Assembly: GCA_030374765.1 (NCBI GenBank)
Contig: JARGXX010000040.1
Location: forward strand, 124,001-188,000
Source of the DNA: Agarophyton chilense
Taxonomy: Eukaryota > Rhodophyta > Florideophyceae > Gracilariales > Gracilariaceae
DNA length: 64,000 nt
Direction of reading: 5' to 3'
A program made the position numbers and the translations under genes. The stretch's first letter is position 1. Every line of letters starts with the position of its first letter. The notes below the pieces were generated by a model. The model ran no database searches and had not been told where the DNA came from. It saw nothing but the letters and a program-made list of their open reading frames with translations. Positions 1 through 64,000 of this stretch are shown piece after piece.

Positions 1-216
1 GCCAAAGCGGTTAAAAGAGAACAGCGCATCGCCGAGGAGTCTCGCAAAGAAGCCAGACTTATGGCGAAGAATCGTACGACCATGCTCGAAGATTTTCGCG
101 CAAGTGCTTTGGCTGCTGCCCGTGACAGTATGAGAGCTAATCAAGAGGGAATCCCGAGAGAGGATGTAGCGTCGGCAATTCATTCACGACAGGATCCACA
201 CCGAACTACGGTATAG
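1..216 (+). CDS. C-terminal end of an unknown charged protein (partial)
   Basis: Frame 1 is open from the first base to a TAG at 214-216, giving 71 codons with no start, so the gene begins left of the window. The residues are rich in Lys, Arg, Glu and Ala with no proline in the first 50, which suggests a helical or coiled-coil tail (AKAVKREQRIAEESRKEARL is the first stretch). It ends in a more polar segment. No family is recognised. A retrotransposon Gag or a nuclear protein tail are both possible. Confidence 0.5.
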   Translation, partial: AKAVKREQRIAEESRKEARLMAKNRTTMLEDFRASALAAARDSMRANQEGIPREDVASAIHSRQDPHRTTV

Positions 217-766
217 ATCTACTGCACGTTCGCTGAGATCCAGCCCAATACCTTCAGTCCAGCATCTACCTGTCTGGTTTAATTAGGGCACGACCACTCC
301 CCAGTATCACTTCATTACCCGCCTTGTCGACCTATGGGGAGGGCATCCAGTGCGCTGCACGCCAAAGATGTCTGCGCACGGCGGAGCAGGGAAGGAAGTC
401 CCCCTGGTCAGGGGCTCCCGGTCTGCGCCTAATTGAAAACAATTATGGTTGACTTTCCTTTTTGCTTTTTCTGACGACTTGGAGAATCGCTTCAGCCGTT
501 AATATGCTTCACCTCTGGTGAGTATCGCATCGTCAAAAGCCACACGTTCAGAGTCCAACCGGTCGTCCACGCACATACCTAGCTTACATCCGTCTGTCGA
601 ATCGTCATCCTCTTTTCCGATGGCCTAACACAATGCGCTACTGATTCCGTCTAGCTCTTCTAACAGTCGCGATCGCTGCACTTGCTCCCCCCACTACTGC
701 GTATCTTCGCCATGTGCGCGATCGCGTTGCATCCTGCGGTTCCACGGAAACCCCCAATGGTCGCCC
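217..766. other. Non-coding stretch, nothing recognised
   Basis: There are stop codons in all frames and no convincing promoter, repeat or RNA gene. It separates the 3-prime end of the first gene from the kinase relic. Confidence 0.5.
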
Positions 767-1070
767 TCATCCATTCGCTTCCCTCACGCTTTGCCCATGT
801 GGCAACTTTAAATCACGGTAAACGATGCCGAGGTTGAGGAAATGTTCGATGGAAATTGACCTCGTGGCTACTGTAGAGAAGAACCTACTTGATGGCATCC
901 GTTCGCAATAATTTCCGAAGCGAAAGCGAAAGAAAGACATGCTGCTGAGTGACAACGACAAGGGGCACTTCATGTGAGACGGCTACTTGCACGTGAGGCA
1001 GGTGGCATAGCGCGCGCAGGTGGCCGCGCTGCTCCGCGTCACCAACCACTTCTATACAACCAAGCAATAC
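767..1070 (-). pseudogene. Relic of an AGC-type protein kinase catalytic domain
   Basis: Read on the minus strand, about 870-767 encodes IEHFLNLGIVYRDLKL, which matches the kinase catalytic loop (xLGIVYRDLKPEN in PKA/AKT-like enzymes): HRD-type Arg-Asp and the following Lys are present. The expected Asn and the DFG segment are absent, because the frame runs into unrelated residues and a stop. In a different minus frame at 1,065-980 the residues HLRALCHLP fit the region upstream of the hinge (…LxxLxHP). The pieces lie in different frames and cover only about a third of a kinase domain. I infer a decayed fragment. The loop match is short, so chance similarity is not excluded. Confidence 0.4.
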
Positions 1071-1300
1071 ACGTTACACGATTCGAACAAGGACATTCTT
1101 CCGCACTTTCCGCAACACGCAGAGTTAAGCTCTCTTTCGCGTCGCACGCCCGTTCTTTCGCTCTGCCAGGAAAAAATAAAGTTATCCACACGTGGGATAT
1201 TGTTATTTCAGAGTCTGGTGGCTAACATGGGAAACCTATTTCAAAGGCCCTCATGATGGTGAACAGGTAAGTTTGCTACGTTTTCTGCTCTGCAATCTGG

Positions 1301-1465
1301 ACGGAGATCTGACATATTTTTGGCTGTGGGTGCGAAGCGACAGAAAATTGGAATGACGGAGCAGGAGTCGTTGAGTTTAAGGTGAGTGCGATTGCTACTG
1401 GTGTCTCGCATAGGTTTAGGAAGGATATCTGACATGTTCTTTTTTGCTGCTACGAAGCGACGGAG
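1301..1465 (+). repeat. Two copies of a 45-bp imperfect direct repeat
   Basis: Copy 1 (1301-1345) and copy 2 (1421-1465) share the order GATMTCTGACAT - T-rich run - CTG - CGAAGCGACRGA. A third, more diverged copy lies at 2503-2546. Each is followed within 25-60 bases by a splice-donor-like sequence (AAG|GTGAGT at 1379, AAG|TAAGT near 2580), and one such donor (ACAG|GTAAGT, 1263-1272) precedes copy 1. Whether these are degenerate exons, intron elements or a small repeat family cannot be told from the sequence. Confidence 0.45.
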
Positions 1466-1510
1466 AGGAAAGAATGGGTGGGGAGGGAAACCTCCTTGAG
1501 GGAAGTGACT

Positions 1511-1561
1511 TCGCGAGAGATGTTTCGTGGCGTCAGTACCGCCACGAAACATCTCTCGCGA
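1511..1561. repeat. Perfect 22-bp inverted repeat (hairpin)
   Basis: Arms 1511-1532 and 1540-1561 are exact reverse complements, separated by the 7-base loop TCAGTAC. The arms begin TCGCGAGAGATG. The stem is G+C-rich and would fold strongly in RNA or cruciform DNA. It sits about 110 bases upstream of the first good ATG of the next ORF, so it would be in that gene's leader. No run of T follows, so a Pol III or bacterial-type terminator is not suggested. Confidence 0.8.
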
Positions 1562-1667
1562 CGACCCCTCCCCCCCCGCCCCGCTTCCGCACCCATTGAA
1601 ACTGAAAACGCTATGCCGTGCAGTTCCCTTTCAATCTTTCTTGAAAAAACCGTGTGCACTCGTGCTA

Positions 1668-2270
1668 ATGGAGGACATTTCCGGTGAAGGGAGTTCTACA
1701 ACTTCCTCAAGTTCATGGTGCCAAGCTGGTGGATGCCCAGCCCCCGTCATGAACGCTGAAAGTTTTACTACCGTATGGAGGGTGTTCATGGCAGTCCGCG
1801 ATGCATGCGCCGATTCCAGAGGCCCCGGGGATCCGAAACGCGATGTTACGTCCGACAATTGCGTGGAATACCTGCTACAGAATCGTCGCACCAACGCTTC
1901 GGTCGCTGCATTCTTGGAGAGATTTCTTGGTTCCTCTTACAGAACTTTCAGTGAGGAGGAACTCACAGCCTATATCTGCGGAACTGTGACGGGCCCTAGG
2001 CAATATTTCCGTCAGGTTTATCGGTGTGTGACTTTGTTCCATAAGCAAGACGGTTGGAAAGACAGGCGTTTGCGCGACTTCTACGACTGGAATATCCATT
2101 CAAAGCGGGGTGGTGCGACTAGGTTGATGGAAAGGGTGTTGAAAAACGATTTATTTAAGAGGTTCTACCGCGAAGCAGCTACAAGGAAGAGGGGGGGGGT
2201 AAAGGTTTCGAACCACCCCTTCTACGAGGTTCCAGCAGCTCGTAAACCTCTCTTTGGTGAAGCACATTGA
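1668..2270 (+). CDS. Hypothetical protein, unknown family
   Basis: The ATG at 1668 opens 200 codons ending at a TGA at 2268-2270. An internal ATG at 1749 is an alternative start after a Ser/Thr/Cys-rich leader. The body has regular alternation of charged and hydrophobic residues (SVAAFLERFLGSSY, RQYFRQVYRCVTLFHKQDGW), typical of a folded helical protein, and a basic C-terminus (RKRGGVKV). No domain is recognised. A run of nine G at 2191-2199 lies near the end, and a second frame opens immediately after it and continues to 2469, so the true C-terminus may be in the other frame. The 22-bp hairpin lies upstream. Confidence 0.45.
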   Translation: MEDISGEGSSTTSSSSWCQAGGCPAPVMNAESFTTVWRVFMAVRDACADSRGPGDPKRDVTSDNCVEYLLQNRRTNASVAAFLERFLGSSYRTFSEEELTAYICGTVTGPRQYFRQVYRCVTLFHKQDGWKDRRLRDFYDWNIHSKRGGATRLMERVLKNDLFKRFYREAATRKRGGVKVSNHPFYEVPAARKPLFGEAH

Positions 2271-2469
2271 GCACGTGCGTTCAAGTCGGGCAACCAAACG
2301 ACGGAAGGTTAGGGGAAAAAGAGTGAAGGTGGTGAAGTATGTCGAAAGCTTCACATTCTATAATCGCTCTCACGGTAAGCGCATGGCGTACTGTATACAG
2401 CAAGTTTACAAGGTCTGGGGTGTGTTTGCTTCCGTGCTGGGCTTCCGCGACGCGGTGCTGCAGAGATGA
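2254..2469 (+). CDS. Overlapping second frame, possible C-terminal continuation
   Basis: This frame is open from just after the G9 run (about 2203) to a TGA at 2467-2469. The residues are basic and look protein-like (RSSRATKRRKVRGKRVKVVK, then AYCIQQVYKVWGVFASVLGF), with a nuclear-localisation-like cluster. It has no ATG of its own at its start. It could be the real end of the upstream protein reached through a frameshift or through a small intron (donor-like GGGTAAAG at 2197-2204, acceptor-like CATTGAG near 2270). It is unrecognised. Confidence 0.3.
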   Translation: MVKHIEHVRSSRATKRRKVRGKRVKVVKYVESFTFYNRSHGKRMAYCIQQVYKVWGVFASVLGFRDAVLQR

Positions 2470-3394
2470 ATGAGGTGCTGATGTAGTTCTGCTTTGTTTT
2501 TGACGGAGATTTGACTTTTTCTGTTTATTGATGCGAATGGAGAAGCGTGGGGGCCAAACAGCGAGCAGAAGTTTGGAACAAGTAAGTTCGAGGATATGGA
2601 AGGCCTTTTAAATGAAGCGAGGAATAGGGATCTAACTTGTTATGTCATTTGCATGCTGTCTATCTAATTATGTAGGGAAATGTGATGGACGAAGAGGAAG
2701 CGCTTTGAAAGGTTCTTGTCGAGTTGTCTAGGGACAGCATTCCTGTCTGAACCGTCGGTCTTCGGAGAATGGAGGCGCAGATCAGTTTGCGTCGCGCTTA
2801 GCGAGAAGTTAAGTGAAGCGCGACGATCGGGCGAGGAGAAGCGATCAGCGATCGGGCGAGGCGCAGTGATTGGCAATCGGGCAGGCGACAGGACGGGAAA
2901 CCAGTCTCCAGATATGAAATGGTGTTTTCATATTTCACATTCGGAGACCCGCTTTCGGTCGAGTCGCTCGAGCGTTCGGAGTGCTGACGCTATCGCTGTA
3001 TTACGCACCAACGATTAGGGTGATTGGAGGGCATTTAGGTGAATGGGCGGTGCATTTGAACGGTTCATACTAGCCAGGATACTTGTGCGATATGAAATAT
3101 CTCGCGCTAGGTAAGATTCGATATTCCTTTCATTGTCGGTAGAATTCGTGATCTAGGATGAATGATTTCTGAAAGATATCGCCCAAGTTCTCTTTCATTA
3201 TTGGTAGAATTCCCATGCTATTGTTAACGTTTGCTAGTTTTCTACATTCACCTCAACATTCACTTGAACTCTTATTTTGCGCTAGATATTCTAGCATCAA
3301 AATTCTGCGAATTTTTGAATGCTAACCATAGACATTCTAGCACACCCAAACTAGAAATCTAGCAGTCAATACTAGCTTTCCGAAAACACAGACG
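2470..3394. other. Intergenic, small repeats only
   Basis: It holds the third 45-bp repeat copy, a short CGATCGGGCGAG tandem at 2822-2860, an imperfect 17-bp inverted repeat around 2904-2947 (GTCTCC … GGAGAC ends), a 21-bp direct repeat at 3127-3147 and 3192-3212 (19/21 identical), and a cluster of CTAG sites at 3100-3380. An ORF at 2716-3018 uses these repeats and has no ATG-independent support, so I do not call it a gene. From about 3300 there is weak similarity to 37,210-37,285, so the segmental duplication may begin slightly earlier than called. Confidence 0.4.
2503..2546 (+). repeat. Third copy of the 45-bp direct repeat
   Basis: The order ACGGAGATTTGACTTTTT then TGATGCGAATGGAGAAGCG follows the same plan as the copies at 1301 and 1421, with more mismatches. 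It lies just after the unknown ORF pair ending at 2469. Confidence 0.35.
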
Positions 3395-3485
3395 AATACG
3401 TGGTCCAAGTGAAGTTCCATGCCTATTCTTACCGTTTCAATCTACGCACCTGATGACCTGCTACCCCGTACCGAGAGGCTATTAG

Positions 3486-3869
3486 TTGTTCAGAAAAGTC
3501 CAACATATAGACATCTTTTGTTTTAGTAGAAAGGATGGAATGTCGTGCGTATCAAATACGCAATTCAGTACGGCGTACACTTTTCCGTACACCCGCCATC
3601 AGCATTACACAGAAGTTGACATAGCAAATCGCTCCATCACTACGACTTCACGCCATTTTGTTCGATCACTGGACTATGGAATAATACTTTATAGAGATTC
3701 CCATTTCGGAACAAAAATCTGCGGCACGAAATCATTGGAATTCCATACCACAGGGAAAAAAGTTGCAACTAAAACTGGAGACGAGATTATTCAAGGACTG
3801 TACTATCAGCATACAGGAACAAATGAACCGGATCATTTCACGACATCAAAGCCCCATGGAACAGAATAA
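3486..3869 (+). CDS. Hypothetical ORF, intact only in copy 1
   Basis: The frame is open for 127 codons from a TTG (first ATG 18 codons later), ending at a TAA at 3867-3869. The residues are polar and Thr/His-rich (TTGKKVATKTGDEIIQG). The homologous stretch in copy 2 (37,841-38,229) is about 90% identical but carries frameshifts and stops, so there is no sign of selection for this frame. It lies at the outer end of the duplication, next to the gypsy relic. The function is unknown and it may be non-coding. Confidence 0.25.
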   Translation: MFRKVQHIDIFCFSRKDGMSCVSNTQFSTAYTFPYTRHQHYTEVDIANRSITTTSRHFVRSLDYGIILYRDSHFGTKICGTKSLEFHTTGKKVATKTGDEIIQGLYYQHTGTNEPDHFTTSKPHGTE

Positions 3870-4998
3870 TTAACTTCTCAGATCAATTTCAGACACTCTG
3901 AGAAGGCCAGTGACCCTTAATCTGGCGGAGAGTAGTTCTAAATACAGTCAAACAACAACTATGACACTTTCTCAAGGTCATCCATAATGGGATGGTATTA
4001 ATTTTGACATGTGCTTTTATCTATTTGGAGACTTCTTGCATACTCCTTAAAATTGCCTCTCTGTTTCATGAGAGCAGGTGAGAATTAATTCGCTTTCTTG
4101 ATTGATGAATCGCTTCTTTGTGTAAATTAATGAAAATCCGTAGGAAATGTAATATTAAACTTCCCAAACGGAGCTGAAAGAACCCCTTGATACAAAATAG
4201 TTGCTGCTACGCCCACACTTTGTACTAATCGTCGGTTAAACCTCAGACTTGCGCCTGCAAAACTGTCAACATCTGCCCGAGGTAAGTGGGCTTTGGGAAT
4301 TGATGACAACAGAGCTCTAAAAATCACATTATCAGAACTCAAATGCTAGGGCTTCTCCTTCCGTACAGAAGTTCAAACTGTCCTTCAACCAAAGTTTTCC
4401 TACTTTGAGTTGGGGCGCTTTCGAGCACTTCCTATGCGTCTATCAGGCACTAGATTCCGTCTTCCGCCCACTCGGTTCAATGTAGGAAGCGCAATTCCAT
4501 TTTGGACATTTACTACTTCAGCATGTTCAAGAATTTCTCTCTCGTGTATATGATCGTCAGGAAAGTGATCAATAACTTCGTTGGCGATTAAATGGCTATA
4601 AAATTGCGTATTAGATCTTGAGGCACGCTATGGAGAACTTTGGTGTTGTTGACGTGTCGCGATTTGCGCTCATCGCACCTGACGCAAAAGGTTGGGCACC
4701 AAGAGGAGTTCCGCGCTGTGTCGGATGCCCCCAGACTCTTTGACGAAGTCTGGTATTCTTTACTATATAGTAGTCTCTGGTGCTCCAAGAACAGCTCGTG
4801 GGTTGCGCTTCTAGATTTTCTATGATGCGTGCGCTGCGTAGATGTCGCTGTCATCCAGCAGCTGTCTACTTCGAGGTCCTACGCAGTCCAAGCGCCTGCA
4901 TCTCAATCCCGACTGCAGTCCACTCTGGGCTGCAGTTGCGCTATTTCATCCCAGTTTCGCAGCACTCCGATTTGTGGTGCACCTACGCATCCCAGATG
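3870..4998. other. Degenerate sequence between the flank and the gypsy relic
   Basis: Copy 2 has the same sequence at 38,230-39,417. The only frame partly kept in both copies is on the minus strand at 4588-4854 and 38,834-39,103. It contains a Cys-rich patch (SWCPTFCVRCDER in copy 1) and lies directly downstream of the integrase chromodomain, so it may be the 3-prime tail of the gypsy element. No LTR is recognisable here. Confidence 0.4.
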
Positions 4999-5640
4999 TG
5001 CTCGTGGGTGGTCAACAGTCCCCTTATGACCAAAATTTCGAAAGGAATATGGAAGGGTGGTCATAAAAACTTGACCGGTCTCTTTTGTCGTGTTGTACCG
5101 TCCTTCCTGACTTGTTCCGGATATTCTTCTACCAAGTCTGGTACATCGTGTTGTAGCCTTTCCAATAAGACCCAGTAAGTTTCGCTGCCTTCAAAGCCTT
5201 TCTATTTTACCAAGATGTCCAATACACCGTCTTCCTTTATGATATTCTGGAAATTTCCGAACACCAGTAGCTCGTTCTCTTGATAATAAAGGAGATTTAG
5301 AAGGTCTTCGGTTATTTGAAAATTCTTGTTTCGGGAAAACTTTAACCGACGGCCTTGCACTAGTTCCTTCTTTCCTGTAAGCAACTATTCTTTTTCGGAG
5401 ATGTATTCACCATTGCAGCTTGTCACTCGATATGGACCTGTTCATTATAGCGAGAGTTTCCTTTTCATTTTCTTCTGTAGCAATTCTTTCAACACAAAGC
5501 CCCTCTCAGAAAATGTCACCTTGCGTACTCCCGTTTTCTTCTTGGGTGATTCTACCGCTGCTTTTCGTTTCCCGTTAGAAGCTGTGGCGATTTCCCGGTG
5601 CATGCGCTTCATTGCTTCTCTGCACCGGTCGAATTATCGC
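4999..5640 (-). pseudogene. Gypsy integrase C-terminal part with chromodomain, copy A
   Basis: The minus frame encodes the integrase C-terminal segment (GKKELVQGRRLKFSRNKNF, then YYQENELLVF) followed by a chromodomain (ILVK*KGFEGSETYWV). The third aromatic-cage Trp codon region carries TAG where copy B has TGG, so the chromodomain is cut at its first strand. In chromoviruses this domain reads histone marks to direct insertion. Sequence upstream of 5400 is out of frame. Confidence 0.65.
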
Positions 5641-6306
5641 AATTTCCTAATCTGTGCCTCGGTGATGGACACAATTTCCAACTCTCCTTTGCGTTCAGTG
5701 AGTCCGGCGAACGGGCCGTCCTGCTTCAGCCCGATAAATACTTCGAGTGGACATTGATTCTTCAATCGCTTCAACGGGGAGTTCTTCAGTGCTGACTGCA
5801 CCAGTGACATCACCCTGGGCCATGAGGCGAATGGAAGCTGAAACTCTGACAGTAGTGCTATTGCCGCTTTTGCTAGCTCTCTGCACACTACCTCGAATAT
5901 ACCGTTGCTCCACGGTGCGTAGGCCAGGGTTTAATGATGCTGAGTGTGCAAATGATCCTTGAGACTACGTGTCACTTTGTTCTTAGAATGACTGGCTTGA
6001 TATGAGACCCATATCCTCGAAGTTCAGAAGGCGGCGAACCATTCTGTAAACAGTTCAGAGGTTACTTCAGCCGTTGCTTCGGTTGTAATTTCGAGTTATA
6101 GATAGACGAAGAAATCGTCTTTGATCACCAGAACGTAGATGTGATGTTTTTCTCCGTTTCAAATATAGCAGTAGTCGAAATGGATTACTTCGTCGGGTTA
6201 CGTTGCGTAGATTGCAAACCCCAACAGGCCTGGGCACGATAAATCTTGGCCAAATATGGAGGCAGTGAATACAGGATGCCACGAAGTCGTTCACATCTTT
6301 GTCCAT
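5634..6306 (-). pseudogene. Gypsy integrase zinc-binding and catalytic core, copy A
   Basis: The minus strand holds the second half of the HHCC zinc finger (ASCIHC), then a frameshifted core. The catalytic Glu region is readable as PWSNGIFEVVCREL, keeping Glu, and continues through ALLSEFQLPFASWP. Core frames change near 6,270 and again before 5,900. The matching region of copy B is in one frame for longer and shows the first Asp. Confidence 0.6.
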
Positions 6307-6599
6307 ACAGTCTCACCAAGAGTGTGTCTCGATGTTTGCCTTTTTCACTTCCTTTGCTCGGTGTCCTGTGGATCTGGTGTGTGCTGCGATTAAAACTCTT
6401 AGCTTACACAGTGTGTCTGACTTCGGTACCCATATAAGCCCTCAAATGTTTTGCAAAATGCCTTTGTTCTGCTTGAAACTGCTGGGTGGCTTCTCGGGAC
6501 TGCTACTTTGTGTGTTCTCCAGGTTTTTGAGTTTGGGCCAGTCGAGTTTCGGCTTCAGTTCGGGGCTTATTGGCGCCATGAGAACAGTCTTGCATGCCC

Positions 6600-7200
6600 T
6601 TAGAATGGCTACTTTGAAAATTTCAGGACTTTTTAAGGCCCAACGTGTCATAATATCCGCCTAAACATTCCGTTCCTCCGGTAGATGCTGTATGATATAA
6701 CTGAAACGATTGAGCTTCAATGCCCACCTCATCAGCTTGCTGGGCGGGTGGCGTGGTGTGCCGGTGGTTCAATTGGGTCGTCTTTCGTGTCTCTGTAGGA
6801 TACACCACTGTAGTTACCCTTCTCAGTAGGTACACCGAGGCGGCTGATACGCATACCGTTAATCGCCGGACCGACCTTCTCGAGGTGGTCGTCTAGGTTG
6901 AATTCTATCGCATTGAGCAGGGGCCGTCCAAGAATCACCCGTTTCATACTCTGATCCGTAATGAAGAACTCTACTCCATGCGGAAGTATAGATATCTTCT
7001 TCCTGGGCAGGGTTATTACCAGCGGCACCGTCCCGCTTTACTTTGATGTGAACATCATTAGGGCTTCTCCAGTGCCCCTCAAGAGCAGTCTCGAGTTCGA
7101 TGGATTCAGGGATATCGATGACTTCCAAGTTGCTTCCCGCAATGATTTGCTTCATCAAGTCTTTTGATATAGCACTGTAGTCGGCGCCAGAGTCTCCAAT
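6600..7200 (-). pseudogene. Gypsy aspartic protease joined to an RNase H remnant, copy A
   Basis: From about 7190 leftwards the minus strand encodes a retroviral-type protease; the Asp-Ser-Gly-Ala region lies just upstream of LMKQIIAGSNLEV, and the later strand is VILGRPLLNAIEFNLDDHL-like. After a short tail ending near 6,732 the frame changes and gives KLMRWALKLNRFSYIIQHLP, the typical end of RNase H plus connection. The 700-800 codons normally between them, including RT, are gone. A TAG interrupts the remnant near 6,664. Confidence 0.65.
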
Positions 7201-7224
7201 CGCGTCTGCTGCAACTCGATCGTC

Positions 7225-7633
7225 GATTAAAATGTTTTACCTTTCATTGCTGCTCGGATGGCTTGATAAACAAGCGACTTCGATGCTCCTCTTCCCCCGC
7301 TTTTCTGCGAAGAAATAGTCCAGGAGCTGCTTCCGTTCGTCAGCGGAGGTAATACTACAGTATTGAATTCGGTGCTTTTTGTCGCACTTCCTGTTCAGGC
7401 AAGGCCTCGTCCACACAGTACCGTCTGCGGCGGTTTTCTGTGCTCCTTAATTCGAAGAATCTCGTTTCGAACGTTTGAGACTGCGCTCTATATATTCGGG
7501 TTCACTCTTCTTCGAAACGTTTCCTCCGTCGCGCTCGTGTCTTCGCTTTATCTGCGCTCGTGCAGTTTCGCCGTTATTCACTTCGATGGGAAGAGAGCTG
7601 GCGCGTTTCATAAAATAGGATATGCTTGCCTTT
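7225..7633 (-). pseudogene. Gypsy Gag nucleocapsid remnant, copy A
   Basis: The minus strand encodes a basic/acidic linker and a zinc knuckle of the form CX4CX3HX4C (CLNRKCDKKHRIQYC near 7,415-7,371). This knuckle spacing differs from the common CX2CX4HX4C. No capsid domain is found upstream, because the sequence runs directly into the 446-bp LTR-like repeat. Confidence 0.6.
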
Positions 7634-8078
7634 TGTAACGCAATGACGCGTGGGTCAGCGTACGGGTCTCGACCGGTGGTAGCGTGGTAGAGCGAATCCT
7701 AAGGTTCGAATTCTTAACGGCGGCACTCCCAGAGCACTCGGTGCAATTTCTGGCGTTTACAGCGTAGTCCTACAGGTCGGTGCTACAGAAACCATGGCTT
7801 GAAGACCAAAGGGTGGAACTAATATAGCAAAGGGGGTTATTTAGTACCCTAACGGTGCCTACCTTACTCTAAGGGAGAAGCATCGCTCGAGCCAAGAAGA
7901 TAGTACTGGCGAGGGGCTGAGATCTCCCTGGCTCTGTAATGCTAATCTATGAAACTAATTAAAATAAACAAATAATCTGCCTGAGTCCAGATGAGATCGG
8001 CCAGTCCACGTGGCGTCTGTAAGATCCCTCAGGGCCCGGCGGCTTACAAGGCTCAACCGTTATCGTCGCTTCTTCACA
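7634..8078. repeat. 446-bp LTR-like dispersed repeat, copy A
   Basis: It starts TGTAACGCAATGAC and ends GTCGCTTCTTCACA, so it has TG…CA ends. Copies B (41,934-42,379) and C (35,224-35,669) have the same length within one base and roughly 85-90% identity. Copy C is isolated and looks like a solo LTR. It contains GGTAGCGTGGTAGAGCG and GGTTCGAATTC, which resemble Pol III A and B boxes, but they are too close together for a tRNA. No clear target duplication is seen here. Confidence 0.65.
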
Positions 8079-8510
8079 TATCTCCCTCCTTAGGATTCGG
8101 CCGTTACGGAGAAATCAAGATGGACTCATGAATGACTCAGTGGACGCGAGCACTTCGTTGCTCCCGGTACCATTGGGTGTGACGGGACGTCGCGTGGTCA
8201 TCGCCTACGGGGAGGCGTGGAATGGTGAGCTGACTATTGGTGCCGAAGGAAAATTAATTTGCCTAAGGACTGAAACTCCCGCGCGCCGTAGACATTGGCC
8301 ATAGATAGAACGCCGGCGTATTCCTCGTGGCGCGGTATCGCGGTGGTCCCTTGGCTTATTCTCCCCTGACGGTCATTGGAGCCGTCCTTAGTCTCCGCTC
8401 TTTCTTTGGCGACCATCCGCGCTTCATCCACCGTGGTTTACGCCTGTCAGTACGCTCAGGTCAATTCCATTCTTCTTCTCATAGTAGTAATTTTTCATTG
8501 GTCGCGCGCG
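8079..8510. other. Spacer between LTR-like repeat and plus-strand ORF
   Basis: It is conserved with copy B (42,380-42,811) at about 90%. No gene is called. Plus-strand ORFs in it (for example 8,327-8,530) are not kept between copies. Confidence 0.4.
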
Positions 8511-9002
8511 ATGCCGAACTCGCCTTATAAGCCCGTTGGATACACCATTCTCCCTCCAGACTATGTCGCTTCCGTCGGCTTTCCTATCTATTTCCTGGCT
8601 GAGCAGCCTGTGGGCAGCGGCACCATGGCTTCGAAAAACCAAACGGAGAGCTCCTCAAAATACCAAGTGGCTTACGAACGTCCCAGGGACCGCTGTGACC
8701 ATACAATGGGACGGAATCAGCGGGTAGTGCATCATGCCATTCTTCCGTACTCTGTGAAAGAATACCAAAGGTTCTGTCATATGTATCTAGACGCCCGAAG
8801 GTTTGCCAAGATACCCGATTTCCGGAAGGGTTGCAAGAACGCGCCCAGCGTCTCGTTGTATAATAGATGGCTGTATTTTCCTGTGGATCCGCGTTCGCCG
8901 ACGCGATGTCGAACTCTAATTCAAGCCGACATGCCGTACGTTCGCAGCGGGGAAGAAGCCGAATACCAGTTCAAGGTGAACAAACTTCTTTTGGACCTAT
9001 AA
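8511..9002 (+). CDS. Unknown 163-residue protein of the duplicated element
   Basis: ATG at 8511, TAA at 9000-9002. The product is rich in Tyr, Pro, Arg and Val (YKPVGYTILPPDYVASVG; later RTLIQADMPYVRSGEEAEYQ). Copy B keeps the same length of 164 codons (42,812-43,303) but has several stops. It lies on the strand opposite to the gypsy relic genes and next to the LTR-like repeat, which suggests a retroelement-associated accessory or Gag-like protein rather than a host gene. No domain is recognised. Confidence 0.4.
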   Translation: MPNSPYKPVGYTILPPDYVASVGFPIYFLAEQPVGSGTMASKNQTESSSKYQVAYERPRDRCDHTMGRNQRVVHHAILPYSVKEYQRFCHMYLDARRFAKIPDFRKGCKNAPSVSLYNRWLYFPVDPRSPTRCRTLIQADMPYVRSGEEAEYQFKVNKLLLDL

Positions 9003-9174
9003 ACGGAGTTCATATTGCTTTATATGCGATTTTCTCCAGGGGGTCACGATCGTTTTGCGATTATATGCTTCCGGCAGCCGTATGACCGCCTGTTTTTGGG
9101 TTTCCAATATGGTGTATCGGAACGACATACACGAGTCCGATGGTCGTTCGCGTCAATCCTTAGGGTTCTTCTTT

Positions 9175-9361
9175 TGTTGGCATCAGGTGAAGTTTCACGA
9201 ACACACAAATACAACATATAAACGTGCGCAATAAATTCGAAAAACTGTTGCCACGCCATAATGTCAACGAGTCATGGTACAGACACTAAGAATAAAGACA
9301 CCAAAACGTTGGGCATTCGCATCAAGAGAAGATGGATCGCATCAACATGACCATTCTAATA
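9175..9361 (-). repeat. copia-1 3-prime LTR, copy 1
   Basis: On the minus strand it begins TATTAGAATGG, next to the PPT at 9362-9374. It shares with 12,990-13,173 the blocks ACACACAAATACAACATATAA, CTGTTGCCACG and ATCAAGAGAAG. Similarity between the two LTRs is only moderate (roughly 75-80% by eye), so the element is old. The outer boundary near 9175 is approximate. Confidence 0.6.
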
Positions 9362-9372
9362 CTCTTCCTTCT

Positions 9373-10320
9373 TCAACCAAAGTTTTTCTCGGATCTTTTT
9401 GTTTCCGAAATATCCTGAGAGTTGAAGTTGAGTTTGTCAGTAAATAGCGTAAGCTGGAGAGCATCTGTCTTCTTGGTGAGTAGATCTGCAAGGTTGGAGT
9501 TGCCAGGAACCCAAGATATTTTGTCCACTGCACCAGTCTGAAATTCATATTGGACGCAGCTAACGTCTCCGCGAATAGACTTGTCAATAGAGTTTTTCTG
9601 CATCAAGAGTGGTGTGAATAAATCCTTTGATTCAACTGCAATTCTCAGTTTAACATCCAAATCTGACAGCTCCGGGTATGCCTTCTTTGCTTAAGACGGT
9701 TCTTAAGTCATCTTCGCTACCATGAGGTGCTATTCGTTCTTTTAGCTTCAAAGAGCCATCGTCATTACTCTTGATTTTGTAAAGTGTGTGACTATTGATT
9801 ATATTTGAGTTCGGAGGAACTACGTCGTGTGTGACAGGGCGCACAGTCTTGATGAAGGTTTCCTCTTCTAACTTGTATGCATTGACTAGAGGGTATTGGT
9901 GGAACCCTTGTGCGTGGTGCTTGAGGAATGGCTTATTCCCGAAATGCTTTACCATTGACGACTGAACAGCTTTCTCAGTGCTAGTGACTTGTAAATCAGG
10001 CAGTGTTGAACTAGAGCTAGAGCTAGCTGTAAGTGCATTGTTGTAGTTCCAAACTTCCTTTATCATATCTAGGAGTTCTTTGTCGCCGTCCTCATAATAG
10101 GTGTTTAGACGACCATCTTCGTCTGCTGAATGCACAGTTCCTGGATAAAAATGCGCAGCCATGGGCCAGAGCACTGAAACAATGTGTCCAACTGACGGTT
10201 TATCATACGGAGAGTCCGTCGATAGTACATCATCAGCAGCTGCATTCTCATGATACGATGTAGCCTGGGAGTCAAAACATCTACTTGGTACTAAAGTCCG
10301 GACTCGCTTCGGCAGTCGTT
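9373..10320 (-). pseudogene. copia-1 RT N-terminus and RNase H C-terminus, copy 1
   Basis: The RT frame is open from about 10,300 (frame shifted from integrase), through LWPMAAHFYPGTVHSADEDG, to HTLYKIKSNDDGSLKLKERI. At about 9,676 a deletion joins it to the RNase H end (ESKDLFTPLLMQKNSIDKS; VPGNSNLADLLTKKTDALQL). The ADLLTK motif is typical of the copia RNase H C-terminus. The RT catalytic region is entirely absent here but survives in copy 2 at 54,950-55,300. Confidence 0.75.
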
Positions 10321-11550
10321 ACAGGCAACGTGCCTGCAGAACTACGCTGTTCAATAGAGAGTTCATCTACCGAGCCCATTCCTTCCTGTACTAGTTGGGC
10401 GAAGCTCTCTTTAGAAAGTGCTGGCCAGGTATCTTCAAAGGCGGCAATAATTTCCCGACCCTTGCGTCCTGGAACGGTCACTGAGCGAGCAGCTCTGTTG
10501 ACTAAGAGGATCGGTTTGGGATCCGTCCACTTTCCTCTCTTTTCATAGTCTTTCTTTTGGTTGACTTCAACAAAGTCACCAACTGCGATTGGTGGTTCAG
10601 TCACAGAATTTGAGCGAAGAATTAGCGCTAGTTTGCGGCGTTCTTGTAGCTGGTCACGAGCAATGCGAACATCGTCAGGTATAGCAGTTTTGTTAGGCTC
10701 GGCGGCAATAGGATTTGAGAAGCCTTTCGCTAGTTCAAATGCAGACAAGGTGTTGTTACCGTAAAGATCGTTAGAAATACACAGAGGCTTGTATGCAGCT
10801 ACCTTGGGGTCAAACTCGGAACCAGCATCCTCTTTTAGGTTAATAAAGATGCTGCGAAAGATGTTATGCTTAGACACTATCGCATTTTTCGAGTGCCTGC
10901 CAGGAGGCACTCGATGAATCGGTATTCCAAGCTTCTTGGCGTAGCGCTTGAACGATCCGACTTGGAAGGCTTTGTCTGCACGAATAGAGTCAGGGTACCA
11001 GAACTGGGATAACCAGGAGGCTTCAAAGGCAAAAATAGCCTCTGTAAGACTTGTTGAAGTTACTACAAGAGCACTTGAGTATCTTGTAATTAGATCCATC
11101 AAGTGCATTTGCAGCATCTCATCAAAAAAAAGATCGACACATAAAACCTCGTTGAAGTTCTTAGAAAGGGAACTAATGGAGACCTTGAGACTGGGCTGCG
11201 GCACCGCTGCGGAGCGACAAGCAGTGCAGCGATTGATCATTTCCGTGAGCTACGACTTTACGGTCTCAATCCAGATTCCATTCCTCTCTAGCAAGAGCTT
11301 GTAGTCACTATAGCTTGCATGGCCACATACGTGTTTGTAGGCCTTGTCTATAATCTTCTTTACATCACACCATGGTGTGGTGTCAAGAGTTACTGCAGAG
11401 GCTCGAAAGAGTAGAGCCGTCATTGCAGTGAGATGTAAAGATTCCCAATGCCGAGTAGCTAAGGAAGCCATTATTGATTATGGAAAGGTGGTCTCGGTGT
11501 CCGTGAGAGACGAACATAAGTGCATTTCTGCCTATGTGCTCGGTATTAGC
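10281..11550 (-). pseudogene. copia-1 integrase, copy 1
   Basis: The zinc-binding part is readable as HVCGH … RCTACR, split by one TAG at about 11,250 in the same frame. The core keeps the first Asp (VLCVDLFF) and the second (SIRADKAF), but the position expected for the catalytic Glu reads NAIVSKHN, with GTG (Val) at 10,875-10,877. Copy 2 has the same change, so loss of catalysis is ancestral to both. The C-terminal part, with KRGKWTDPKPILLVNRAARS, is of the copia type, and it ends at a TAG near 10,281. Confidence 0.75.
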
Positions 11551-12850
11551 TTATCGAGTCACGTTTCTTCTAATGACCCACTGGGGTGATCCGTCTAGAA
11601 CAAGGTGCTTGATCCGAACTGAATTACCGTGGTCAGATGTCGCAGTGAGGGCAATTGATCCTAGTATGTGACGTGCTGAACTGGTGTGCCGGCCAGTTCC
11701 GTACTGCCAGTGCGTGTGTCCGTTGAGTGCCAGGGGTATGGCATCTAGCTTCGGGTTAGCTGGCAATCCGATGTGATCGGCTAGTAAGTTCAGTTCTATT
11801 GATCCAATTGCGGAGAACGATGCTTCGTCGCCAAGCAGTGGTCCGAGTTCGACCAGAGATGTATCGGTACTGGCGGATGAGCTAGTCAGAGTTGCCATAT
11901 TAAATGAGACAGTCTTCCTCTTAGACTTGTCTCTGCTGTGCTGATCATGGTAAGGTGTGTTTCCAGTGTAATTAGAGTGACGACCGTTTTCTTTTGACCC
12001 AGATGGGGCATCAAATGACTTCATATGCGATGGGAATGAGCCGTCGGGATTGTGGTTGCTCCTCCAGTGTCCATATTTTCTGCATTCATCACAGGGATAC
12101 TTTAAAATGGAAGATTGTCCCTTGTAACGGCTTCTGTGACTGCGAGGATGTTCTCGAGTATGGCTTGTTCCAGCAGAGCTGGCAACAAGCGATCCAATTT
12201 CGCTGTTTGGGGAGGTCTTATCGCAGTGCTTAATGACCGAGGCTACTGATTGATCCGTGATAGAGTTGATAAACTCTTCATTCGACGACTGCAAAATGAG
12301 GTTCTCATCAGATGATTCGCCTGCTGCCATAACGGAAACCCGTTTGGAGTCATCAATGGCGGAATTAGGTAGTAGCATTAAAGCAGTAATGCACTCGGGT
12401 AGCCTGGTAGTAGAAAATATGGAGTTGAACTTTGGAACTTGTGTCGAGAATCGAGACTCGAAGTTCTTCATGGTCTCGGTGCTGCAACGGCGAGTATTCC
12501 ATAGCATATTGAGCGCGGGAAGCTTCACTTACTATAGAGAGGGCATCCTTCTGATATATATTGCCCACGAAGAAGTCTACTTCCCAATCTTCAATCAGCT
12601 CAGTCTGTGACATTCCAGTGCGAAGATCTTTTGCACGGCCATAAAATTGAGATTTGATACAAACAGCCTGCATTGCTGTCGGCATCTTGCTGCTATTAGA
12701 GTCTGGGAGAGTTTTGTGAAACGTCTGCCAGAGCTTGACTGCATCTTGATATTCTTCCTGGTCACCCCTCCCATCAGTCCATGGAGGGGATCTCACATCC
12801 CAGGAGAACTTGGTCCTAGACGAAAAGTTGGCTTAGAATGCTGGGCCCAT
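11551..12850 (-). pseudogene. copia-1 gag and protease, copy 1
   Basis: After an ATG near 12,850 a TAA comes within six codons, and the frame then reopens (SPPWTDGRGDQEEYQDAVKL). A shift near 12,500 leads to the second gag frame, with a knuckle-like CDECRKYGHWRSNHNPDG (third and fourth ligands Cys/His altered to His/His). A copia-type protease follows: GPLLGDEASFSAIGSIEL, where the usual Asp-x-Gly-Ala signature is changed. Both copies share all these lesions. Confidence 0.7.
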
Positions 12851-12989
12851 CACTAAAAAAAATTAGACTGCGCCTTCGTGCTTGGTCGAGCTAGTCGACT
12901 GAGAACGACAAATTCAAGTGCTTTCTGTCAGTGTAAAACAAATTCCACATTGAGAGAGAGGTCTCTACCTCTTCCCGCTGGTTTACCAA

Positions 12990-13173
12990 CTACAAACATG
13001 GTGATTTGTAAGGACACACAATTACAACATATAAGCGTGCGCAATACATTACAAAAACTGTTGCCACGAAATAATATCAACGAGTCACGGTACAGCCATG
13101 AAGAATACAAATACGAAAAGATGGGGCGGTTGCATCAAGAGAAGGTCAGTTTCATCAACCTACCATTCTAATA
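12990..13173 (-). repeat. copia-1 5-prime LTR, copy 1
   Basis: It is homologous to 9175-9361 through GACACACAATTACAACATAT, CTGTTGCCACGAA and CATCAAGAGAAGG, ending CCATTCTAATA at 13,173. The Gag frame begins about 140 bases further left. A primer-binding site could not be identified with confidence. Confidence 0.6.
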
Positions 13174-14773
13174 GAAGCATTCACGTTAGTCGGTTATCAC
13201 AGTTTTTATGAATATAATCCGTTCATTGTAACAATTCCTATCATTGTCGATGACAGTACACATTCATCTTTAGTGCTCAGTCTGCTTTTTCCCTTAATAA
13301 GATTTCTACACCAATCGTGCATTTGACTAACTTTACTTCTTCAATCAACACTTTTCTTTGAAAAACAAAGTATTGAGAGTGCTACCAAATAAAAGAAGAA
13401 GCTTATTTATCTTCGTAATCATCTTCGAGAACTCATACAAGTGCGTACGTTAAGTTTTTTTCAAACTCTTTGTAAGATTTTAAGTTGTGGTCGAGATCTG
13501 TTTGGCTACGTTTCCCCTTTCCAAAACAGTTTTAACACTACAGTCAAAGAACGTGGTATTTCTTTGTCATCGCAGATATTTCGAAATATTTACAGTGCTT
13601 CCTTCCAGTTATCAGTAGTTGTTTCGTTATGAATATTTAAAGGAGCCTGCCAATTTGGGCAAACTGTATATCAGATGAGACGTTCAGTCTAACCAGAGCT
13701 AGGGCTGCCCGCACATGGGAAGAGAGGCGGCCTGAGCCGGAAGCAGCCACTAGTATTGCGTGCTTTTTCTCAGCCGTTCCACTGGCTTTGGCTCAGCCGT
13801 GCCATCGTCTCATAACTCGCTTCGGCACGAGAACTCTCAGTAAAAATAATAGAGAAAGCTGGCCGCTGCTTCCAACTGCGAACAGATCCAGCACTGTTTG
13901 TGCAGCCAATGAGAAAGGAGCCACTGACGTCTTTTCATTGGCTGCCCGCCGTAGTAGGAACGGTCAGGCGGTCGCCGGCGCCTCCACTTAATGAGCCCGA
14001 GAATCGCGACGCTCCCGTACTTAATCCCGGACTCTGTTCACATCCTCGTATGGTGCGACTCACACATCTTCAGTCGTAGCTTCAGTCTCAACTTCACTCA
14101 CAGCTTCAGCCGCAGCTTCAACAGCACCTCGAGCAAATAGCTTCAGCGGGTTTTTGCAGTGTTCCCAAGCGCGACTCAAACAACTATCTCAGTCGCAGCT
14201 TTAACAGCAGCTTCAGCTCCAGTGTCAGATTCTTCAGCCAAGGAAATGTTTGAGCTTTTGCCTTCGTATCGTCTTTCGGACGAAATACCCATGAAAGCAC
14301 CCAGAGACCAATAGCCCATTTTACAAGCCGAGGGGATGCTTCGGCTATGAGATGCTCGCTTGAGCTTTACCATCTTGTGAATCTCAGAACTGCCCTCGGT
14401 TGTAATCGGATATGTACATTTCTACGGAGCGCTACAACTATCTACTGCACCAAACTCACCTTCAGACCTCCATGTCGTCCCCATCGGCACCTTGCGACAC
14501 ATTACCATCTTCCGCATCTCCTGAATCGGTCTCTGTACTGCTCACAACTCAACTTGATCTTCCGATGACTTCTTGCACCTCCCGCCGCACTGCGGTACAT
14601 CTTGCGTCGGCAACCGGCCCGTCGAAACTCAGTGGTCGATACTGTCTTCTCTCCCGGCTTCTGTGACTCACTGCAACATTTCCGATAGGACTTTCCCCAA
14701 AGGCGAATGGTGACCGAGTACCCGGTGTCATTGAACCCAGATCGTTGCCTTGACTTCTCCGCACGCTGTGCTG
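13174..14773. other. Region between copia-1 and the RBR gene; one promoter-like block
   Basis: 13,174-13,660 is A+T-rich with no gene. 13,690-14,050 is G+C-rich and contains the CCAAT/CRE dyad listed separately. 14,065-14,225 holds an irregular GCTTCA/GCAGCTTCA repeat. Short ORFs on both strands at 14,176-14,777 (for example plus strand 14,472-14,666, Ser/Pro/Thr-rich) are identical in copy 2 but that only reflects the near-perfect duplication. None is recognised. Confidence 0.4.
13902..13945. promoter_or_regulatory. CCAAT - CRE - ATTGG inverted-repeat promoter block
   Basis: GCAGCCAATGA (13,902-13,912) and TCATTGGCTGC (13,935-13,945) are perfect 11-bp inverted arms, each with a CCAAT box. 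The 22-base spacer contains TGACGTC (13,925-13,931), a CRE/bZIP-type site. CCAAT boxes bind NF-Y and TGACGTCA-like sites bind CREB/ATF-type bZIP factors (family knowledge). It is symmetric, so it could fire either way. No strong gene start is found nearby. Copy 2 is at 59,541-59,584. Confidence 0.5.
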
Positions 14774-17700
14774 TCAACTCAGAGCCATATTCCTCGTGGA
14801 CGGTGACATGGGAGAAACAAAAATCGATCCGATTTGTTTTGGGGATCTTTGTGTCTTCATGATGCCCATAGCACTCTGCAATAATTTACGATCAATATCC
14901 CCAAACATTTTCTTTTGTTCCCTTCCCTGACGGCGGCTTGCCCGTCTGGAAAGGTCATTCAAACCTTCTGAAGCTTGGTCGTCTGCCTTACTCGCTCGCA
15001 ATGCTTCCGCTAATCTCTTTGCATCTCGGCCTCCATTATCTTCGCCCGTCAGTACGATGAAGTTGCTCATGTAAGGCACAAACACTTCGTTATAGAAGCG
15101 AATGATATCGCCTGTCTCTTCAGCCGTCGATTCCGGTCGTGGCCCACTATCATCGGCAGCATCTTCCGCCAACAAATGCCCGAAATCTCCGAGAAAAATG
15201 TTACGGGACACTGGTGGAGAATTGCTCAGAAATGTGGAATCACTTGTGTGCTCCAATTGATTGTAGTGCCACACGATATGGCGGAACTGCAGTTGGATAT
15301 GTTGGATCTTGGCCACGCCATCTACCACAAACAGGATGATCAAGTCAATATGTCTGTTGACTGTCAAATTCCATCTGCACCACAGAGCATACTGCACGCT
15401 TTTCCACACTGCCGAACGAAGGTTGGTGGGGCCAAGTCTTCCTAACAAATCCCCTATTCTAGTGCTTGCCAGGGCAAACAATTTTTCAAAAAAGAAGTCT
15501 AGAACTCTTGCTCTGGCTTCAACATCTCCGTACAGTCGTTCCGGACGCCCCATTTCTTTCAACCTTAGTGTGATCATCGCCTTTGTTTCTATACGTTGTC
15601 CTTCTTCGATCTTCTGCTTTTGCGGCGTAATCGGGGATTGTTCTACACTTTCTGGCTGTTCATTATGTTCTAGTGACTGATCGGACATCTGTGTGTTCAC
15701 CAACACTCGCTCCGACAAATTTCTCTTTTGGTTAGAACGGTTTCTGCTCATCTTGCGTACAAAGGAAATCTCGACTACATGCTTGAAGAACTCGTACCAG
15801 AGGCGAGTCATGTCTCCATGCCATCCATTCTAGAATACGAGCGTCACAGCTATTCGAATGATTAACCAAGCGATGTGGCATCTGTGGTACAAGGGTATAG
15901 AATGTTTACAGCGCCTCGTAAGCTCAAAGGGTGATACATTGAACGCACGATAGGCAACTGTGAAAACGTGAAGATCCCTTCTACCCTAGGCATAGACAGC
16001 GGTATCCCACGCGAAAGTGAGAAAGCTTTTGTGTAGGATGTAGTTGTGAAGTACATTGCTATTAAACTTTTCAGGCTGTTCGCGTAACCGACGACGTTCC
16101 TTCTCGAGAATACCTTCGATGGTTGAGAAACAGATAGCCAGAGCTTCACGTTTGTACCGGGAATTATTCAGATCCGTAATCACGTCACAAGGCATCAGAG
16201 TACCGTCTGCCAACATCAATGATAGCGTATAATGGGCGACCACCCCCAGTGACCCTTCTCAGATCGTGCGATATAGCCACACTTTCTGGCGGGCATGTGA
16301 GACACGTTTCGCTTCGAGTTTCTGGTCGTTTCTGCTTCAGCTCACTGATCCATGTTGCAGATCGATTGTTGTCAGTGCCGGGAGTGAGAGCAATGTTTGA
16401 TGATGGAGGTATAGGAGGCACGATAGTCGTACAGTGCGGCGTAACGACAGCTACTGTGGCCAGTGCCTCCAATGCATCAGGGTGAGTGGACAGATAGCGT
16501 GAGAAGCGATCCTGGAATGACAGTGACGAATGCATGGCAGATTGAGTGCGCGTGCGACGCGGCGTGGGCGGGCGGGCTTATGATGGGGTGACGGCAAAGT
16601 CGGAAGCCTTCCGAAGATGTCGGGGGCGTGGGGTAGGTGCTGCAGACTGGTTTTCGCCGTCCATACGACGTTTGCGATTGAGAGGTGTGGAAGGCTGTGA
16701 TGAGGCTTTAGGCGTTGATGGTGCTGCGTGGGTAGTGGGCTGGGCCGGAGATCGTACGGGCACAGACGGGTCCTTGTTGCGTTTGAACGGTGCAGCGACG
16801 GATGGTTGTACTGGGCGGAGGCTTTGCCACGAAGTTGATGTTCCAGCGCATGAAGACTGACGTGGTAAGGGGAGCGAGAGTGGTAAAGCGGCAACGGCAG
16901 TAAGCTGTGGCGCATGAAGAAAGATACGTTCGTCGCTTACAATACGGTCATCGACAGCGGTGAGTTGTTGTGCATACAATTCATCTATTGACTTGCCATG
17001 GGCATCGATATCATCTTCAGTAGCCTGAAAGAACGATAACCGAGTGAGGATAGCGGGGGGTAGGAGAGTTACAACTGTGCGTTGGTATTGGTGCAACTCG
17101 CTCGACACGGCGCATGTGATACGAAATACGGCGTTCTCAGGATTGTATGCTGCAATGAGACCGGACTGCGTGAGGCAGGCGAGCAGCAAATGGTAGGTTT
17201 AAAAATGGTGGTACCAGGACCCGGACGGAGATGAGAGCGAGGCCTTTGCAATGATGAACAAGAGCCATGCGAGGGTCGTGAAACAGAGGGGTGATTGTGA
17301 AGCAAACGGCGACCAATGAGAAAGCGTAGCTTTCTCCAAACGTTTGCTGCAACCATGAAGGCGGTGTGCGATGCACGACCGTATGGTGTTGGGAATGGGG
17401 GCCGCATGTTGCGATTGAAAAGGTCCTCGGGGGAGCGTGAGTTGAGTATGAACTCCGGAACGTGACGGACTTGGGCGTTGGCGGCGGAGAGTAACTGTGT
17501 GAGGGGAAGCTGGGTATCTGATCGGCGCGGTAGGCGACGGAGTGAGGTAAAGAACACAGGCGGAGGTGTATAGATTCGGGGGCCGGGGCTCGGCCGAGTT
17601 GTGGATGGTGTGCGCCAAATTAGCGATACGGATGGGAAGGGCGAGGCTTTGAACGAGGAGGTCGATACAATCCGCTGGGGGGGACTGCGGTTGCTGTGGT

Positions 17701-17830
17701 TGCTTGAGCTGTTGGTGGTTGTGTTGCGAGTGAGCCTGTATGTGAGAGGGGGCGGGAGAGGGGGTAGAACAGCACACGTAAACGCTAATTCAGTGTCCCG
17801 AGAATACCTGGAAAATGGAAAGCAGCGCAT
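14774..17830 (-). CDS. Retinoblastoma-related protein (RBR), copy 1, frame broken outside the B pocket
   Basis: The best frame, 15,811-14,774 (345 codons), encodes the B pocket: LDFFFEKLFALASTRIGDLL, then NRHIDLIILFVVDGVAKIQ and FRHIVWHYNQL, then DIIRFYNEVFVPYM and a C-terminal IGSIFVSPMSPS. These match in order the RB_B cyclin-like fold (HIDQIILC…GVCK, FYN-VF-P, …VYVSPL). Upstream, 16,243-15,986 gives the A-pocket signature (YKREALAICFSTIEGILEKE, then NVLHNYILHKSFLTFAWDT), and 15,850-15,800 gives RILEWMAWRHDSPL. These A-pocket parts switch between frames and meet stops. Either several small introns or pseudogenisation explains this. A Pro/Ser/Thr-rich linker (16,860-16,600) lies between the N-terminal part and the A pocket; the N-terminal part (17,830-17,070) is Pro-rich and not recognised. 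RBR represses E2F targets and binds LxCxE proteins through the B pocket. Confidence 0.75.
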
Positions 17831-17939
17831 AAATCACACAACCAGCTAAAGAAACCATATAGTGCACGTGATGAAGCAAATATGAGTTTGTCTGGCGTTA
17901 GTGGAGACAACATGGATGGGAGAACTTTTTGACCGAAGG

Positions 17940-18530
17940 CTACTTTCTTGCATCGTGAGCGCTTGAATGGAAATGGGGCGGCTGCTCCTACAGGTAGACA
18001 GCGTTGGGCATGAGCACAGGATTTGTCAAAGTCGAATTTGAATGTCGGCTCCGAAACGAATTCGAACCACAGCTATTGCTTTTTTGTAGCTCTTGAGACC
18101 GTTACCATCGAAGCTCGGCCGGAGTATTCACGTGCTAGATGAAGATGATGCCACTGCAAGCTGGGCGCGGGGTACCTGGGCCTTTTATTTGAAGGATTTC
18201 TGGTGCCCTCTGGGCGCGTCATCCCGTGTCCTGAGAGAGAAAATATTCGAACAACAACGGCCTGCAGATGCAAGGGTTGCCGCTTCAATCGTTCACCTTC
18301 AAGTGGGATGGGTAAGGTGAACAATTCTGTTGCCGCCGCAGACTTCCGACATGCTGACAGAGTTTCGAACTACGCAATATGCGTCCGCGACTCGGAGCAA
18401 AGTCTTTACAAGAAACAATTGCCAGCCACTGTAACAAGTCCAACAACGACACTATGTGTAGGACAGATCGCTTCTTCTTTGTTTTCATATGGAATAGATT
18501 AGATCACCATTTCCTGTGATTTCGTGCCCG
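17940..18530 (+). repeat. Left arm of a ~600-bp inverted repeat flanking the zinc-finger cluster
   Basis: This segment is about 90% identical, in reverse complement, to 25,108-25,710. The pair encloses the zinc-finger cluster. The left arm also forms the right part of the segmental duplication. It carries the conserved 92-codon ORF. Confidence 0.8.
18042..18320 (+). pseudogene. Conserved 92-codon ORF with an early stop, copy 1
   Basis: From ATG 18,042 the frame matches the intact ORF on the minus strand at 25,608-25,330 (MSAPKRI-TTAIAFL, then LLRPLPSKLGR, DEDDATASWARGTWAFYLKD). Here codon 16 is TAG where the other copy has a Ser codon. The end HLQVGWVR is followed by TGA inside a GGTGAAC hairpin (18,287-18,326). 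The frame continues after the TGA. The protein is unknown. Copy 2 repeats this at 63,681-63,959. Confidence 0.4.
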
Positions 18531-19366
18531 TGCTTTCTTTTTTCCTCCTTTGAAGACACAGCTCTATGAATATCAACCATAATTCTGGAAAAGTACGCTG
18601 AATTACTCAGAAGACTTTGTGGTTCCCAGAGCAACGATGATGGACATGGACGCCCATCGTGGATTTTCATTTAAGCCCAAGCGAAAAGCGCACGGCACAA
18701 CGATCGAAAAGATCCAGCCTTCGATCGGGAAAACGAAAGTCGAGGGCACAATAGACAGGAGTGGAGAAAGGTGATCAAGCCACGGCCTGTGCTTTACAAT
18801 ATTTTATGATCGTTCCAATTCTGCAGCACCGTTGCGGTGGTCCTACGAGATGCGAGACAGTACGCCAAACTGTTTTCAATCTGTACCGTTTCAGCCAACC
18901 TTGAGCTCGCACATACGGTCCATTGATTGCATTCTCACCTACAGGGACATTTTAAGTTCACAAGAAATGGTGTCACACTGGCCAATCCGTTTTCTCTTTA
19001 GAACACTTGCTGGAGTGTCACCTGCAAAACTGCTTGATAGCCACATTTGCGCCAGCTCATGAATACAGTTTGATTTCGCTACGCTCGGGAGGAAGCATAC
19101 TAGTACAGAAGGTACGCAACTGCTGCACGTAATCAGTTGCCCATCTGCCAGTTTCAGATACGCTGCCGAATCAGCATCTGTTCAGATGCGGTCGAGGGAC
19201 AAAGAGGTTGGAGACGGAAAGGTTACGGTGCACGTTTCTGTGCTTGGGGCACAGTCGCGAACAACATGTACATTTTACCAAAGCTGATATCATCCATCAC
19301 GTGAAGCACTATCTGCCTATGGATGTCCATTATTGTTTCCAAAGCGCACAGCTTTCCATCAAGATG
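18531..19366. other. Spacer before the zinc-finger tandem, nothing recognised
   Basis: No gene is supported. There is an 8-bp perfect inverted repeat CGATCGAA … TTCGATCG around 18,700-18,727. ORFs at 18,832-19,062 and 19,208-19,519 are short and have no recognisable content. Confidence 0.4.
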
Positions 19367-19621
19367 AAATTCCCTTCCGCGTTCAGTAAACGCTCCCAAT
19401 TCTGTAAACTGCATCCACAACGCCACAAAAAAAATTCTATGTCTTTTTCGTATCTCGGATCAGATCTGATCACTCGTATGGTCACAGCTGCTCAAGATAC
19501 TTTCCGAGCGACATCATAGTAGTATCTACCGTTTTTGAATATCAATGATACAAGTGAGGGCTGTCCAACATGTACCTCTATTCCACTACAGGAGACAAGC
19601 CAGCGACCACCGCACTCACTT

Positions 19622-20029
19622 ATGTCCAACTGTGTTGATATCTCGAATCACTTTGTTTCCTTCGACGACACCAACTGCGGCAACTGCACCCAGAGCAACG
19701 CCGAGCGCATTTCGTTCTGCTTGTTCGTGCCATCTGCACCAGCTTCTGATTTGCATACGCATGTGCGTCTCTTGGAACCCAACGAATGCTGTCGTATGAC
19801 AGACACCAGCGTCTTGCCATGCGGTCGACATCCATGCTGCCATGCGCTTCCCTCTGTTTTGCAACGAGAATCAAATGCTGTTCAGTCCGTGATTTTGTTG
19901 GAGAGCACAGCTCCTGAATTCTTTCTGTTCTGGTTTATTGCGACAAAACTGGTCCAAGATGATTCACACCGCGTTCAAATTTTGGTTTTCACAGAGAATG
20001 GAAACCAGTGTGCTTTTCGGCTGCGATGA
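19622..20029 (+). CDS. Hypothetical ORF upstream of zinc-finger gene 1
   Basis: There are 135 codons from ATG 19,622. It is Cys- and Ser-rich (NCGNCTQSNAERISFCLFVP; GRHPCCHALPS). The same frame is open in unit 2 (22,140-22,547), but the units are almost identical so this is weak support. A minus-strand ORF (19,864-19,616) overlaps it. It lies about 280 bases upstream of the zinc-finger start and may be a leader or a non-coding region. It is not recognised. Confidence 0.2.
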   Translation: MSNCVDISNHFVSFDDTNCGNCTQSNAERISFCLFVPSAPASDLHTHVRLLEPNECCRMTDTSVLPCGRHPCCHALPSVLQRESNAVQSVILLESTAPEFFLFWFIATKLVQDDSHRVQILVFTENGNQCAFRLR

Positions 20030-20305
20030 GAGATGATGCTCCGTGACGAAAAACTTCGAGTACTTTCGGACACTAGATCGAATTGAAACAGATCACACTT
20101 TTCAGTACTTGGACGCTGGTGTCGCCGGCGAACACCGAGCTACCTTGCGTCTTTGCCATCAAAGTTGGTCGAGAAATATCGCCCTCTGTGTGTTGAAGCG
20201 TTTCCCTCACCGTTTGTTCTGTGTACTTTACACGCGTTTCAATCCTTGCGTCCTCCCTCGAAATAAGCAAGGCATCTCACACAACAAACAACCCAATCGT
20301 TTAAG

Positions 20306-21595
20306 ATGGACAATGAACTTGTTGCACACCAGTTTTCGGGGTTTCTCAAGAGAAGGGGATTGAACTACACAAATCGCAGCAACCAAAACAGAAGAAGCTT
20401 AGATGAGTTCCCCCGCGCTCTCCGACTACCGCCGCTTGGAAACCCTCAAGCAGGGAGTCTTCCAAGCTTCCAATCTCTATTCGGCCGCTCGGAAGATTCA
20501 AGACTTCCATCCGGCCATCGATTTATTTCTCAACGACTACCGCCGCTTGGAATATCTCAACCGGGAAGTCTTCCGGGTTTCGAATCTTCATTTGGCCGCC
20601 CAGGCGATTCCAGACTTCCATCTGGCCATCAATTTAGATCTCTTCGACTACCGCCGCTTGGAAACCCGCAACCACAAAGTCTTTCGAGTTTCCAATCTCT
20701 ATTCGGCCGCCCATTCGGCCGCCCGGAAGATTCAAGACTTGGATTCGGTCATCAACCCACTTCTTGCGATGTCCGTCGGAGTGGAAGTGGAACCGCTCGT
20801 CCCGTGTCTCTCGAACGGTTTCAGGAAGCAAGGGGCACTCACCCCATTCCTGCACTCCAGTCCCACGGAAATGAACACTACACGGAAATCCCACACCAAC
20901 ACCGCCATGGGGAAACAGCGTGGCGAAGAAAAAGTGTTCTGAAACTACCTCAGGAGCGCAAGAGTCGGGATGAAGGCGCCCCAGAGATTGCACAGAGATT
21001 TTGTTCAGATAGCATTCGCCAATCTCCAGTTCATGTGCCTTATCCTGCCCCGGAAGCGTCGTGTCTCGTTCAAGAAGTTTCCCACCGGTCTCCTGAGCAC
21101 AACCTCCGTGACGATTCGTTGTTGCCGATACGTACAGCTCCTGCTGGTTGCTCATCATTTCCAACCCATCAACCAGGACTCGAAAAACTTGGCATCACAG
21201 GCTCCCGTACCAAACGTCCCCAGATTTTCCAGTGTGAGTGGTGTACGAAGTCGTTTGGTCGCAAGCATCATAAGGTGCGACACATCCAAGCCATTCATCG
21301 AAAAGTGAGTTACTTCAGCTTTCACTGCGGATCTCAATCACGTCGGTCTTTTCTAACATTTCTCTTTGCAATTGCTTTTGAAACCATCTTCTTTGACATA
21401 TCCATATTGGATGGGGTAACTCAGGTGCGCCCCTTTGTCTGCCCCGTATGCTCGCATCGGTTTGACCAGAAACAGAACCTAGAAAGGCATTTGAGTACTG
21501 TTCACTGCGTTGAGGCGGGGTTCAAGTGCCAGATTTGCGGCATCCTGTTTTCGCAAAGAGCGATGGCCGAATCCCACATGAAAACTGCTCATTAA
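20306..21595 (+). CDS. C2H2 zinc-finger protein with N-terminal 37-residue repeats, gene 1
   Basis: ATG 20,306, TAA 21,593-21,595. The N-terminal third has three tandem repeats of about 37 residues beginning RLPPLGNPQxGSL and containing FGRxEDSRLPSGH. The C-terminal part has three C2H2 fingers, all CX2CX12HX4H: CEWC…HIQAIH, CPVC…HLSTVH, CQIC…HMKTAH. Between fingers 1 and 2 lies a 120-base GT-AG intron candidate (GTGAGT at 21,305; TCAG ending 21,424). It is a multiple of three without stops, so the unspliced frame stays open. Spliced, the linker is HRKVRPF, a normal inter-finger spacing. The protein is probably a nuclear DNA-binding protein. A relic of a fourth finger follows the stop. Confidence 0.75.
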   Translation: MDNELVAHQFSGFLKRRGLNYTNRSNQNRRSLDEFPRALRLPPLGNPQAGSLPSFQSLFGRSEDSRLPSGHRFISQRLPPLGISQPGSLPGFESSFGRPGDSRLPSGHQFRSLRLPPLGNPQPQSLSSFQSLFGRPFGRPEDSRLGFGHQPTSCDVRRSGSGTARPVSLERFQEARGTHPIPALQSHGNEHYTEIPHQHRHGETAWRRKSVLKLPQERKSRDEGAPEIAQRFCSDSIRQSPVHVPYPAPEASCLVQEVSHRSPEHNLRDDSLLPIRTAPAGCSSFPTHQPGLEKLGITGSRTKRPQIFQCEWCTKSFGRKHHKVRHIQAIHRKVSYFSFHCGSQSRRSFLTFLFAIAFETIFFDISILDGVTQVRPFVCPVCSHRFDQKQNLERHLSTVHCVEAGFKCQICGILFSQRAMAESHMKTAH

Positions 21596-21720
21596 GCTTT
21601 CGAGCATTTGCAATTTAGGCTGTACAAGATCTACTTTACGGAGATGGAGGATTATTTGAGGCATGTACGCGCAGAGCACCCAAATCGCCACAGTTTATCG
21701 ACGGATGTGAAGAGAGTGTA
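21596..21720 (+). pseudogene. Relic of a fourth C2H2 finger after the stop codon, unit 1
   Basis: Reading on in frame after TAA gives AFEHLQFRLYKIYFTEMEDY, then LRHVRAEHPN. The two His and the Phe are in place, but both Cys are replaced and one codon is missing compared with the inverted fragment at 21,743-21,884 (FKCQLCKIYF). The ancestral protein therefore had at least four fingers. Confidence 0.5.
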
Positions 21721-21796
21721 GTTGGACTGCTAAAGTCGCAAACTATACTCTCTTCACAACCGTTGATGAACTGTGACAGTGAGGGTGCTCTGCGCT
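21668..21796. repeat. Hairpin of ~50-bp imperfect arms between the tandem units
   Basis: The left arm (about 21,670-21,720) and the right arm (about 21,743-21,796) are imperfect reverse complements around a 22-base spacer. The core GAAGAGAGTGTA / TACTCTCTTC is nearly perfect. It marks the head-to-head junction between the end of gene 1 and an inverted fragment of a related gene. Confidence 0.7.
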
Positions 21797-21884
21797 TCCC
21801 TCGGTCAAAACATCATCCATGTTCAGAAAGTAGATCTTGCAAAGCTGACATTTAAAACCCCCAAAAGTCGGATGAGCATTCTCC
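21743..21884 (-). pseudogene. Inverted fragment of a related zinc-finger gene
   Basis: The minus strand encodes HPTFGGFKCQLCKIYFLNMD, then AEHPHCH, which is the fourth finger with its two Cys intact and the first His position disturbed. It is a truncated inverted copy, cut at 21,884 where tandem unit 2 begins. Confidence 0.55.
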
Positions 21885-22139
21885 AAATTCCCTTCCGCGT
21901 TCAGTAAACGCTCCCAATTCTGTAAACTGCATCCACAACGCCACAAAAAAAATTCTATGTCTTTTTCGTATCTCGGATCACATCTGATCACTCGTATGGT
22001 CACAGCTGCTCAAGATACTTTCCGAGCGACATCATAGTAGTATCTACCGTTTTTGAATATCAATGATACAAGTGAGGGCTGTCCAACATGTACCTCTATT
22101 CCACTACAGGAGACAAGCCAGCGACCACCGCACTCACTT

Positions 22140-22547
22140 ATGTCCAACTGTGTTGATATCTCGAATCACTTTGTTTCCTTCGACGACACCAACTGCGGCA
22201 ACTGCACCCAGAGCAACGCTGAGCGCATTTCGTTCTGCTTGTTCGTGCCATCTGCACCAGCTTCTGATTTGCATACGCATGTGCGTCTCTTGGAACCCAA
22301 CGAATGCTGTCGTATGACAGACACCAGCGTCTTGCCATGCGGTCGACATCCATGCTGCCATGCGCTTCCCTCTGTTTTGCAACGAGAATCAAATGCTGTT
22401 CAGTCCGTGATTTTGTTGGAGAGCACAGCTCCTGAATTCTTTCTGTTCTGGTTTATTGCGACAAAACTGGTCCAAGATGATTCACACCGCGTTCAAATTT
22501 TGGTTTTCACAGAGGATGGAAACCAGTGTGCTTTTCGGCTGCGATGA
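22140..22547 (+). CDS. Hypothetical ORF upstream of zinc-finger gene 2
   Basis: Copy of the 19,622-20,029 ORF with one amino-acid change visible near the end (ENG to EDG). The same doubts apply. Confidence 0.2.
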   Translation: MSNCVDISNHFVSFDDTNCGNCTQSNAERISFCLFVPSAPASDLHTHVRLLEPNECCRMTDTSVLPCGRHPCCHALPSVLQRESNAVQSVILLESTAPEFFLFWFIATKLVQDDSHRVQILVFTEDGNQCAFRLR

Positions 22548-22823
22548 GAGATGATGCTCCGTGACGAAAAACTTCGAGTACTTTCGGACACTAGATCGAA
22601 TTGAAACAGATCACACTTTTCAGTACTTGGACGCTGGTGTCGCCGGCGAACACCGAGCTACCTTGCGTCTTTGCCATCAAAGTTGGTCGAGAAATATCGC
22701 CCTCTGTGTGTTGAAGCGTTTCCCTCACCGTTTGTTCTGTGTACTTTACACGCGTTTCAATCCTTGCGTCCTCCCTCGAAATAAGCAAGGCATCTCACAC
22801 AACAAACAACCCAATCGTTTAAG

Positions 22824-24113
22824 ATGGACAATGAACTTGTTGCACACCAGTTTTCGGGGTTTCTCAAGAGAAGGGGATTGAACTACACAAATCGCAGCAA
22901 CCAAAACAGAAGAAGCTTAGATGAGTTCCCCCGCGCTCTCCGACTACCGCCGCTTGGAAACCCTCAAGCAGGGAGTCTTCCAAGCTTCCAATCTCTATTC
23001 GGCCGCTCGGAAGATTCAAGACTTCCATCCGGCCATCGATTTATTTCTCAACGACTACCGCCGCTTGGAATATCTCAACCGGGAAGTCTTCCGGGTTTCG
23101 AATCTTCATTTGGCCGCCCAGGCGATTCCAGACTTCCATCTGGCCATCAATTTAGATCTCTTCGACTACCGCCGCTTGGAAACCCGCAACCACAAAGTCT
23201 TTCGAGTTTCCAATCTCTATTCGGCCGCCCATTCGGCCGCCCGGAAGATTCAAGACTTGGATTCGGTCATCAACCCACTTCTTGCGATGTCCGTCGGAGT
23301 GGAAGTGGAACCGCTCGTCCCGTGTCTCTCGAACGGTTTCAGGAAGCAAGGGGCACTCACCCCATTCCTGCACTCCAGTCCCACGGAAATGAACACTACA
23401 CGGAAATCCCACACCAACACCGCCATGGGGAAACAGCGTGGCGAAGAAACAGTGTTCTGAAACTACCTCAGGAGCGCAAGAGTCGGGATGAAGGCGCCCC
23501 AGAGATTGCACAGAGATTTTGTTCAGATAGCATTCGCCAATCTCCAGTTCATGTGCCTTATCCTGCCCCGGAAGCGTCGTGTCTCGTTCAAGAAGTTTCC
23601 CACCGGTCTCCTGAGCACAACCTCCGTGACGATTCGTTGTTGCCGATACGTACAGCTCCTGCTGGTTGCTCATCATTTCCAACCCATCAACCAGGACTCG
23701 AAAAACTTGGCATCACAGGCTCCCGTACCAAACGTCCCCAGATTTTCCAGTGTGAGTGGTGTACGAAGTCGTTTGGTCGCAAGCATCATAAGGTGCGACA
23801 CATCCAAGCCATTCATCGAAAAGTGAGTTACTTCAGCTTTCACTGCGGATCTCAATCACGTCGGTCTTTTCTAACATTTCTCTTTGCAATTGCTTTTGAA
23901 ACCATCTTCTTTGACATATCCATATTGGATGGGGTAACTCAGGTGCGCCCCTTTGTCTGCCCCGTATGCTCGCATCGGTTTGACCAGAAACAGAACCTAG
24001 AAAGGCATTTGAGTACTGTTCACTGCGTTGAGGCGGGGTTCAAGTGCCAGATTTGCGGCATCCTGTTTTCGCAAAGAGCGATGGCCGAATCCCACATGAA
24101 AACTGCTCATTAA
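22824..24113 (+). CDS. C2H2 zinc-finger protein with N-terminal repeats, gene 2
   Basis: Almost identical to gene 1. The only coding change I see is Lys to Asn near residue 213 (WRRKSVL/WRRNSVL). The same three fingers, the same three N-terminal repeats and the same in-frame 120-base intron candidate (23,823-23,942) are present. After the TAA at 24,111-24,113 the fourth-finger relic is again readable. Near-identity suggests a very recent tandem duplication or gene conversion. Confidence 0.75.
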   Translation: MDNELVAHQFSGFLKRRGLNYTNRSNQNRRSLDEFPRALRLPPLGNPQAGSLPSFQSLFGRSEDSRLPSGHRFISQRLPPLGISQPGSLPGFESSFGRPGDSRLPSGHQFRSLRLPPLGNPQPQSLSSFQSLFGRPFGRPEDSRLGFGHQPTSCDVRRSGSGTARPVSLERFQEARGTHPIPALQSHGNEHYTEIPHQHRHGETAWRRNSVLKLPQERKSRDEGAPEIAQRFCSDSIRQSPVHVPYPAPEASCLVQEVSHRSPEHNLRDDSLLPIRTAPAGCSSFPTHQPGLEKLGITGSRTKRPQIFQCEWCTKSFGRKHHKVRHIQAIHRKVSYFSFHCGSQSRRSFLTFLFAIAFETIFFDISILDGVTQVRPFVCPVCSHRFDQKQNLERHLSTVHCVEAGFKCQICGILFSQRAMAESHMKTAH

Positions 24114-24284
24114 GCTTTCGAGCATTTGCAATTTAGGCTGTACAAGATCTACTTTACGGAGATGGAGGATAATTTGAGCCATGTATGCGCAGAGCACCCC
24201 AATCGTCACAGTTTACCAACGGGTGTGAGGAAAGTATAGCTTGCGACTCTAGCCGTAATGGAGTAAGTTATCTACAAGCTTCTA

Positions 24285-25088
24285 TCAGTGTTCTATCGCC
24301 TGAAGGTTATGCTCAGGAGAACTGCTTGGAAACTTCTTGCGTGGAATACAACGCTTGCGGGGCAGAACAAGGCACGGGAACTGCATATTGGTGAATGTTT
24401 TCTGAAGAAAACCCCTGTGAAATCTCTGGCGCTCCTTCTTCCAGACTATTATGTTCCTGAAGTACTTCCAGAACGTTGCCTCTTCGCCACACTTTTTCCT
24501 CATGGTGGCTGTTGTGTGGCATTTCCGTGGGACTGGAATGCAGTCTTGGTTGGGGTAAGCGCAACTTGCTTCCTGAGACAAATTGAGAGACACCGGACGG
24601 AAGGTCCCACTTCTACTCCGTTGGACATCACAAGAAATGGATTTATGGCCAAATCCAAGTCTTGAATCTTCCGGGCGGCCAAATGAAGATTCCAAACTTG
24701 GGAGAGTTCTCGGTTGAGATGTTCTAAGCGGGTGTTCTCGGAGAGAGCTGGTTTGATACACGGATGGAAGTCTTGAATCTTCCGGGCGGCCGGAGATGGA
24801 TTCTAAGCGTGGAAGACTGCCCGTCTGAGGGTTTCCAAGCGGCGGTAGTTTAGTTGGAGAGCGGGGGGGAAACCCATCTGGGAGTCTTCTGTTTTCGTTG
24901 CTGCGATTTGGGTCGTGCAGCCCACATGCCGAAAGGCCTTGTGAGTAATTAGTATACCTATCTTGATACCGCTGGCAATCGTAAACTGAGAGAAATTCTC
25001 TAGTACGCGAAATAACAAGACACGCATTATAAGCTGTCTTCTTTTCCACACTTTTCTCGCGTTCTATCAGGAAGCAAGACCGGATCAT
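24285..25088 (-). CDS. Diverged inverted relative of the zinc-finger genes, lacking fingers
   Basis: ATG at 25,088-25,086; 267 codons. It has two full and one partial copy of the N-terminal repeat (KLPPLGNPQTGSLPRLES, then PLRTSQPRTLPSLESSFG) and the same middle part (GFGHKSISCDVQRSRSGT; LPRKRCIPRKKFPSSSPEHN). It stops just before the zinc-finger region, which has been replaced by the junction with unit 2. The N-terminal 60 residues differ from genes 1 and 2. It is possibly a truncated pseudogene or a finger-less regulator. Confidence 0.5.
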   Translation of the reverse strand: MIRSCFLIEREKSVEKKTAYNACLVISRTREFLSVYDCQRYQDRYTNYSQGLSACGLHDPNRSNENRRLPDGFPPRSPTKLPPLGNPQTGSLPRLESISGRPEDSRLPSVYQTSSLREHPLRTSQPRTLPSLESSFGRPEDSRLGFGHKSISCDVQRSRSGTFRPVSLNLSQEASCAYPNQDCIPVPRKCHTTATMRKKCGEEATFWKYFRNIIVWKKERQRFHRGFLQKTFTNMQFPCLVLPRKRCIPRKKFPSSSPEHNLQAIEH

Positions 25089-25092
25089 GTCC

Positions 25093-25320
25093 TCAAAAGA
25101 CGGAGAAAGAAACCTCGGTCACGAAATCACAGGAAAGGGTGATGTAGTCCACACCACACGATAACAAAGAAGAAGCGAGCTGTCCTAAACATAGTAGCGT
25201 TGCTATATTTTTGTTACGTTGTGAATGGCAATTATTTCTTGGAAAGATTTTGCTCCGAGTGGCGGACGCATGTTGAGTGGTTCGAAACTCTGTCAGAATG
25301 GCGGGAGTCCACGCCGGCAA
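25093..25320 (-). CDS. Possible C-terminal continuation of the 92-residue ORF
   Basis: It is in the same frame as 25,608-25,330, after one TGA. It encodes RNKNIATLLCLGQLASSLLS, then VDYITLSCDFVTEVSFSVF. It is hydrophobic in the middle. In the left-arm copy the matching stretch (18,355-18,430) ends early at a TAA. It is not recognised. Confidence 0.3.
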   Translation of the reverse strand: MPAWTPAILTEFRTTQHASATRSKIFPRNNCHSQRNKNIATLLCLGQLASSLLSCGVDYITLSCDFVTEVSFSVF

Positions 25321-25710
25321 CAGAATTGTTCACCTTACCCACCCCACTTGAAGGTGAACAATTGAAGCGGCAACCCCTGCATCTGCAGGCCGTTGTTGTT
25401 CGAATATTTTCTCTCTCAGGACACGGAATGACGCGCCCAGAGGGCACCAGAAATCCTTCAAATAAAAGGCCCATGTACCTCGCGCCCAGCTTGCAGTGGC
25501 ATCATCTTCATCTAGCACGTGAATACCCCGGCCGAGCTTTGATGGTAACGGTCTCAAGAGCGACAAAAAAGCAATAGCTGTGGTCCAAATTCGTTTCGGA
25601 GCCGACATTCACATTCGACTTGACAAATCCTGTGCTCATGCCCAACGCTGTCTTCCTGTTGGAGCAGCCGCCGCATTCCTGTGCAAGCGCTCACGATGCA
25701 AGATAGTAGC
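25108..25710 (-). repeat. Right arm of the ~600-bp inverted repeat
   Basis: Reverse complement of 17,940-18,530 at about 90% identity. It carries the intact version of the conserved 92-codon ORF, and lies directly upstream of the inverted zinc-finger relative. Confidence 0.8.
25330..25608 (-). CDS. Conserved 92-residue ORF, intact copy
   Basis: ATG at 25,608; stop TGA at 25,330-25,332. The residues include ASWARGTWAFYLKDFWCPLG and LREKIFEQQRPADAG. No family is recognised. The frame continues after the TGA, without another stop, into ILTEFRTTQHASATRSKIF and ends at 25,093, so the TGA may be a mutation, or may be spliced out: GTAAGG overlaps the end of the ORF (GGGTGG|GTAAGG). The inverted-repeat partners at 18,042 and 63,681 have an early TAG. 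Confidence 0.4.
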   Translation of the reverse strand: MSAPKRIWTTAIAFLSLLRPLPSKLGRGIHVLDEDDATASWARGTWAFYLKDFWCPLGASFRVLREKIFEQQRPADAGVAASIVHLQVGWVR

Positions 25711-25990
25711 CTAGCATCGCATTACCTGCCAACCACTACAATGTATTAGCATTTCATCCAACCGTTTAGAACCAGCACCCAGCCCACTGGTGCTCACCCC
25801 GACGCAGTAACGCTACTGAAGCTATTCTCTTCTCTCCACTGCACTACAGAGTGCCCCGATCTGGTACGTTTTGAAGAATTGAGTTGAGTACCTGTACAAT
25901 TTTAAACAATATCGCAATGCCCATGTCTATCTATGCCACAGGCACCAGCGATACGCTGTACCGCTGTGAAACACGTACAACATCCATCAG
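25711..25990. other. Spacer, nothing recognised
   Basis: No ORF, repeat or signal stands out. Confidence 0.3.
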
Positions 25991-26098
25991 TGACGTACAG
26001 ATTGACATAACCAGTACGTCACCTTAAGTGTCCGGAAGGTCGCATAGTATCCCTATATAAATCCGGCACGTTATCCTCGGAGCTCTTCCGAGAGCTCC
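25991..26098 (+). promoter_or_regulatory. Promoter-like block: CRE dyad, TATA box, palindrome
   Basis: TGACGTAC (25,991-25,998) and GTACGTCA (26,014-26,021) form an exact inverted pair of bZIP-type half-sites 15 bases apart. A strong TATA box, TATATAAAT, lies at 26,054-26,062. About 17 bases after it is GGAGCTCT-TCCG-AGAGCTCC (26,079-26,098), a perfect 8-bp-arm palindrome that would sit near the transcription start. The first ATG downstream is at 26,159 and opens only 26 codons (MNFNNMSEAQLTTASL…). The block may be the promoter of a spliced gene or of a lost retroelement LTR. Confidence 0.55.
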
Positions 26099-26158
26099 AG
26101 GCAGACCCTTTGTGCCGACTATTTCTTGTGTTGAGATCGCTCCCCACACTGCACACGT

Positions 26159-27956
26159 ATGAACTTCAACAACATGTCCGAAGCTCAACTTACAACCGCA
26201 TCCTTGCACAAAGGCCTTGTATCATTGTGTGATGCATGAAGACCAAGCCAAGTTCTATCAGAGTGCAGTGAAAGAAACAGAAGACTTTTGAATACACCAT
26301 GTCAATGATGATCGCGCACTGAAGCGCATTGCTGATTCTTGGCATGAGCCTCAGCGTAAGGGCACAGCATAAAAGTAGAAACAGTCGGCCTTGGGTTGGG
26401 AAACAAAAGAGCACGGCGTTGAGCGTGCAAGAATGAAGCGACGAAACAAGAATCCGTGCTGGACAAATGTTACCGCGGGAGCCTCTCGGCATTTCAGAGC
26501 TTAAGATGTCTTATTACACTGCATTTTGGTTGTTAGTCTTAATCTCGGGTCTATATTCAACCATTTATTGAAGCTTTCTTACAAGTACCTTTCAACAACG
26601 AACAACTCTTCTACTCTTAAAATTTCTGTTGCCACGAAAACTTAGTGCAAAATAAATATCTACTTATGATAAGCTGCTACGCAACCATAGCAGCTAATGC
26701 AGTTTGCAATTCATATTAGTACAGAGATTCTGGGCACAATTCAGACTTTTTTGGGGCACAAGCTTCAGTATACAATCTGGCCCTTCATGCTGCGCGTGGG
26801 TGCTGCTGGAGCTTACGGTGTCGCCACCGTGTGGAGAAAGGAACTTGTGCGCACTTGATGCAGAAGACGAAAGCCACAGTTTGAATAATAAGTCAATACT
26901 CAAACGGCGGCATTGGTGGTATTTTCATTCCCCAGAACTCTCACATCTGTATCAAGGGTCCCATCCGTATTGCACTCGGTTCACGTTTTGGAACGTAGAG
27001 CCGTCCCGAGCAGTCTACTCCCAGTGAATCAGTCACGTTCTTTAACGCTGTGCAGACATTGTGCATCCTTCCAGCCAATCACTCAAAAAAAGTATGAAGT
27101 TTCTTGTATGGAAGAGTGCCTATTCCGAGAACATTGCTTCCTAGCGATAAGAGAATCGGCGGTGTGCGCGTACTGATTGTATTAAAAGCGGTGTGACGAT
27201 GATTCGAAGATCTGAATGAACTGGTCTGTCCGATCAATTTCAAAGACAACGTAAACATGACCGGTCGCGAAGAGTGATCAAGGAACATGAAAAAAATATC
27301 GTTGCATGTGTAACAAATAGAGCCCTTGACGTCGAGCACGGTTTTCGCCCAGCTCCTGTCAGTCCTGTGTGCCATCAGACTGGACGGTGATCCGAATCCA
27401 AGCTGTCCGCTGTCGGCAGCGATGCTGTGTCGGAGCAACTGCGAAATATGCTGCAACGAACTGCAGTTTGTGCGAACCAAAGCACTCTTTAAGCAGCCAC
27501 CGAGTCTGCTGCTCTCATTTCTACGAGGTTGAGATAACTGGGCCTTTTCCCGCCACAATGACGGAATTCTGTCTACTGGCTTTTAGCGATTTGAAAATGG
27601 GGGGGAGGAAAACAATTTCGTAGATGAAAAATGCGCCACACAGCTGTAACAAAATCTTGCGCACAATCGCAGGCCTTTCCTAGCGACATAAGTAGGAGAT
27701 ATTCTTGAGTTAGGCGCAAACGGCACTCATAAAGCGCTTCAGACTGACGGCTCATAGACCTCACGCAAAGCATGCCACAGTAACTATGAAAATTACGGTT
27801 TGCAAATGTTATGGAACCTTCATCGCTACGGTTAGGCTGGCGCCTTGCTGTAAATATATCCATATAGAAATAGCAGGGATTTACTAATGTGCCAGCCTAA
27901 TGCGTTGTTGGAAATTGTATGTGACCAATCAGGTACACCTACATATACTTCCTGAC
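26159..27956. other. Gene-poor stretch
   Basis: A 26-codon ORF follows the promoter block (26,159-26,239). The longest other frame is on the minus strand, 27,558-27,079 (159 codons from GTG), with no recognisable domain and no support. Composition is mixed and I see no repeats shared with the rest of the window. Confidence 0.4.
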
Positions 27957-28108
27957 TGTGACGGACAAGGGTGGTCGTTCTCTTTACTCTCGGGTGCGAC
28001 GCCGGTCGAGACTATGTCTAGTGCAGTGTTGCACGTGTGTGTCGTGTGTGTGCAGTCTAGCTGCGCTGAAAAACTGCCATCAGCGTGGGTTGTTTGTGCA
28101 GTCTAGCA
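27957..28108 (-). repeat. copia-3 3-prime LTR (152 bp)
   Basis: It shares with the other LTR GGTCGTTCTCTTTACTCTCG and GTGCGACGCCGGTCG. It is 46 bases longer than the other because GTGCAGTCTAGC occurs twice with 34 bases between, an internal duplication near the end adjoining the PPT. Confidence 0.8.
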
Positions 28109-28690
28109 TTTCCCTGCACGATGATGGTAGTTTGGGGGTGGCGGCACGATGTTGAGGGCGTTTCGAAGTCGAGTGAACGTCTGTTTCTTGAGCGCTTTCG
28201 TCAGAATGTCTGCGAGCATGGATATGGTGGGGGTGTGCTGGATAAGGATGCGCTTGCTTTTGATGAGGTCATGGAGGTAATGTCTGCGGAGGTGGCAATA
28301 CTTCCGGTGCTTGGTGGGGGCCGTTTGGTATGCTACCAAGATTGGGGCATTATTGTCCATGTGTAGTAGAGTCGCGGACTTCTGGGAGTAGCCGATGTAA
28401 CACAGCAGTCGGGGCAGCCACATTGTTTGCTGAGAGGCCGCTGACGCCGCATGATACTCTGCTTCGCATATCGATAGAGCGATCCTCTTCTGCTTTGTCG
28501 ATTGCCACATTACTGGGCTTTTTGTTAAGAGGTGTACTATTTCAGAGTATGACTTTCGATCTGACGCATTTGCGAAACCGCGTCTGCGTATGATACTAGA
28601 GTGGAAGGGTCGGCCTGCTTGTAGAGAATTACGTGGCTTATTGTGCCTTTGAGGTATTTCAGGGAGTAGCGGAGTTGTTCCCAATTCTTT
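28109..28690 (-). pseudogene. copia-3 RNase H
   Basis: Frame 28,684-28,103 encodes the copia RNase H core: ALSICEAEYHAASAASQQT (Glu of the catalytic set), LLHMDNNAPILVA (Asp) and the C-terminal ISMLADILTKALKKQTF. The N-terminal part (LKGTISHVILYKQADPST, LVSYADA with the first Asp) is in another frame, so at least one frameshift lies near 28,560. Confidence 0.8.
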
Positions 28691-29700
28691 TGTGTTGGAG
28701 TTTTCATGTTGGTAGCCAGGCGGCTTATAATGTGGGTTATGTCCTGTCTTGTGGAATCAGCTACATAGCGAAGCTCTCCAATTCTTTGGCGGTATGCGAA
28801 TTCTTTCTCCGGTGGCAGTGGTGCAGATTGGTCGGGTGGCTTTTTGGGGTTTGGTTCGATTTATGGGGTTTGGTTCGATTTATGGGGTTGGCTTGGGACT
28901 ACAGTGGAGAAGGTTGTGTTTTTCGAGAATTGCACGGATGGTATGAGGTTGGGAGATGTGGATGGCACAGTTCGGGAATCTTTCAATGCGCCAATTGAGA
29001 AAGAGTTTTGGTGGGCCTAGTCGTCGTATCTTGTATCTGGACCGGAGAGTGTCGTAGAGATCATCTATCATGGACTTTATTGGAGCAGCCGCTAAGAAGT
29101 CATCGATGGTCACGCTTATTATGATGGAGCCGTCCGATGTGAGGCGGAGGAAGAGGCAGGGATCGCTGTTAGTTTGAATGTAGTTTTTGCTTTTCAGGAA
29201 TGATGCTAATGCCTCGGAGTATATGTGGGAGGCAGGAGGGATACCGCACAGGTTTCCTTTGAGTATCCCAGCTCGGCCCTTGTGTTTGTAGGAACCGTCG
29301 AAGCGAGGGATTTGTCGCACGAATACAGGTGTGGAGTGTTCATATCGTTCGTGGAGGAATGCAGATGATATGTCAAACTGTTCTGGTTAAAGATGGAAAG
29401 CGGCAGCTAGACACATAATGGATCTGGTTGAGGGGCATTCAGCGGTGTAAGTTATGACGCGGTCTGGATCAAAGTGTACATGTGGGAGCATGCGGTCGCC
29501 TTGCACGTTGCATCTTGCTTTGTGTCTTGTTGTATAGCCATCATCCAATCGTTTGTAGCGGTAGTTCATTTTCAGTGGAATGGTCTTGGTTTGTGGTGGT
29601 AGTTCAAGGTTTGGAATCCATTCAGTTGTTTCGTGTTTTTCTAATGTTTCTAGTTCGCCATCATGCGCTGCAGCCCAGTGGTTTGCGTCGGTGTATCGCT
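28690..29700 (-). pseudogene. copia-3 reverse transcriptase
   Basis: Frame: DANHWAAAHDGELETLEKHE (fingers), MNYRYKRLDDGYTTRHKAR, then a TAA at about 29,387 in FHL*PEQFDISSAFLHERYE, then ISVTIDDFLAAAP, the active-site region (Asp-Asp kept, Tyr-Val replaced by Thr-Ile). After PKPTP a 19-bp tandem duplication (28,847-28,884, unit GGGGTTTGGTTCGATTTAT) shifts the frame. LRYVADSTRQDITHIISRLA continues the connection domain in the shifted frame. Confidence 0.8.
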
Positions 29701-30947
29701 TGGCTTGGTCGGTGGTTTGGGGAGGTGGCGTGTTGGGTGTGATGGTAAGAGGAATCGGTTGCGGGATGGGTGATACTGACATGAAGGCCTGTTTATTCCC
29801 TTGTGGCCGGTGGTAAAGGGCGTCGAGATGGTGGAAGTAGGGGCGGAAGTCGATAGAGCGGAGGTGCGTATATTGGTTGGTGTGGAGGTTGATAGCCAAT
29901 ATACGGGTCTGTGAGATGTTGTACATGAAACGAGCAGGATCTGTGCGGGCTTCAAATTTGGTTTTCTGTTGATGGTAGTTGGGTGTGGTGCCGAATTGTC
30001 CAAATGAAAACATGCGTGTGATTTTGGGTGTGCTTTTGTGCCAGATTTGGAAAGGTGTCTTTCCTGTGGCGTCATGGAGGGTAATGTTGTATTTATAGAC
30101 CACATCTTTCATGGCATCCTCCCAGAATGTCTCGTTGAGTTGGGAGTGGTGGAGTTCTGCTCGGGTTGCTGTCACGATGGTTTGGTTTACTCTTTCAGAG
30201 AGCGAATTCTCTTGTGGTTTATGGGGAGTGGTGGAGCTGTATTGTATGCCGTGTTGGTTGTACAATGCGTTCATTTCGTTGCTCTGAAATTCTCTGGCGT
30301 TGTCCGAGCGGTAGATGGATGGTAGTTGGCCCTGTTGAGCACTGATGTAGGCGATGGCTATAGGGGGTTGTTTGTTTGACGTAGCTGCGCTCTGGTATGA
30401 AGAATATGATGAGGAATTTACTTGCGGTGTCCAGGTAGCTTACGTAGTGTGGGTTTCCGTGGCGGGAGCGTGGTTTAAAGGGGCCACATGTATCGCTGCT
30501 TATGTATAAACCTACTGTGTAGTTGTGGTGTTGGGTTTTGTGTACAAGGGGTTTCTGTTTCGCAGTTGGGCAGGTGGAGCACGTAATAGGAGGGGGCGTA
30601 TTTCGGAAGGTTGTGGGTAGTAGGGGGACCGTTTTCGAATTGGCCATACGATGGATCTTGTTGAGGCTCATGTGGTTGAGTGTGACGTGCCAGTGGTAAT
30701 ATGAATGTGCTGTTGGATTGAGGTCGGGAGCGGGATATGTTGGTGGTATTTGGTTCAGACGCGGGGTGGTAGTTGGTCTTGGGTGTTTCTTGGATGGCAA
30801 CGCTGGGGTTTGGAGTAATATGAGCGGGTTTTTGGGGCCGGAATATGGTATGGTTTTGGGTTGTGTGGGGCGCTTGCGCCGTGTGATTGTTCGGGCGCCA
30901 GAGGCATTGGGGGATTTAATGGTATGCAGAGTATAGGAGTGGTTGTT
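29700..30947 (-). pseudogene. copia-3 integrase
   Basis: HHCC zinc domain YYHWHVTLNHMSLNKIH … ITCSTCPTAK. Core: first Asp in YISSDTCGPF, then a frameshift near 30,370, second Asp in a SDNAREF-like stretch, catalytic Glu in QENSLSERVNQTI. All three acidic residues are present. The C-terminal part (GKTPFQIWHKSTPKITRMF) is of the copia type. A TAG at about 30,948 separates it from the protease in the same frame. Confidence 0.8.
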
Positions 30948-32294
30948 CTATGAAATGGTGGCGCCTATGAGGGGCAACTGTGGTTTGTGTAAGTTTAGGA
31001 TAAAACCTTGGCGTGGAGTGAACACCACTGCGCCGTACTTCCGTGCGGTGTCATGAACGGAGAGAAGGTTGGTATGGGGCGCATTGGTTGCAACGCACGT
31101 GACTTGCAGTGGGTCATGTTTTTTGCTCAGGCGGATCTGAATTGGACCAGCATGGGTGCATGGGGGTAAGTGGTTAGCGGCGGTGCGTGTGGAAACGTTT
31201 GATATTGGTGATAATGATTGAGGGGGGGTGTGGATGTGTGTGAGGTGGGCGGCGGAGTCTAATGCGAACATACCTTCGATATCATTCTGTTCGTCGTTAC
31301 GTTGGATTGGTTGAAGGTCCAGTGCGTGCGGTGCAGGGTTGGCTAGGTAAGCCGCGTATGCCCAGTTTGGAGGCAGAGCGGGGGGGAACGGGTTCAGGTT
31401 CGGGTGGATGTAGGGGCCTTGGACGGGGTGTGGCATCGCTACGACTTGGTTGGCTTGCGGGGCACGTGACAGGGCTTCGTTCTTGAGAGGTTGTCCTGGC
31501 TGGTTGAATTTTGGATGGCATGTATCCCTGCACTGTTCATCAGTGTGGTTAGGCGGTACTCGCATGAAATGTTGGTGGAATGTACAGGGACAGAATGCTG
31601 GCTGAGGTGGTTGGCAACGTGGAGGCATTCGGGGCTGTTAGTATTGTTGAGGTGCAGCTCGGGGTTGTTGGGGAAATTGCACGGGTGTGTAAAGTGTAGA
31701 TGACAGGGGGGGCGATACGGGCGTGCTATACGACCTGAGGAGGTGGAAATGATGCAGGAGATCTTTCACGGTTGGGGGGTTGATAGCAAGGTGTTGTCGT
31801 CCGACGTCAACAATGCTGGGGTTGTACCGGAGACTGTCTATGAGTAATTCCATGGTAGTGGTTTCGTCCGTGATGTTGGGAAACTTTGAGGCGATCATTC
31901 GGGCTCTTATAGAGTTGTGATTGGATACGTAGTCATCCATAGAAATGTCCGGAGTAAGTTGCAGAGATTCTGCCTCCGATTTCAAGTACTTCTGATCTGC
32001 GGCAGTTTTTGTTTGCAGATGTTGTATTATTGCTTCGACTAGGTTTTTTGGGGTGGGGTCACTTCCTATGCTCAGGAGGTTTAGGATGTCTGGTGGAACG
32101 GTTGATAGGATGGGTGCCCTTAGTATGTGCTTTCTTTTGTTGTGTGTCTCTAACTGTGCAGGGTCAACGGGAGGGACTGGATTTTGGCGGATGTTATCAG
32201 CGGCATCAATAGTTGCTGCAGTTGATTCTAGCGCCATTTGACAGTAGAGAGGGTTGTTGCGGTCAAGTTTGGGGACATGATGTTTTGTTTCCAT
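30948..32294 (-). pseudogene. copia-3 gag and protease
   Basis: Gag starts at ATG 32,294 (METKHHVPKLDRNNPLYCQM) and contains the typical copia Gag core (DYVSNHNSIRARMIASKFPN; LIDSLRYNPSIVDV). A single in-frame TAA at 31,638-31,640, in CAA-TAC-TAA-CAG context, separates it from a Cys/His-rich part (CPCTFHQHF … CRDTCH) and the protease signature MFALDSAAHLTHI (Asp-Ser-Ala-Ala instead of Asp-Ser-Gly-Ala). The frame is otherwise open for over 440 codons, so the TAA is either a late mutation or a readthrough stop. Confidence 0.75.
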
Positions 32295-32625
32295 GGCTGA
32301 GTTATGAAATTTTGTTATGCGATCTGTAGGGATGTGTCTGTCACTATCGGTGATCAGAGCGTTTTTGTAGAGTTCAAGTATATGACCGTTGTTTGCTTTG
32401 AGAAGCTCACGGCGTTTGAGTCTGTTCGATCGAGCGGTTGAGGATTCCGTTTTAAAAGACTGTTGTGTGGCGCCGTGCTGATTTGGGGAATAGAGAAAAG
32501 TGCGTGGTGACGGTAAATAGTCGCAGGACGTGTTAAGTAAAGGAGGAAGATCGAGAGAAGAAAGGGTGTGATGACGAGAAGAGAAGAAATTGGAGTGGAG
32601 TCAGCGTATCGAGGGTTCCATAATC

Positions 32626-32731
32626 TGTGACGGACAACGGTGGTCGTTCTCTTTACTCTCGGGTGCGACGCCGGTCGGGACAATGTCTAGTGCAGTGTTG
32701 TATGTGTGTGTCGTATGTGTGCAGTCAAGCA
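32626..32731 (-). repeat. copia-3 5-prime LTR (106 bp)
   Basis: About 94% identical to the shared part of the 3-prime LTR. The minus strand after it reads GATTATGGAACCCTCG, where a primer-binding site would be; no specific tRNA is recognised. Confidence 0.8.
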
Positions 32732-32780
32732 CTGAAACAGTAAATTTCTGGTTCTCTGCTATGATATATTTTATATAGTC

Positions 32781-32789
32781 TATATAAGG
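32781..32789 (+). promoter_or_regulatory. TATA box upstream of a decayed gene
   Basis: TATATAAGG lies in a strongly A+T-rich context (32,760-32,790), 260 bases before the first open codon of the decayed gene below, with a pyrimidine-rich leader-like stretch after it. No other promoter elements are recognised. Confidence 0.35.
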
Positions 32790-33049
32790 AGAATTGTCTT
32801 CCCAACTTTTACATTTCCCCCATCACGTTCACAACCAAGAAAACTACCTTTATTTTTCATCAACATTGTTTAACATCTCTACGCTCATCTTTGACATCTG
32901 GACACCGGTCGCCGAATCAACACAACAGCAAACAAGATCAAAACAGTTTAATACGCGTCAGTAAGACTTTTTGGGACCCTCGACCTCTAGAGCTCCCAAC
33001 ATTCACAGAACTACGGATTACATATGCTAAACCTGTCGTAGAACTATAG

Positions 33050-33932
33050 ATTACAACTCATGCAGAAGCCTACCTGTCCGATGATCCAATTCAGCACAAA
33101 GTACATACACGATACTATGTCTCAGGTAACACGGCAAGAAATCTCATGCATATTGTCCGCCTCATGCAGGAAGACACGGCCTCCACACTCACCTCTTTTC
33201 GTAACTTATTTATCCTGTCCACTTGTTTGAATGATTTGAAACAAGCAATCAAATTCAACGGAAATCTTACCGGTGTGCAGCACGAGCTGGATTGATTCAG
33301 TCATAGGACGGTCTGCCCTAGTGGAAGGATCAGTATAGTTACACCTGTCCGGAATCCATATCATGGGGGAAATTTCCTCGGTTTTGAAGTCTTATCGGAT
33401 GATTTTGACACCTCCACGACTGGATCGATCAGTCGTATTCCTGCATGTAGAAAGCGTTATGTATATATCTTCGAATTCTACTACAATCCAAAAATCCTTC
33501 TTGATACCACAAAGAACTTTCATTTCTTTGGTGAAAACCTTCTCTTCGTCTATATTTTAGCCTGTAGCAAGGGTTTCAGCAGATCCGACGGACTTAACTG
33601 GGTGTTTAGAGTTATGACAGGACCAGCTGAGTGTGTGGAAAACTTGATGGATAGACAAGCTCCCAAACAGTACACTTACCAAGAGTCCAGGTTGTCCATT
33701 ATTAATACTTTTACTGGCATCAGAGAACACAACCAGTGAAATTTCATACTACTTGTCATCTGAAATCTTACGGCACCTAATCAATGGTCCACGTCTATTG
33801 AGGTTTTCCATCACCTTGTTTTTTGACAAAATGTCTCTCACTAGTGGCATAAGATTTTTTGCTGAAGCGAAAAAGAAGCATAAGCACAAAATGGCGAAGC
33901 AGAAATCCCTAACCACCCAATCTAACAGATGA
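33050..33932 (+). pseudogene. Decayed unknown gene
   Basis: The frame is open for 230 codons from 33,050 to a TGA at 33,737 with one internal TGA (33,293-33,295). A +1 shift at 33,735 continues it to 33,932. Readable pieces: AYLSDDPIQHKVHTRYYVSG, ARNLMHIVRLMQEDTASTLT, RYVYIFEFYYNPKILLDTTK, ENLLFVYILACSKGF, and a lysine-rich end (FFAEAKKKHKHKMAKQKS). Such length without stops in three joined parts argues for a once-real protein. No family is recognised. It lies between copia-3 and a copia RT fragment, so it may be host or transposon derived. Confidence 0.45.
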
Positions 33933-33951
33933 TTGAGTGAGAGGCAGATGC

Positions 33952-34700
33952 CTAAATCCTATTGAGAAGCTTTTCAAAAATTTTGCGTCTTGGTCTGCTG
34001 ACCTTATACTTTTTGTAGCTTAGCAACTTTTCCTCACCATCTACAGTGATAGTACCGTCATCGTACTGCTGAACAAGAATTCCATGAAATTTCAGTTGTG
34101 CTGGTCTGTTGACAACAGTGCCGAGGTGGTGCTCTTCAGATATTTTCCTGACCACTGCTGACATTTTCTGCCCTGACGATGCGTAAAGAATGTCATCGAC
34201 CCGCTTGACAGTCTAGATACATGTTCGGCTGTTGCTGATTCGATAGAACAGCTGTTAAAAGTAGAATAATTGCTGAAACCCTAGTCCACGAAGTACGTTG
34301 TGGCTAAGATGCTGCCACTTCGCTGCTGCACATGCAAGTCCGTGTGCGGCGGACAGAAGTAACCAGTAATGGTAATACTTTGTGTTGCATTCTCTCGCTG
34401 TGATCAGGTAGACGTCTCTCTGAGCCTCAGTCTGCAAAACGGCGCTCTTCTTATCGATTCTCGCTGGTGTCCAATTGAGGATCACTGCAGGGAAAAGCAA
34501 CATTCGAATATTCCAACCGGGGCGCGTTTGGCAGAGTCCGTATTAAGCATTTCTCTGTCTCTGTCTTTGCCCTCATGCGAGGCCATGCGGGCTTTCAGTG
34601 TAAAGCGATCATCCTCATACCTTTTCACCTTGTAGATTACATGACGAGACACATTGTTTACATTCGAAGGAACGTTTGAGACAGGGATATCTTTGACAAT
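33952..34700 (-). pseudogene. copia reverse transcriptase fragment related to copia-1
   Basis: The minus strand reads VIYKVKRYEDDRFTLKARMA, then NWTPARIDKKSAVLQTEAQR, WLLLSAAHGLACAAAKWQHL, and finally LKFHGILVQQYDDGTITVDG with KVSRPRRK. These align in order with copia-1 RT of copy 2 (LYKIK…, NICRADVNSAFLQTGEAQR, WLLLTAAYGLSNANDKWQN, GDLTIETDADDK…SRQRRK). The frames are broken, the catalytic Asp of the first motif is kept as an RIDKKSA variant, and the VDD motif is lost. It is an isolated fragment with no LTRs. Confidence 0.65.
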
Positions 34701-35223
34701 CCTCTATAAAGACTTATCTTCTTTGGCGGACGCATTTTCGGTTGCGTGAGAAGGGGGTCCCTGAGTCTGGTGAATCATGAACTACGTTGCCCTGAAGGCC
34801 TCGTAGTGATTACGAGTGACTTCCTTCAGTACTGCGAAGTTCCTGTCCCGGGAAAAGTTGCACTTCTGCTCCGTTTAGTACCTCTTTCTGCGTGAGATAT
34901 CCCTGTAATACTGCTTTTGATCTCACCAATGCACCCTAATCTCGTCTCCAACACTTGAAAATTGCTGTCCGATGGAGCAGTTTTTTTTCTGGAGACTGAT
35001 GTACTGAAGTGTGGGTATGTACGGTTTCAGTGTCAGGGTATTCGTCTAGATTGTGCTCCGTCTCCATAATTTCATATACACGGGTTCTGCCCATGCCGTA
35101 GATGGCATCCTGCACAGCGGAAGCTATGTTGCTGACGGGGCTTAAGACCCGCACAGCAGATTGTAGGGAAAAGAGAAAAACGTCAGGTAAAGATCTTACT
35201 GATTCGTAGTCTCGACAGCAAAT
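34701..35223. other. Spacer, possibly more of the copia fragment
   Basis: A minus-strand ORF at 35,154-34,936 occupies the place where the region upstream of copia RT would be, but shows no clear match. Nothing else is recognised. Confidence 0.3.
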
Positions 35224-35669
35224 TGTAACGCAATGACGGGTGGGTCAGCGTACAGGTATCGACCGGTGGTAGCGTGGTAGAGCGGGTCCTAAGATTCGAA
35301 TTCTTGACGACGGCACTCCCAGTGTACTTGGTGCAATGGGCTGGCGTTTACTGCGTAGTCTTACAGGTTGGAGCTACGGAAACGATGGCTTGAAGACCAA
35401 TTGGTGGACCGAATATACCAAAGTGGGTTATTTGGTATCCTAACGGTGCCTATTTTACTCTAAGGGAGAAGCGTCGCTCGAGCCAAGTAAATAGTACTGG
35501 CGAGGCGCTGGGATCTCCCTGATACTGTAATGCTAATCTATAACAATAATTAAAATTAATTAATAATCTCCCTGAGTCGAGCTGAGGTCGGCCAGTCGAC
35601 GTGGCGTCTGTAAGATTCCTCAGGGCCCGGTGGCTTACAGAGCTCCACCGTTATCGTCGCTCCTTAACA
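35224..35669. repeat. 446-bp LTR-like repeat, copy C (isolated)
   Basis: It has TGTAACGCAATGAC … CTCCTTAACA, and is homologous over its whole length to copies A and B but with unrelated flanks on both sides, so its ends define the unit. Left flank …GCAAAT, right flank CAAAGAG: a 4-bp CAAA repeat is possible but not convincing. Best read as a solo LTR. Confidence 0.65.
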
Positions 35670-36225
35670 CAAAGAGCACAATATAAGGCAAACCTCAGAT
35701 GCAGATTCATTGCAATGCCCTTTAGGGTTGCTTTCAGCGTGGCTGCTGAAAGCATTTATTAATAGTGCTTGAAGAGGTACTAATGATAGTTCTAGCAAGA
35801 GCAATTACTAACGAGAGGCAACCGAAAAAACTGCTGATGCCTACCATCGCATTCAAGACAGAAAAGCAGAAACAAAGTCTCATGTCCAGTATCGAGAACA
35901 GATGGCATATTCATGCCTTTGTATAATATGCACATGACAAAGCAGCACGCACTCCGTTAGCGCTGAAAGAATTTGAATACGTTGGTCATCATAGTGCGCG
36001 ATGTCGTGGAGTCGGTCGATACAACAGGGCCCTGTGAGTTGTGACGTGCAAGCGTACGGAAGTCACTTCGATATAGACAAAACAATAGAGCGGTTACGTT
36101 GAGTTTCCGTCTTCTCCAATTCATCCATGTATTCGTAAACCAGAATAGGGACATCCCCGCGTAGACTGTTCAAAGTTATCCAGTCCGTTTCCTCGTCAGA
36201 GAATCAGTGCCATTTTTGAAGTAAC
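35670..36225. other. Spacer, nothing recognised
   Basis: No supported ORF, repeat or signal. Confidence 0.3.
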
Positions 36226-37140
36226 TCAATATTCTCTTATCGGCATTTGATATTTTAGAAAACGGTCAATAACCAACAGTTCATTTTCTTGAGAGGCAAG
36301 ATAGTCCCTCAATTCTTCAGTGACTTCGAAACTTTTGTTTCGAAAGTATTTCAACCTGCAACCGTGTAACTCTTCCTTATGACCGTCACGTAAAGACTCG
36401 AAAAGGATTATGTACTCGTTTCGACATTCGAGTACGCAATATGGTCCAACCCACTTGAGTGATTGTTTTTTAGTCCGCTCACGCTGCAGTACACCCCGAA
36501 TAATGGAGTAACCCTCGGTAAATATGATTCCGTCCAAGGCGAATTGCAGCTGTCTAATGCGCTATAGTTGACCCTTTTTAATGTCGTTGAGTTCAAGAAC
36601 TCCCACTTTCTCACCAACTTTCCGGTGAATAGCAGTAAGCGGCGAGTCCTGGTTATGATCAGTAAACACCGTCAAAGACAACGGTTATCGAGTCGGTAAA
36701 TATCGGATTGTTCAAAGCATATTGTACAACTGGAAAAATACTGGGGCAACAGCTTTTCGGGAGCTGGTACTCAGAAAGAAGAGCACGAGATACGCTTCGG
36801 AGCTCTGGGCAGACTACTTCAACACTTCCATTTGACCAAGTGCAACATGCCAACGTGGAATGATGAGATGGCTTGGTCCTTTTCTTCAGAACACGAACGA
36901 CTTCGTTCTTGAAACGAGAGCCGCCTTTACAGACCCCCTGGTTAGACAGACCAAACGCTGCAAACCTGTTTATCAGAAAAGTTTCTTGCGACTTCAGCTG
37001 TGATTTCGGTCGTGGTTGTGAGCCAAAACTAATCGCTGTGATCATTTTTGACTACCAGAACATACAAAAAGCCATCCTCTCCACGTGACATGTAGCAAAA
37101 GTCGAAGTAAAACAATTCATTAGGTTGTAGACATGCAGTT
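36226..37140 (-). pseudogene. Gypsy integrase fragment, third relative of the A/B element
   Basis: The minus strand reads WSNGSVEVVCPELRSVSRAL, LLSEYQLPK, VVQYALNN, then LKWVGPYCVLECRNEY, HGCRLKYFRNKSFEVTEELR and ASQENELLVIDRF. This parallels the integrase end of copies A and B (RWLKFFRNKNFQITKELLN, YYQENELLVF) but at lower identity, so it is a separate element. The catalytic Glu is kept. It ends before a chromodomain. Confidence 0.65.
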
Positions 37141-37749
37141 TGTGAGATTAAAGCAACAAACTGGGAAAAGTGATTGATTCGAATCCACATTAAATACGTT
37201 TTTCTACATGTGCATTACGAAAATGCCGACAGGTTTTTAAATGCTCACCACATGAAATCTAGGCTTAACTAGAATTCCGAAAACACGGAAACATTGTTCA
37301 GCAGGGCATTTCATTCCCTCATATGAACTATCCGGGTTTAGTAGAGAAACACAACCGTTTCTCAGCTGCCTCAACTCTGAGCACATTCGGAAGCAGCATA
37401 TTCTAAGCTGTAATCGGGTGCGAGTCTTCTTTCTCTCTCACCAATTGTGGATTGGACTTGTACCCAGAAGTTCAAATATGTACTTTGAACTTTTTCTTAT
37501 GCACGGGGCCCTCTCTTTCTGTATCTTTCGAAAGAACATATCATCTTTAACCGCTGCACCTTTTGAACAGTCGAGATTGAAATTCTGGCAACAAAAAACC
37601 TGTTTCGCTTGGTGATACTTGTTTTCCTTTCCTAGCACACCCCAACATCCTTTTTATCGGTACTCTCAACGCATATTCGAAGGCTAGCGTGAAGACAAAG
37701 AAGCGGAGGAGGCGAATCATGTCTCAGAGCCAAGATCTTTCGAAAGCTC
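37141..37749. other. Flank of copy 2
   Basis: 37,210-37,285 resembles 3,300-3,390 (shared TTCCGAAAACAC and nearby blocks). About 465 bases after it have no partner in copy 1. No gene is supported. Confidence 0.35.
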
Positions 37750-37840
37750 AATACGTGATCCAAGTGAAGTTACATGCCTATTCTTTCCGTTTCAATCTAC
37801 GCACCTGATGACCTGCTACCCCGTACAGAGAGGCTATTAG

Positions 37841-38229
37841 TTGTTCAGAAAAGTCCAACATATAGACATCTTTTGTTTTAGTGGAAAGGATGGAATGTCG
37901 TGCGTATCAAATACGTAATTCAGTAGGGCGTACTCTTTTCCGTGCACCCGCCATCAGCATTACACAGAACGTGACATAGAAAATCGATCCATCACTACGA
38001 ATTCACGCCATTTGGTTGAATCACTGGACTATGGAATGATACTTTCTAGAGATTCCCATTTCGGAACAAAACTCTGCGGCACGAATTCATTGGAATGCCA
38101 TACCACAGGAAAAAAATTTGCAACTAAAATTGGAGACGAGAGAAATCAATGACTGCACTATCAGCCTACAGGAACAAACGACCCAAAACAATTCACGACA
38201 CCAAAGCCCCGTAGAACAGCAGAATTAAC
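37841..38229 (+). pseudogene. Broken partner of the 3486-3869 ORF
   Basis: About 90% identical at the DNA level. The frame is lost after about 45 codons through a one-base change in length near 37,970 and further stops. It shows that the copy 1 frame is not under clear constraint. Confidence 0.4.
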
Positions 38230-39417
38230 ATCTCAGATAAATTCCAGACACTCTGAGAAGGCCAGTGAACTTAAATCTGGCGCGAAGTAGTTCGAAATAG
38301 AGTAAATCAACAAGTTCGACACTTTCTTGAAGTCTTCAATGATGAGATGGTATTAATTTTGACATGTGACTTTGTCTATTTCGAAACTTCTTGCATACTG
38401 CTTAAAAATGTCTCTCTGTTTCATGACAGCAGGTGATAATTAATTCGCTTTCTTGATGAATCGTGTCTATGTTTAAATTAATGAAAATCCGTAGGAAATG
38501 TAATATTACACTTCCCAAACGGAGCTGAAAGGACACCATGGTCCAAAATAGTTGCTGCTACGCCCACGCTTTGTACTACTCGTCGGTAAACCTCAGACTT
38601 GCGCCTGCAAAACTGTCAACGTCTGTCAGAATTAAGTGGGCTTTGGGAGTTGATGACAACAGAGATCTAAAAAGTAGAAGTCATAATATCAGAACTCAAA
38701 TGCTAGGTCTTCTCCTTCCGAGCAGGAGTTCAAACTGCTCTTCAATCAAAGTTTTCCTTCTTTGAGTCGGGGCGCTTTCGAGCACTTCATATGTGTCTAT
38801 CAAGCACTAGATTCCGTCTCCCGCCCACTCGGTTCAATGCAGGAAGCGCAATTCCATTTTGGACATATGCGACTTCAGCTTGTTCAAGAATTTCTGTCTC
38901 GTGTAAAAGATCGTCAGGAAAGTGATCAATAACTTCGTTGGCGATGAAATGGCTATCAAACTGCGTATGAGATCTTGAGGCATGCTATGAAGAACTTTGG
39001 TGTTCTCGACGTGTCGCGATTCGCGCTCGTCGCACCTGACGCAAAAGGATGGGCACCAAGAGAAGTTCCCCGCTGTGTCTGATGCCCCCAGACACTTTGA
39101 CAAACTCTGGTATTCTTTACTATATAGTAGTCTCTGGTGCTCTAAGACCAGCTCGTCGCTTGCGTTTCTAGATTTTCTATGATGCGTGCGCTGCGTAGGT
39201 TTCGCTGTCGTCCAGCAGCTGTCTACTTCGAGGTCCTATGCAGTCCGAGCGCCCGCATCTCACTCCCGACTGCAGTCCACTTTGGGCTGAAGTTGCGCTA
39301 TTTCATCCCAGTTTCGCAGCACTCTGCTTTGGGGTGCACCTACGCATCCCAGATGTGCTCGTGGGTGGTCAACAGTCCTCCTATGACCAAATTTTCGAAA
39401 GGAATATGGAAGATTGG

Positions 39418-39876
39418 TCATAAAAAGTTGACTGGTCTCTTTTGTCGTGTTGTACCGTCCTTCCTGACTTGTTCCAGATATTCTTCTACCAAGTTTGGTA
39501 CATCGCGCTGTAGCCTTTCCAATGGGACCCAGTAAGTTTCGTTGTCTTCAAAGCCTTTCCATTTGACCAAGATGTCCAATATGCCGTCTTCCTTTCTGAT
39601 ATTCTGGAAATCATCGAACACTAGTAGCTCGTTTTCTTGATAATAGAGGTGATTTAGAAGTTCTTTGGTGATTTGAAAATTCTTGTTCCGGAAAAACTTT
39701 AACCACCGGCCGTGCACTAGTTCCTTCTTTTCTGAAAGCAACTGTTCAACTTCGAATATGTATTCACCATTGCAGGTTGTCACTCGATATGGAACTGTCC
39801 AGTGTAGCGAGAGTTTCCTTTTAACTTTCTTCTGTAGCAATTCTTTCAACACAAAGTCGTTCTCAGAAAATTTCAC
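39418..39876 (-). pseudogene. Gypsy integrase C-terminus with intact chromodomain, copy B
   Basis: The frame is 152 codons. It begins with KFSENDFVLKELLQKKVKRK, then SLHWTVPYRV, and ends with a chromodomain: ILVKWKGFEDNETYWVPLER, LQRDVPNLVEEYL. The Trp/Tyr cage-type positions and the final helix are present, so this domain is complete, unlike copy A. Chromodomains on integrases direct insertion towards marked chromatin (family knowledge). The element as a whole is dead. Confidence 0.75.
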
Positions 39877-39991
39877 GTTCCGTACTCCCGTTTTCCTCTT
39901 GGGTGATTCTACCGCTGCTTTTCGTTTCCCCTTAGAATCTATGGCGACTTTTCCGGTGCATGAGCTTTATTGCTTCTCTACACCGGTTGAA

Positions 39992-40702
39992 TTATCGCAA
40001 TTGCCTAATCTGTGCCTCGGTGATGGACACAATTCCCGACTCTCTTTTGCCTTCAGTGAGTCCGGCGAACGGGCTGTCCTGCTTCAGCCCGGTAAATACT
40101 TCGAGTGGATATCGATTCTTCAATCGCTTCAACGGGGAGTTATTCAGTGCTGACTGCACCGGTGACACCACACTGGGCCATGAGGCGAATGGAAGCTGAA
40201 ACTCTGACAGTAGTGCTTTTGCCGCTCTTGATAGCTCTCTGCACACTACATCAACTATGCCGTTGCTCCAAGATGCGTAGGACAGGGTGTAGTATGCTGA
40301 CTGTGCAAATGATCCTTGAGACTACGTGTCACTGTGTTCTTAAAATGACTGGCTTGATAGGAGACCCATATCCTCGAAGTTCCGAAGGCGGCCAACCATT
40401 TTATAAGAAGTTCAGCGGTTACTTCAGCCGTTGCTTCGGTTGTAGGTACGAGCCATAGATAGCCAGAGAAATCGTTTTTGATCACCAGGACGTAGATGTG
40501 ATGTTTTTCTCCTTTTCCAATATAGCAGTAGTCGAAATGGATTACTTCGTTGGGTTTTGTAGAGTGAATTGCAAACCATACAGGCCTTCGCACGGTAAAT
40601 ATTGGTCGAATAGCGAGGCAGTGGATACAGGATGCCACGGAGTCGTTCACATATTTGTCCATACAGTCCCACCAGAAGTGTGTCTCGATGTCTGCCTTTC
40701 AC
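39992..40702 (-). pseudogene. Gypsy integrase zinc finger and core, copy B
   Basis: The core reads CIHC, then VIHFDYCYIGKGEKHHIYVL with the first Asp, then IWVSYQASHFKNT where the second catalytic Asp is Tyr, then SWSNGIVDVVCREL where Glu is replaced by Asp. Copy A keeps Glu. The remaining core continues as AALLSEF-like residues to 39,992. Confidence 0.65.
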
Positions 40703-40904
40703 ACTTCCTTTGCTCTGTGTCCTGTGGATCCGGTGTGTGCTGCGCTTAAAACTATTAGCTTACAAAGTGTCCCTAACTTCCGAACCCATATAAGCCCTCA
40801 ACTGTTTCGCCAAATGCCTTGATTCTGCTTTAAACTGCCTGGTGGCTTCTCTGGACTGCTACGTTGTGTGTGGCGCCATGAGAACAGTCTCGCATGCCCT
40901 CAGA

Positions 40905-41511
40905 GTGGCTACTTTGACTTTGTCAGGACTTTTTAAGGCCCAACGTGTCATAATATCAGCCCAAACATTCCGTTTCTCCGGTAAATGCTGTATGATATAC
41001 CTGAAACGTTTGAGCTTCATTGCCCATCTCATTAGCTTGCTAGCCGTGTGGCGTTATGTGCCGGGGGTGCAATTGTGTCTTCTTTCGTGTCTCTGTAGGA
41101 TACACCACTGTAGTTACCCTTCTCAGTAGGTACACCGAGGCGGATGATACGCATACCATTGATCGCCGGGCCGACGTTCTCGAGGTGGTCGTCTAAGTTG
41201 AATTGTATTTCATTGAGCAGGGGGCGTCCAAGAATCACCCCTTTCATACTCTGATCCGTAATGAAGAACTCTAATCCATGCGGAAGTATAAGTATCTTGG
41301 TCCTGAGCAGGGTTTTAACTAGGGGCACCGCCACCCTTTGCTTTGATGTGAACACCATGAGGGCTTCTTCATTGCTCTCAAAAGCAGTCTCGAGTTCGAT
41401 GGACTCAGGGAAATTGATGACTTCCAAGTTGCTTCCTGCAATGACTTGCTTCATCAAGTCTTTTGATATAGCACTGTAGTCGGCACCAGAGTCTCTAAGT
41501 GTGACTGCTGC
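40905..41511 (-). pseudogene. Gypsy protease joined to RNase H end, copy B
   Basis: Protease active site DSGADYSAIS at about 41,490-41,461 is intact, followed by MMKQVIAGSNLEVINFPESI and VILGRPLLNEIQFNLDDHL. It ends at 41,032; a frame change then gives KLMRWAMKLKRFRYIIQHLP and N-V-W-A-D, the end of RNase H. The RT domain is deleted. The junction matches copy A base for base around GCCACACGGCTAGCAAGC. Confidence 0.75.
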
Positions 41512-41535
41512 GCCTCTTTCGTCGAGTAAAATGTT

Positions 41536-41949
41536 TTACCTTTCATTGCTGCTCGGTTGGCTTGATAAACGGGCGACTTTGATGCTCCTCTTCCCCTGCT
41601 TCTCTGCAAATAAATCGTCCAGGAGCTGCTTCCGTTCATCAGCGAAGGTAATACTACATTCTTGGATACGGTGCTTTTTGTCGCAGTTCCTGTTCAGGCA
41701 AGGCCTCGTCCACACAGTACCGTCTGCGGCGGTTTTCTGTGCTCCTGAGTTCGAAGAATCTCGTTTCGAACGTTTGCAACTGCGCTCTATATCTTCGGGT
41801 TCACTCTTCTTCGAAACGTTTCCTCCGTCGCGCTCGTGGCTCCGCTTTATCTGCGCTCGTGCAGTTTCGCCGTTATGTACTTCGACGGAAAGAGCGCTGG
41901 CGCGTTTCATAAAATAGGATATGCTTGCCTTCTTGTAATGCAATGACAT
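41536..41949 (-). pseudogene. Gypsy Gag nucleocapsid, copy B
   Basis: 137 codons: charged linker (SHERDGGNVSKKSEPEDIER) then CLNRNCDKKHRIQEC, a CX4CX3HX4C knuckle, then a basic tail. The apparent start lies inside the 446-bp repeat, so the original N-terminal capsid part is missing. Confidence 0.6.
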
Positions 41950-42379
41950 GTGGGTCAGCGTACGGGTCTCGACTGGTGGTAGCGTGGTAGACCGGGTCCT
42001 AAGGTTCGAATTCTTGATGGCGGCACTCCCAGGGTACTTGGTGCAATGGGCTAGCGTTTACTGCGTATTGCTACAAGTTGGAGCAAAAATAACGATGGCT
42101 TGAAGACTAATTAATACAACTAATATACCAAAGGGGGTTCTTTAGTATCCTAACGGTGCCCACCTTCATCTAAGGGAGAAGTGTCGCTCGAGCCAAGAGA
42201 ATAGTACTGGCGAGGCGCTGGGATCTCCCTGACACTGTAATGATAATGTATGACATTAATTAAAATAAATTAATAATCTGCCTGAGTCCAGCTGAGGTCG
42301 GCCAGTGGACGTGGCGTCTGTAAGATCCCTCAGGGCCCGGCAGCTTACAGGGCTCAACCGTTATCGTCGCTTCTTCACA
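41934..42379. repeat. 446-bp LTR-like repeat, copy B
   Basis: Partner of 7634-8078 and 35,224-35,669, TG…CA ends. See copy A. Confidence 0.65.
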
Positions 42380-42811
42380 TATCTCCCTCCTTAGAATTCG
42401 GCCATTACGGCGAAGTCAAGATGGCCTCATCATTGACGGAGAGGACGCGATCTCTTCGTCGCTCCCAGTACCATTGGGCGCGACGGGACGTCGCGTGGTC
42501 ATCGCATGCGGGGATGCGACGAAGCGTGAGCTGACAATTGGCGCCGAAGGAAAATTAATTTGCTTAAGGACTGAAACTCCCGCGCGCCGTAGACACTGGC
42601 CATAGGTACATCGCCGGCGTATTCCTCGTGGCGCGGTATCCCGGTGGTCCCTTGACTTATTCTCCCCTGACCGTCATTGGGGCCTTCCTTAGTCTTTGCT
42701 CTTCCTTTGGCGACCCTCTGCGCTTCGTTGACCGTGGTTTACGCCTTTCAGTACGTTCAGGTCAATTCCATTCGTCTTTTCATCGCGGTAATTTTTCATT
42801 AGTCGCGCGCG

Positions 42812-43303
42812 ATGCTGAACTCCCGTTATAAGCCCGTCGGATACGCTATTCTCCCTCCCGAAAATGTCGCTTCCGTCGGCTCTCCTATCCATTTCCCGGC
42901 TGACCAGCCTGTGGGGAGCGGCGTTATGGCTTCGAAAAACCAAACGGGGAGCTCCTCGGGATACCAAGTGGCTTACGAACGTCACGGGGACTACTACGAC
43001 CATACAGTCGGACGGAATCCGCGGGTAGTGCGTCATATCATTCTTCCGTACTCAGTAGAAGAATCCTAAAGGTTCGGTCATATGTATCTCGGTGCCCGAA
43101 GGTTTTCCAAAATACCCGAATTTTGGAAGGGCAGCATGAATGCGCCCAGCGTCTCGTAATATAACCGATGCTTTCATTGTCCTGTGGATCTACGTTCGGC
43201 GACGCTATATCGCACCCTAATCCAAGCGGACATGCCGTGCGTCCGCTACGAGGAGGAAGCCGAATACCAGTTCAGGGTGACCAAACTCCTTTCGGACCTA
43301 TAA
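42812..43303 (+). pseudogene. Broken partner of the 8511-9002 ORF
   Basis: Same length (164 codons) and ATG. A TAA at about 43,067 (CAA in copy A) and further stops interrupt it. The first 85 codons stay open (YKPVGYAILPPENVASVG). Most differences keep the frame length, which hints that it was coding before the duplication decayed. Confidence 0.45.
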
Positions 43304-43440
43304 ACGGAGTTCATCCCGCCTCATATGCGATTTACTCCGGCGGGTCACAACCTTTTGGCGCTTATATGCTTCCGGCCGCTGTATGACCGCCTGTTTTTGG
43401 ATGTCTAATAGGGTCTATCGGAACGAGATAAACGAGCCCG

Positions 43441-44022
43441 TGTCGTACAATCTCCTCTGGGGTCTGCTACTGTCTTGTCTCAGGAGCGTGCTGACGCTCA
43501 ACGTCAGAAGGTAGACATGATAAAGATTGATGGTAACAGGGCACCGTGAAAACCCGCAGGGGCAAACGGCGGGGCAACTAGCCTACACCGTGTAGGTGAA
43601 CGATGGTAGGCGTCTACGCGCGGTAAAACCTATATGGTACTTGAGAAACAATGAACCAAAAGGTATAGTCGTGACCCAAGTAGTGCCTGTGTTTATCAGA
43701 CTAGGGTGGAGGAGGTGCAGTTCCTTATATGCAGTGTACTGCACCCTCCAGATCACCCGGAAGGTGCCAGCAAGGCACGGTCTTTGACCTAGTGTCAGAG
43801 ACCTGGCCAGCACTGGCTACAGTGCCAGGTGGCCACTCCACTACTGAATTACTCACAATCACTCAACCAGAAGGTACATTTCAACACTACACGTGGCTGA
43901 GAACACCTAGATGGTAACTCGTCCGGAGCTGCGTGGCCGATGATCCCTCGCATTCATTACCTACAAGGTCAGTGTAGTATATCGACAACCTCAAAGGTCA
44001 AACCTTCTGCCACTATACGACA
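43441..44022 (-). repeat. gypsy 3-prime LTR
   Basis: 582 bp, TG…CA. The minus-strand purine tract AGGAAGGGGGTC abuts it at 44,023-44,034 as the likely PPT. It contains six ACC-N5-GGT dyads (for example 43,587-43,597 and 43,628-43,638). Confidence 0.95.
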
Positions 44023-44769
44023 GACCCCCTTCCTACCCGTGAGACACGCCCCGTGTCTCCTTCCATCAAACCATAAAGGTATAGCGAGCGACAGCGGCCC
44101 GGGCATCGGAGTGGTATCCGCCAGCGGTTGCTCACGGTGCGCGACGCGCGATCCCTTGTGGTTCAAAACTCGGTGCCAGTGTCGGTTGGGGAGTGCGAGT
44201 GACGACGGCGGCGGACGAATTGAGCGACAACCATCCAGGTAGGGACTGTGGTGAGGACGATGCAGTGTCAATAGAGCGCTCGCGGACACCTTTTCGGCAG
44301 TTGGACCCTGCGTGCTTGCAATTCTGCTTCTGCATAGCCCACCGTTTAACCAAGTTGGTATCGCACCTTTCTCGGTTGCTCAAACTTAATATTCCTCCTA
44401 GGTACCTGCGCGTGCCGTTCCGCCTGGGTGTTACCACGGCTCGACAACCCTTCAGGTATTGCTGCCCTTAATTGGCGGCATCGCGACCGTAACCGTGCTG
44501 TGCAGCTTTCCTTGAAGGTTTACTGGCTTCTCGACCTTTAAGGTTTCTTCTACCTTTTAATGATTGATTCTTGGCGCCTGTTGGGCCTGAGCCTGCGTCG
44601 ATACAACCATTGAGGTATTGACCTGGGTCCGTGGCGGAAGCTTCCGGTTGTGAGACCTAATTGGTGTTGAGCGGCCCCGTTGGTAATCGCGCGACGTTTC
44701 TCGGGTTTTTCATTCCGGTTTACCTTTAAGTCTATCACAGGATCGCGACGCCTCCACGCGTGGGTGTGA

Positions 44770-45366
44770 ACCCATTCGGTGCCACGTCGACGCACCTCGC
44801 GCCGCATCGTGGATTCGCTACCGAAACCTCGAAGGGGTGGGTCGTCTCCATACGCAGCACCAGCGCTCGAGAGACGTGAGGAGCCGGTTACCATTGAGGT
44901 TGAAGAATTAGACGATTCCGAGGGGATTGATACCCCTGAAGTTATGCCTTTAAGGTCGGATTGGTCCCGCTCCACGATACCTCAAAGATCTGAAACCTCT
45001 CGCGCCCGTACGATGGCAACTGTTGTACCTGAACGGTCGATGTCGGTACTACCGGAAAGGTTGGATACGTTTGCCGTCTCTTCGGAACGTACTGAGGAGG
45101 CCTCACCTCAGAAGGGTAAATACCCCCTGGAGGATACTCGCCGATTTGGTTACAAGAACATCGTTCAGGGGACCGATTATACCGTGAAGGATTTGGACTC
45201 GTATCTCGAGCAGAGCGAGAATTACCATTGGGATTTCCATCAGGGTTGGGAGGTTTTTGATCGTGCGACTTGGAAGATTGTGCCTCGCCACGCCCAATAC
45301 TATCCCGGGGAGCCTCCTATTCATGGAGCTCCCGCGAGCCCCGAACCATATCAAGGTACTGTGTAG
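44770..45366 (+). CDS. Antisense ORF 1 of the gypsy element
   Basis: The frame opens after a TGA at 44,767, with GTG at 44,779 and first ATG about 44,944, and stops at TAG 45,364. It is Arg-rich at the start (RRRTSRRIVDSLPKPRRG), then acidic (VTIEVEELDDSEGIDTPE), then an aromatic part (DSYLEQSENYHWDFHQGWEV). It lies on the strand opposite to pol, between integrase and the 3-prime LTR. Antisense ORFs at this place are known in some plant gypsy lineages; no match is recognised. It may be broken and join with ORF 2. Confidence 0.45.
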   Translation, partial: THSVPRRRTSRRIVDSLPKPRRGGSSPYAAPALERREEPVTIEVEELDDSEGIDTPEVMPLRSDWSRSTIPQRSETSRARTMATVVPERSMSVLPERLDTFAVSSERTEEASPQKGKYPLEDTRRFGYKNIVQGTDYTVKDLDSYLEQSENYHWDFHQGWEVFDRATWKIVPRHAQYYPGEPPIHGAPASPEPYQGTV

Positions 45367-45440
45367 ACACCTGTTGGTCGATATGCTGGTCCCTTCCCGT
45401 CCGAGCCGTTACCTCAAGGTCGTAAGTCGCCCCTACGGGT

Positions 45441-45965
45441 ATGACTCCTACTCAACCGAGCTCCTCGCGGGTTGCTGGTCCAGTTCGATCTCTTTTGGAG
45501 GGTATTACTAATCATCCGCCTCACCCTATGATGAATTCTCCGGCCGTGGTTGGTTTATTAGCTCGAATTCGCCGGGCTTGCGTCACCAACTTTCAAAGGG
45601 CTGGGCCTACCTCTGTGGTTGCTGCATTAACACTCCTTGAAGGTTTGCCGCCGTACCATACGAAATACATGAAGACGCTGAACCAACTTGGTGAGTTAAG
45701 GAATCAGTTTCCGTTGGACATGTACCAATTGGCCACCCGTCAGGTTTCCATTCTGGCCAGCGTCTCTGCTGCTGCGCCATCTGATCCTTTGACAGATCCC
45801 TTTCTAGGTGCTAACTTAAACCCTGCGGTTTTGCAACCCGCTCTGGCGGGTCCTCTCGTTCAACCTATGTTGGTTTCAACTCCTCTCCCCAGTAGCGGGG
45901 CTACCGCTCCTTCGCTACCTCCTATGTCGATGGCTCCTAGCAATCCTGCCAGTTCTCCTTCGTGA
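45441..45965 (+). CDS. Antisense ORF 2 of the gypsy element
   Basis: ATG 45,441, TGA 45,963-45,965, 174 codons. The central part looks folded and helical (VVGLLARIRRACVTNFQRAG, VVAALTLLEGLPPYHTKYMK, LNQLGELRNQFPLDMYQLAT). The C-terminal 60 residues are Pro/Ser/Ala-rich. It is in a different frame from ORF 1. It ends five bases before the end of the integrase frame, so the two genes are convergent and abut. Role unknown; a DNA-binding partner for the dyad array is a possibility only. Confidence 0.5.
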   Translation: MTPTQPSSSRVAGPVRSLLEGITNHPPHPMMNSPAVVGLLARIRRACVTNFQRAGPTSVVAALTLLEGLPPYHTKYMKTLNQLGELRNQFPLDMYQLATRQVSILASVSAAAPSDPLTDPFLGANLNPAVLQPALAGPLVQPMLVSTPLPSSGATAPSLPPMSMAPSNPASSPS

Positions 45966-45969
45966 GTAC

Positions 45970-48953
45970 TCAATAAAACGGGTCCTCCGAGGGTCGATCG
46001 CGTAGAGCTACAGCTCTGGGCTTTCGGGCTGAGTTGCCTACCTCAATGCGATGTTGAACCGTTTCAGGTGCTACTGTAATACGGTCAATTGAAATCGTAT
46101 TCGGTATTACATCTTTTTCAACCGTAAAGGTGTGGTCTGATGCGTTCAATACCGTATAAGGTCCCACTGACTTCGGTAGAAGCTTCGAATTGATATCTCT
46201 ATCAATAGCTTCATCGTCCGCTCCATCACCCGGTCGTGGTCTTTTACCAGAAGGTAGGTTGTCTATATAGATATATTGTCCCGAAGATTCAGAGGCCTCT
46301 TTGGTTACCCTACGGTCGTAGTCGGCCTTACACCGCTTCTGGGCTGCAGTGAGGCGGCTCTCTGCATTTTTGAGAGCCCTCCTCAACCTCACAAGGGTAT
46401 TTCGCTTGACCTGGGCAGGGGTCAGTGCGCCAGCTGCAGTGCTGGTGGTATGATCTCCCTGCACTACAATACCTGGGTGGTGTCGCGAAAGAACCAAATC
46501 AAAGGGAGTGGTCTGCGTTGACCGGTGTACCTGAAGATTATATGAGTAGGTGAGCGGTTGCACCGGCTCATCCCAACCAGTTTGGTGCTCTTCCGTATAG
46601 TGTCGTAGCCTTGATACCAATGTGTGGTTAAAGCGCTCGACCGGTCCGTTCGTCTGCGGGTGGTAGGCAGTAGTGAAATAGTGCTTGATACCCAAGTACC
46701 CAAGAGGTTACAGACTGCTTCGAAGAACTTCAATGCCAGGTTTGAACCATTATCGGTAAGTAAGTACAGTGGTGCACCATACGGGTAGACCCAATTGTTG
46801 AGGAACGCGATCGCCGGCGTTGTTAAGTTCGTATCCTTTAAAGTAATCGCTCCCGTGAGCTTCGAGATCCTGTCGGTGATCACTAGAATGTGCTGATACC
46901 CATTCTTGGTCTTGGGAAGTGGTCCTAGAAGGCCTTTCGCAACAAACTCCAGCCGACCCGCTGCTGGAAACAGCTTGAGGTATTTTCGATGCTTTCGAAT
47001 ACCACCGCGGTTACGAACATAGGATTCGCATTGACCTACAAAGGTATAGATATCATGGGCCATATGAGGCCAGTAGAACTGTTGCCTCAAGGTGTAATAT
47101 ATCCTGGTGGCACCGGGGTGTCCCAATAGTCGCGGGTAGTGCGCGAGATACAAGACTCTCGGGCGAAGCGCTTTCGGAACCACCTTTTGAAGGTCACCAT
47201 CCAAGGTTGACCTTCTCACGATGTACCCATTGTGGTCCGCATCGAATTGTGATCCTTTGAAACCAATTTGGTCATCCATGGTTCTGCAGTACGCATCCTG
47301 GACCTGTTCTCGTAGGCATTCCTCTCGGGTTACGGGCATGAAGTTCGTTTCCTCTAGGGTCGGTATCTGCGTTGCCATGTCGTTGTTCCGCAAAGCACCA
47401 TTTTCAGGTAAGTACCAACATTCTTCTAGGTGTTCGCCGGTACCATTTTGGTTTGATGATACCCAAAAGCAAGGGATGTCATCGTCCGCAGGTTCTGTCT
47501 CTAACTCTGAGGAGTTTAAGCGTGACATAGCATCAGCTATGTTGTGCTTGATACCTGGACGGTATTGTCCGTAGTATTCAAACTCCGTCAGTCTCAACCT
47601 CCAACGGGCAAGTCTACCAGACGCCTCTGCGAGTCCGAGGATCCACTTTAAGGCGTTGTGGTCCGTGTGCAACGTAAAGCGCTCACCATACAGGTATGGA
47701 CGGAGCATCAACATGCTCCACACTACTGCGAGACATTCCTTCTCGGTTACGGTGTAGTTCTGCTCCGCCTCATTAATAGCGTGGCTGCAGTCCTCTATAG
47801 GTAGTTTGTCTTCGTTGTGCTGCTCCTGCATGAGACAACATCCAATTTGAGCATGGGATGCATCCGTATCCAGCGTGTACGGTAGACCTGTTTTCGGTAA
47901 CGACAAGATTGGCGGGGACAAAAGCGCTCGTTTCAATTCCTCAAAGGTATCCATTTCGTCGTTCGATAGATTCTGAAACCGTTCAGGTTCACCTTTCTGG
48001 AGCTTCTTGTTGAGGGGAGCCGCTATTTTCGCGAATCCCTTCACGAAGCGACGATAGACGTTGCATAAACCTATTATGGATCGTACGTCTGTCTGGTATC
48101 GTGGCACTTTGACCTTCTGTACGGCTCTAGTGTTACTCGGCGCAACCTCTAGGGTACCAGGGCTTATGATGTGGCCCAGGTAATCAACCGTTCTGGTAAA
48201 GAAGACGCATTTGCGTAGCTTCAGCGTCACCCCCGCCTTAGCTAGGAGGATTAGTACGGTGCGCACGTGAGAAAAATGCTCTTCTACCGATTTGGAGTAG
48301 ATGATTACATCATCGATGTATACCAAGGCGGTTGTCCACTTACCCTTCGAAAGGATGATGTCCAGCGCCCTTTGAAAGGTGGCTGGAGCATTGCGCAACC
48401 CAAATGGCATCCACGTGAAGCGAAACAAACCTGAATGCCACTTGAAGGTCGTTTTTTCTCGATCTGCCTCACCTACAGGTACCTGCCAATAACCACAATT
48501 GGCATCCAACATGGTAAATATCTGCGCATCTCCCATGGAGTCGATGCACTCATCCATTCTAGGTATTGGGTACGAATCCCTGACAATCACGCTATTGACC
48601 CTTCTGTAGTCCACACAGAACCTCATACGGTTATACCCTTTCTTCTGAACCAGAACCATGGGACTAGCCCAATCTGCGTTGGCTAGTTCAATTACACCTT
48701 CTTGGAGCATTCGCTCCATTTCTTTGAGTTCTACTTCTCTCGCATTCTGACCTGCACGGTATGGTTGCTGATAAATAGGCTTCGAGTCAGGGAGGAGCTC
48801 GATGCGATGCTGTGTGGCCTTTATTTGGCCCAGATGGCCTGACCACGTCGTTTTGAACTCCTCCAGAAGGTCGATAATACGGCCCCGCAGTTCGCCGTTT
48901 TCTTCACCGATCTGGACTGCATCTTCCTATTGCTTCTCAGGGTCAGGTTCATC
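45970..48953 (-). pseudogene. gypsy pol: RT, RNase H and integrase
   Basis: RT: RMRFCVDYRRVNSVIVRDSY, FTWMPFGLRNAPATFQRAL and the active site LVYIDDVIIYS, all intact. RNase H: YTLDTDASHAQIG, VTEKECLAVVW, LHTDHNALKWI, all catalytic acids present. Integrase: His-His-Cys kept but the second Cys of the zinc site is Tyr (CESY). The first catalytic Asp is Gly (FVAKGLLGPLP; GGC at 46,932-46,934), the second is present (LLTDNGSN), and Glu is present (HPQTNGPVERFNH). An 8-base tandem duplication (TGGGTACT, about 46,690-46,710) shifts the frame before the Glu. The C-terminal part contains SVGPYTVLNASDHTFTVEKD. The RT N-terminal part extends to about 48,925, where a TAG and a TAA lie in frame. Confidence 0.9.
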
Positions 48954-49904
48954 TTACTTGTCTACCGATTCCTTATCGGTTAGCTCTGATTTCAAGTTGG
49001 TGTTTATCGATACCTTTGCGGTTGTGGACGCATTTGCGCACCCCCCTTCCTTATCGGAGGTGACCTTGCCGAGATCAGTGTGAGCTACGGTGAATTCCCC
49101 TTGTGGTGCCGGTAGTGCGATGCCTACATTGGTATTTTTCGGCAACTTCACGTCGTCACTGCTGAAGTTGCTGAGACACGCCTTAAAGGGTTGATTTGGG
49201 ATGTTGTAGACAATCCCGTTGGCCATCAAGGTGAGATATCGATGTGCTAATCCCGGATGGTTTTCTAGTATGACCAGCCCGGGGGTCGCATACGACACCG
49301 GTACCAATACTTGGTGCATTAGCGGGATAACAACCTGTTTGGTAAGGCGCACTTTGTTGGAGACCGTTTCGGTGGATATCGTTTTCTTCGGTTTAAAGAA
49401 CCATCCCCGTTTGGTTTACGTATCACCTACAATAGCAATTCGTCCCCCGTGACGTAGGATGACGGTACGGGAACCAGGAAGGATTGCTTTGACATGTCTG
49501 TCAATGAAGTTCGTACCTACTAGGCAGTCTGTTGGTAAATGGTAGACAACAAAGAATTGCAGTCTTACCTTAAGGTGTCCGAGCTGCACCAAAGTGGTAA
49601 AAACACCTCAAAGGTTTAATGGGCACTCATTTGCATCCACCAGCGGGTTTTTGTCTGGAGGTCGGCTCAAGTTCCGCAGTACCGCCTCAGGTAGGACGCG
49701 GGAGTTCAGGACGTTTGGGCCGGCCCCGGTATTCAACACGCAGGTGACCGGAACCGCAAGGCGATCAGAGAAACACATTGAAGCACGTACTTTATAGTTG
49801 TTGTACTTCTTAAGACAAACCGGAACTGGTTGTGACGTGTTGTCTTCCACCTTCAAGGTTCTGGGTATCGATTGGCCTTCCAATTGAAGATTTCGTTCGG
49901 CCAT
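48954..49904 (-). pseudogene. gypsy aspartic protease and linker to RT
   Basis: Active site reads VLNTGAGPNVL, with Asn (AAT at 49,731-49,733) in place of the catalytic Asp. The second half is GTNFIDRHVKAILPGSRTVI, then a stretch typical of the region before gypsy RT (NQPFKACLSNFSSDDVKLPK). Stops interrupt it near 49,608, 49,420 and 48,954. Confidence 0.8.
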
Positions 49905-50549
49905 TACGCCAACCGTTCGGTGTTTTCCTCCTGCACGGGAGGGGTTGAGTCCAAGTTGGGTGTTCCCTCGATGGTATTGACCTGTACTGGTGTACGGGGT
50001 TGGAACCTATTTGGTGCTTGCGTTGAAGACTTATAGAGGCGTTGGTGATTCTGCATGCGAGCCTGAGTCAACTGGTCACTCATCGCTGGGGTGAATTAGC
50101 GCAATTGTTTGCCAAATGGTCTGTCGCAATACAGAACTAGCAAACGAGGCCTCTAGTTTGGGGGTCTCGCGTTACCATTGAGTGGGGCTTCGAAACCTGG
50201 TTGGTAGGAGCAGTGGCGTAGGATGTGGGTGGCGAGTTATGGGAGCTTGTTCCCTGCATCCTCTGCGAGCTCATTGCACTTGGCGGCGATTGTACCGAGT
50301 TTGGTGTACGCGTTGACGACCAATTCCCTACCGTCGAAAGTTTCGAGAACCGCCCCTGGGTCGCTACGAAGTGGATAGCGGTCCCTATAGGTACTTCGAT
50401 GTGCCAGCTACCCTCTGAGGTTGTGGTCTCTTCAAGTTCCAAGAAGGACCTTTTCGATTTTTCCTTCGAGGTTTGAGGCATGGCTGGTCTCTTTCCCAGC
50501 CGAAGGGTATCTCCAAGGCCCTGGGAGTATCGAACCAGCCCATTGTATT
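49905..50549 (-). pseudogene. gypsy Gag C-terminal part / Gag-protease linker
   Basis: A minus-strand frame of 114 codons (50,481-50,137) is Ser/Thr-rich, with SKRSFLELEETTTSEGSWHI. No zinc knuckle is recognised. Frames are interrupted. The region bridges capsid and protease. Confidence 0.4.
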
Positions 50550-51480
50550 CTACCTTTCGGTTAATGGCCAGGTAGTTGCGTACTGGGAACGGATCGCTTT
50601 GTCGACATTGTCAGCGAATAGCGACTTTAACCTAGAGGTAGTGAACACATTACCACAGCGGGTTGCCAGATTCCACAGCGCGAACGAAAACTTCGATTCG
50701 GTTTTCCCAGACCTTTGATGGTAGGAGAGGACTTCCGAATAAGCCTCTTGGATAACCTCATCGGTGGCGTATGTTTCCAAAAAGAAATTGACCACCTCTG
50801 GGTATGACTCCAACATCTCTGTGCTATCCTCATCCATCGCTAAGGTATTGCCGCGGAGCCTACCCTGCAGCAAGTAGTATGCTTGTCATTTCAGGTAAAA
50901 CTGAAATAGCCACATAGCAGCGCCCTCGGAAAAACCATTTTGGTCATATGCAAGCTTGAACTTCTGTAAAAACTCAATCACCGCAATAGGATCCGTACCT
51001 GTGAAGGTTGTGTCACCCATTTGGAAGCTGAGCTTCTTGTGGTGCTTAGTAATCTTCTGAGCAACCTCTTGGGTGTATTCAGACGACTTGTTGATCAACC
51101 GATAGTTCCTGTAGTCAACCGCTTTGGTGAACATATCGTTCAAGGGTTGGTGCACCTCCAGGTCTATTTCGGTGCCCGACTCAGAGTCGGACGACTCATT
51201 GTATCGCTTCTTACCTTTTTGGTTCTTTTTCGACTACTTCTTCGTCGACCTGTTCGGTTTTTTCTTCTTCTTACCTTGACGGTCATCATCCGACGATGAA
51301 CTCGTACCGGAACTGGAGTCCGACGAGTCCGGGTCTGAATCATCCCCTCGATTCTTTCCCGTCTTCGTCCTCCGCTTCTTACCCTTTCGGTTTCTTCGTC
51401 GCTCATCCAACGAGTCAGACGAATCTTCCTTGGGATTGTAGAGCAACGCCCAGTCAGGGGATACTTGAAGATGCAACTCA
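50550..51480 (-). pseudogene. gypsy Gag capsid region
   Basis: One frame, with TAG (about 51,232) and TGA (about 50,885) as the only stops. The N-terminal part is a Lys/Arg and Ser/Asp alternating segment (KNRGDDSDPDSSDSSSGTSS), followed by a helical capsid-like part: LNDMFTKAVDYRNYRLINKS, GTDPIAVIEFLQKFKLAYDQ, AAMWLFQFYLK, then EVVNFFLETYATDEVIQEAY and RSGKTESKFSFALWNLATRC. The hydrophobic spacing and FLxxFKxAxxxxGxSEGAA pattern fit Ty3/gypsy Gag. Confidence 0.7.
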
Positions 51481-52199
51481 TAGAATGAGGATTGAACCCT
51501 CCGAGGGTTATGATTATGATCCCCTCTATGGTGTGCTGAGGTGGCACTGTTTTCTGGTTATATTTCGCCTATAAGGGAAAATTCGGATGGCCCATGGTTG
51601 GATTGGCCCCGTGATACACGTGGCTTAATTCTGGCACCGAATTTCGGATATTTGTTAGAACGTTGGATTTTTGGGCCCTGGCAGTGGGATCTCCACGTGT
51701 ATGGCCCTGAGCAGGTGTGCACTACTGTAGAGTTTAGTTAGTGGGCCCTACTTAGGGAGGCGAGATCTGACAGTCCGAGCTCAGAGTAAATGACAACCAA
51801 GGTTGGTCTTCGATACCTTTAGAGGTTCTTCGTCGCCATCGTTTCGGCCTTACAACCCGGAACGGGCTCTGGTTAGCAACGCCTGCGTAGGGACACGACT
51901 CCACTTGGAGAGTGCCCACGTTTGGGTTCCGTGCAACCACCCCCTTGGGACCGCTCAGACGACCTGCGTGCACGATACCCCGTGGGGGTTCTGCTTACTT
52001 GTTGCGTGCTTTTTGTGTTTCCTTTCGAGGACAGGTTTTCGCCCCTGTATTGGGTTTCTTTTGTTGTTTCGCCCCTTTTCTGGTTCTCGGGTCCGGTGCC
52101 TGTTAGTGCCCGACCCTCGCCCCGTTTTTCCTCTTCGCCGGATTTTCCCCCATTCTTTGGGATACCCATACCCATTCCCAATCCAACGGTTTTTACCCC
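51481..52199. other. gypsy Gag linker region, frames disrupted
   Basis: The minus strand is Gly/Glu/Arg-rich and low in complexity (about 52,181-51,873). A plus-strand ORF at 51,541-51,741 is Trp/Pro-rich (DTRGLILAPNFGYLLERWIF) and may be another antisense fragment. No domain is recognised. Confidence 0.35.
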
Positions 52200-52736
52200 T
52201 TACCTCCGTCGGTACTGCCGGAATCTCCCGTGGGAGTTACACCCCACACTACGGGTGGAACGGAGGGCTCTGTCTCTGAGTCTGCCTCCCCCAGGGAACA
52301 ATGCTTCGAACACCTTGAGAGCACTTCCCGTCGCCGGGTTTTGCTCCACAGGGATCACCTCCGTGGGTATCTTTAGAACGAAACCAGTAATTGGTGGCAG
52401 ATAAATGTCTTGAGGATCTACATTCCCCGGGACCTCTTGACTCTGCTTCGGACCTTGTAGGTACCCACTTTCAGTCGGTAAGTGTTTTGAATGGGTGTAA
52501 GGACCCATTTAGAACCCTTGTTGTATGCGCTTTGCAATATTCACTTGTGTAGGTCGGGATTCTGCGAATCCCTCGGAAACCCAATGGTCTTGCACCGCGC
52601 GGTAAACATGCTCCCTAGCATCTGTAAAGAGATACTGTTTCACCATTTCAGGTATCCTATCCGATAGCTCTTGAGCTGCTCGGTCAACCACAATACGGGT
52701 AAATGCATCGGCGTCCATTGAGGTCGGAACCATCCG
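52200..52736 (-). pseudogene. gypsy Gag N-terminal region
   Basis: Two minus-strand frames meet at 52,508: DADAFTRIVVDRAAQELSDR, IPEMVKQYLF, and DPQDIYLPPITGFVLKIPTE, ENPATGSALKVFEALFPG-like residues. They precede the capsid part in the expected order, so I read them as the matrix-like N-terminus. A frame change or stop lies at 52,509. Confidence 0.45.
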
Positions 52737-53156
52737 GGTATCCGACTTCTCCTTTAAGGTTAATGCATCCTCGACCGCGAGGGTGACGAGCGCTTTCGCT
52801 TGCTCTTCGAGCTAAGGCCATAGCTCCTCGGCTGCAACCTCAATTGGTAATTCCCTTTGAGGTTCCGTTGCCATAGGCGGCGGACCATGTACCTTTACGG
52901 TTTTGTCCCGAGTGTGCCGGAGCAGCTCCTCGGGGTTCTCTAGAATCTGGTGAGCCGATGGGACTTCTTTAATAGCTTAATGGCTTGGCGGGGCGCTCGC
53001 ACCACGCGTATTCCGTTTAGGTTGTTCCATTTTTGACCAATAGTGGTATCCTGTATTGCTTTGCTGGATTTCCTGAAACCAAATAGGTGTACAAGCGTCC
53101 AATCCTTCTCGGAATCTCGTTTGAACCATGAAGATACGACGAAACCTAAAAAAACT
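52737..53156. other. gypsy 5-prime leader
   Basis: The region lies between the primer-binding site and Gag. It contains several ACC-N5-GGT dyads (52,734, 52,891, 53,077). The minus-strand frames are short, so the Gag start may be lost here. Confidence 0.4.
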
Positions 53157-53174
53157 TTCTAAATCGGGAGACCA
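53157..53174 (-). promoter_or_regulatory. Primer-binding site of the gypsy element
   Basis: Minus-strand TGGTCTCCCGATTTAGAA begins three bases inside the 5-prime LTR. It starts with TGG, the complement of a tRNA CCA end, and would pair with a tRNA ending CGGGAGACCA. I cannot name the tRNA. Confidence 0.65.
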
Positions 53175-53177
53175 AAA

Positions 53178-53759
53178 TGTCGTACAATCACCTCTGGGGT
53201 CTGCTACTGTCTTGTCTCAGGAGCGTGCTGACGCTCAACGTCAGAAGGTAGACATGATAAAGATTGATGGTAACAGGGCACCGTGAAAACCCGCAGGGGC
53301 AAACGGCGGGGCAACTAGCCTACACCGTTTAGGTGAACGATGGTAGGCGTCTACGCGCGGTAAAACCTATATGGTACTTGAGAAACAATGAACCAAAAGG
53401 TATACTCGTGACCCAAGTAGTGCCTGTGTTTATCAGACTAGGGTGGAGGAGGTGCAGTTCCTTATATGCAGTGGACTGCACCCTCCAGATCACCCGGAAG
53501 ATGCCAGCAAGGCACGGTCTTTGACCTAGTGTCAGAGACCTGGCCAGCACTGGCTACAGTGCCAGATGGCCACTCCACTACTGAATTACTCACAATCACT
53601 CAACCAGAAGGTACATGTCAACACTACACGTGGCTGACAACACCTAGATGATAACTCGCCCGGAGCTGCGTGGCTGATGATCCCTCGCATCCATCACCGT
53701 CAAGGTCAGTGTAGTATATCGACAATCTCAAAGGTCAAACCTTCTGCCACTATACGACA
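53178..53759 (-). repeat. gypsy 5-prime LTR
   Basis: 582 bp, partner of 43,441-44,022. It differs at about 15-16 positions, mostly transitions. Three of the six dyads in the other LTR are altered or differ in their spacer here. Confidence 0.95.
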
Positions 53760-53798
53760 GCCCGATGGTCGTTTGCGTCAATCCCTGGGGTTCTTCTT

Positions 53799-53986
53799 TG
53801 GTTGGCATCAGGTGAAGCTTCACTATCACACAAATACAACATGTAAGCGTGAGAAATACATTTCAAAAACGTTTGCCACGGCATAATGTCAACGATTCAT
53901 GGTACAGCCACTAAGAATACAAATACAAAAACATTGGGCATTTGCAACAAGAGAAGATGAATCGCATCAACAAGAACATTCTAATA
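53799..53986 (-). repeat. copia-1 3-prime LTR, copy 2
   Basis: Partner of 9175-9361 at about 89% identity. It ends ATTCTAATA at 53,986, followed by the PPT complement CTCTTCCGCCTTC. Confidence 0.6.
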
Positions 53987-53987
53987 C

Positions 53988-55935
53988 TCTTCCGCCTTCA
54001 ACCAAAATGTTTCTCGGATCTTTTAGTTTCGGAAATATCCTGAGAGTTGAAGTTGAGTTTGTCAGTATATAGCGTAAGCTGGAGAGCGTCTGTCTTCTTG
54101 GTGAGTAGATCTGCAAGGTTGGAGTTGCCAGGAACCCAAGATATTTTGTCCACTGCACCAGTCTAAAATTCATATTGGGTGCAGCTAACTTCTCCGCGAA
54201 TAGACTTGGCGATAGAGTTTTTCTACGTCAAGAGTGATGTGATTGAATCTTTGGATTCAACTGCAATTCTCAGTTTGACATCCATATCTAACAGCTCCGG
54301 GTATGCCTTAGAGATAGTCCTGCCTTCATCAATGCCTTCAGAAGCGGCAAAAATCTCGGCTGCTGGAACGCTTTTAACTGGGCGCTCTGCCTTGTGAAAG
54401 AGCCACGAGATGGTATAATCAATAGAACTGCTTTTCATTTCACCTACAAGTAGACCAGTTAGAACTCCAAGTTGACCACAAGCATCAGTACGTGATGCAT
54501 CAACAAATACTAAGACGCTGATCTCATGCTGTTTGTTATCTGTCGGCCTAGGGTGTGCGATTGTTTTTCCAAGCTTTTTAAGCTTTGCAAAAAATATTAA
54601 CTGGTTGAACAAAATGGCAGACCTTAAGATCGGGTGCTTTTTGCTGTAGATAGCTCGCATAGAATGAGCAAAAAGGCGATGCAGCAGTTCCGATCCATCC
54701 AAGGGAACTGTTGGTTGAGGCAAATAATGACTTCTCAATCTGGTTGAGTGGTTCGTCAGAATGCTTGCGACGTTGTCTGGAGAAGGGATACTCAGTAACA
54801 GCTTCCATTTTGTCGTCGGCGTCAGTCTCAATGGTAAGGTCACCATTTTGAATAGTGTTAATCTCAAAGAAACGTAGCTTTCCTGGTCCATGCATCACAT
54901 CACCAAACTTGAATCGTTTGTCAAATTCCATCATACCACGTTTCACACCGTTGGCATCACCTGCAACGTTCAAGTCATCTACAATTTTTGCGACAATTAG
55001 TCCCAACCTTCCGTTTTCTTTTTGAAAGAAGAGCTGGGGCACGTGAGCTGACTGAGTGAGTCCAATTTCAAACATAATATTGTCGGACTGGTTCTACCAT
55101 TTATCATTGGCATTTGAAAGCCCGTATGCAGCTGTCAACAACAACCATAGATTAGTAGATTTCATTCGGCTTTCTTTGGGAGGGCGCACATAGACATTTC
55201 TCTGCGCCTCACCGGTCTGCAAAAATGCAGAGTTTACATCAGCCCTGCAAATGTTCCATCGGAATAAAGATGCTATGGACTCGAGAATCCAAAGACCTGT
55301 AGGTGGACACGTTATACAGTCTTTGCTTAGGACGATCCTTAAGTCATCTTCGCTACCATGAGGTGCTATTCGTGCTTTTAGCTTCAAAGAGCCATCGTCA
55401 TTAGTCTTGATTTTGTAAAGTGTGTGACTATTGATTATATTTGAGTTCGGAGGAACTTCGTCGTGTGTGACAGGGCGCACAGTCTTGATGAAGGTTTCCT
55501 CTTCTAACTTGTATGAATTGACTAGAGGGTATTGGTGGAACCCTTGTGCGTGGTGCTTGAGGAATGGCTTATTCCCGAAATGCTTTACCATTGACGACTG
55601 AACAGCTTTCTCAGTGCTAGTGACTTGTAAATCAGGCAGTGTTGAACTAGAGCTAGAGCTAGCTGTAAGTGCATTGTTGTAGTTCCAAACTTCCTTTATC
55701 ATATCTCGGAGTTCTTTGTCGCCGTCCTCATAATAGGTGTTTAGACGACCATCTTCGTCTGCTGAATGCACAGTTCCTGGATAAAAATGCGCAGCCATGG
55801 GCCAGAGCACTGAAAAAATGTGTCCAACTGTCGGTTTATCATACGGACAGTCCGTCGATAGTACATCATCAGCAGCTGCATTCTCATGATACGATGTAGC
55901 CTGAGAGTCAAAACATCTACTTGGTACTATAGTCC
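53988..55935 (-). pseudogene. copia-1 reverse transcriptase and RNase H, copy 2
   Basis: RT: HTLYKIKTNDDGSLKLKARI, NICRADVNSAFLQTGEAQRN (first Asp), then a TAG at about 55,091 in DKW*NQSDN, then GLIVAKIVDDLNVAG with the Asp-Asp of the active site in an unusual Ile-Val-Asp-Asp context, and GDLTIETDADDK with PFSRQRRK. A one-base shift in a run of six T at about 54,590 precedes KLGKTIAHPRPTDNK. RNase H then shows VLVFVDASRTDACGQLG and SVPAAEIFAASEGIDEG; two TAG codons interrupt the end at CAG positions of copy 1 (54,223 and about 54,165). Confidence 0.8.
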
Positions 55936-57189
55936 GGACTTGCTTCGGCAGTCGTTACAGGCAACGTGCCTGCAGAACTACGCTGTTCAATAGAGAGTTC
56001 ATCTATCGAGCCCATTCCTTCCTGTACTAGTTGGGCGAAGCTCTCTTTAGAAAGTGCTGGCCAGGTATCTTCAAAGGCGGCAATAATTTCCCGACCCTTG
56101 CGTCCTGGAACGCTCACTGAGCGAGCAGCTCTGTTGAATAAGAGGATCGGTTTGGGATCCGTCCACTTTCCTCTCTTTTCATAGTCTTTCTTTTGGTTGA
56201 CTTCAACAAAGTCACCAACTGCGATTGGTGGTTCAGTCACAGAATTTGAGCGAAGAATTAGCGCTAGTTTGCGGCGTTTTTGTAGCTGGTCACGAGCAAT
56301 GCGAACATCGTCAGGTATAGCAGTTTTGTTAGGCTCGGCGGCAATAGGATTTGAGAAGCCTTTCGCTAGTTCAAATGCAGACAAGGTGTTGTTACCGTAA
56401 AGATCGTTAGAAATACACAGAGGCTTGTATGCAGCTACTTTGGGGTCAAACTCGGAACCAGCATCCTCTTTTAGGTTAATAAAGATGCTGCGAAAGATGT
56501 TATGCTTAGACACTATCGCATTTTTCGAGTGCCTGCCAGGAGGCACTCGATGAATCGGTATTCCAAGCTTCTTGGCGTAGCGCTTGAACGATCCGACTTG
56601 GAAGGCTTTGTCTGCACGAATAGAGTCAGGGTACCAGAACTGGGATAACCAGGAGGCTTCAAAGGCAAAAATAGCCTCTGCAAGACTTGTTGAAGTTACT
56701 ACAAGAGCACTTGAACATCTTGTAATTAGATCCATCAAGTGCATTTGCAGCATCTCATTAAAAAAAATAAGATCGACACATAAAACCTCGTTGAAGTTCT
56801 TAGAAAGGGAACTAATGGAGACCTTGAGACTGGGCTGCGGCACCGCTGCGGAGCGACAAGCAGTGCAGCGATTGATCATTTCCGTGAGCTACGACTTTAC
56901 GGTCTCAATCCAGATTCCATTCCTCTCTAGCAAGAGCTTGTAGTCACTATAGCTTGCATGGCCACATACGTGTTTGTAGGCCTTGTCTATAATCTTCTTT
57001 ACATCACACCATGGTGTGGTGTCAAGAGTTACTGCAGAGGCTCGAAAGAGTAGAGCCGTCATTGCAGTGAGATGTAAAGATTCCCAATGCCGAGTAGCTA
57101 AGGAAGCCATTATTGATTATGGAAAGGTGGTCTCGGTGTCCGTGAGAGACGAACATAAGTGCATTTCTGCCTATGTGCTCGGTATTAGC
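55917..57189 (-). pseudogene. copia-1 integrase, copy 2
   Basis: Same as copy 1, with a few substitutions. The zinc domain is split by the same TAG, and Val is at the catalytic Glu position (56,514-56,516). A three-base length change in an A run near 56,760 adds one residue. Confidence 0.75.
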
Positions 57190-58490
57190 TTATCGAGTCA
57201 CGTTTCTTCTAATGACCCACTGGGGTGATCCGTCTAGAACAAGGTGCTTGATCCGAACTGAATTACCGTGGTCAGATGTCGCAGTGAGGGCAATTGATCC
57301 TAGTATGTGACGTGCTGAACTGGTGTGCCGGCCAGTTCCGTACTGCCAGTGCGTGTGTCCGTTGAGTGCCAGGGGTATGGCATCTAGCTTCGGGTTAGCT
57401 GGCAATCCGATGTGATCGGCTAGTAAGTTCAGTTCTATTGATCCAATTGCGGAGAACGATGCTTCGTCGCCAAGCAGTGGTCCGAGTTCGACCAGAGATG
57501 TATCGGTACTGGCGGATGAGCTAGTCAGAGTTGCCATATTAAATGAGACAGTCTTCCTCTTAGACTTGTCTCTGCTGTGCTGATCATGGTAAGGTGTGTT
57601 TCCAGTGTAATTAGAGTGACGACCGTTTTCTTTTGACCCAGATGGGGCATCAAATGACTTCATATGCGATGGGAATGAGCCGTCGGGATTGTGGTTGCGC
57701 CTCCAGTGTCCATATTTTCTGCATTCATCACAGGGATACTTTAAAATGGAAGATTGTCCCTTGTAACGGCTTCTGTGACTGCGAAGATGTTCTCGAGTAT
57801 GGCTTGTTCTAGCAGAGCTGGCAACAAGCGATCCAATTTCGCTGTTTGGGGAGGTCTTATCGCAGTGCTTAATGACCGAGGCTACTGATTGATCCGTGAT
57901 AGAGTTGATAAACTCTTCATTCGACGACTGCAAAATGAGGTTCTCATCAGATGATTCGCCTGCTGCCATAACGGAAACCCGTTTGGAGTCATCAATGGCG
58001 GAATTAGATAGTAGCATTAAAGCAGTAATGCACTCGGGTAGCCTGGTAGTAGAAGATATGGAGTTGAACTTTGGAACTTGTGTCGAGAATCGAGACTCGA
58101 AGTTCTTCATGGTCTCGGTGCTGCAACGGCGAGTATTCCATAGCATATTGAGCGCGGGAAGCTTCACTTACTATAGAGAGGGCATCCTTCTGATATATAT
58201 TGCCCACGAAGAAGTCTACTTCCCAATCTTCAATCAGCTCAGTCTGTGACATTCCAGTGCGAAGATCTTTTGCACGGCCATAAAATTGAGATTTGATACA
58301 AACAGCCTGCATTGCTGTCGGCATCTTGCTGCTATTAGAGTCTGGGAGAGTTTTGTGAAACGTCTGCCAGAGCTTGACTGCATCTTGATATTCTTCCTGG
58401 TCACCCCTCCCATCAGTCCATGGAGGGGATCTCACATCCCAGGAGAACTTGGTCCTAGACGAAAAGTTGGCTTAGAATGCTGGGCCCATC
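57190..58490 (-). pseudogene. copia-1 gag and protease, copy 2
   Basis: It has the same early TAA, gag frameshift, His-for-Cys-type knuckle and altered protease signature as copy 1. Only about six base differences are seen. Confidence 0.7.
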
Positions 58491-58628
58491 ACTAAAAAAA
58501 ATTAGACTGCGCCTTCGTGCTTGGTCGAGCTAGTCGACTGAGAACGACAAATTCAAGTGCTTTCTGTCAGTGTAAAACAAATTCCACATTGAGAGAGAGG
58601 TCTCTACCTCTTCCCGCTGGTTTACCAA

Positions 58629-58812
58629 CTACAAACATGGTGATTTGTAAGGACACACAATTACAACATATAAGCGTGCGCAATACATTACAAAAACTGT
58701 TGCCACGAAATAATATCAACGAGTCACGGTACAGCCATGAAGAATACAAATACGAAAAGATGGGGCGGTTGCATCAAGAGAAGGTCAGTTTCATCAACCT
58801 ACCATTCTAATA
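58629..58812 (-). repeat. copia-1 5-prime LTR, copy 2
   Basis: Identical to 12,990-13,173 as far as I can see. Confidence 0.6.
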
Positions 58813-60412
58813 GAAGCATTCACGTTAGTCGGTTATCACAGTTTTTATGAATATAATCCGTTCATTGTAACAATTCCTATCATTGTCGATGACAGTACAC
58901 ATTCATCTTTAGTGCTCAGTCTGCTTTTTCCCTTAATAAGATTTCTACACCAATCGTGCATTTGACTAACTTTACTTCTTCAATCAACACTTTTCTTTGA
59001 AAAACAAAGTATTGAGAGTGCTACCAAATAAAAGAAGAAGCTTATTTATCTTCGTAATCATCTTCGAGAACTCATACAAGTGCGTACGTTAAGTTTTTTT
59101 CAAACTCTTTGTAAGATTTTAAGTTGTGGTCGAGATCTGTTTGGCTACGTTTCCCCTTTCCAAAACAGTTTTAACACTACAGTCAAAGAACGTGGTATTT
59201 CTTTGTCATCGCAGATATTTCGAAATATTTACAGTGCTTCCTTCCAGTTATCAGTAGTTGTTTCGTTATGAATATTTAAAGGAGCCTGCCAATTTGGGCA
59301 AACTGTATATCAGATGAGACGTTCAGTCTAACCAGAGCTAGGGCTGCCCGCACATGGGAAGAGAGGCGGCCTGAGCCGGAAGCAGCCACTAGTATTGCGT
59401 GCTTTTTCTCAGCCGTTCCACTGGCTTTGGCTCAGCCGTGCCATCGTCTCATAACTCGCTTCGGCACGAGAACTCTCAGTAAAAATAATAGAGAAAGCTG
59501 GCCGCTGCTTCCAACTGCGAACAGATCCAGCACTGTTTGTGCAGCCAATGAGAAAGGAGCCACTGACGTCTTTTCATTGGCTGCCCGCCGTAGTAGGAAC
59601 GGTCAGGCGGTCGCCGGCGCCTCCACTTAATGAGCCCGAGAATCGCGACGCTCCCGTACTTAATCCCGGACTCTGTTCACATCCTCGTATGGTGCGACTC
59701 ACACATCTTCAGTCGTAGCTTCAGTCTCAGCTTCACTCACAGCTTCAGCCGCAGCTTCAACAGCACCTCGAGCAAATAGCTTCAGCGGGTTTTTGCAGTG
59801 TTCCCAAGCGCGACTCAAACAACTATCTCAGTCGCAGCTTTAACAGCAGCTTCAGCTCCAGTGTCAGATTCTTCAGCCAAGGAAATGTTTGAGCTTTTGC
59901 CTTCGTATCGTCTTTCGGACGAAATACCCATGAAAGCACCCAGAGACCAATAGCCCATTTTACAAGCCGAGGGGATGCTTCGGCTATGAGATGCTCGCTT
60001 GAGCTTTACCATCTTGTGAATCTCAGAACTGCCCTCGGTTGTAATCGGATATGTACATTTCTACGGAGCGCTACAACTATCTACTGCACCAAACTCACCT
60101 TCAGACCTCCATGTCGTCCCCATCGGCACCTTGCGACACATTACCATCTTCCGCATCTCCTGAATCGGTCTCTGTACTGCTCACAACTCAACTTGATCTT
60201 CCGATGACTTCTTGCACCTCCCGCCGCACTGCGGTACATCTTGCGTCGGCAACCGGCCCGTCGAAACTCAGTGGTCGATACTGTCTTCTCTCCCGGCTTC
60301 TGTGACTCACTGCAACATTTCCGATAGGACTTTCCCCAAAGGCGAATGGTGACCGAGTACCCGGTGTCATTGAACCCAGATCGTTGCCTTGACTTCTCCG
60401 CACGCTGTGCTG
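58813..60412. other. Region between copia-1 and RBR, copy 2
   Basis: Identical to 13,174-14,773 except for about one base (59,728). The CCAAT/CRE dyad is repeated at 59,541-59,584. Confidence 0.4.
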
Positions 60413-63400
60413 TCAACTCAGAGCCATATTCCTCGTGGACGGTGACATGGGAGAAACAAAAATCGATCCGATTTGTTTTGGGGATCTTTGTGTCTTCATG
60501 ATGCCCATAGCACTCTGCAATAATTTACGATCAATATCCCCAAACATTTTCTTTTGTTCCCTTCCCTGACGGCGGCTTGCCCGTCTGGAAAGGTCATTCA
60601 AACCTTCTGAAGCTTGGTCGTCTGCCTTACTCGCTCGCAATGCTTCCGCTAATCTCTTTGCATCTCGGCCTCCATTATCTTCGCCCGTCAGTACGATGAA
60701 GTTGCTCATGTAAGGCACAAACACTTCGTTATAGAAGCGAATGATATCGCCTGTCTCTTCAGCCGTCGATTCCGGTCGTGGCCCACTATCATCGGCAGCA
60801 TCTTCCGCCAACAAATGCCCGAAATCTCCGAGAAAAATGTTACGGGACACTGGTGGAGAATTGCTCAGAAATGTGGAATCACTTGTGTGCTCCAATTGAT
60901 TGTAGTGCCACACGATATGGCGGAACTGCAGTTGGATATGTTGGATCTTGGCCACGCCATCTACCACAAACAGGATGATCAAGTCAATATGTCTGTTGAC
61001 TGTCAAATTCCATCTGCACCACAGAGCATACTGCACGCTTTTCCACACTGCCGAACGAAGGTTGGTGGGGCCAAGTCTTCCTAACAAATCCCCTATTCTA
61101 GTGCTTGCCAGGGCAAACAATTTTTCAAAAAAGAAGTCTAGAACTCTTGCTCTGGCTTCAACATCTCCGTACAGTCGTTCCGGACGCCCCATTTCTTTCA
61201 ACCTTAGTGTGATCATCGCCTTTGTTTCTATACGTTGTCCTTCTTCGATCTTCTGCTTTTGCGGCGTAATCGGGGATTGTTCTACACTTTCTGGCTGTTC
61301 ATTATGTTCTGGTGACTGATCGGACATCTGTGTGTTCACCAACACTCGCTCCGACAAATTTCTCTTTTGGTTAGAACGGTTTCTGCTCATCTTGCGTACA
61401 AAGGAAATCTCGACTACATGCTTGAAGAACTCGTACCAGAGGCGAGTCATGTCTCCATGCCATCCATTCTAGAATACGAGCGTCACAGCTATTCGAATGA
61501 TTAACCAAGCGATGTGGCATCTGTGGTACAAGGGTATAGAATGTTTACAGCGCCTCGTAAGCTCAAAGGGTGATACATTGAACGCACGATAGGCAACTGT
61601 GAAAACGTGAAGATCCCTTCTACCCTAGGCATAGACAGCGGTATCCCACGCGAAAGTGAGAAAGCTTTTGTGTAGGATGTAGTTGTGAAGTACATTGCTA
61701 TTAAACTTTTCAGGCTGTTCGCGTAACCGACGACGTTCCTTCTCGAGAATACCTTCGATGGTTGAGAAACAGATAGCCAGAGCTTCACGTTTGTACCGGG
61801 AATTATTCAGATCCGTAATCACGTCACAAGGCATCAGAGTACCGTCTGCCAACATCAATGATAGCGTATAATGGGCGACCACCCCCAGTGACCCTTCTCA
61901 GATCGTGCGATATAGCCACACTTTCTGGCGGGCATGTGAGACACGTTTCGCTTCGAGTTTCTGGTCGTTTCTGCTTCAGCTCACTGATCCATGTTGCAGA
62001 TCGATTGTTGTCAGTGCCGGGAGTGAGAGCAATGTTTGATGATGGAGGTATAGGAGGCACGATAGTCGTACAGTGCGGCGTAACGACAGCTACTGTGGCC
62101 AGTGCCTCCAATGCATCAGGGTGAGTGGACAGATAGCGTGAGAAGCGATCCTGGAATGACAGTGACGAATGCATGGCAGATTGAGTGCGCGTGCGACGCG
62201 GCGTGGGCGGGCGGGCTTATGATGGGGTGACGGCAAAGTCGGAAGCCTTCCGAAGATGTCGGGGGCGTGGGGTAGGTGCTGCAGACTGGTTTTCGCCGTC
62301 CATACGACGTTTGCGATTGAGAGGTGTGGAAGGCTGTGATGAGGCTTTAGGCGTTGATGGTGCTGCGTGGGTAGTGGGCTGGGCCGGAGATCGTACGGGC
62401 ACAGACGGGTCCTTGTTGCGTTTGAACGGTGCAGCGACGGATGGTTGTACTGGGCGGAGGCTTTGCCACGAAGTTGATGTTCCAGCGCATGAAGACTGAC
62501 GTGGTAAGGGGAGCGAGAGTGGTAAAGCGGCAACGGCAGTAAGCTGTGGCGCATGAAGAAAGATACGTTCGTCGCTTACAATACGGTCATCGACAGCGGT
62601 GAGTTGTTGTGCATACAATTCATCTATTGACTTGCCATGGGCATCGATATCATCTTCAGTAGCCTGAAAGAACGATAACCGAGTGAGGATAGCGGGGGGT
62701 AGGAGAGTTACAACTGTGCGTTGGTATTGGTGCAACTCGCTCGACACGGCGCATGTGATACGAAATACGGCGTTCTCAGGATTGTATGCTGCAATGAGAC
62801 CGGACTGCGTGAGGCAGGCGAGCAGCAAATGGTAGGTTTAAAAATGGTGGTACCAGGACCCGGACGGAGATGAGAGCGAGGCCTTTGCAATGATGAACAA
62901 GAGCCATGCGAGGGTCGTGAAACAGAGGGGTGATTGTGAAGCAAACGGCGACCAATGAGAAAGCGTAGCTTTCTCCAAACGTTTGCTGCAACCATGAAGG
63001 CGGTGTGCGATGCACGACCGTATGGTGTTGGGAATGGGGGCCGCATGTTGCGATTGAAAAGGTCCTCGGGGGAGCGTGAGTTGAGTATGAACTCCGGAAC
63101 GTGACGGACTTGGGCGTTGGCGGCGGAGAGTAACTGTGTGAGGGGAAGCTGGGTATCTGATCGGCGCGGTAGGCGACGGAGTGAGGTAAAGAACACAGGC
63201 GGAGGTGTATAGATTCGGGGGCCGGGGCTCGGCCGAGTTGTGGATGGTGTGCGCCAAATTAGCGATACGGATGGGAAGGGCGAGGCTTTGAACGAGGAGG
63301 TCGATACAATCCGCTGGGGGGGACTGCGGTTGCTGTGGTTGCTTGAGCTGTTGGTGGTTGTGTTGCGAGTGAGCCTGTATGTGAGAGGGGGCGGGAGAGG

Positions 63401-63469
63401 GGGTAGAACAGCACACGTAAACGCTAATTCAGTGTCCCGAGAATACCTGGAAAATGGAAAGCAGCGCAT
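60413..63469 (-). CDS. Retinoblastoma-related protein (RBR), copy 2
   Basis: Differs from copy 1 at one visible coding base (61,311: Ser to either Pro or Leu codon context, SDQSPEHN here, SDQSLEHN in copy 1). The B pocket is at 61,450-60,413; A-pocket fragments are at 61,882-61,450, with the same frame breaks as copy 1. The near-perfect identity of both coding and non-coding parts means the copy is very recent or has been homogenised. Whether either copy is expressed, or whether introns restore the frame, cannot be decided here. Confidence 0.75.
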
Positions 63470-63680
63470 AAATCACACAACCAGCTAAAGAAACCATATA
63501 GTGCACGTGATGAAGCAAATATGAGTTTGTCTGGCGTTAGTGGAGACAACATGGATGGGAGAACTTTTTGACCGAAGGCTACTTTCTTGCATCGTGAGCG
63601 CTTGAATGGAAATGGGGCGGCTGCTCCTACAGGTAGACAGCGTTGGGCATGAGCACAGGATTTGTCAAAGTCGAATTTGA

Positions 63681-63959
63681 ATGTCGGCTCCGAAACGAAT
63701 TCGAACCACAGCTATTGCTTTTTTGTAGCTCTTGAGACCGTTACCATCGAAGCTCGGCCGGAGTATTCACGTGCTAGATGAAGATGATGCCACTGCAAGC
63801 TGGGCGCGGGGTACCTGGGCCTTTTATTTGAAGGATTTCTGGTGCCCTCTGGGCGCGTCATCCCGTGTCCTGAGAGAGAAAATATTCGAACAACAACGGC
63901 CTGCAGATGCAAGGGTTGCCGCTTCAATCGTTCACCTTCAAGTGGGATGGGTAAGGTGA
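63681..63959 (+). pseudogene. Conserved 92-codon ORF with early stop, copy 2
   Basis: Identical to 18,042-18,320, including the TAG at codon 16 and the terminal hairpin. The duplication continues to the window end at 64,000. Confidence 0.4.
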
Positions 63960-64000
63960 ACAATTCTGTTGCCGCCGCAGACTTCCGACATGCTGACAGA

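Follow-up and report, generated by a model that had tools for sequence, protein, structure and literature searches.

A dispersed ACC/GGT dyad fills a Ty3/gypsy retrotransposon of the red alga Agarophyton chilense

What does one short palindrome do in about a hundred places of a single retrotransposon? The question is raised by an element at positions 43441-53759 of the window, i.e., the 64,000-nucleotide stretch of Agarophyton chilense DNA analysed here (contig JARGXX010000040.1, positions 124,001 to 188,000), in which ACC...GGT dyads, foremost ACC-N5-GGT, occur at a density of approximately one per 86 bp. To our knowledge, the control of transposons in red algae has been little studied.

The exact ends of the element are fixed by its long terminal repeats (LTRs) and the flanking target-site duplication GCCCG (43436-43440 and 53760-53764). 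The LTRs measure 582 bp each, with 566 of 582 positions identical; the element lies on the minus strand, the left LTR (43441-44022) being the 3' LTR and the right LTR (53178-53759) the 5' LTR, which is adjoined by a putative primer-binding site assigned by eye (53159-53177, minus strand). The minus strand also carries the N-terminal part of gag (52389-52958), the central and C-terminal parts of gag (50092-51281), the N-terminal part of pol (48720-49931) and the reverse transcriptase (RT), RNase H and integrase region of pol (45970-48719), the latter in two frames (46464-48719 and 45970-46695). The parts at 50092-51281 and 48720-49931 were recognised by similarity to gag and pol, respectively, of a second gypsy family (family 2). 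A nested solo LTR of another element (51437-52350; duplication GGGAT, by eye) separates the N-terminal part of gag from the remaining gag. The plus-strand antisense-ORF region (44023-45965, with ORFs at 44779-45366 and 45441-45965) is shorter than its counterpart in copy L011. LTRs, a 5-bp target duplication, gag and the RT-RNase H-integrase order between the LTRs place the element with Ty3/gypsy, from which it differs by the dispersed dyad; no earlier report of such a dyad in Ty3/gypsy elements was found in the literature covered, from which subscription papers were mostly absent. The Ty3/gypsy elements described here are perhaps chromoviruses: the integrase C-terminus of family 2 gave a weak chromodomain match (E 0.063; 13.6 bits vs. 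a Pfam cut-off of 25.1), and the integrase ORF of the window element gave no Pfam match to a chromodomain. An Rfam scan of the window returned 0 matches.

The earlier note, made by reading the letters, had put exact sites at six in the left LTR and about 47 between the LTRs. Computation gave 60 ACC-N5-GGT sites in the element, with 6 in the left LTR, 50 between the LTRs and 4 in the right LTR; the dyad field spans 43587-53706, the first exact site starting at 43587 and the last occupying 53696-53706. Spacers of 4 (19 sites), 6 (24) and 7 (16) were also raised; the N4 and N6 sites add up to 43, and 39 of them lie between the LTRs, where about 30 had been claimed. Spacers of 0-3 and 8-12 were at or under expectation, the excess being confined to 4-7. 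The distribution over LTRs, gag, pol and the antisense-ORF region was borne out: the left LTR holds 6 N5 and 8 N4-7 dyads, the antisense-ORF region 14 N5, pol 14 within 45966-48719 and 7 in its N-terminal part, gag 9 within 49932-51281 and 4 within 52351-52958, and the right LTR 4 N5 and 6 N4-7. Overall, 14 of the 60 N5 sites fall in gag and 21 in pol. The nested solo LTR has 0 N5, 0 N4, 3 N6 and 2 N7 sites. The N5 excess stops at the element borders, and the scarcity noted elsewhere held, with 5 N5 sites in the 53.7 kb of window outside the element and 0 in 53760-64000; a density equal to that of the element was not found in unrelated DNA.

Chance expectation was taken from Markov models of orders 1-4 fitted to the element itself, with 200-300 simulations each. 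The mean and maximum numbers of N5 sites were 3.4 and 9 at order 1 (300 runs), 7.3 and 14 at order 2 (200 runs), 7.1 and 19 at order 3 (300 runs), and 7.0 and 16 at order 4 (300 runs), so that the 60 observed sites stand against 3-7 expected, a range that the nulls gave for each of the spacings. Among all trinucleotide pairs at spacers 4-7, ACC/GGT ranked first in over-representation (z 19.9). The enrichment is genuine and is independent of codon use: when the window pol ORF was shuffled synonymously, 13 N5 sites were observed vs. a mean of 3.7, and 0 of 1000 shuffles reached 13. The N5 counts of family 2 gag and family 2 pol likewise exceeded all 1000 synonymous shuffles. N4 was not raised in the window pol ORF (1 vs. 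0.9), where the dyads occupy all three frames. The abundance of the half-sites in the element (ACC 246, GGT 297) might suggest that base composition, codon use or repetition alone produced the excess; such an artefact is excluded by the failure of the Markov and codon-shuffle controls to reproduce the excess, by the confinement to spacers 4-7, and by the absence of tandem repeats (TRF, 0 arrays in 42000-55500 at score 40), and we regard its probability as negligible.

The spacers are A/T-rich and strand-symmetric, and the bases lying inside next to ACC in the 60 N5 sites are A 17, C 6, G 10 and T 27. Arm sequences other than ACC were enriched much less, with the one-mismatch arms AAC, TCC and GGG raised 2.1-2.8 fold, and G-U variants of the arms were at expectation. 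The base pair flanking the dyad on its outer side avoids complementarity (40 of 311 vs. 80 expected), an observation that the explanation favoured below leaves unaccounted for. An asymmetric two-half model of this outer pair fitted better, leaving a residual misfit (p 0.008). In an asymmetric-motif EM analysis, the N5 gain of 40.0 exceeded all 20 simulations (null maximum 32.5), with a motif unreadable beyond strand composition, and the N4 and N6 gains lay within the simulations.

All of the 21 further family loci examined (two of which, L025 and L028, are 99.3% identical) carry the dyad excess, so the motif is not missing from other family members. The expectation that half-sites would be more conserved than spacers among copies failed in the first 1 kb of the 21 copies (0.947 vs. 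0.956). Family 2, a gypsy family with a different LTR and 68% pol identity, is also dyad-rich and favours spacers 4 and 5; blastn between the LTRs of the two families found no similarity, and a scan of viral contigs with family 2 pol gave no match. Between the families, 17 of 38 dyads are retained as units, compared with 18 of 104 control pairs (p 0.0012). This retention is clear in gag and weak in pol, where 7 of 23 dyads compare with 14 of 75 controls, or 9 of 18 with 16 of 59 (p 0.065) if the stop-free copy L067 is used, and where half-site identity, at 0.703, matches the 0.696 of the controls. The enrichment is limited to certain gypsy lineages: a nested DNA transposon is nearly free of the dyad (1 N5 in 4.9 kb), and other window DNA and two other loci are about at chance. 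That last result speaks against the dyads being sites for a host factor, i.e., a chromatin or silencing protein or an activator, recruited or not shed by the elements. Such a factor would suit the sharing of the dyad by two families without blastn-detectable LTR similarity, as well as the failure to find a motif-specific DNA-binding protein encoded in the scanned element ORFs; as a repressor, however, it should have led to loss of sites, yet dyads are retained. We consider this explanation quite unlikely.

Constant half-sites, A/T-rich symmetric spacers, frame independence, exact arms and between-family retention together fit sites of a paired DNA-binding protein. With about even confidence, we read the dyads as selected double-stranded DNA sites for a candidate paired, sequence-specific protein that would coat the element. 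Such a protein, whether dimeric or a single chain bearing two binding modules, would read ACC on each strand and span an A/T-rich spacer of 4-7 bp, with an optimum of 5 (4 and 5 in family 2); at the observed density, it could cover the entire element DNA. Selection on the element would maintain and renew sites everywhere, including coding regions, and the benefit may be that its copies are shielded from silencing, or that element DNA is tethered or compacted. For the dimeric DNA-binding protein proposed earlier, the half-sites, spacers and frame independence are supported, and the antisense source is not. A simple rigid homodimer sits uneasily with spacers that range over 4-7 bp, and the avoidance of outer-pair complementarity counts against a simple homodimer, which does not predict it. 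Points against the paired-protein reading are that no binder was found, that some one-mismatch arms are raised, that pol retention is weak, that close copies lack half-site conservation, and that sense-strand folds are stable, as described below.

The antisense ORF is not supported as a source of the binder. Its dN/dS of 0.62-1.09 in four copies resembles that of other frames of the same DNA, there was no Pfam match, tblastn against 18 kb of the family 2 element (approximately 3 kb left out) gave nothing better than E 0.6, and the structure model of the antisense protein (A3) had a mean pLDDT of 32, without confidence. The Gag model (A2) reached a mean pLDDT of 41. Except for integrase parts, no DNA-binding domain was found in the scanned element ORFs. 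Gag and pol, common to both families, are the element's own candidates, and a host factor that it recruits is an equal contender. A role of the dyad as integrase target was also discarded: ACC lies outside the 5-bp duplication in 0 of 18 left flanks, and in the window and family 2 insertions neither side carries a half-site beside the duplication.

Two known protein systems resemble this arrangement. VANC anti-silencing proteins have target motifs in Arabidopsis VANDAL elements (PMC5735166, PMC10398659), where, as here, a short motif amassed in a mobile element's own DNA varies among related families. The VANC targets are tandem repeats in non-coding parts of a DNA transposon for which an element protein is known (PMC5735166, PMC10398659), whereas the present palindrome is dispersed without tandem repeats and fills gag and pol of a retrotransposon, and no binder for it was found; the VANC-like precedent of the earlier note is not supported in these respects. 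The papillomavirus E2 site is ACCG-N4-CGGT, i.e., ACC-N6-GGT, and requires its exact spacer, other tested lengths giving no complex (PMC10095481). E2 shares the ACC...GGT dimer half-sites, the preference for an A/T-rich spacer and the presence of several sites per viral genome. In contrast, there are four E2 sites vs. about a hundred here, N5 leads and N4-7 occur here, and the inner G/C of ACCG...CGGT is not favoured (T and A prevail next to ACC). No E2-like protein was found.

The dyads could instead act in RNA, as ACC...GGU mini-hairpins with a 4-7 nt loop, scattered along the transcript for Gag to recognise in packaging or compaction. A loop would suit the flexible spacer, and many short, weak, dispersed packaging signals across the genome, genes included, are described for RNA viruses (PMC6281560, PMC7612645); the present dyads differ from these in their strand symmetry, fixed arms, free loop and lack of G-U tolerance. 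Sense-strand folding energy was below that of synonymous shuffles in family 2 gag (z -4.2), family 2 pol (-2.9), window pol (-3.3) and a third gypsy family (-5.4), but not in tnp2 (-0.8) or copia (0.1). However, the antisense folds of family 2 gag, family 2 pol and window pol were likewise more stable (z -2.1, -4.9 and -1.7), G-U arms are not in excess, the spacers favour neither strand, and a fourth outer pair, expected to stabilise a hairpin, is avoided. We judge action in RNA to be unlikely.

The third family (family 3) abounds in inverted repeats of 4-5 bp whose arm sequence varies, longer arms not being in excess. Its stem excess is strictly Watson-Crick (110 vs. 48 expected; one-G-U stems 90 vs. 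87), which also tells against RNA hairpins. Among family 3 copies, paired positions had fewer changes (3.3% vs. 5.4%), a figure not relied on given the gappy alignment (4856 columns for 3483-base loci). These variable repeats are not explained by the paired-protein reading. Short Watson-Crick inverted repeats in several gypsy families, one with variable arms, could be written by a mutational process during reverse transcription, such as templated quasi-palindrome correction, and the 4-5 bp stem excess is indeed absent in tnp2, two host genes and copia. Templating predicts neither the dominance of the ACC arm in families 1 (that of the window element) and 2 nor the avoidance of the fourth pair, and we hold such a process to be improbable. 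Tentatively, and with considerable doubt, the families may share an element-wide palindrome code, in which each gypsy lineage of this alga would write its own short inverted repeats through its DNA and genes, with ACC/GGT arms constant across a gap of 4-7 bp in families 1 and 2 and variable 4-5 bp arms in family 3, and a cognate factor would read them as a self-mark. The mark would arise by point mutation, not by tandem repeats, and might serve self-recognition, e.g., in silencing protection or packaging.

If the dyads are binding sites, as the paired-protein reading holds, the entire genome of a retrotransposon lineage, down to its reading frames, has been rewritten by that lineage with about 100 copies of one signal, and this DNA signal has spread without tandem duplication. 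One short oligonucleotide could then suffice to fish for the candidate reader protein, and element-specific studies of chromatin would gain a short DNA sequence to work with. Self-marking, escape from silencing and DNA compaction by mobile elements would, if this is true, become testable.

The minus-strand Ty3/gypsy retrotransposon at 43441-53759, comprising LTRs, gag and pol, is bounded by 582-bp LTRs at 43441-44022 and 53178-53759 (566 of 582 positions identical) and flanked by the target duplication GCCCG; its minus-strand pol carries RT, RNase H and integrase. This window copy is broken, since a 914-bp solo LTR at 51437-52350, which comes from a different element and by eye has the duplication GGGAT, splits gag. 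A solo LTR of the same type, 96% alike, lies in a copy of a second gypsy family (L072:2212-3127; duplication CCACC). Three of nine gag relatives were labelled Agarophyton chilense, which, with the relatives of an antisense ORF given below, makes a gracilarioid red alga the probable host. Elsewhere in the window, near-identical ORF sets occur at 10281-17830 and 55917-63469, about 45.6 kb apart, one ORF of which matches a retinoblastoma B domain (first copy scanned), and nearly identical 429-aa ORFs stand in tandem at 20306-21595 and 22824-24113, the first matching C2H2 zinc fingers.

An excess of the dyad ACC-N5-GGT (N5) in this element, as claimed in the earlier note, was borne out by 60 sites versus 5 across the remaining 53.7 kb of the window. 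The forms with spacers of four, six and seven bases (N4, N6, N7) were likewise above expectation (19, 24 and 16), and spacers of 0-3 and 8-12 showed no rise in the element. Markov models fitted to the element gave N5 means of 3.4 to 7.3 and maxima of 9 to 19, and at spacers 4-7 none of the other 64x64 trinucleotide combinations was as over-represented as ACC...GGT (z 19.9). The element contains 246 ACC and 297 GGT, where the rest of the window predicts 107 and 161, a surplus about the size of its 119 dyads. Six N5 sites lie in the left LTR and 4 in the right LTR; the antisense region and pol have 14 each, the N-terminal pol part has 7, the gag parts with the intervening stretch have 14 and the leader has 1. 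The solo LTR has none, yet holds three N6 and two N7, only N5 and N4 being missing. Over the family sequences, the exact dyad was raised 9.4 fold (373 versus 39.7 expected) and certain one-mismatch arms 2.1-2.8 fold. In the genome (79.8 Mb, 135 contigs), counts with those of a reversed-pattern control in brackets were 18195 (22773) for N3, 24914 (25683) for N4, 36542 (21482) for N5 and 30565 (21783) for N6, so that N5 and N6 stand out and N4 is raised relative to N3 only. The genome-wide N6 excess is perhaps larger than the two dyad-bearing families account for.

The second family (family 2) is represented by an element on contig C1 with an LTR unlike that of the window element's family (family 1), a duplication AGCCA and 68% pol identity. 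It carries 67 N5 and 45 N4 in 9.7 kb, and a DNA transposon nested in the same copy has one N5 in 4.9 kb; the insertion measures 19.5 kb, about 3 kb of it outside the sequence analysed. Codon-preserving shuffling upheld the excess: the window pol ORF has 13 N5 versus 3.7 shuffled, family 2 gag 18 versus 5.4 and family 2 pol 13 versus 3.4, the observed values being reached in 0 of 1000 shuffles each. N4 exceeded synonymous shuffles in family 2 ORFs (14 versus 3.0, 13 versus 3.6, 9 versus 2.1) and not in the window pol ORF (1 versus 0.9). The ORF of a control gypsy family (family 3) had N5 at shuffle level (2 versus 1.6) and five N6 versus 1.1, reached by 3 of 1000 shuffles.

Of the 38 window dyads that fall in the gag and pol alignments, 17 were kept as units in family 2, compared with 18 of 104 control pairs, in which ACC and GGT stand at different spacers (one-sided Fisher test, 0.0012); the reverse direction gave 17 of 40 versus 18 of 96 (0.0045). 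Retention was strong in gag (10/15 versus 4/29) and weak in pol (7/23 versus 14/75; 9/18 versus 16/59, p 0.065, with the stop-free copy L067), where single half-site identity between families was not above control pairs. As more than half of the sites are lineage-specific, dyad density is maintained despite turnover.

A query from the LTR side gave 30 loci, nine of which (L001-L009) share a 40-bp insertion flank and were counted as one event; this flank, on the small contigs C40, C42, C44, C45, C48 and C51, points to one large duplicated region. The remaining 21 loci each contain 10-21 N5 per ~2.45 kb (together 313 in 52.1 kb), which confirms the motif in other family members. Twenty of them are distinct, since L025 and L028, near 335.5 kb of G000:C25, are head to head with 99.3% identity across 2485 bp. 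In the 1.5 kb of DNA flanking each of the 21 loci (31.5 kb in total), 29 N5 were counted, 20 of these from the L025/L028 pair. Past ~1 kb, 15 of 21 copies match the window copy poorly (0.60-0.68 identity) and dyads persist there. Among five further loci chosen for two neighbouring dyads each, L074, L077 and L079 are family 1 copies (74 N5 in 15 kb), and L076 and L078, lacking blastn similarity to family 1, have 5 N5 in 10 kb. The expectation that half-sites are more conserved than spacers was not supported in the first 1 kb of the 21 copies, for which decay after insertion would account. Between family 1 pol copies, dyads were kept in 76.6% versus 69.0% of ordered, non-independent comparisons.

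The first antisense ORF was matched in 7 of 22 loci. For an antisense ORF in copy L011, scoring of 7994 candidates yielded two relatives with E no worse than 1, each from A. chilense (66-67% identity); a Pfam match was not found, and four antisense queries reached at best E 0.6 in the analysed family 2 sequence. The dN/dS of the antisense ORF in four copies (0.62-1.09) resembles the values for other reading frames in that sequence (0.53-1.18). A stretch of L075 (G000:C100:1780501-1785500) is 71-82% like pieces of the antisense region, and an adjoining convergent ORF resembles a tyrosine recombinase by eye, a Pfam search giving no match; from this neighbourhood, the antisense region may derive from another mobile element.

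Whether the dyads act as DNA sites or as RNA mini-hairpins was weighed on spacers, arms and folding. Spacers are A/T-rich (fraction 0.66 versus 0.49 in family 1, 0.60 versus 0.45 in family 2) with no strand bias found, and G-U variants of the arms were not found enriched, both favouring double-stranded DNA. Local RNA folding exceeds shuffles on both strands, which is not decisive because palindromic DNA gives stronger folding as well. Directly outside the half-sites, complementary bases were avoided in the window element and L072/L073 (40 of 311 versus 80 expected, z -5.2), with no comparable avoidance at offsets 2-8 (z -1.7 to +0.4), in the rest of the window (6/37 versus 6.7) or in other trinucleotide inverted repeats of the same DNA when pooled (494/1764 versus 443); a few single triplets also avoid complementarity at small counts (GTG 2 versus 9.3, GTA 2 versus 8.7, CGG 3 versus 9.3). 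An asymmetric model, with a purine favoured outside ACC in one half and a pyrimidine in the other, beats the symmetric one (G 31.3, 3 df) and retains a misfit (G 11.9, p 0.008).

In the one family 3 ORF analysed (L038, gypsy pol), CC...GG in that order was raised at spacers 6-10 (z 4.3-6.9), GG...CC was weaker (z no higher than 2.5 through spacer 15, and 4.1 at spacer 16), CC...CC never exceeded 2.4 and GG...GG was raised solely at spacer 16 (3.5). Stems with perfect pairing were in excess at 4 bp (97 versus 70) and 5 bp (48 versus 19), without surplus at 6 bp (5 versus 4.8) or longer (0 versus 1.2). These stems, variable in sequence and with short loops, are strictly Watson-Crick (110 versus 48; one G-U 90 versus 87; one A-C 99 versus 86), and the 4-5 bp excess was not found in a tnp2 transposase, two host genes or copia.

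The dyad spacer range of 4-7 is looser than that of known rigid dimers; papillomavirus E2, which also reads ACC...GGT, formed a complex solely with its natural spacer among the lengths tested in one publication (PMC10095481). The motif load is similar in principle to that of the VANC anti-silencing proteins of Arabidopsis VANDAL elements, from which the dyads differ in being neither tandem repeats nor confined to non-coding DNA. The dyad excess described in the earlier note is real and extends beyond what was claimed, and the dyads are most likely, at about an even chance, a selected, element-wide set of candidate sites at which a paired protein would bind DNA.
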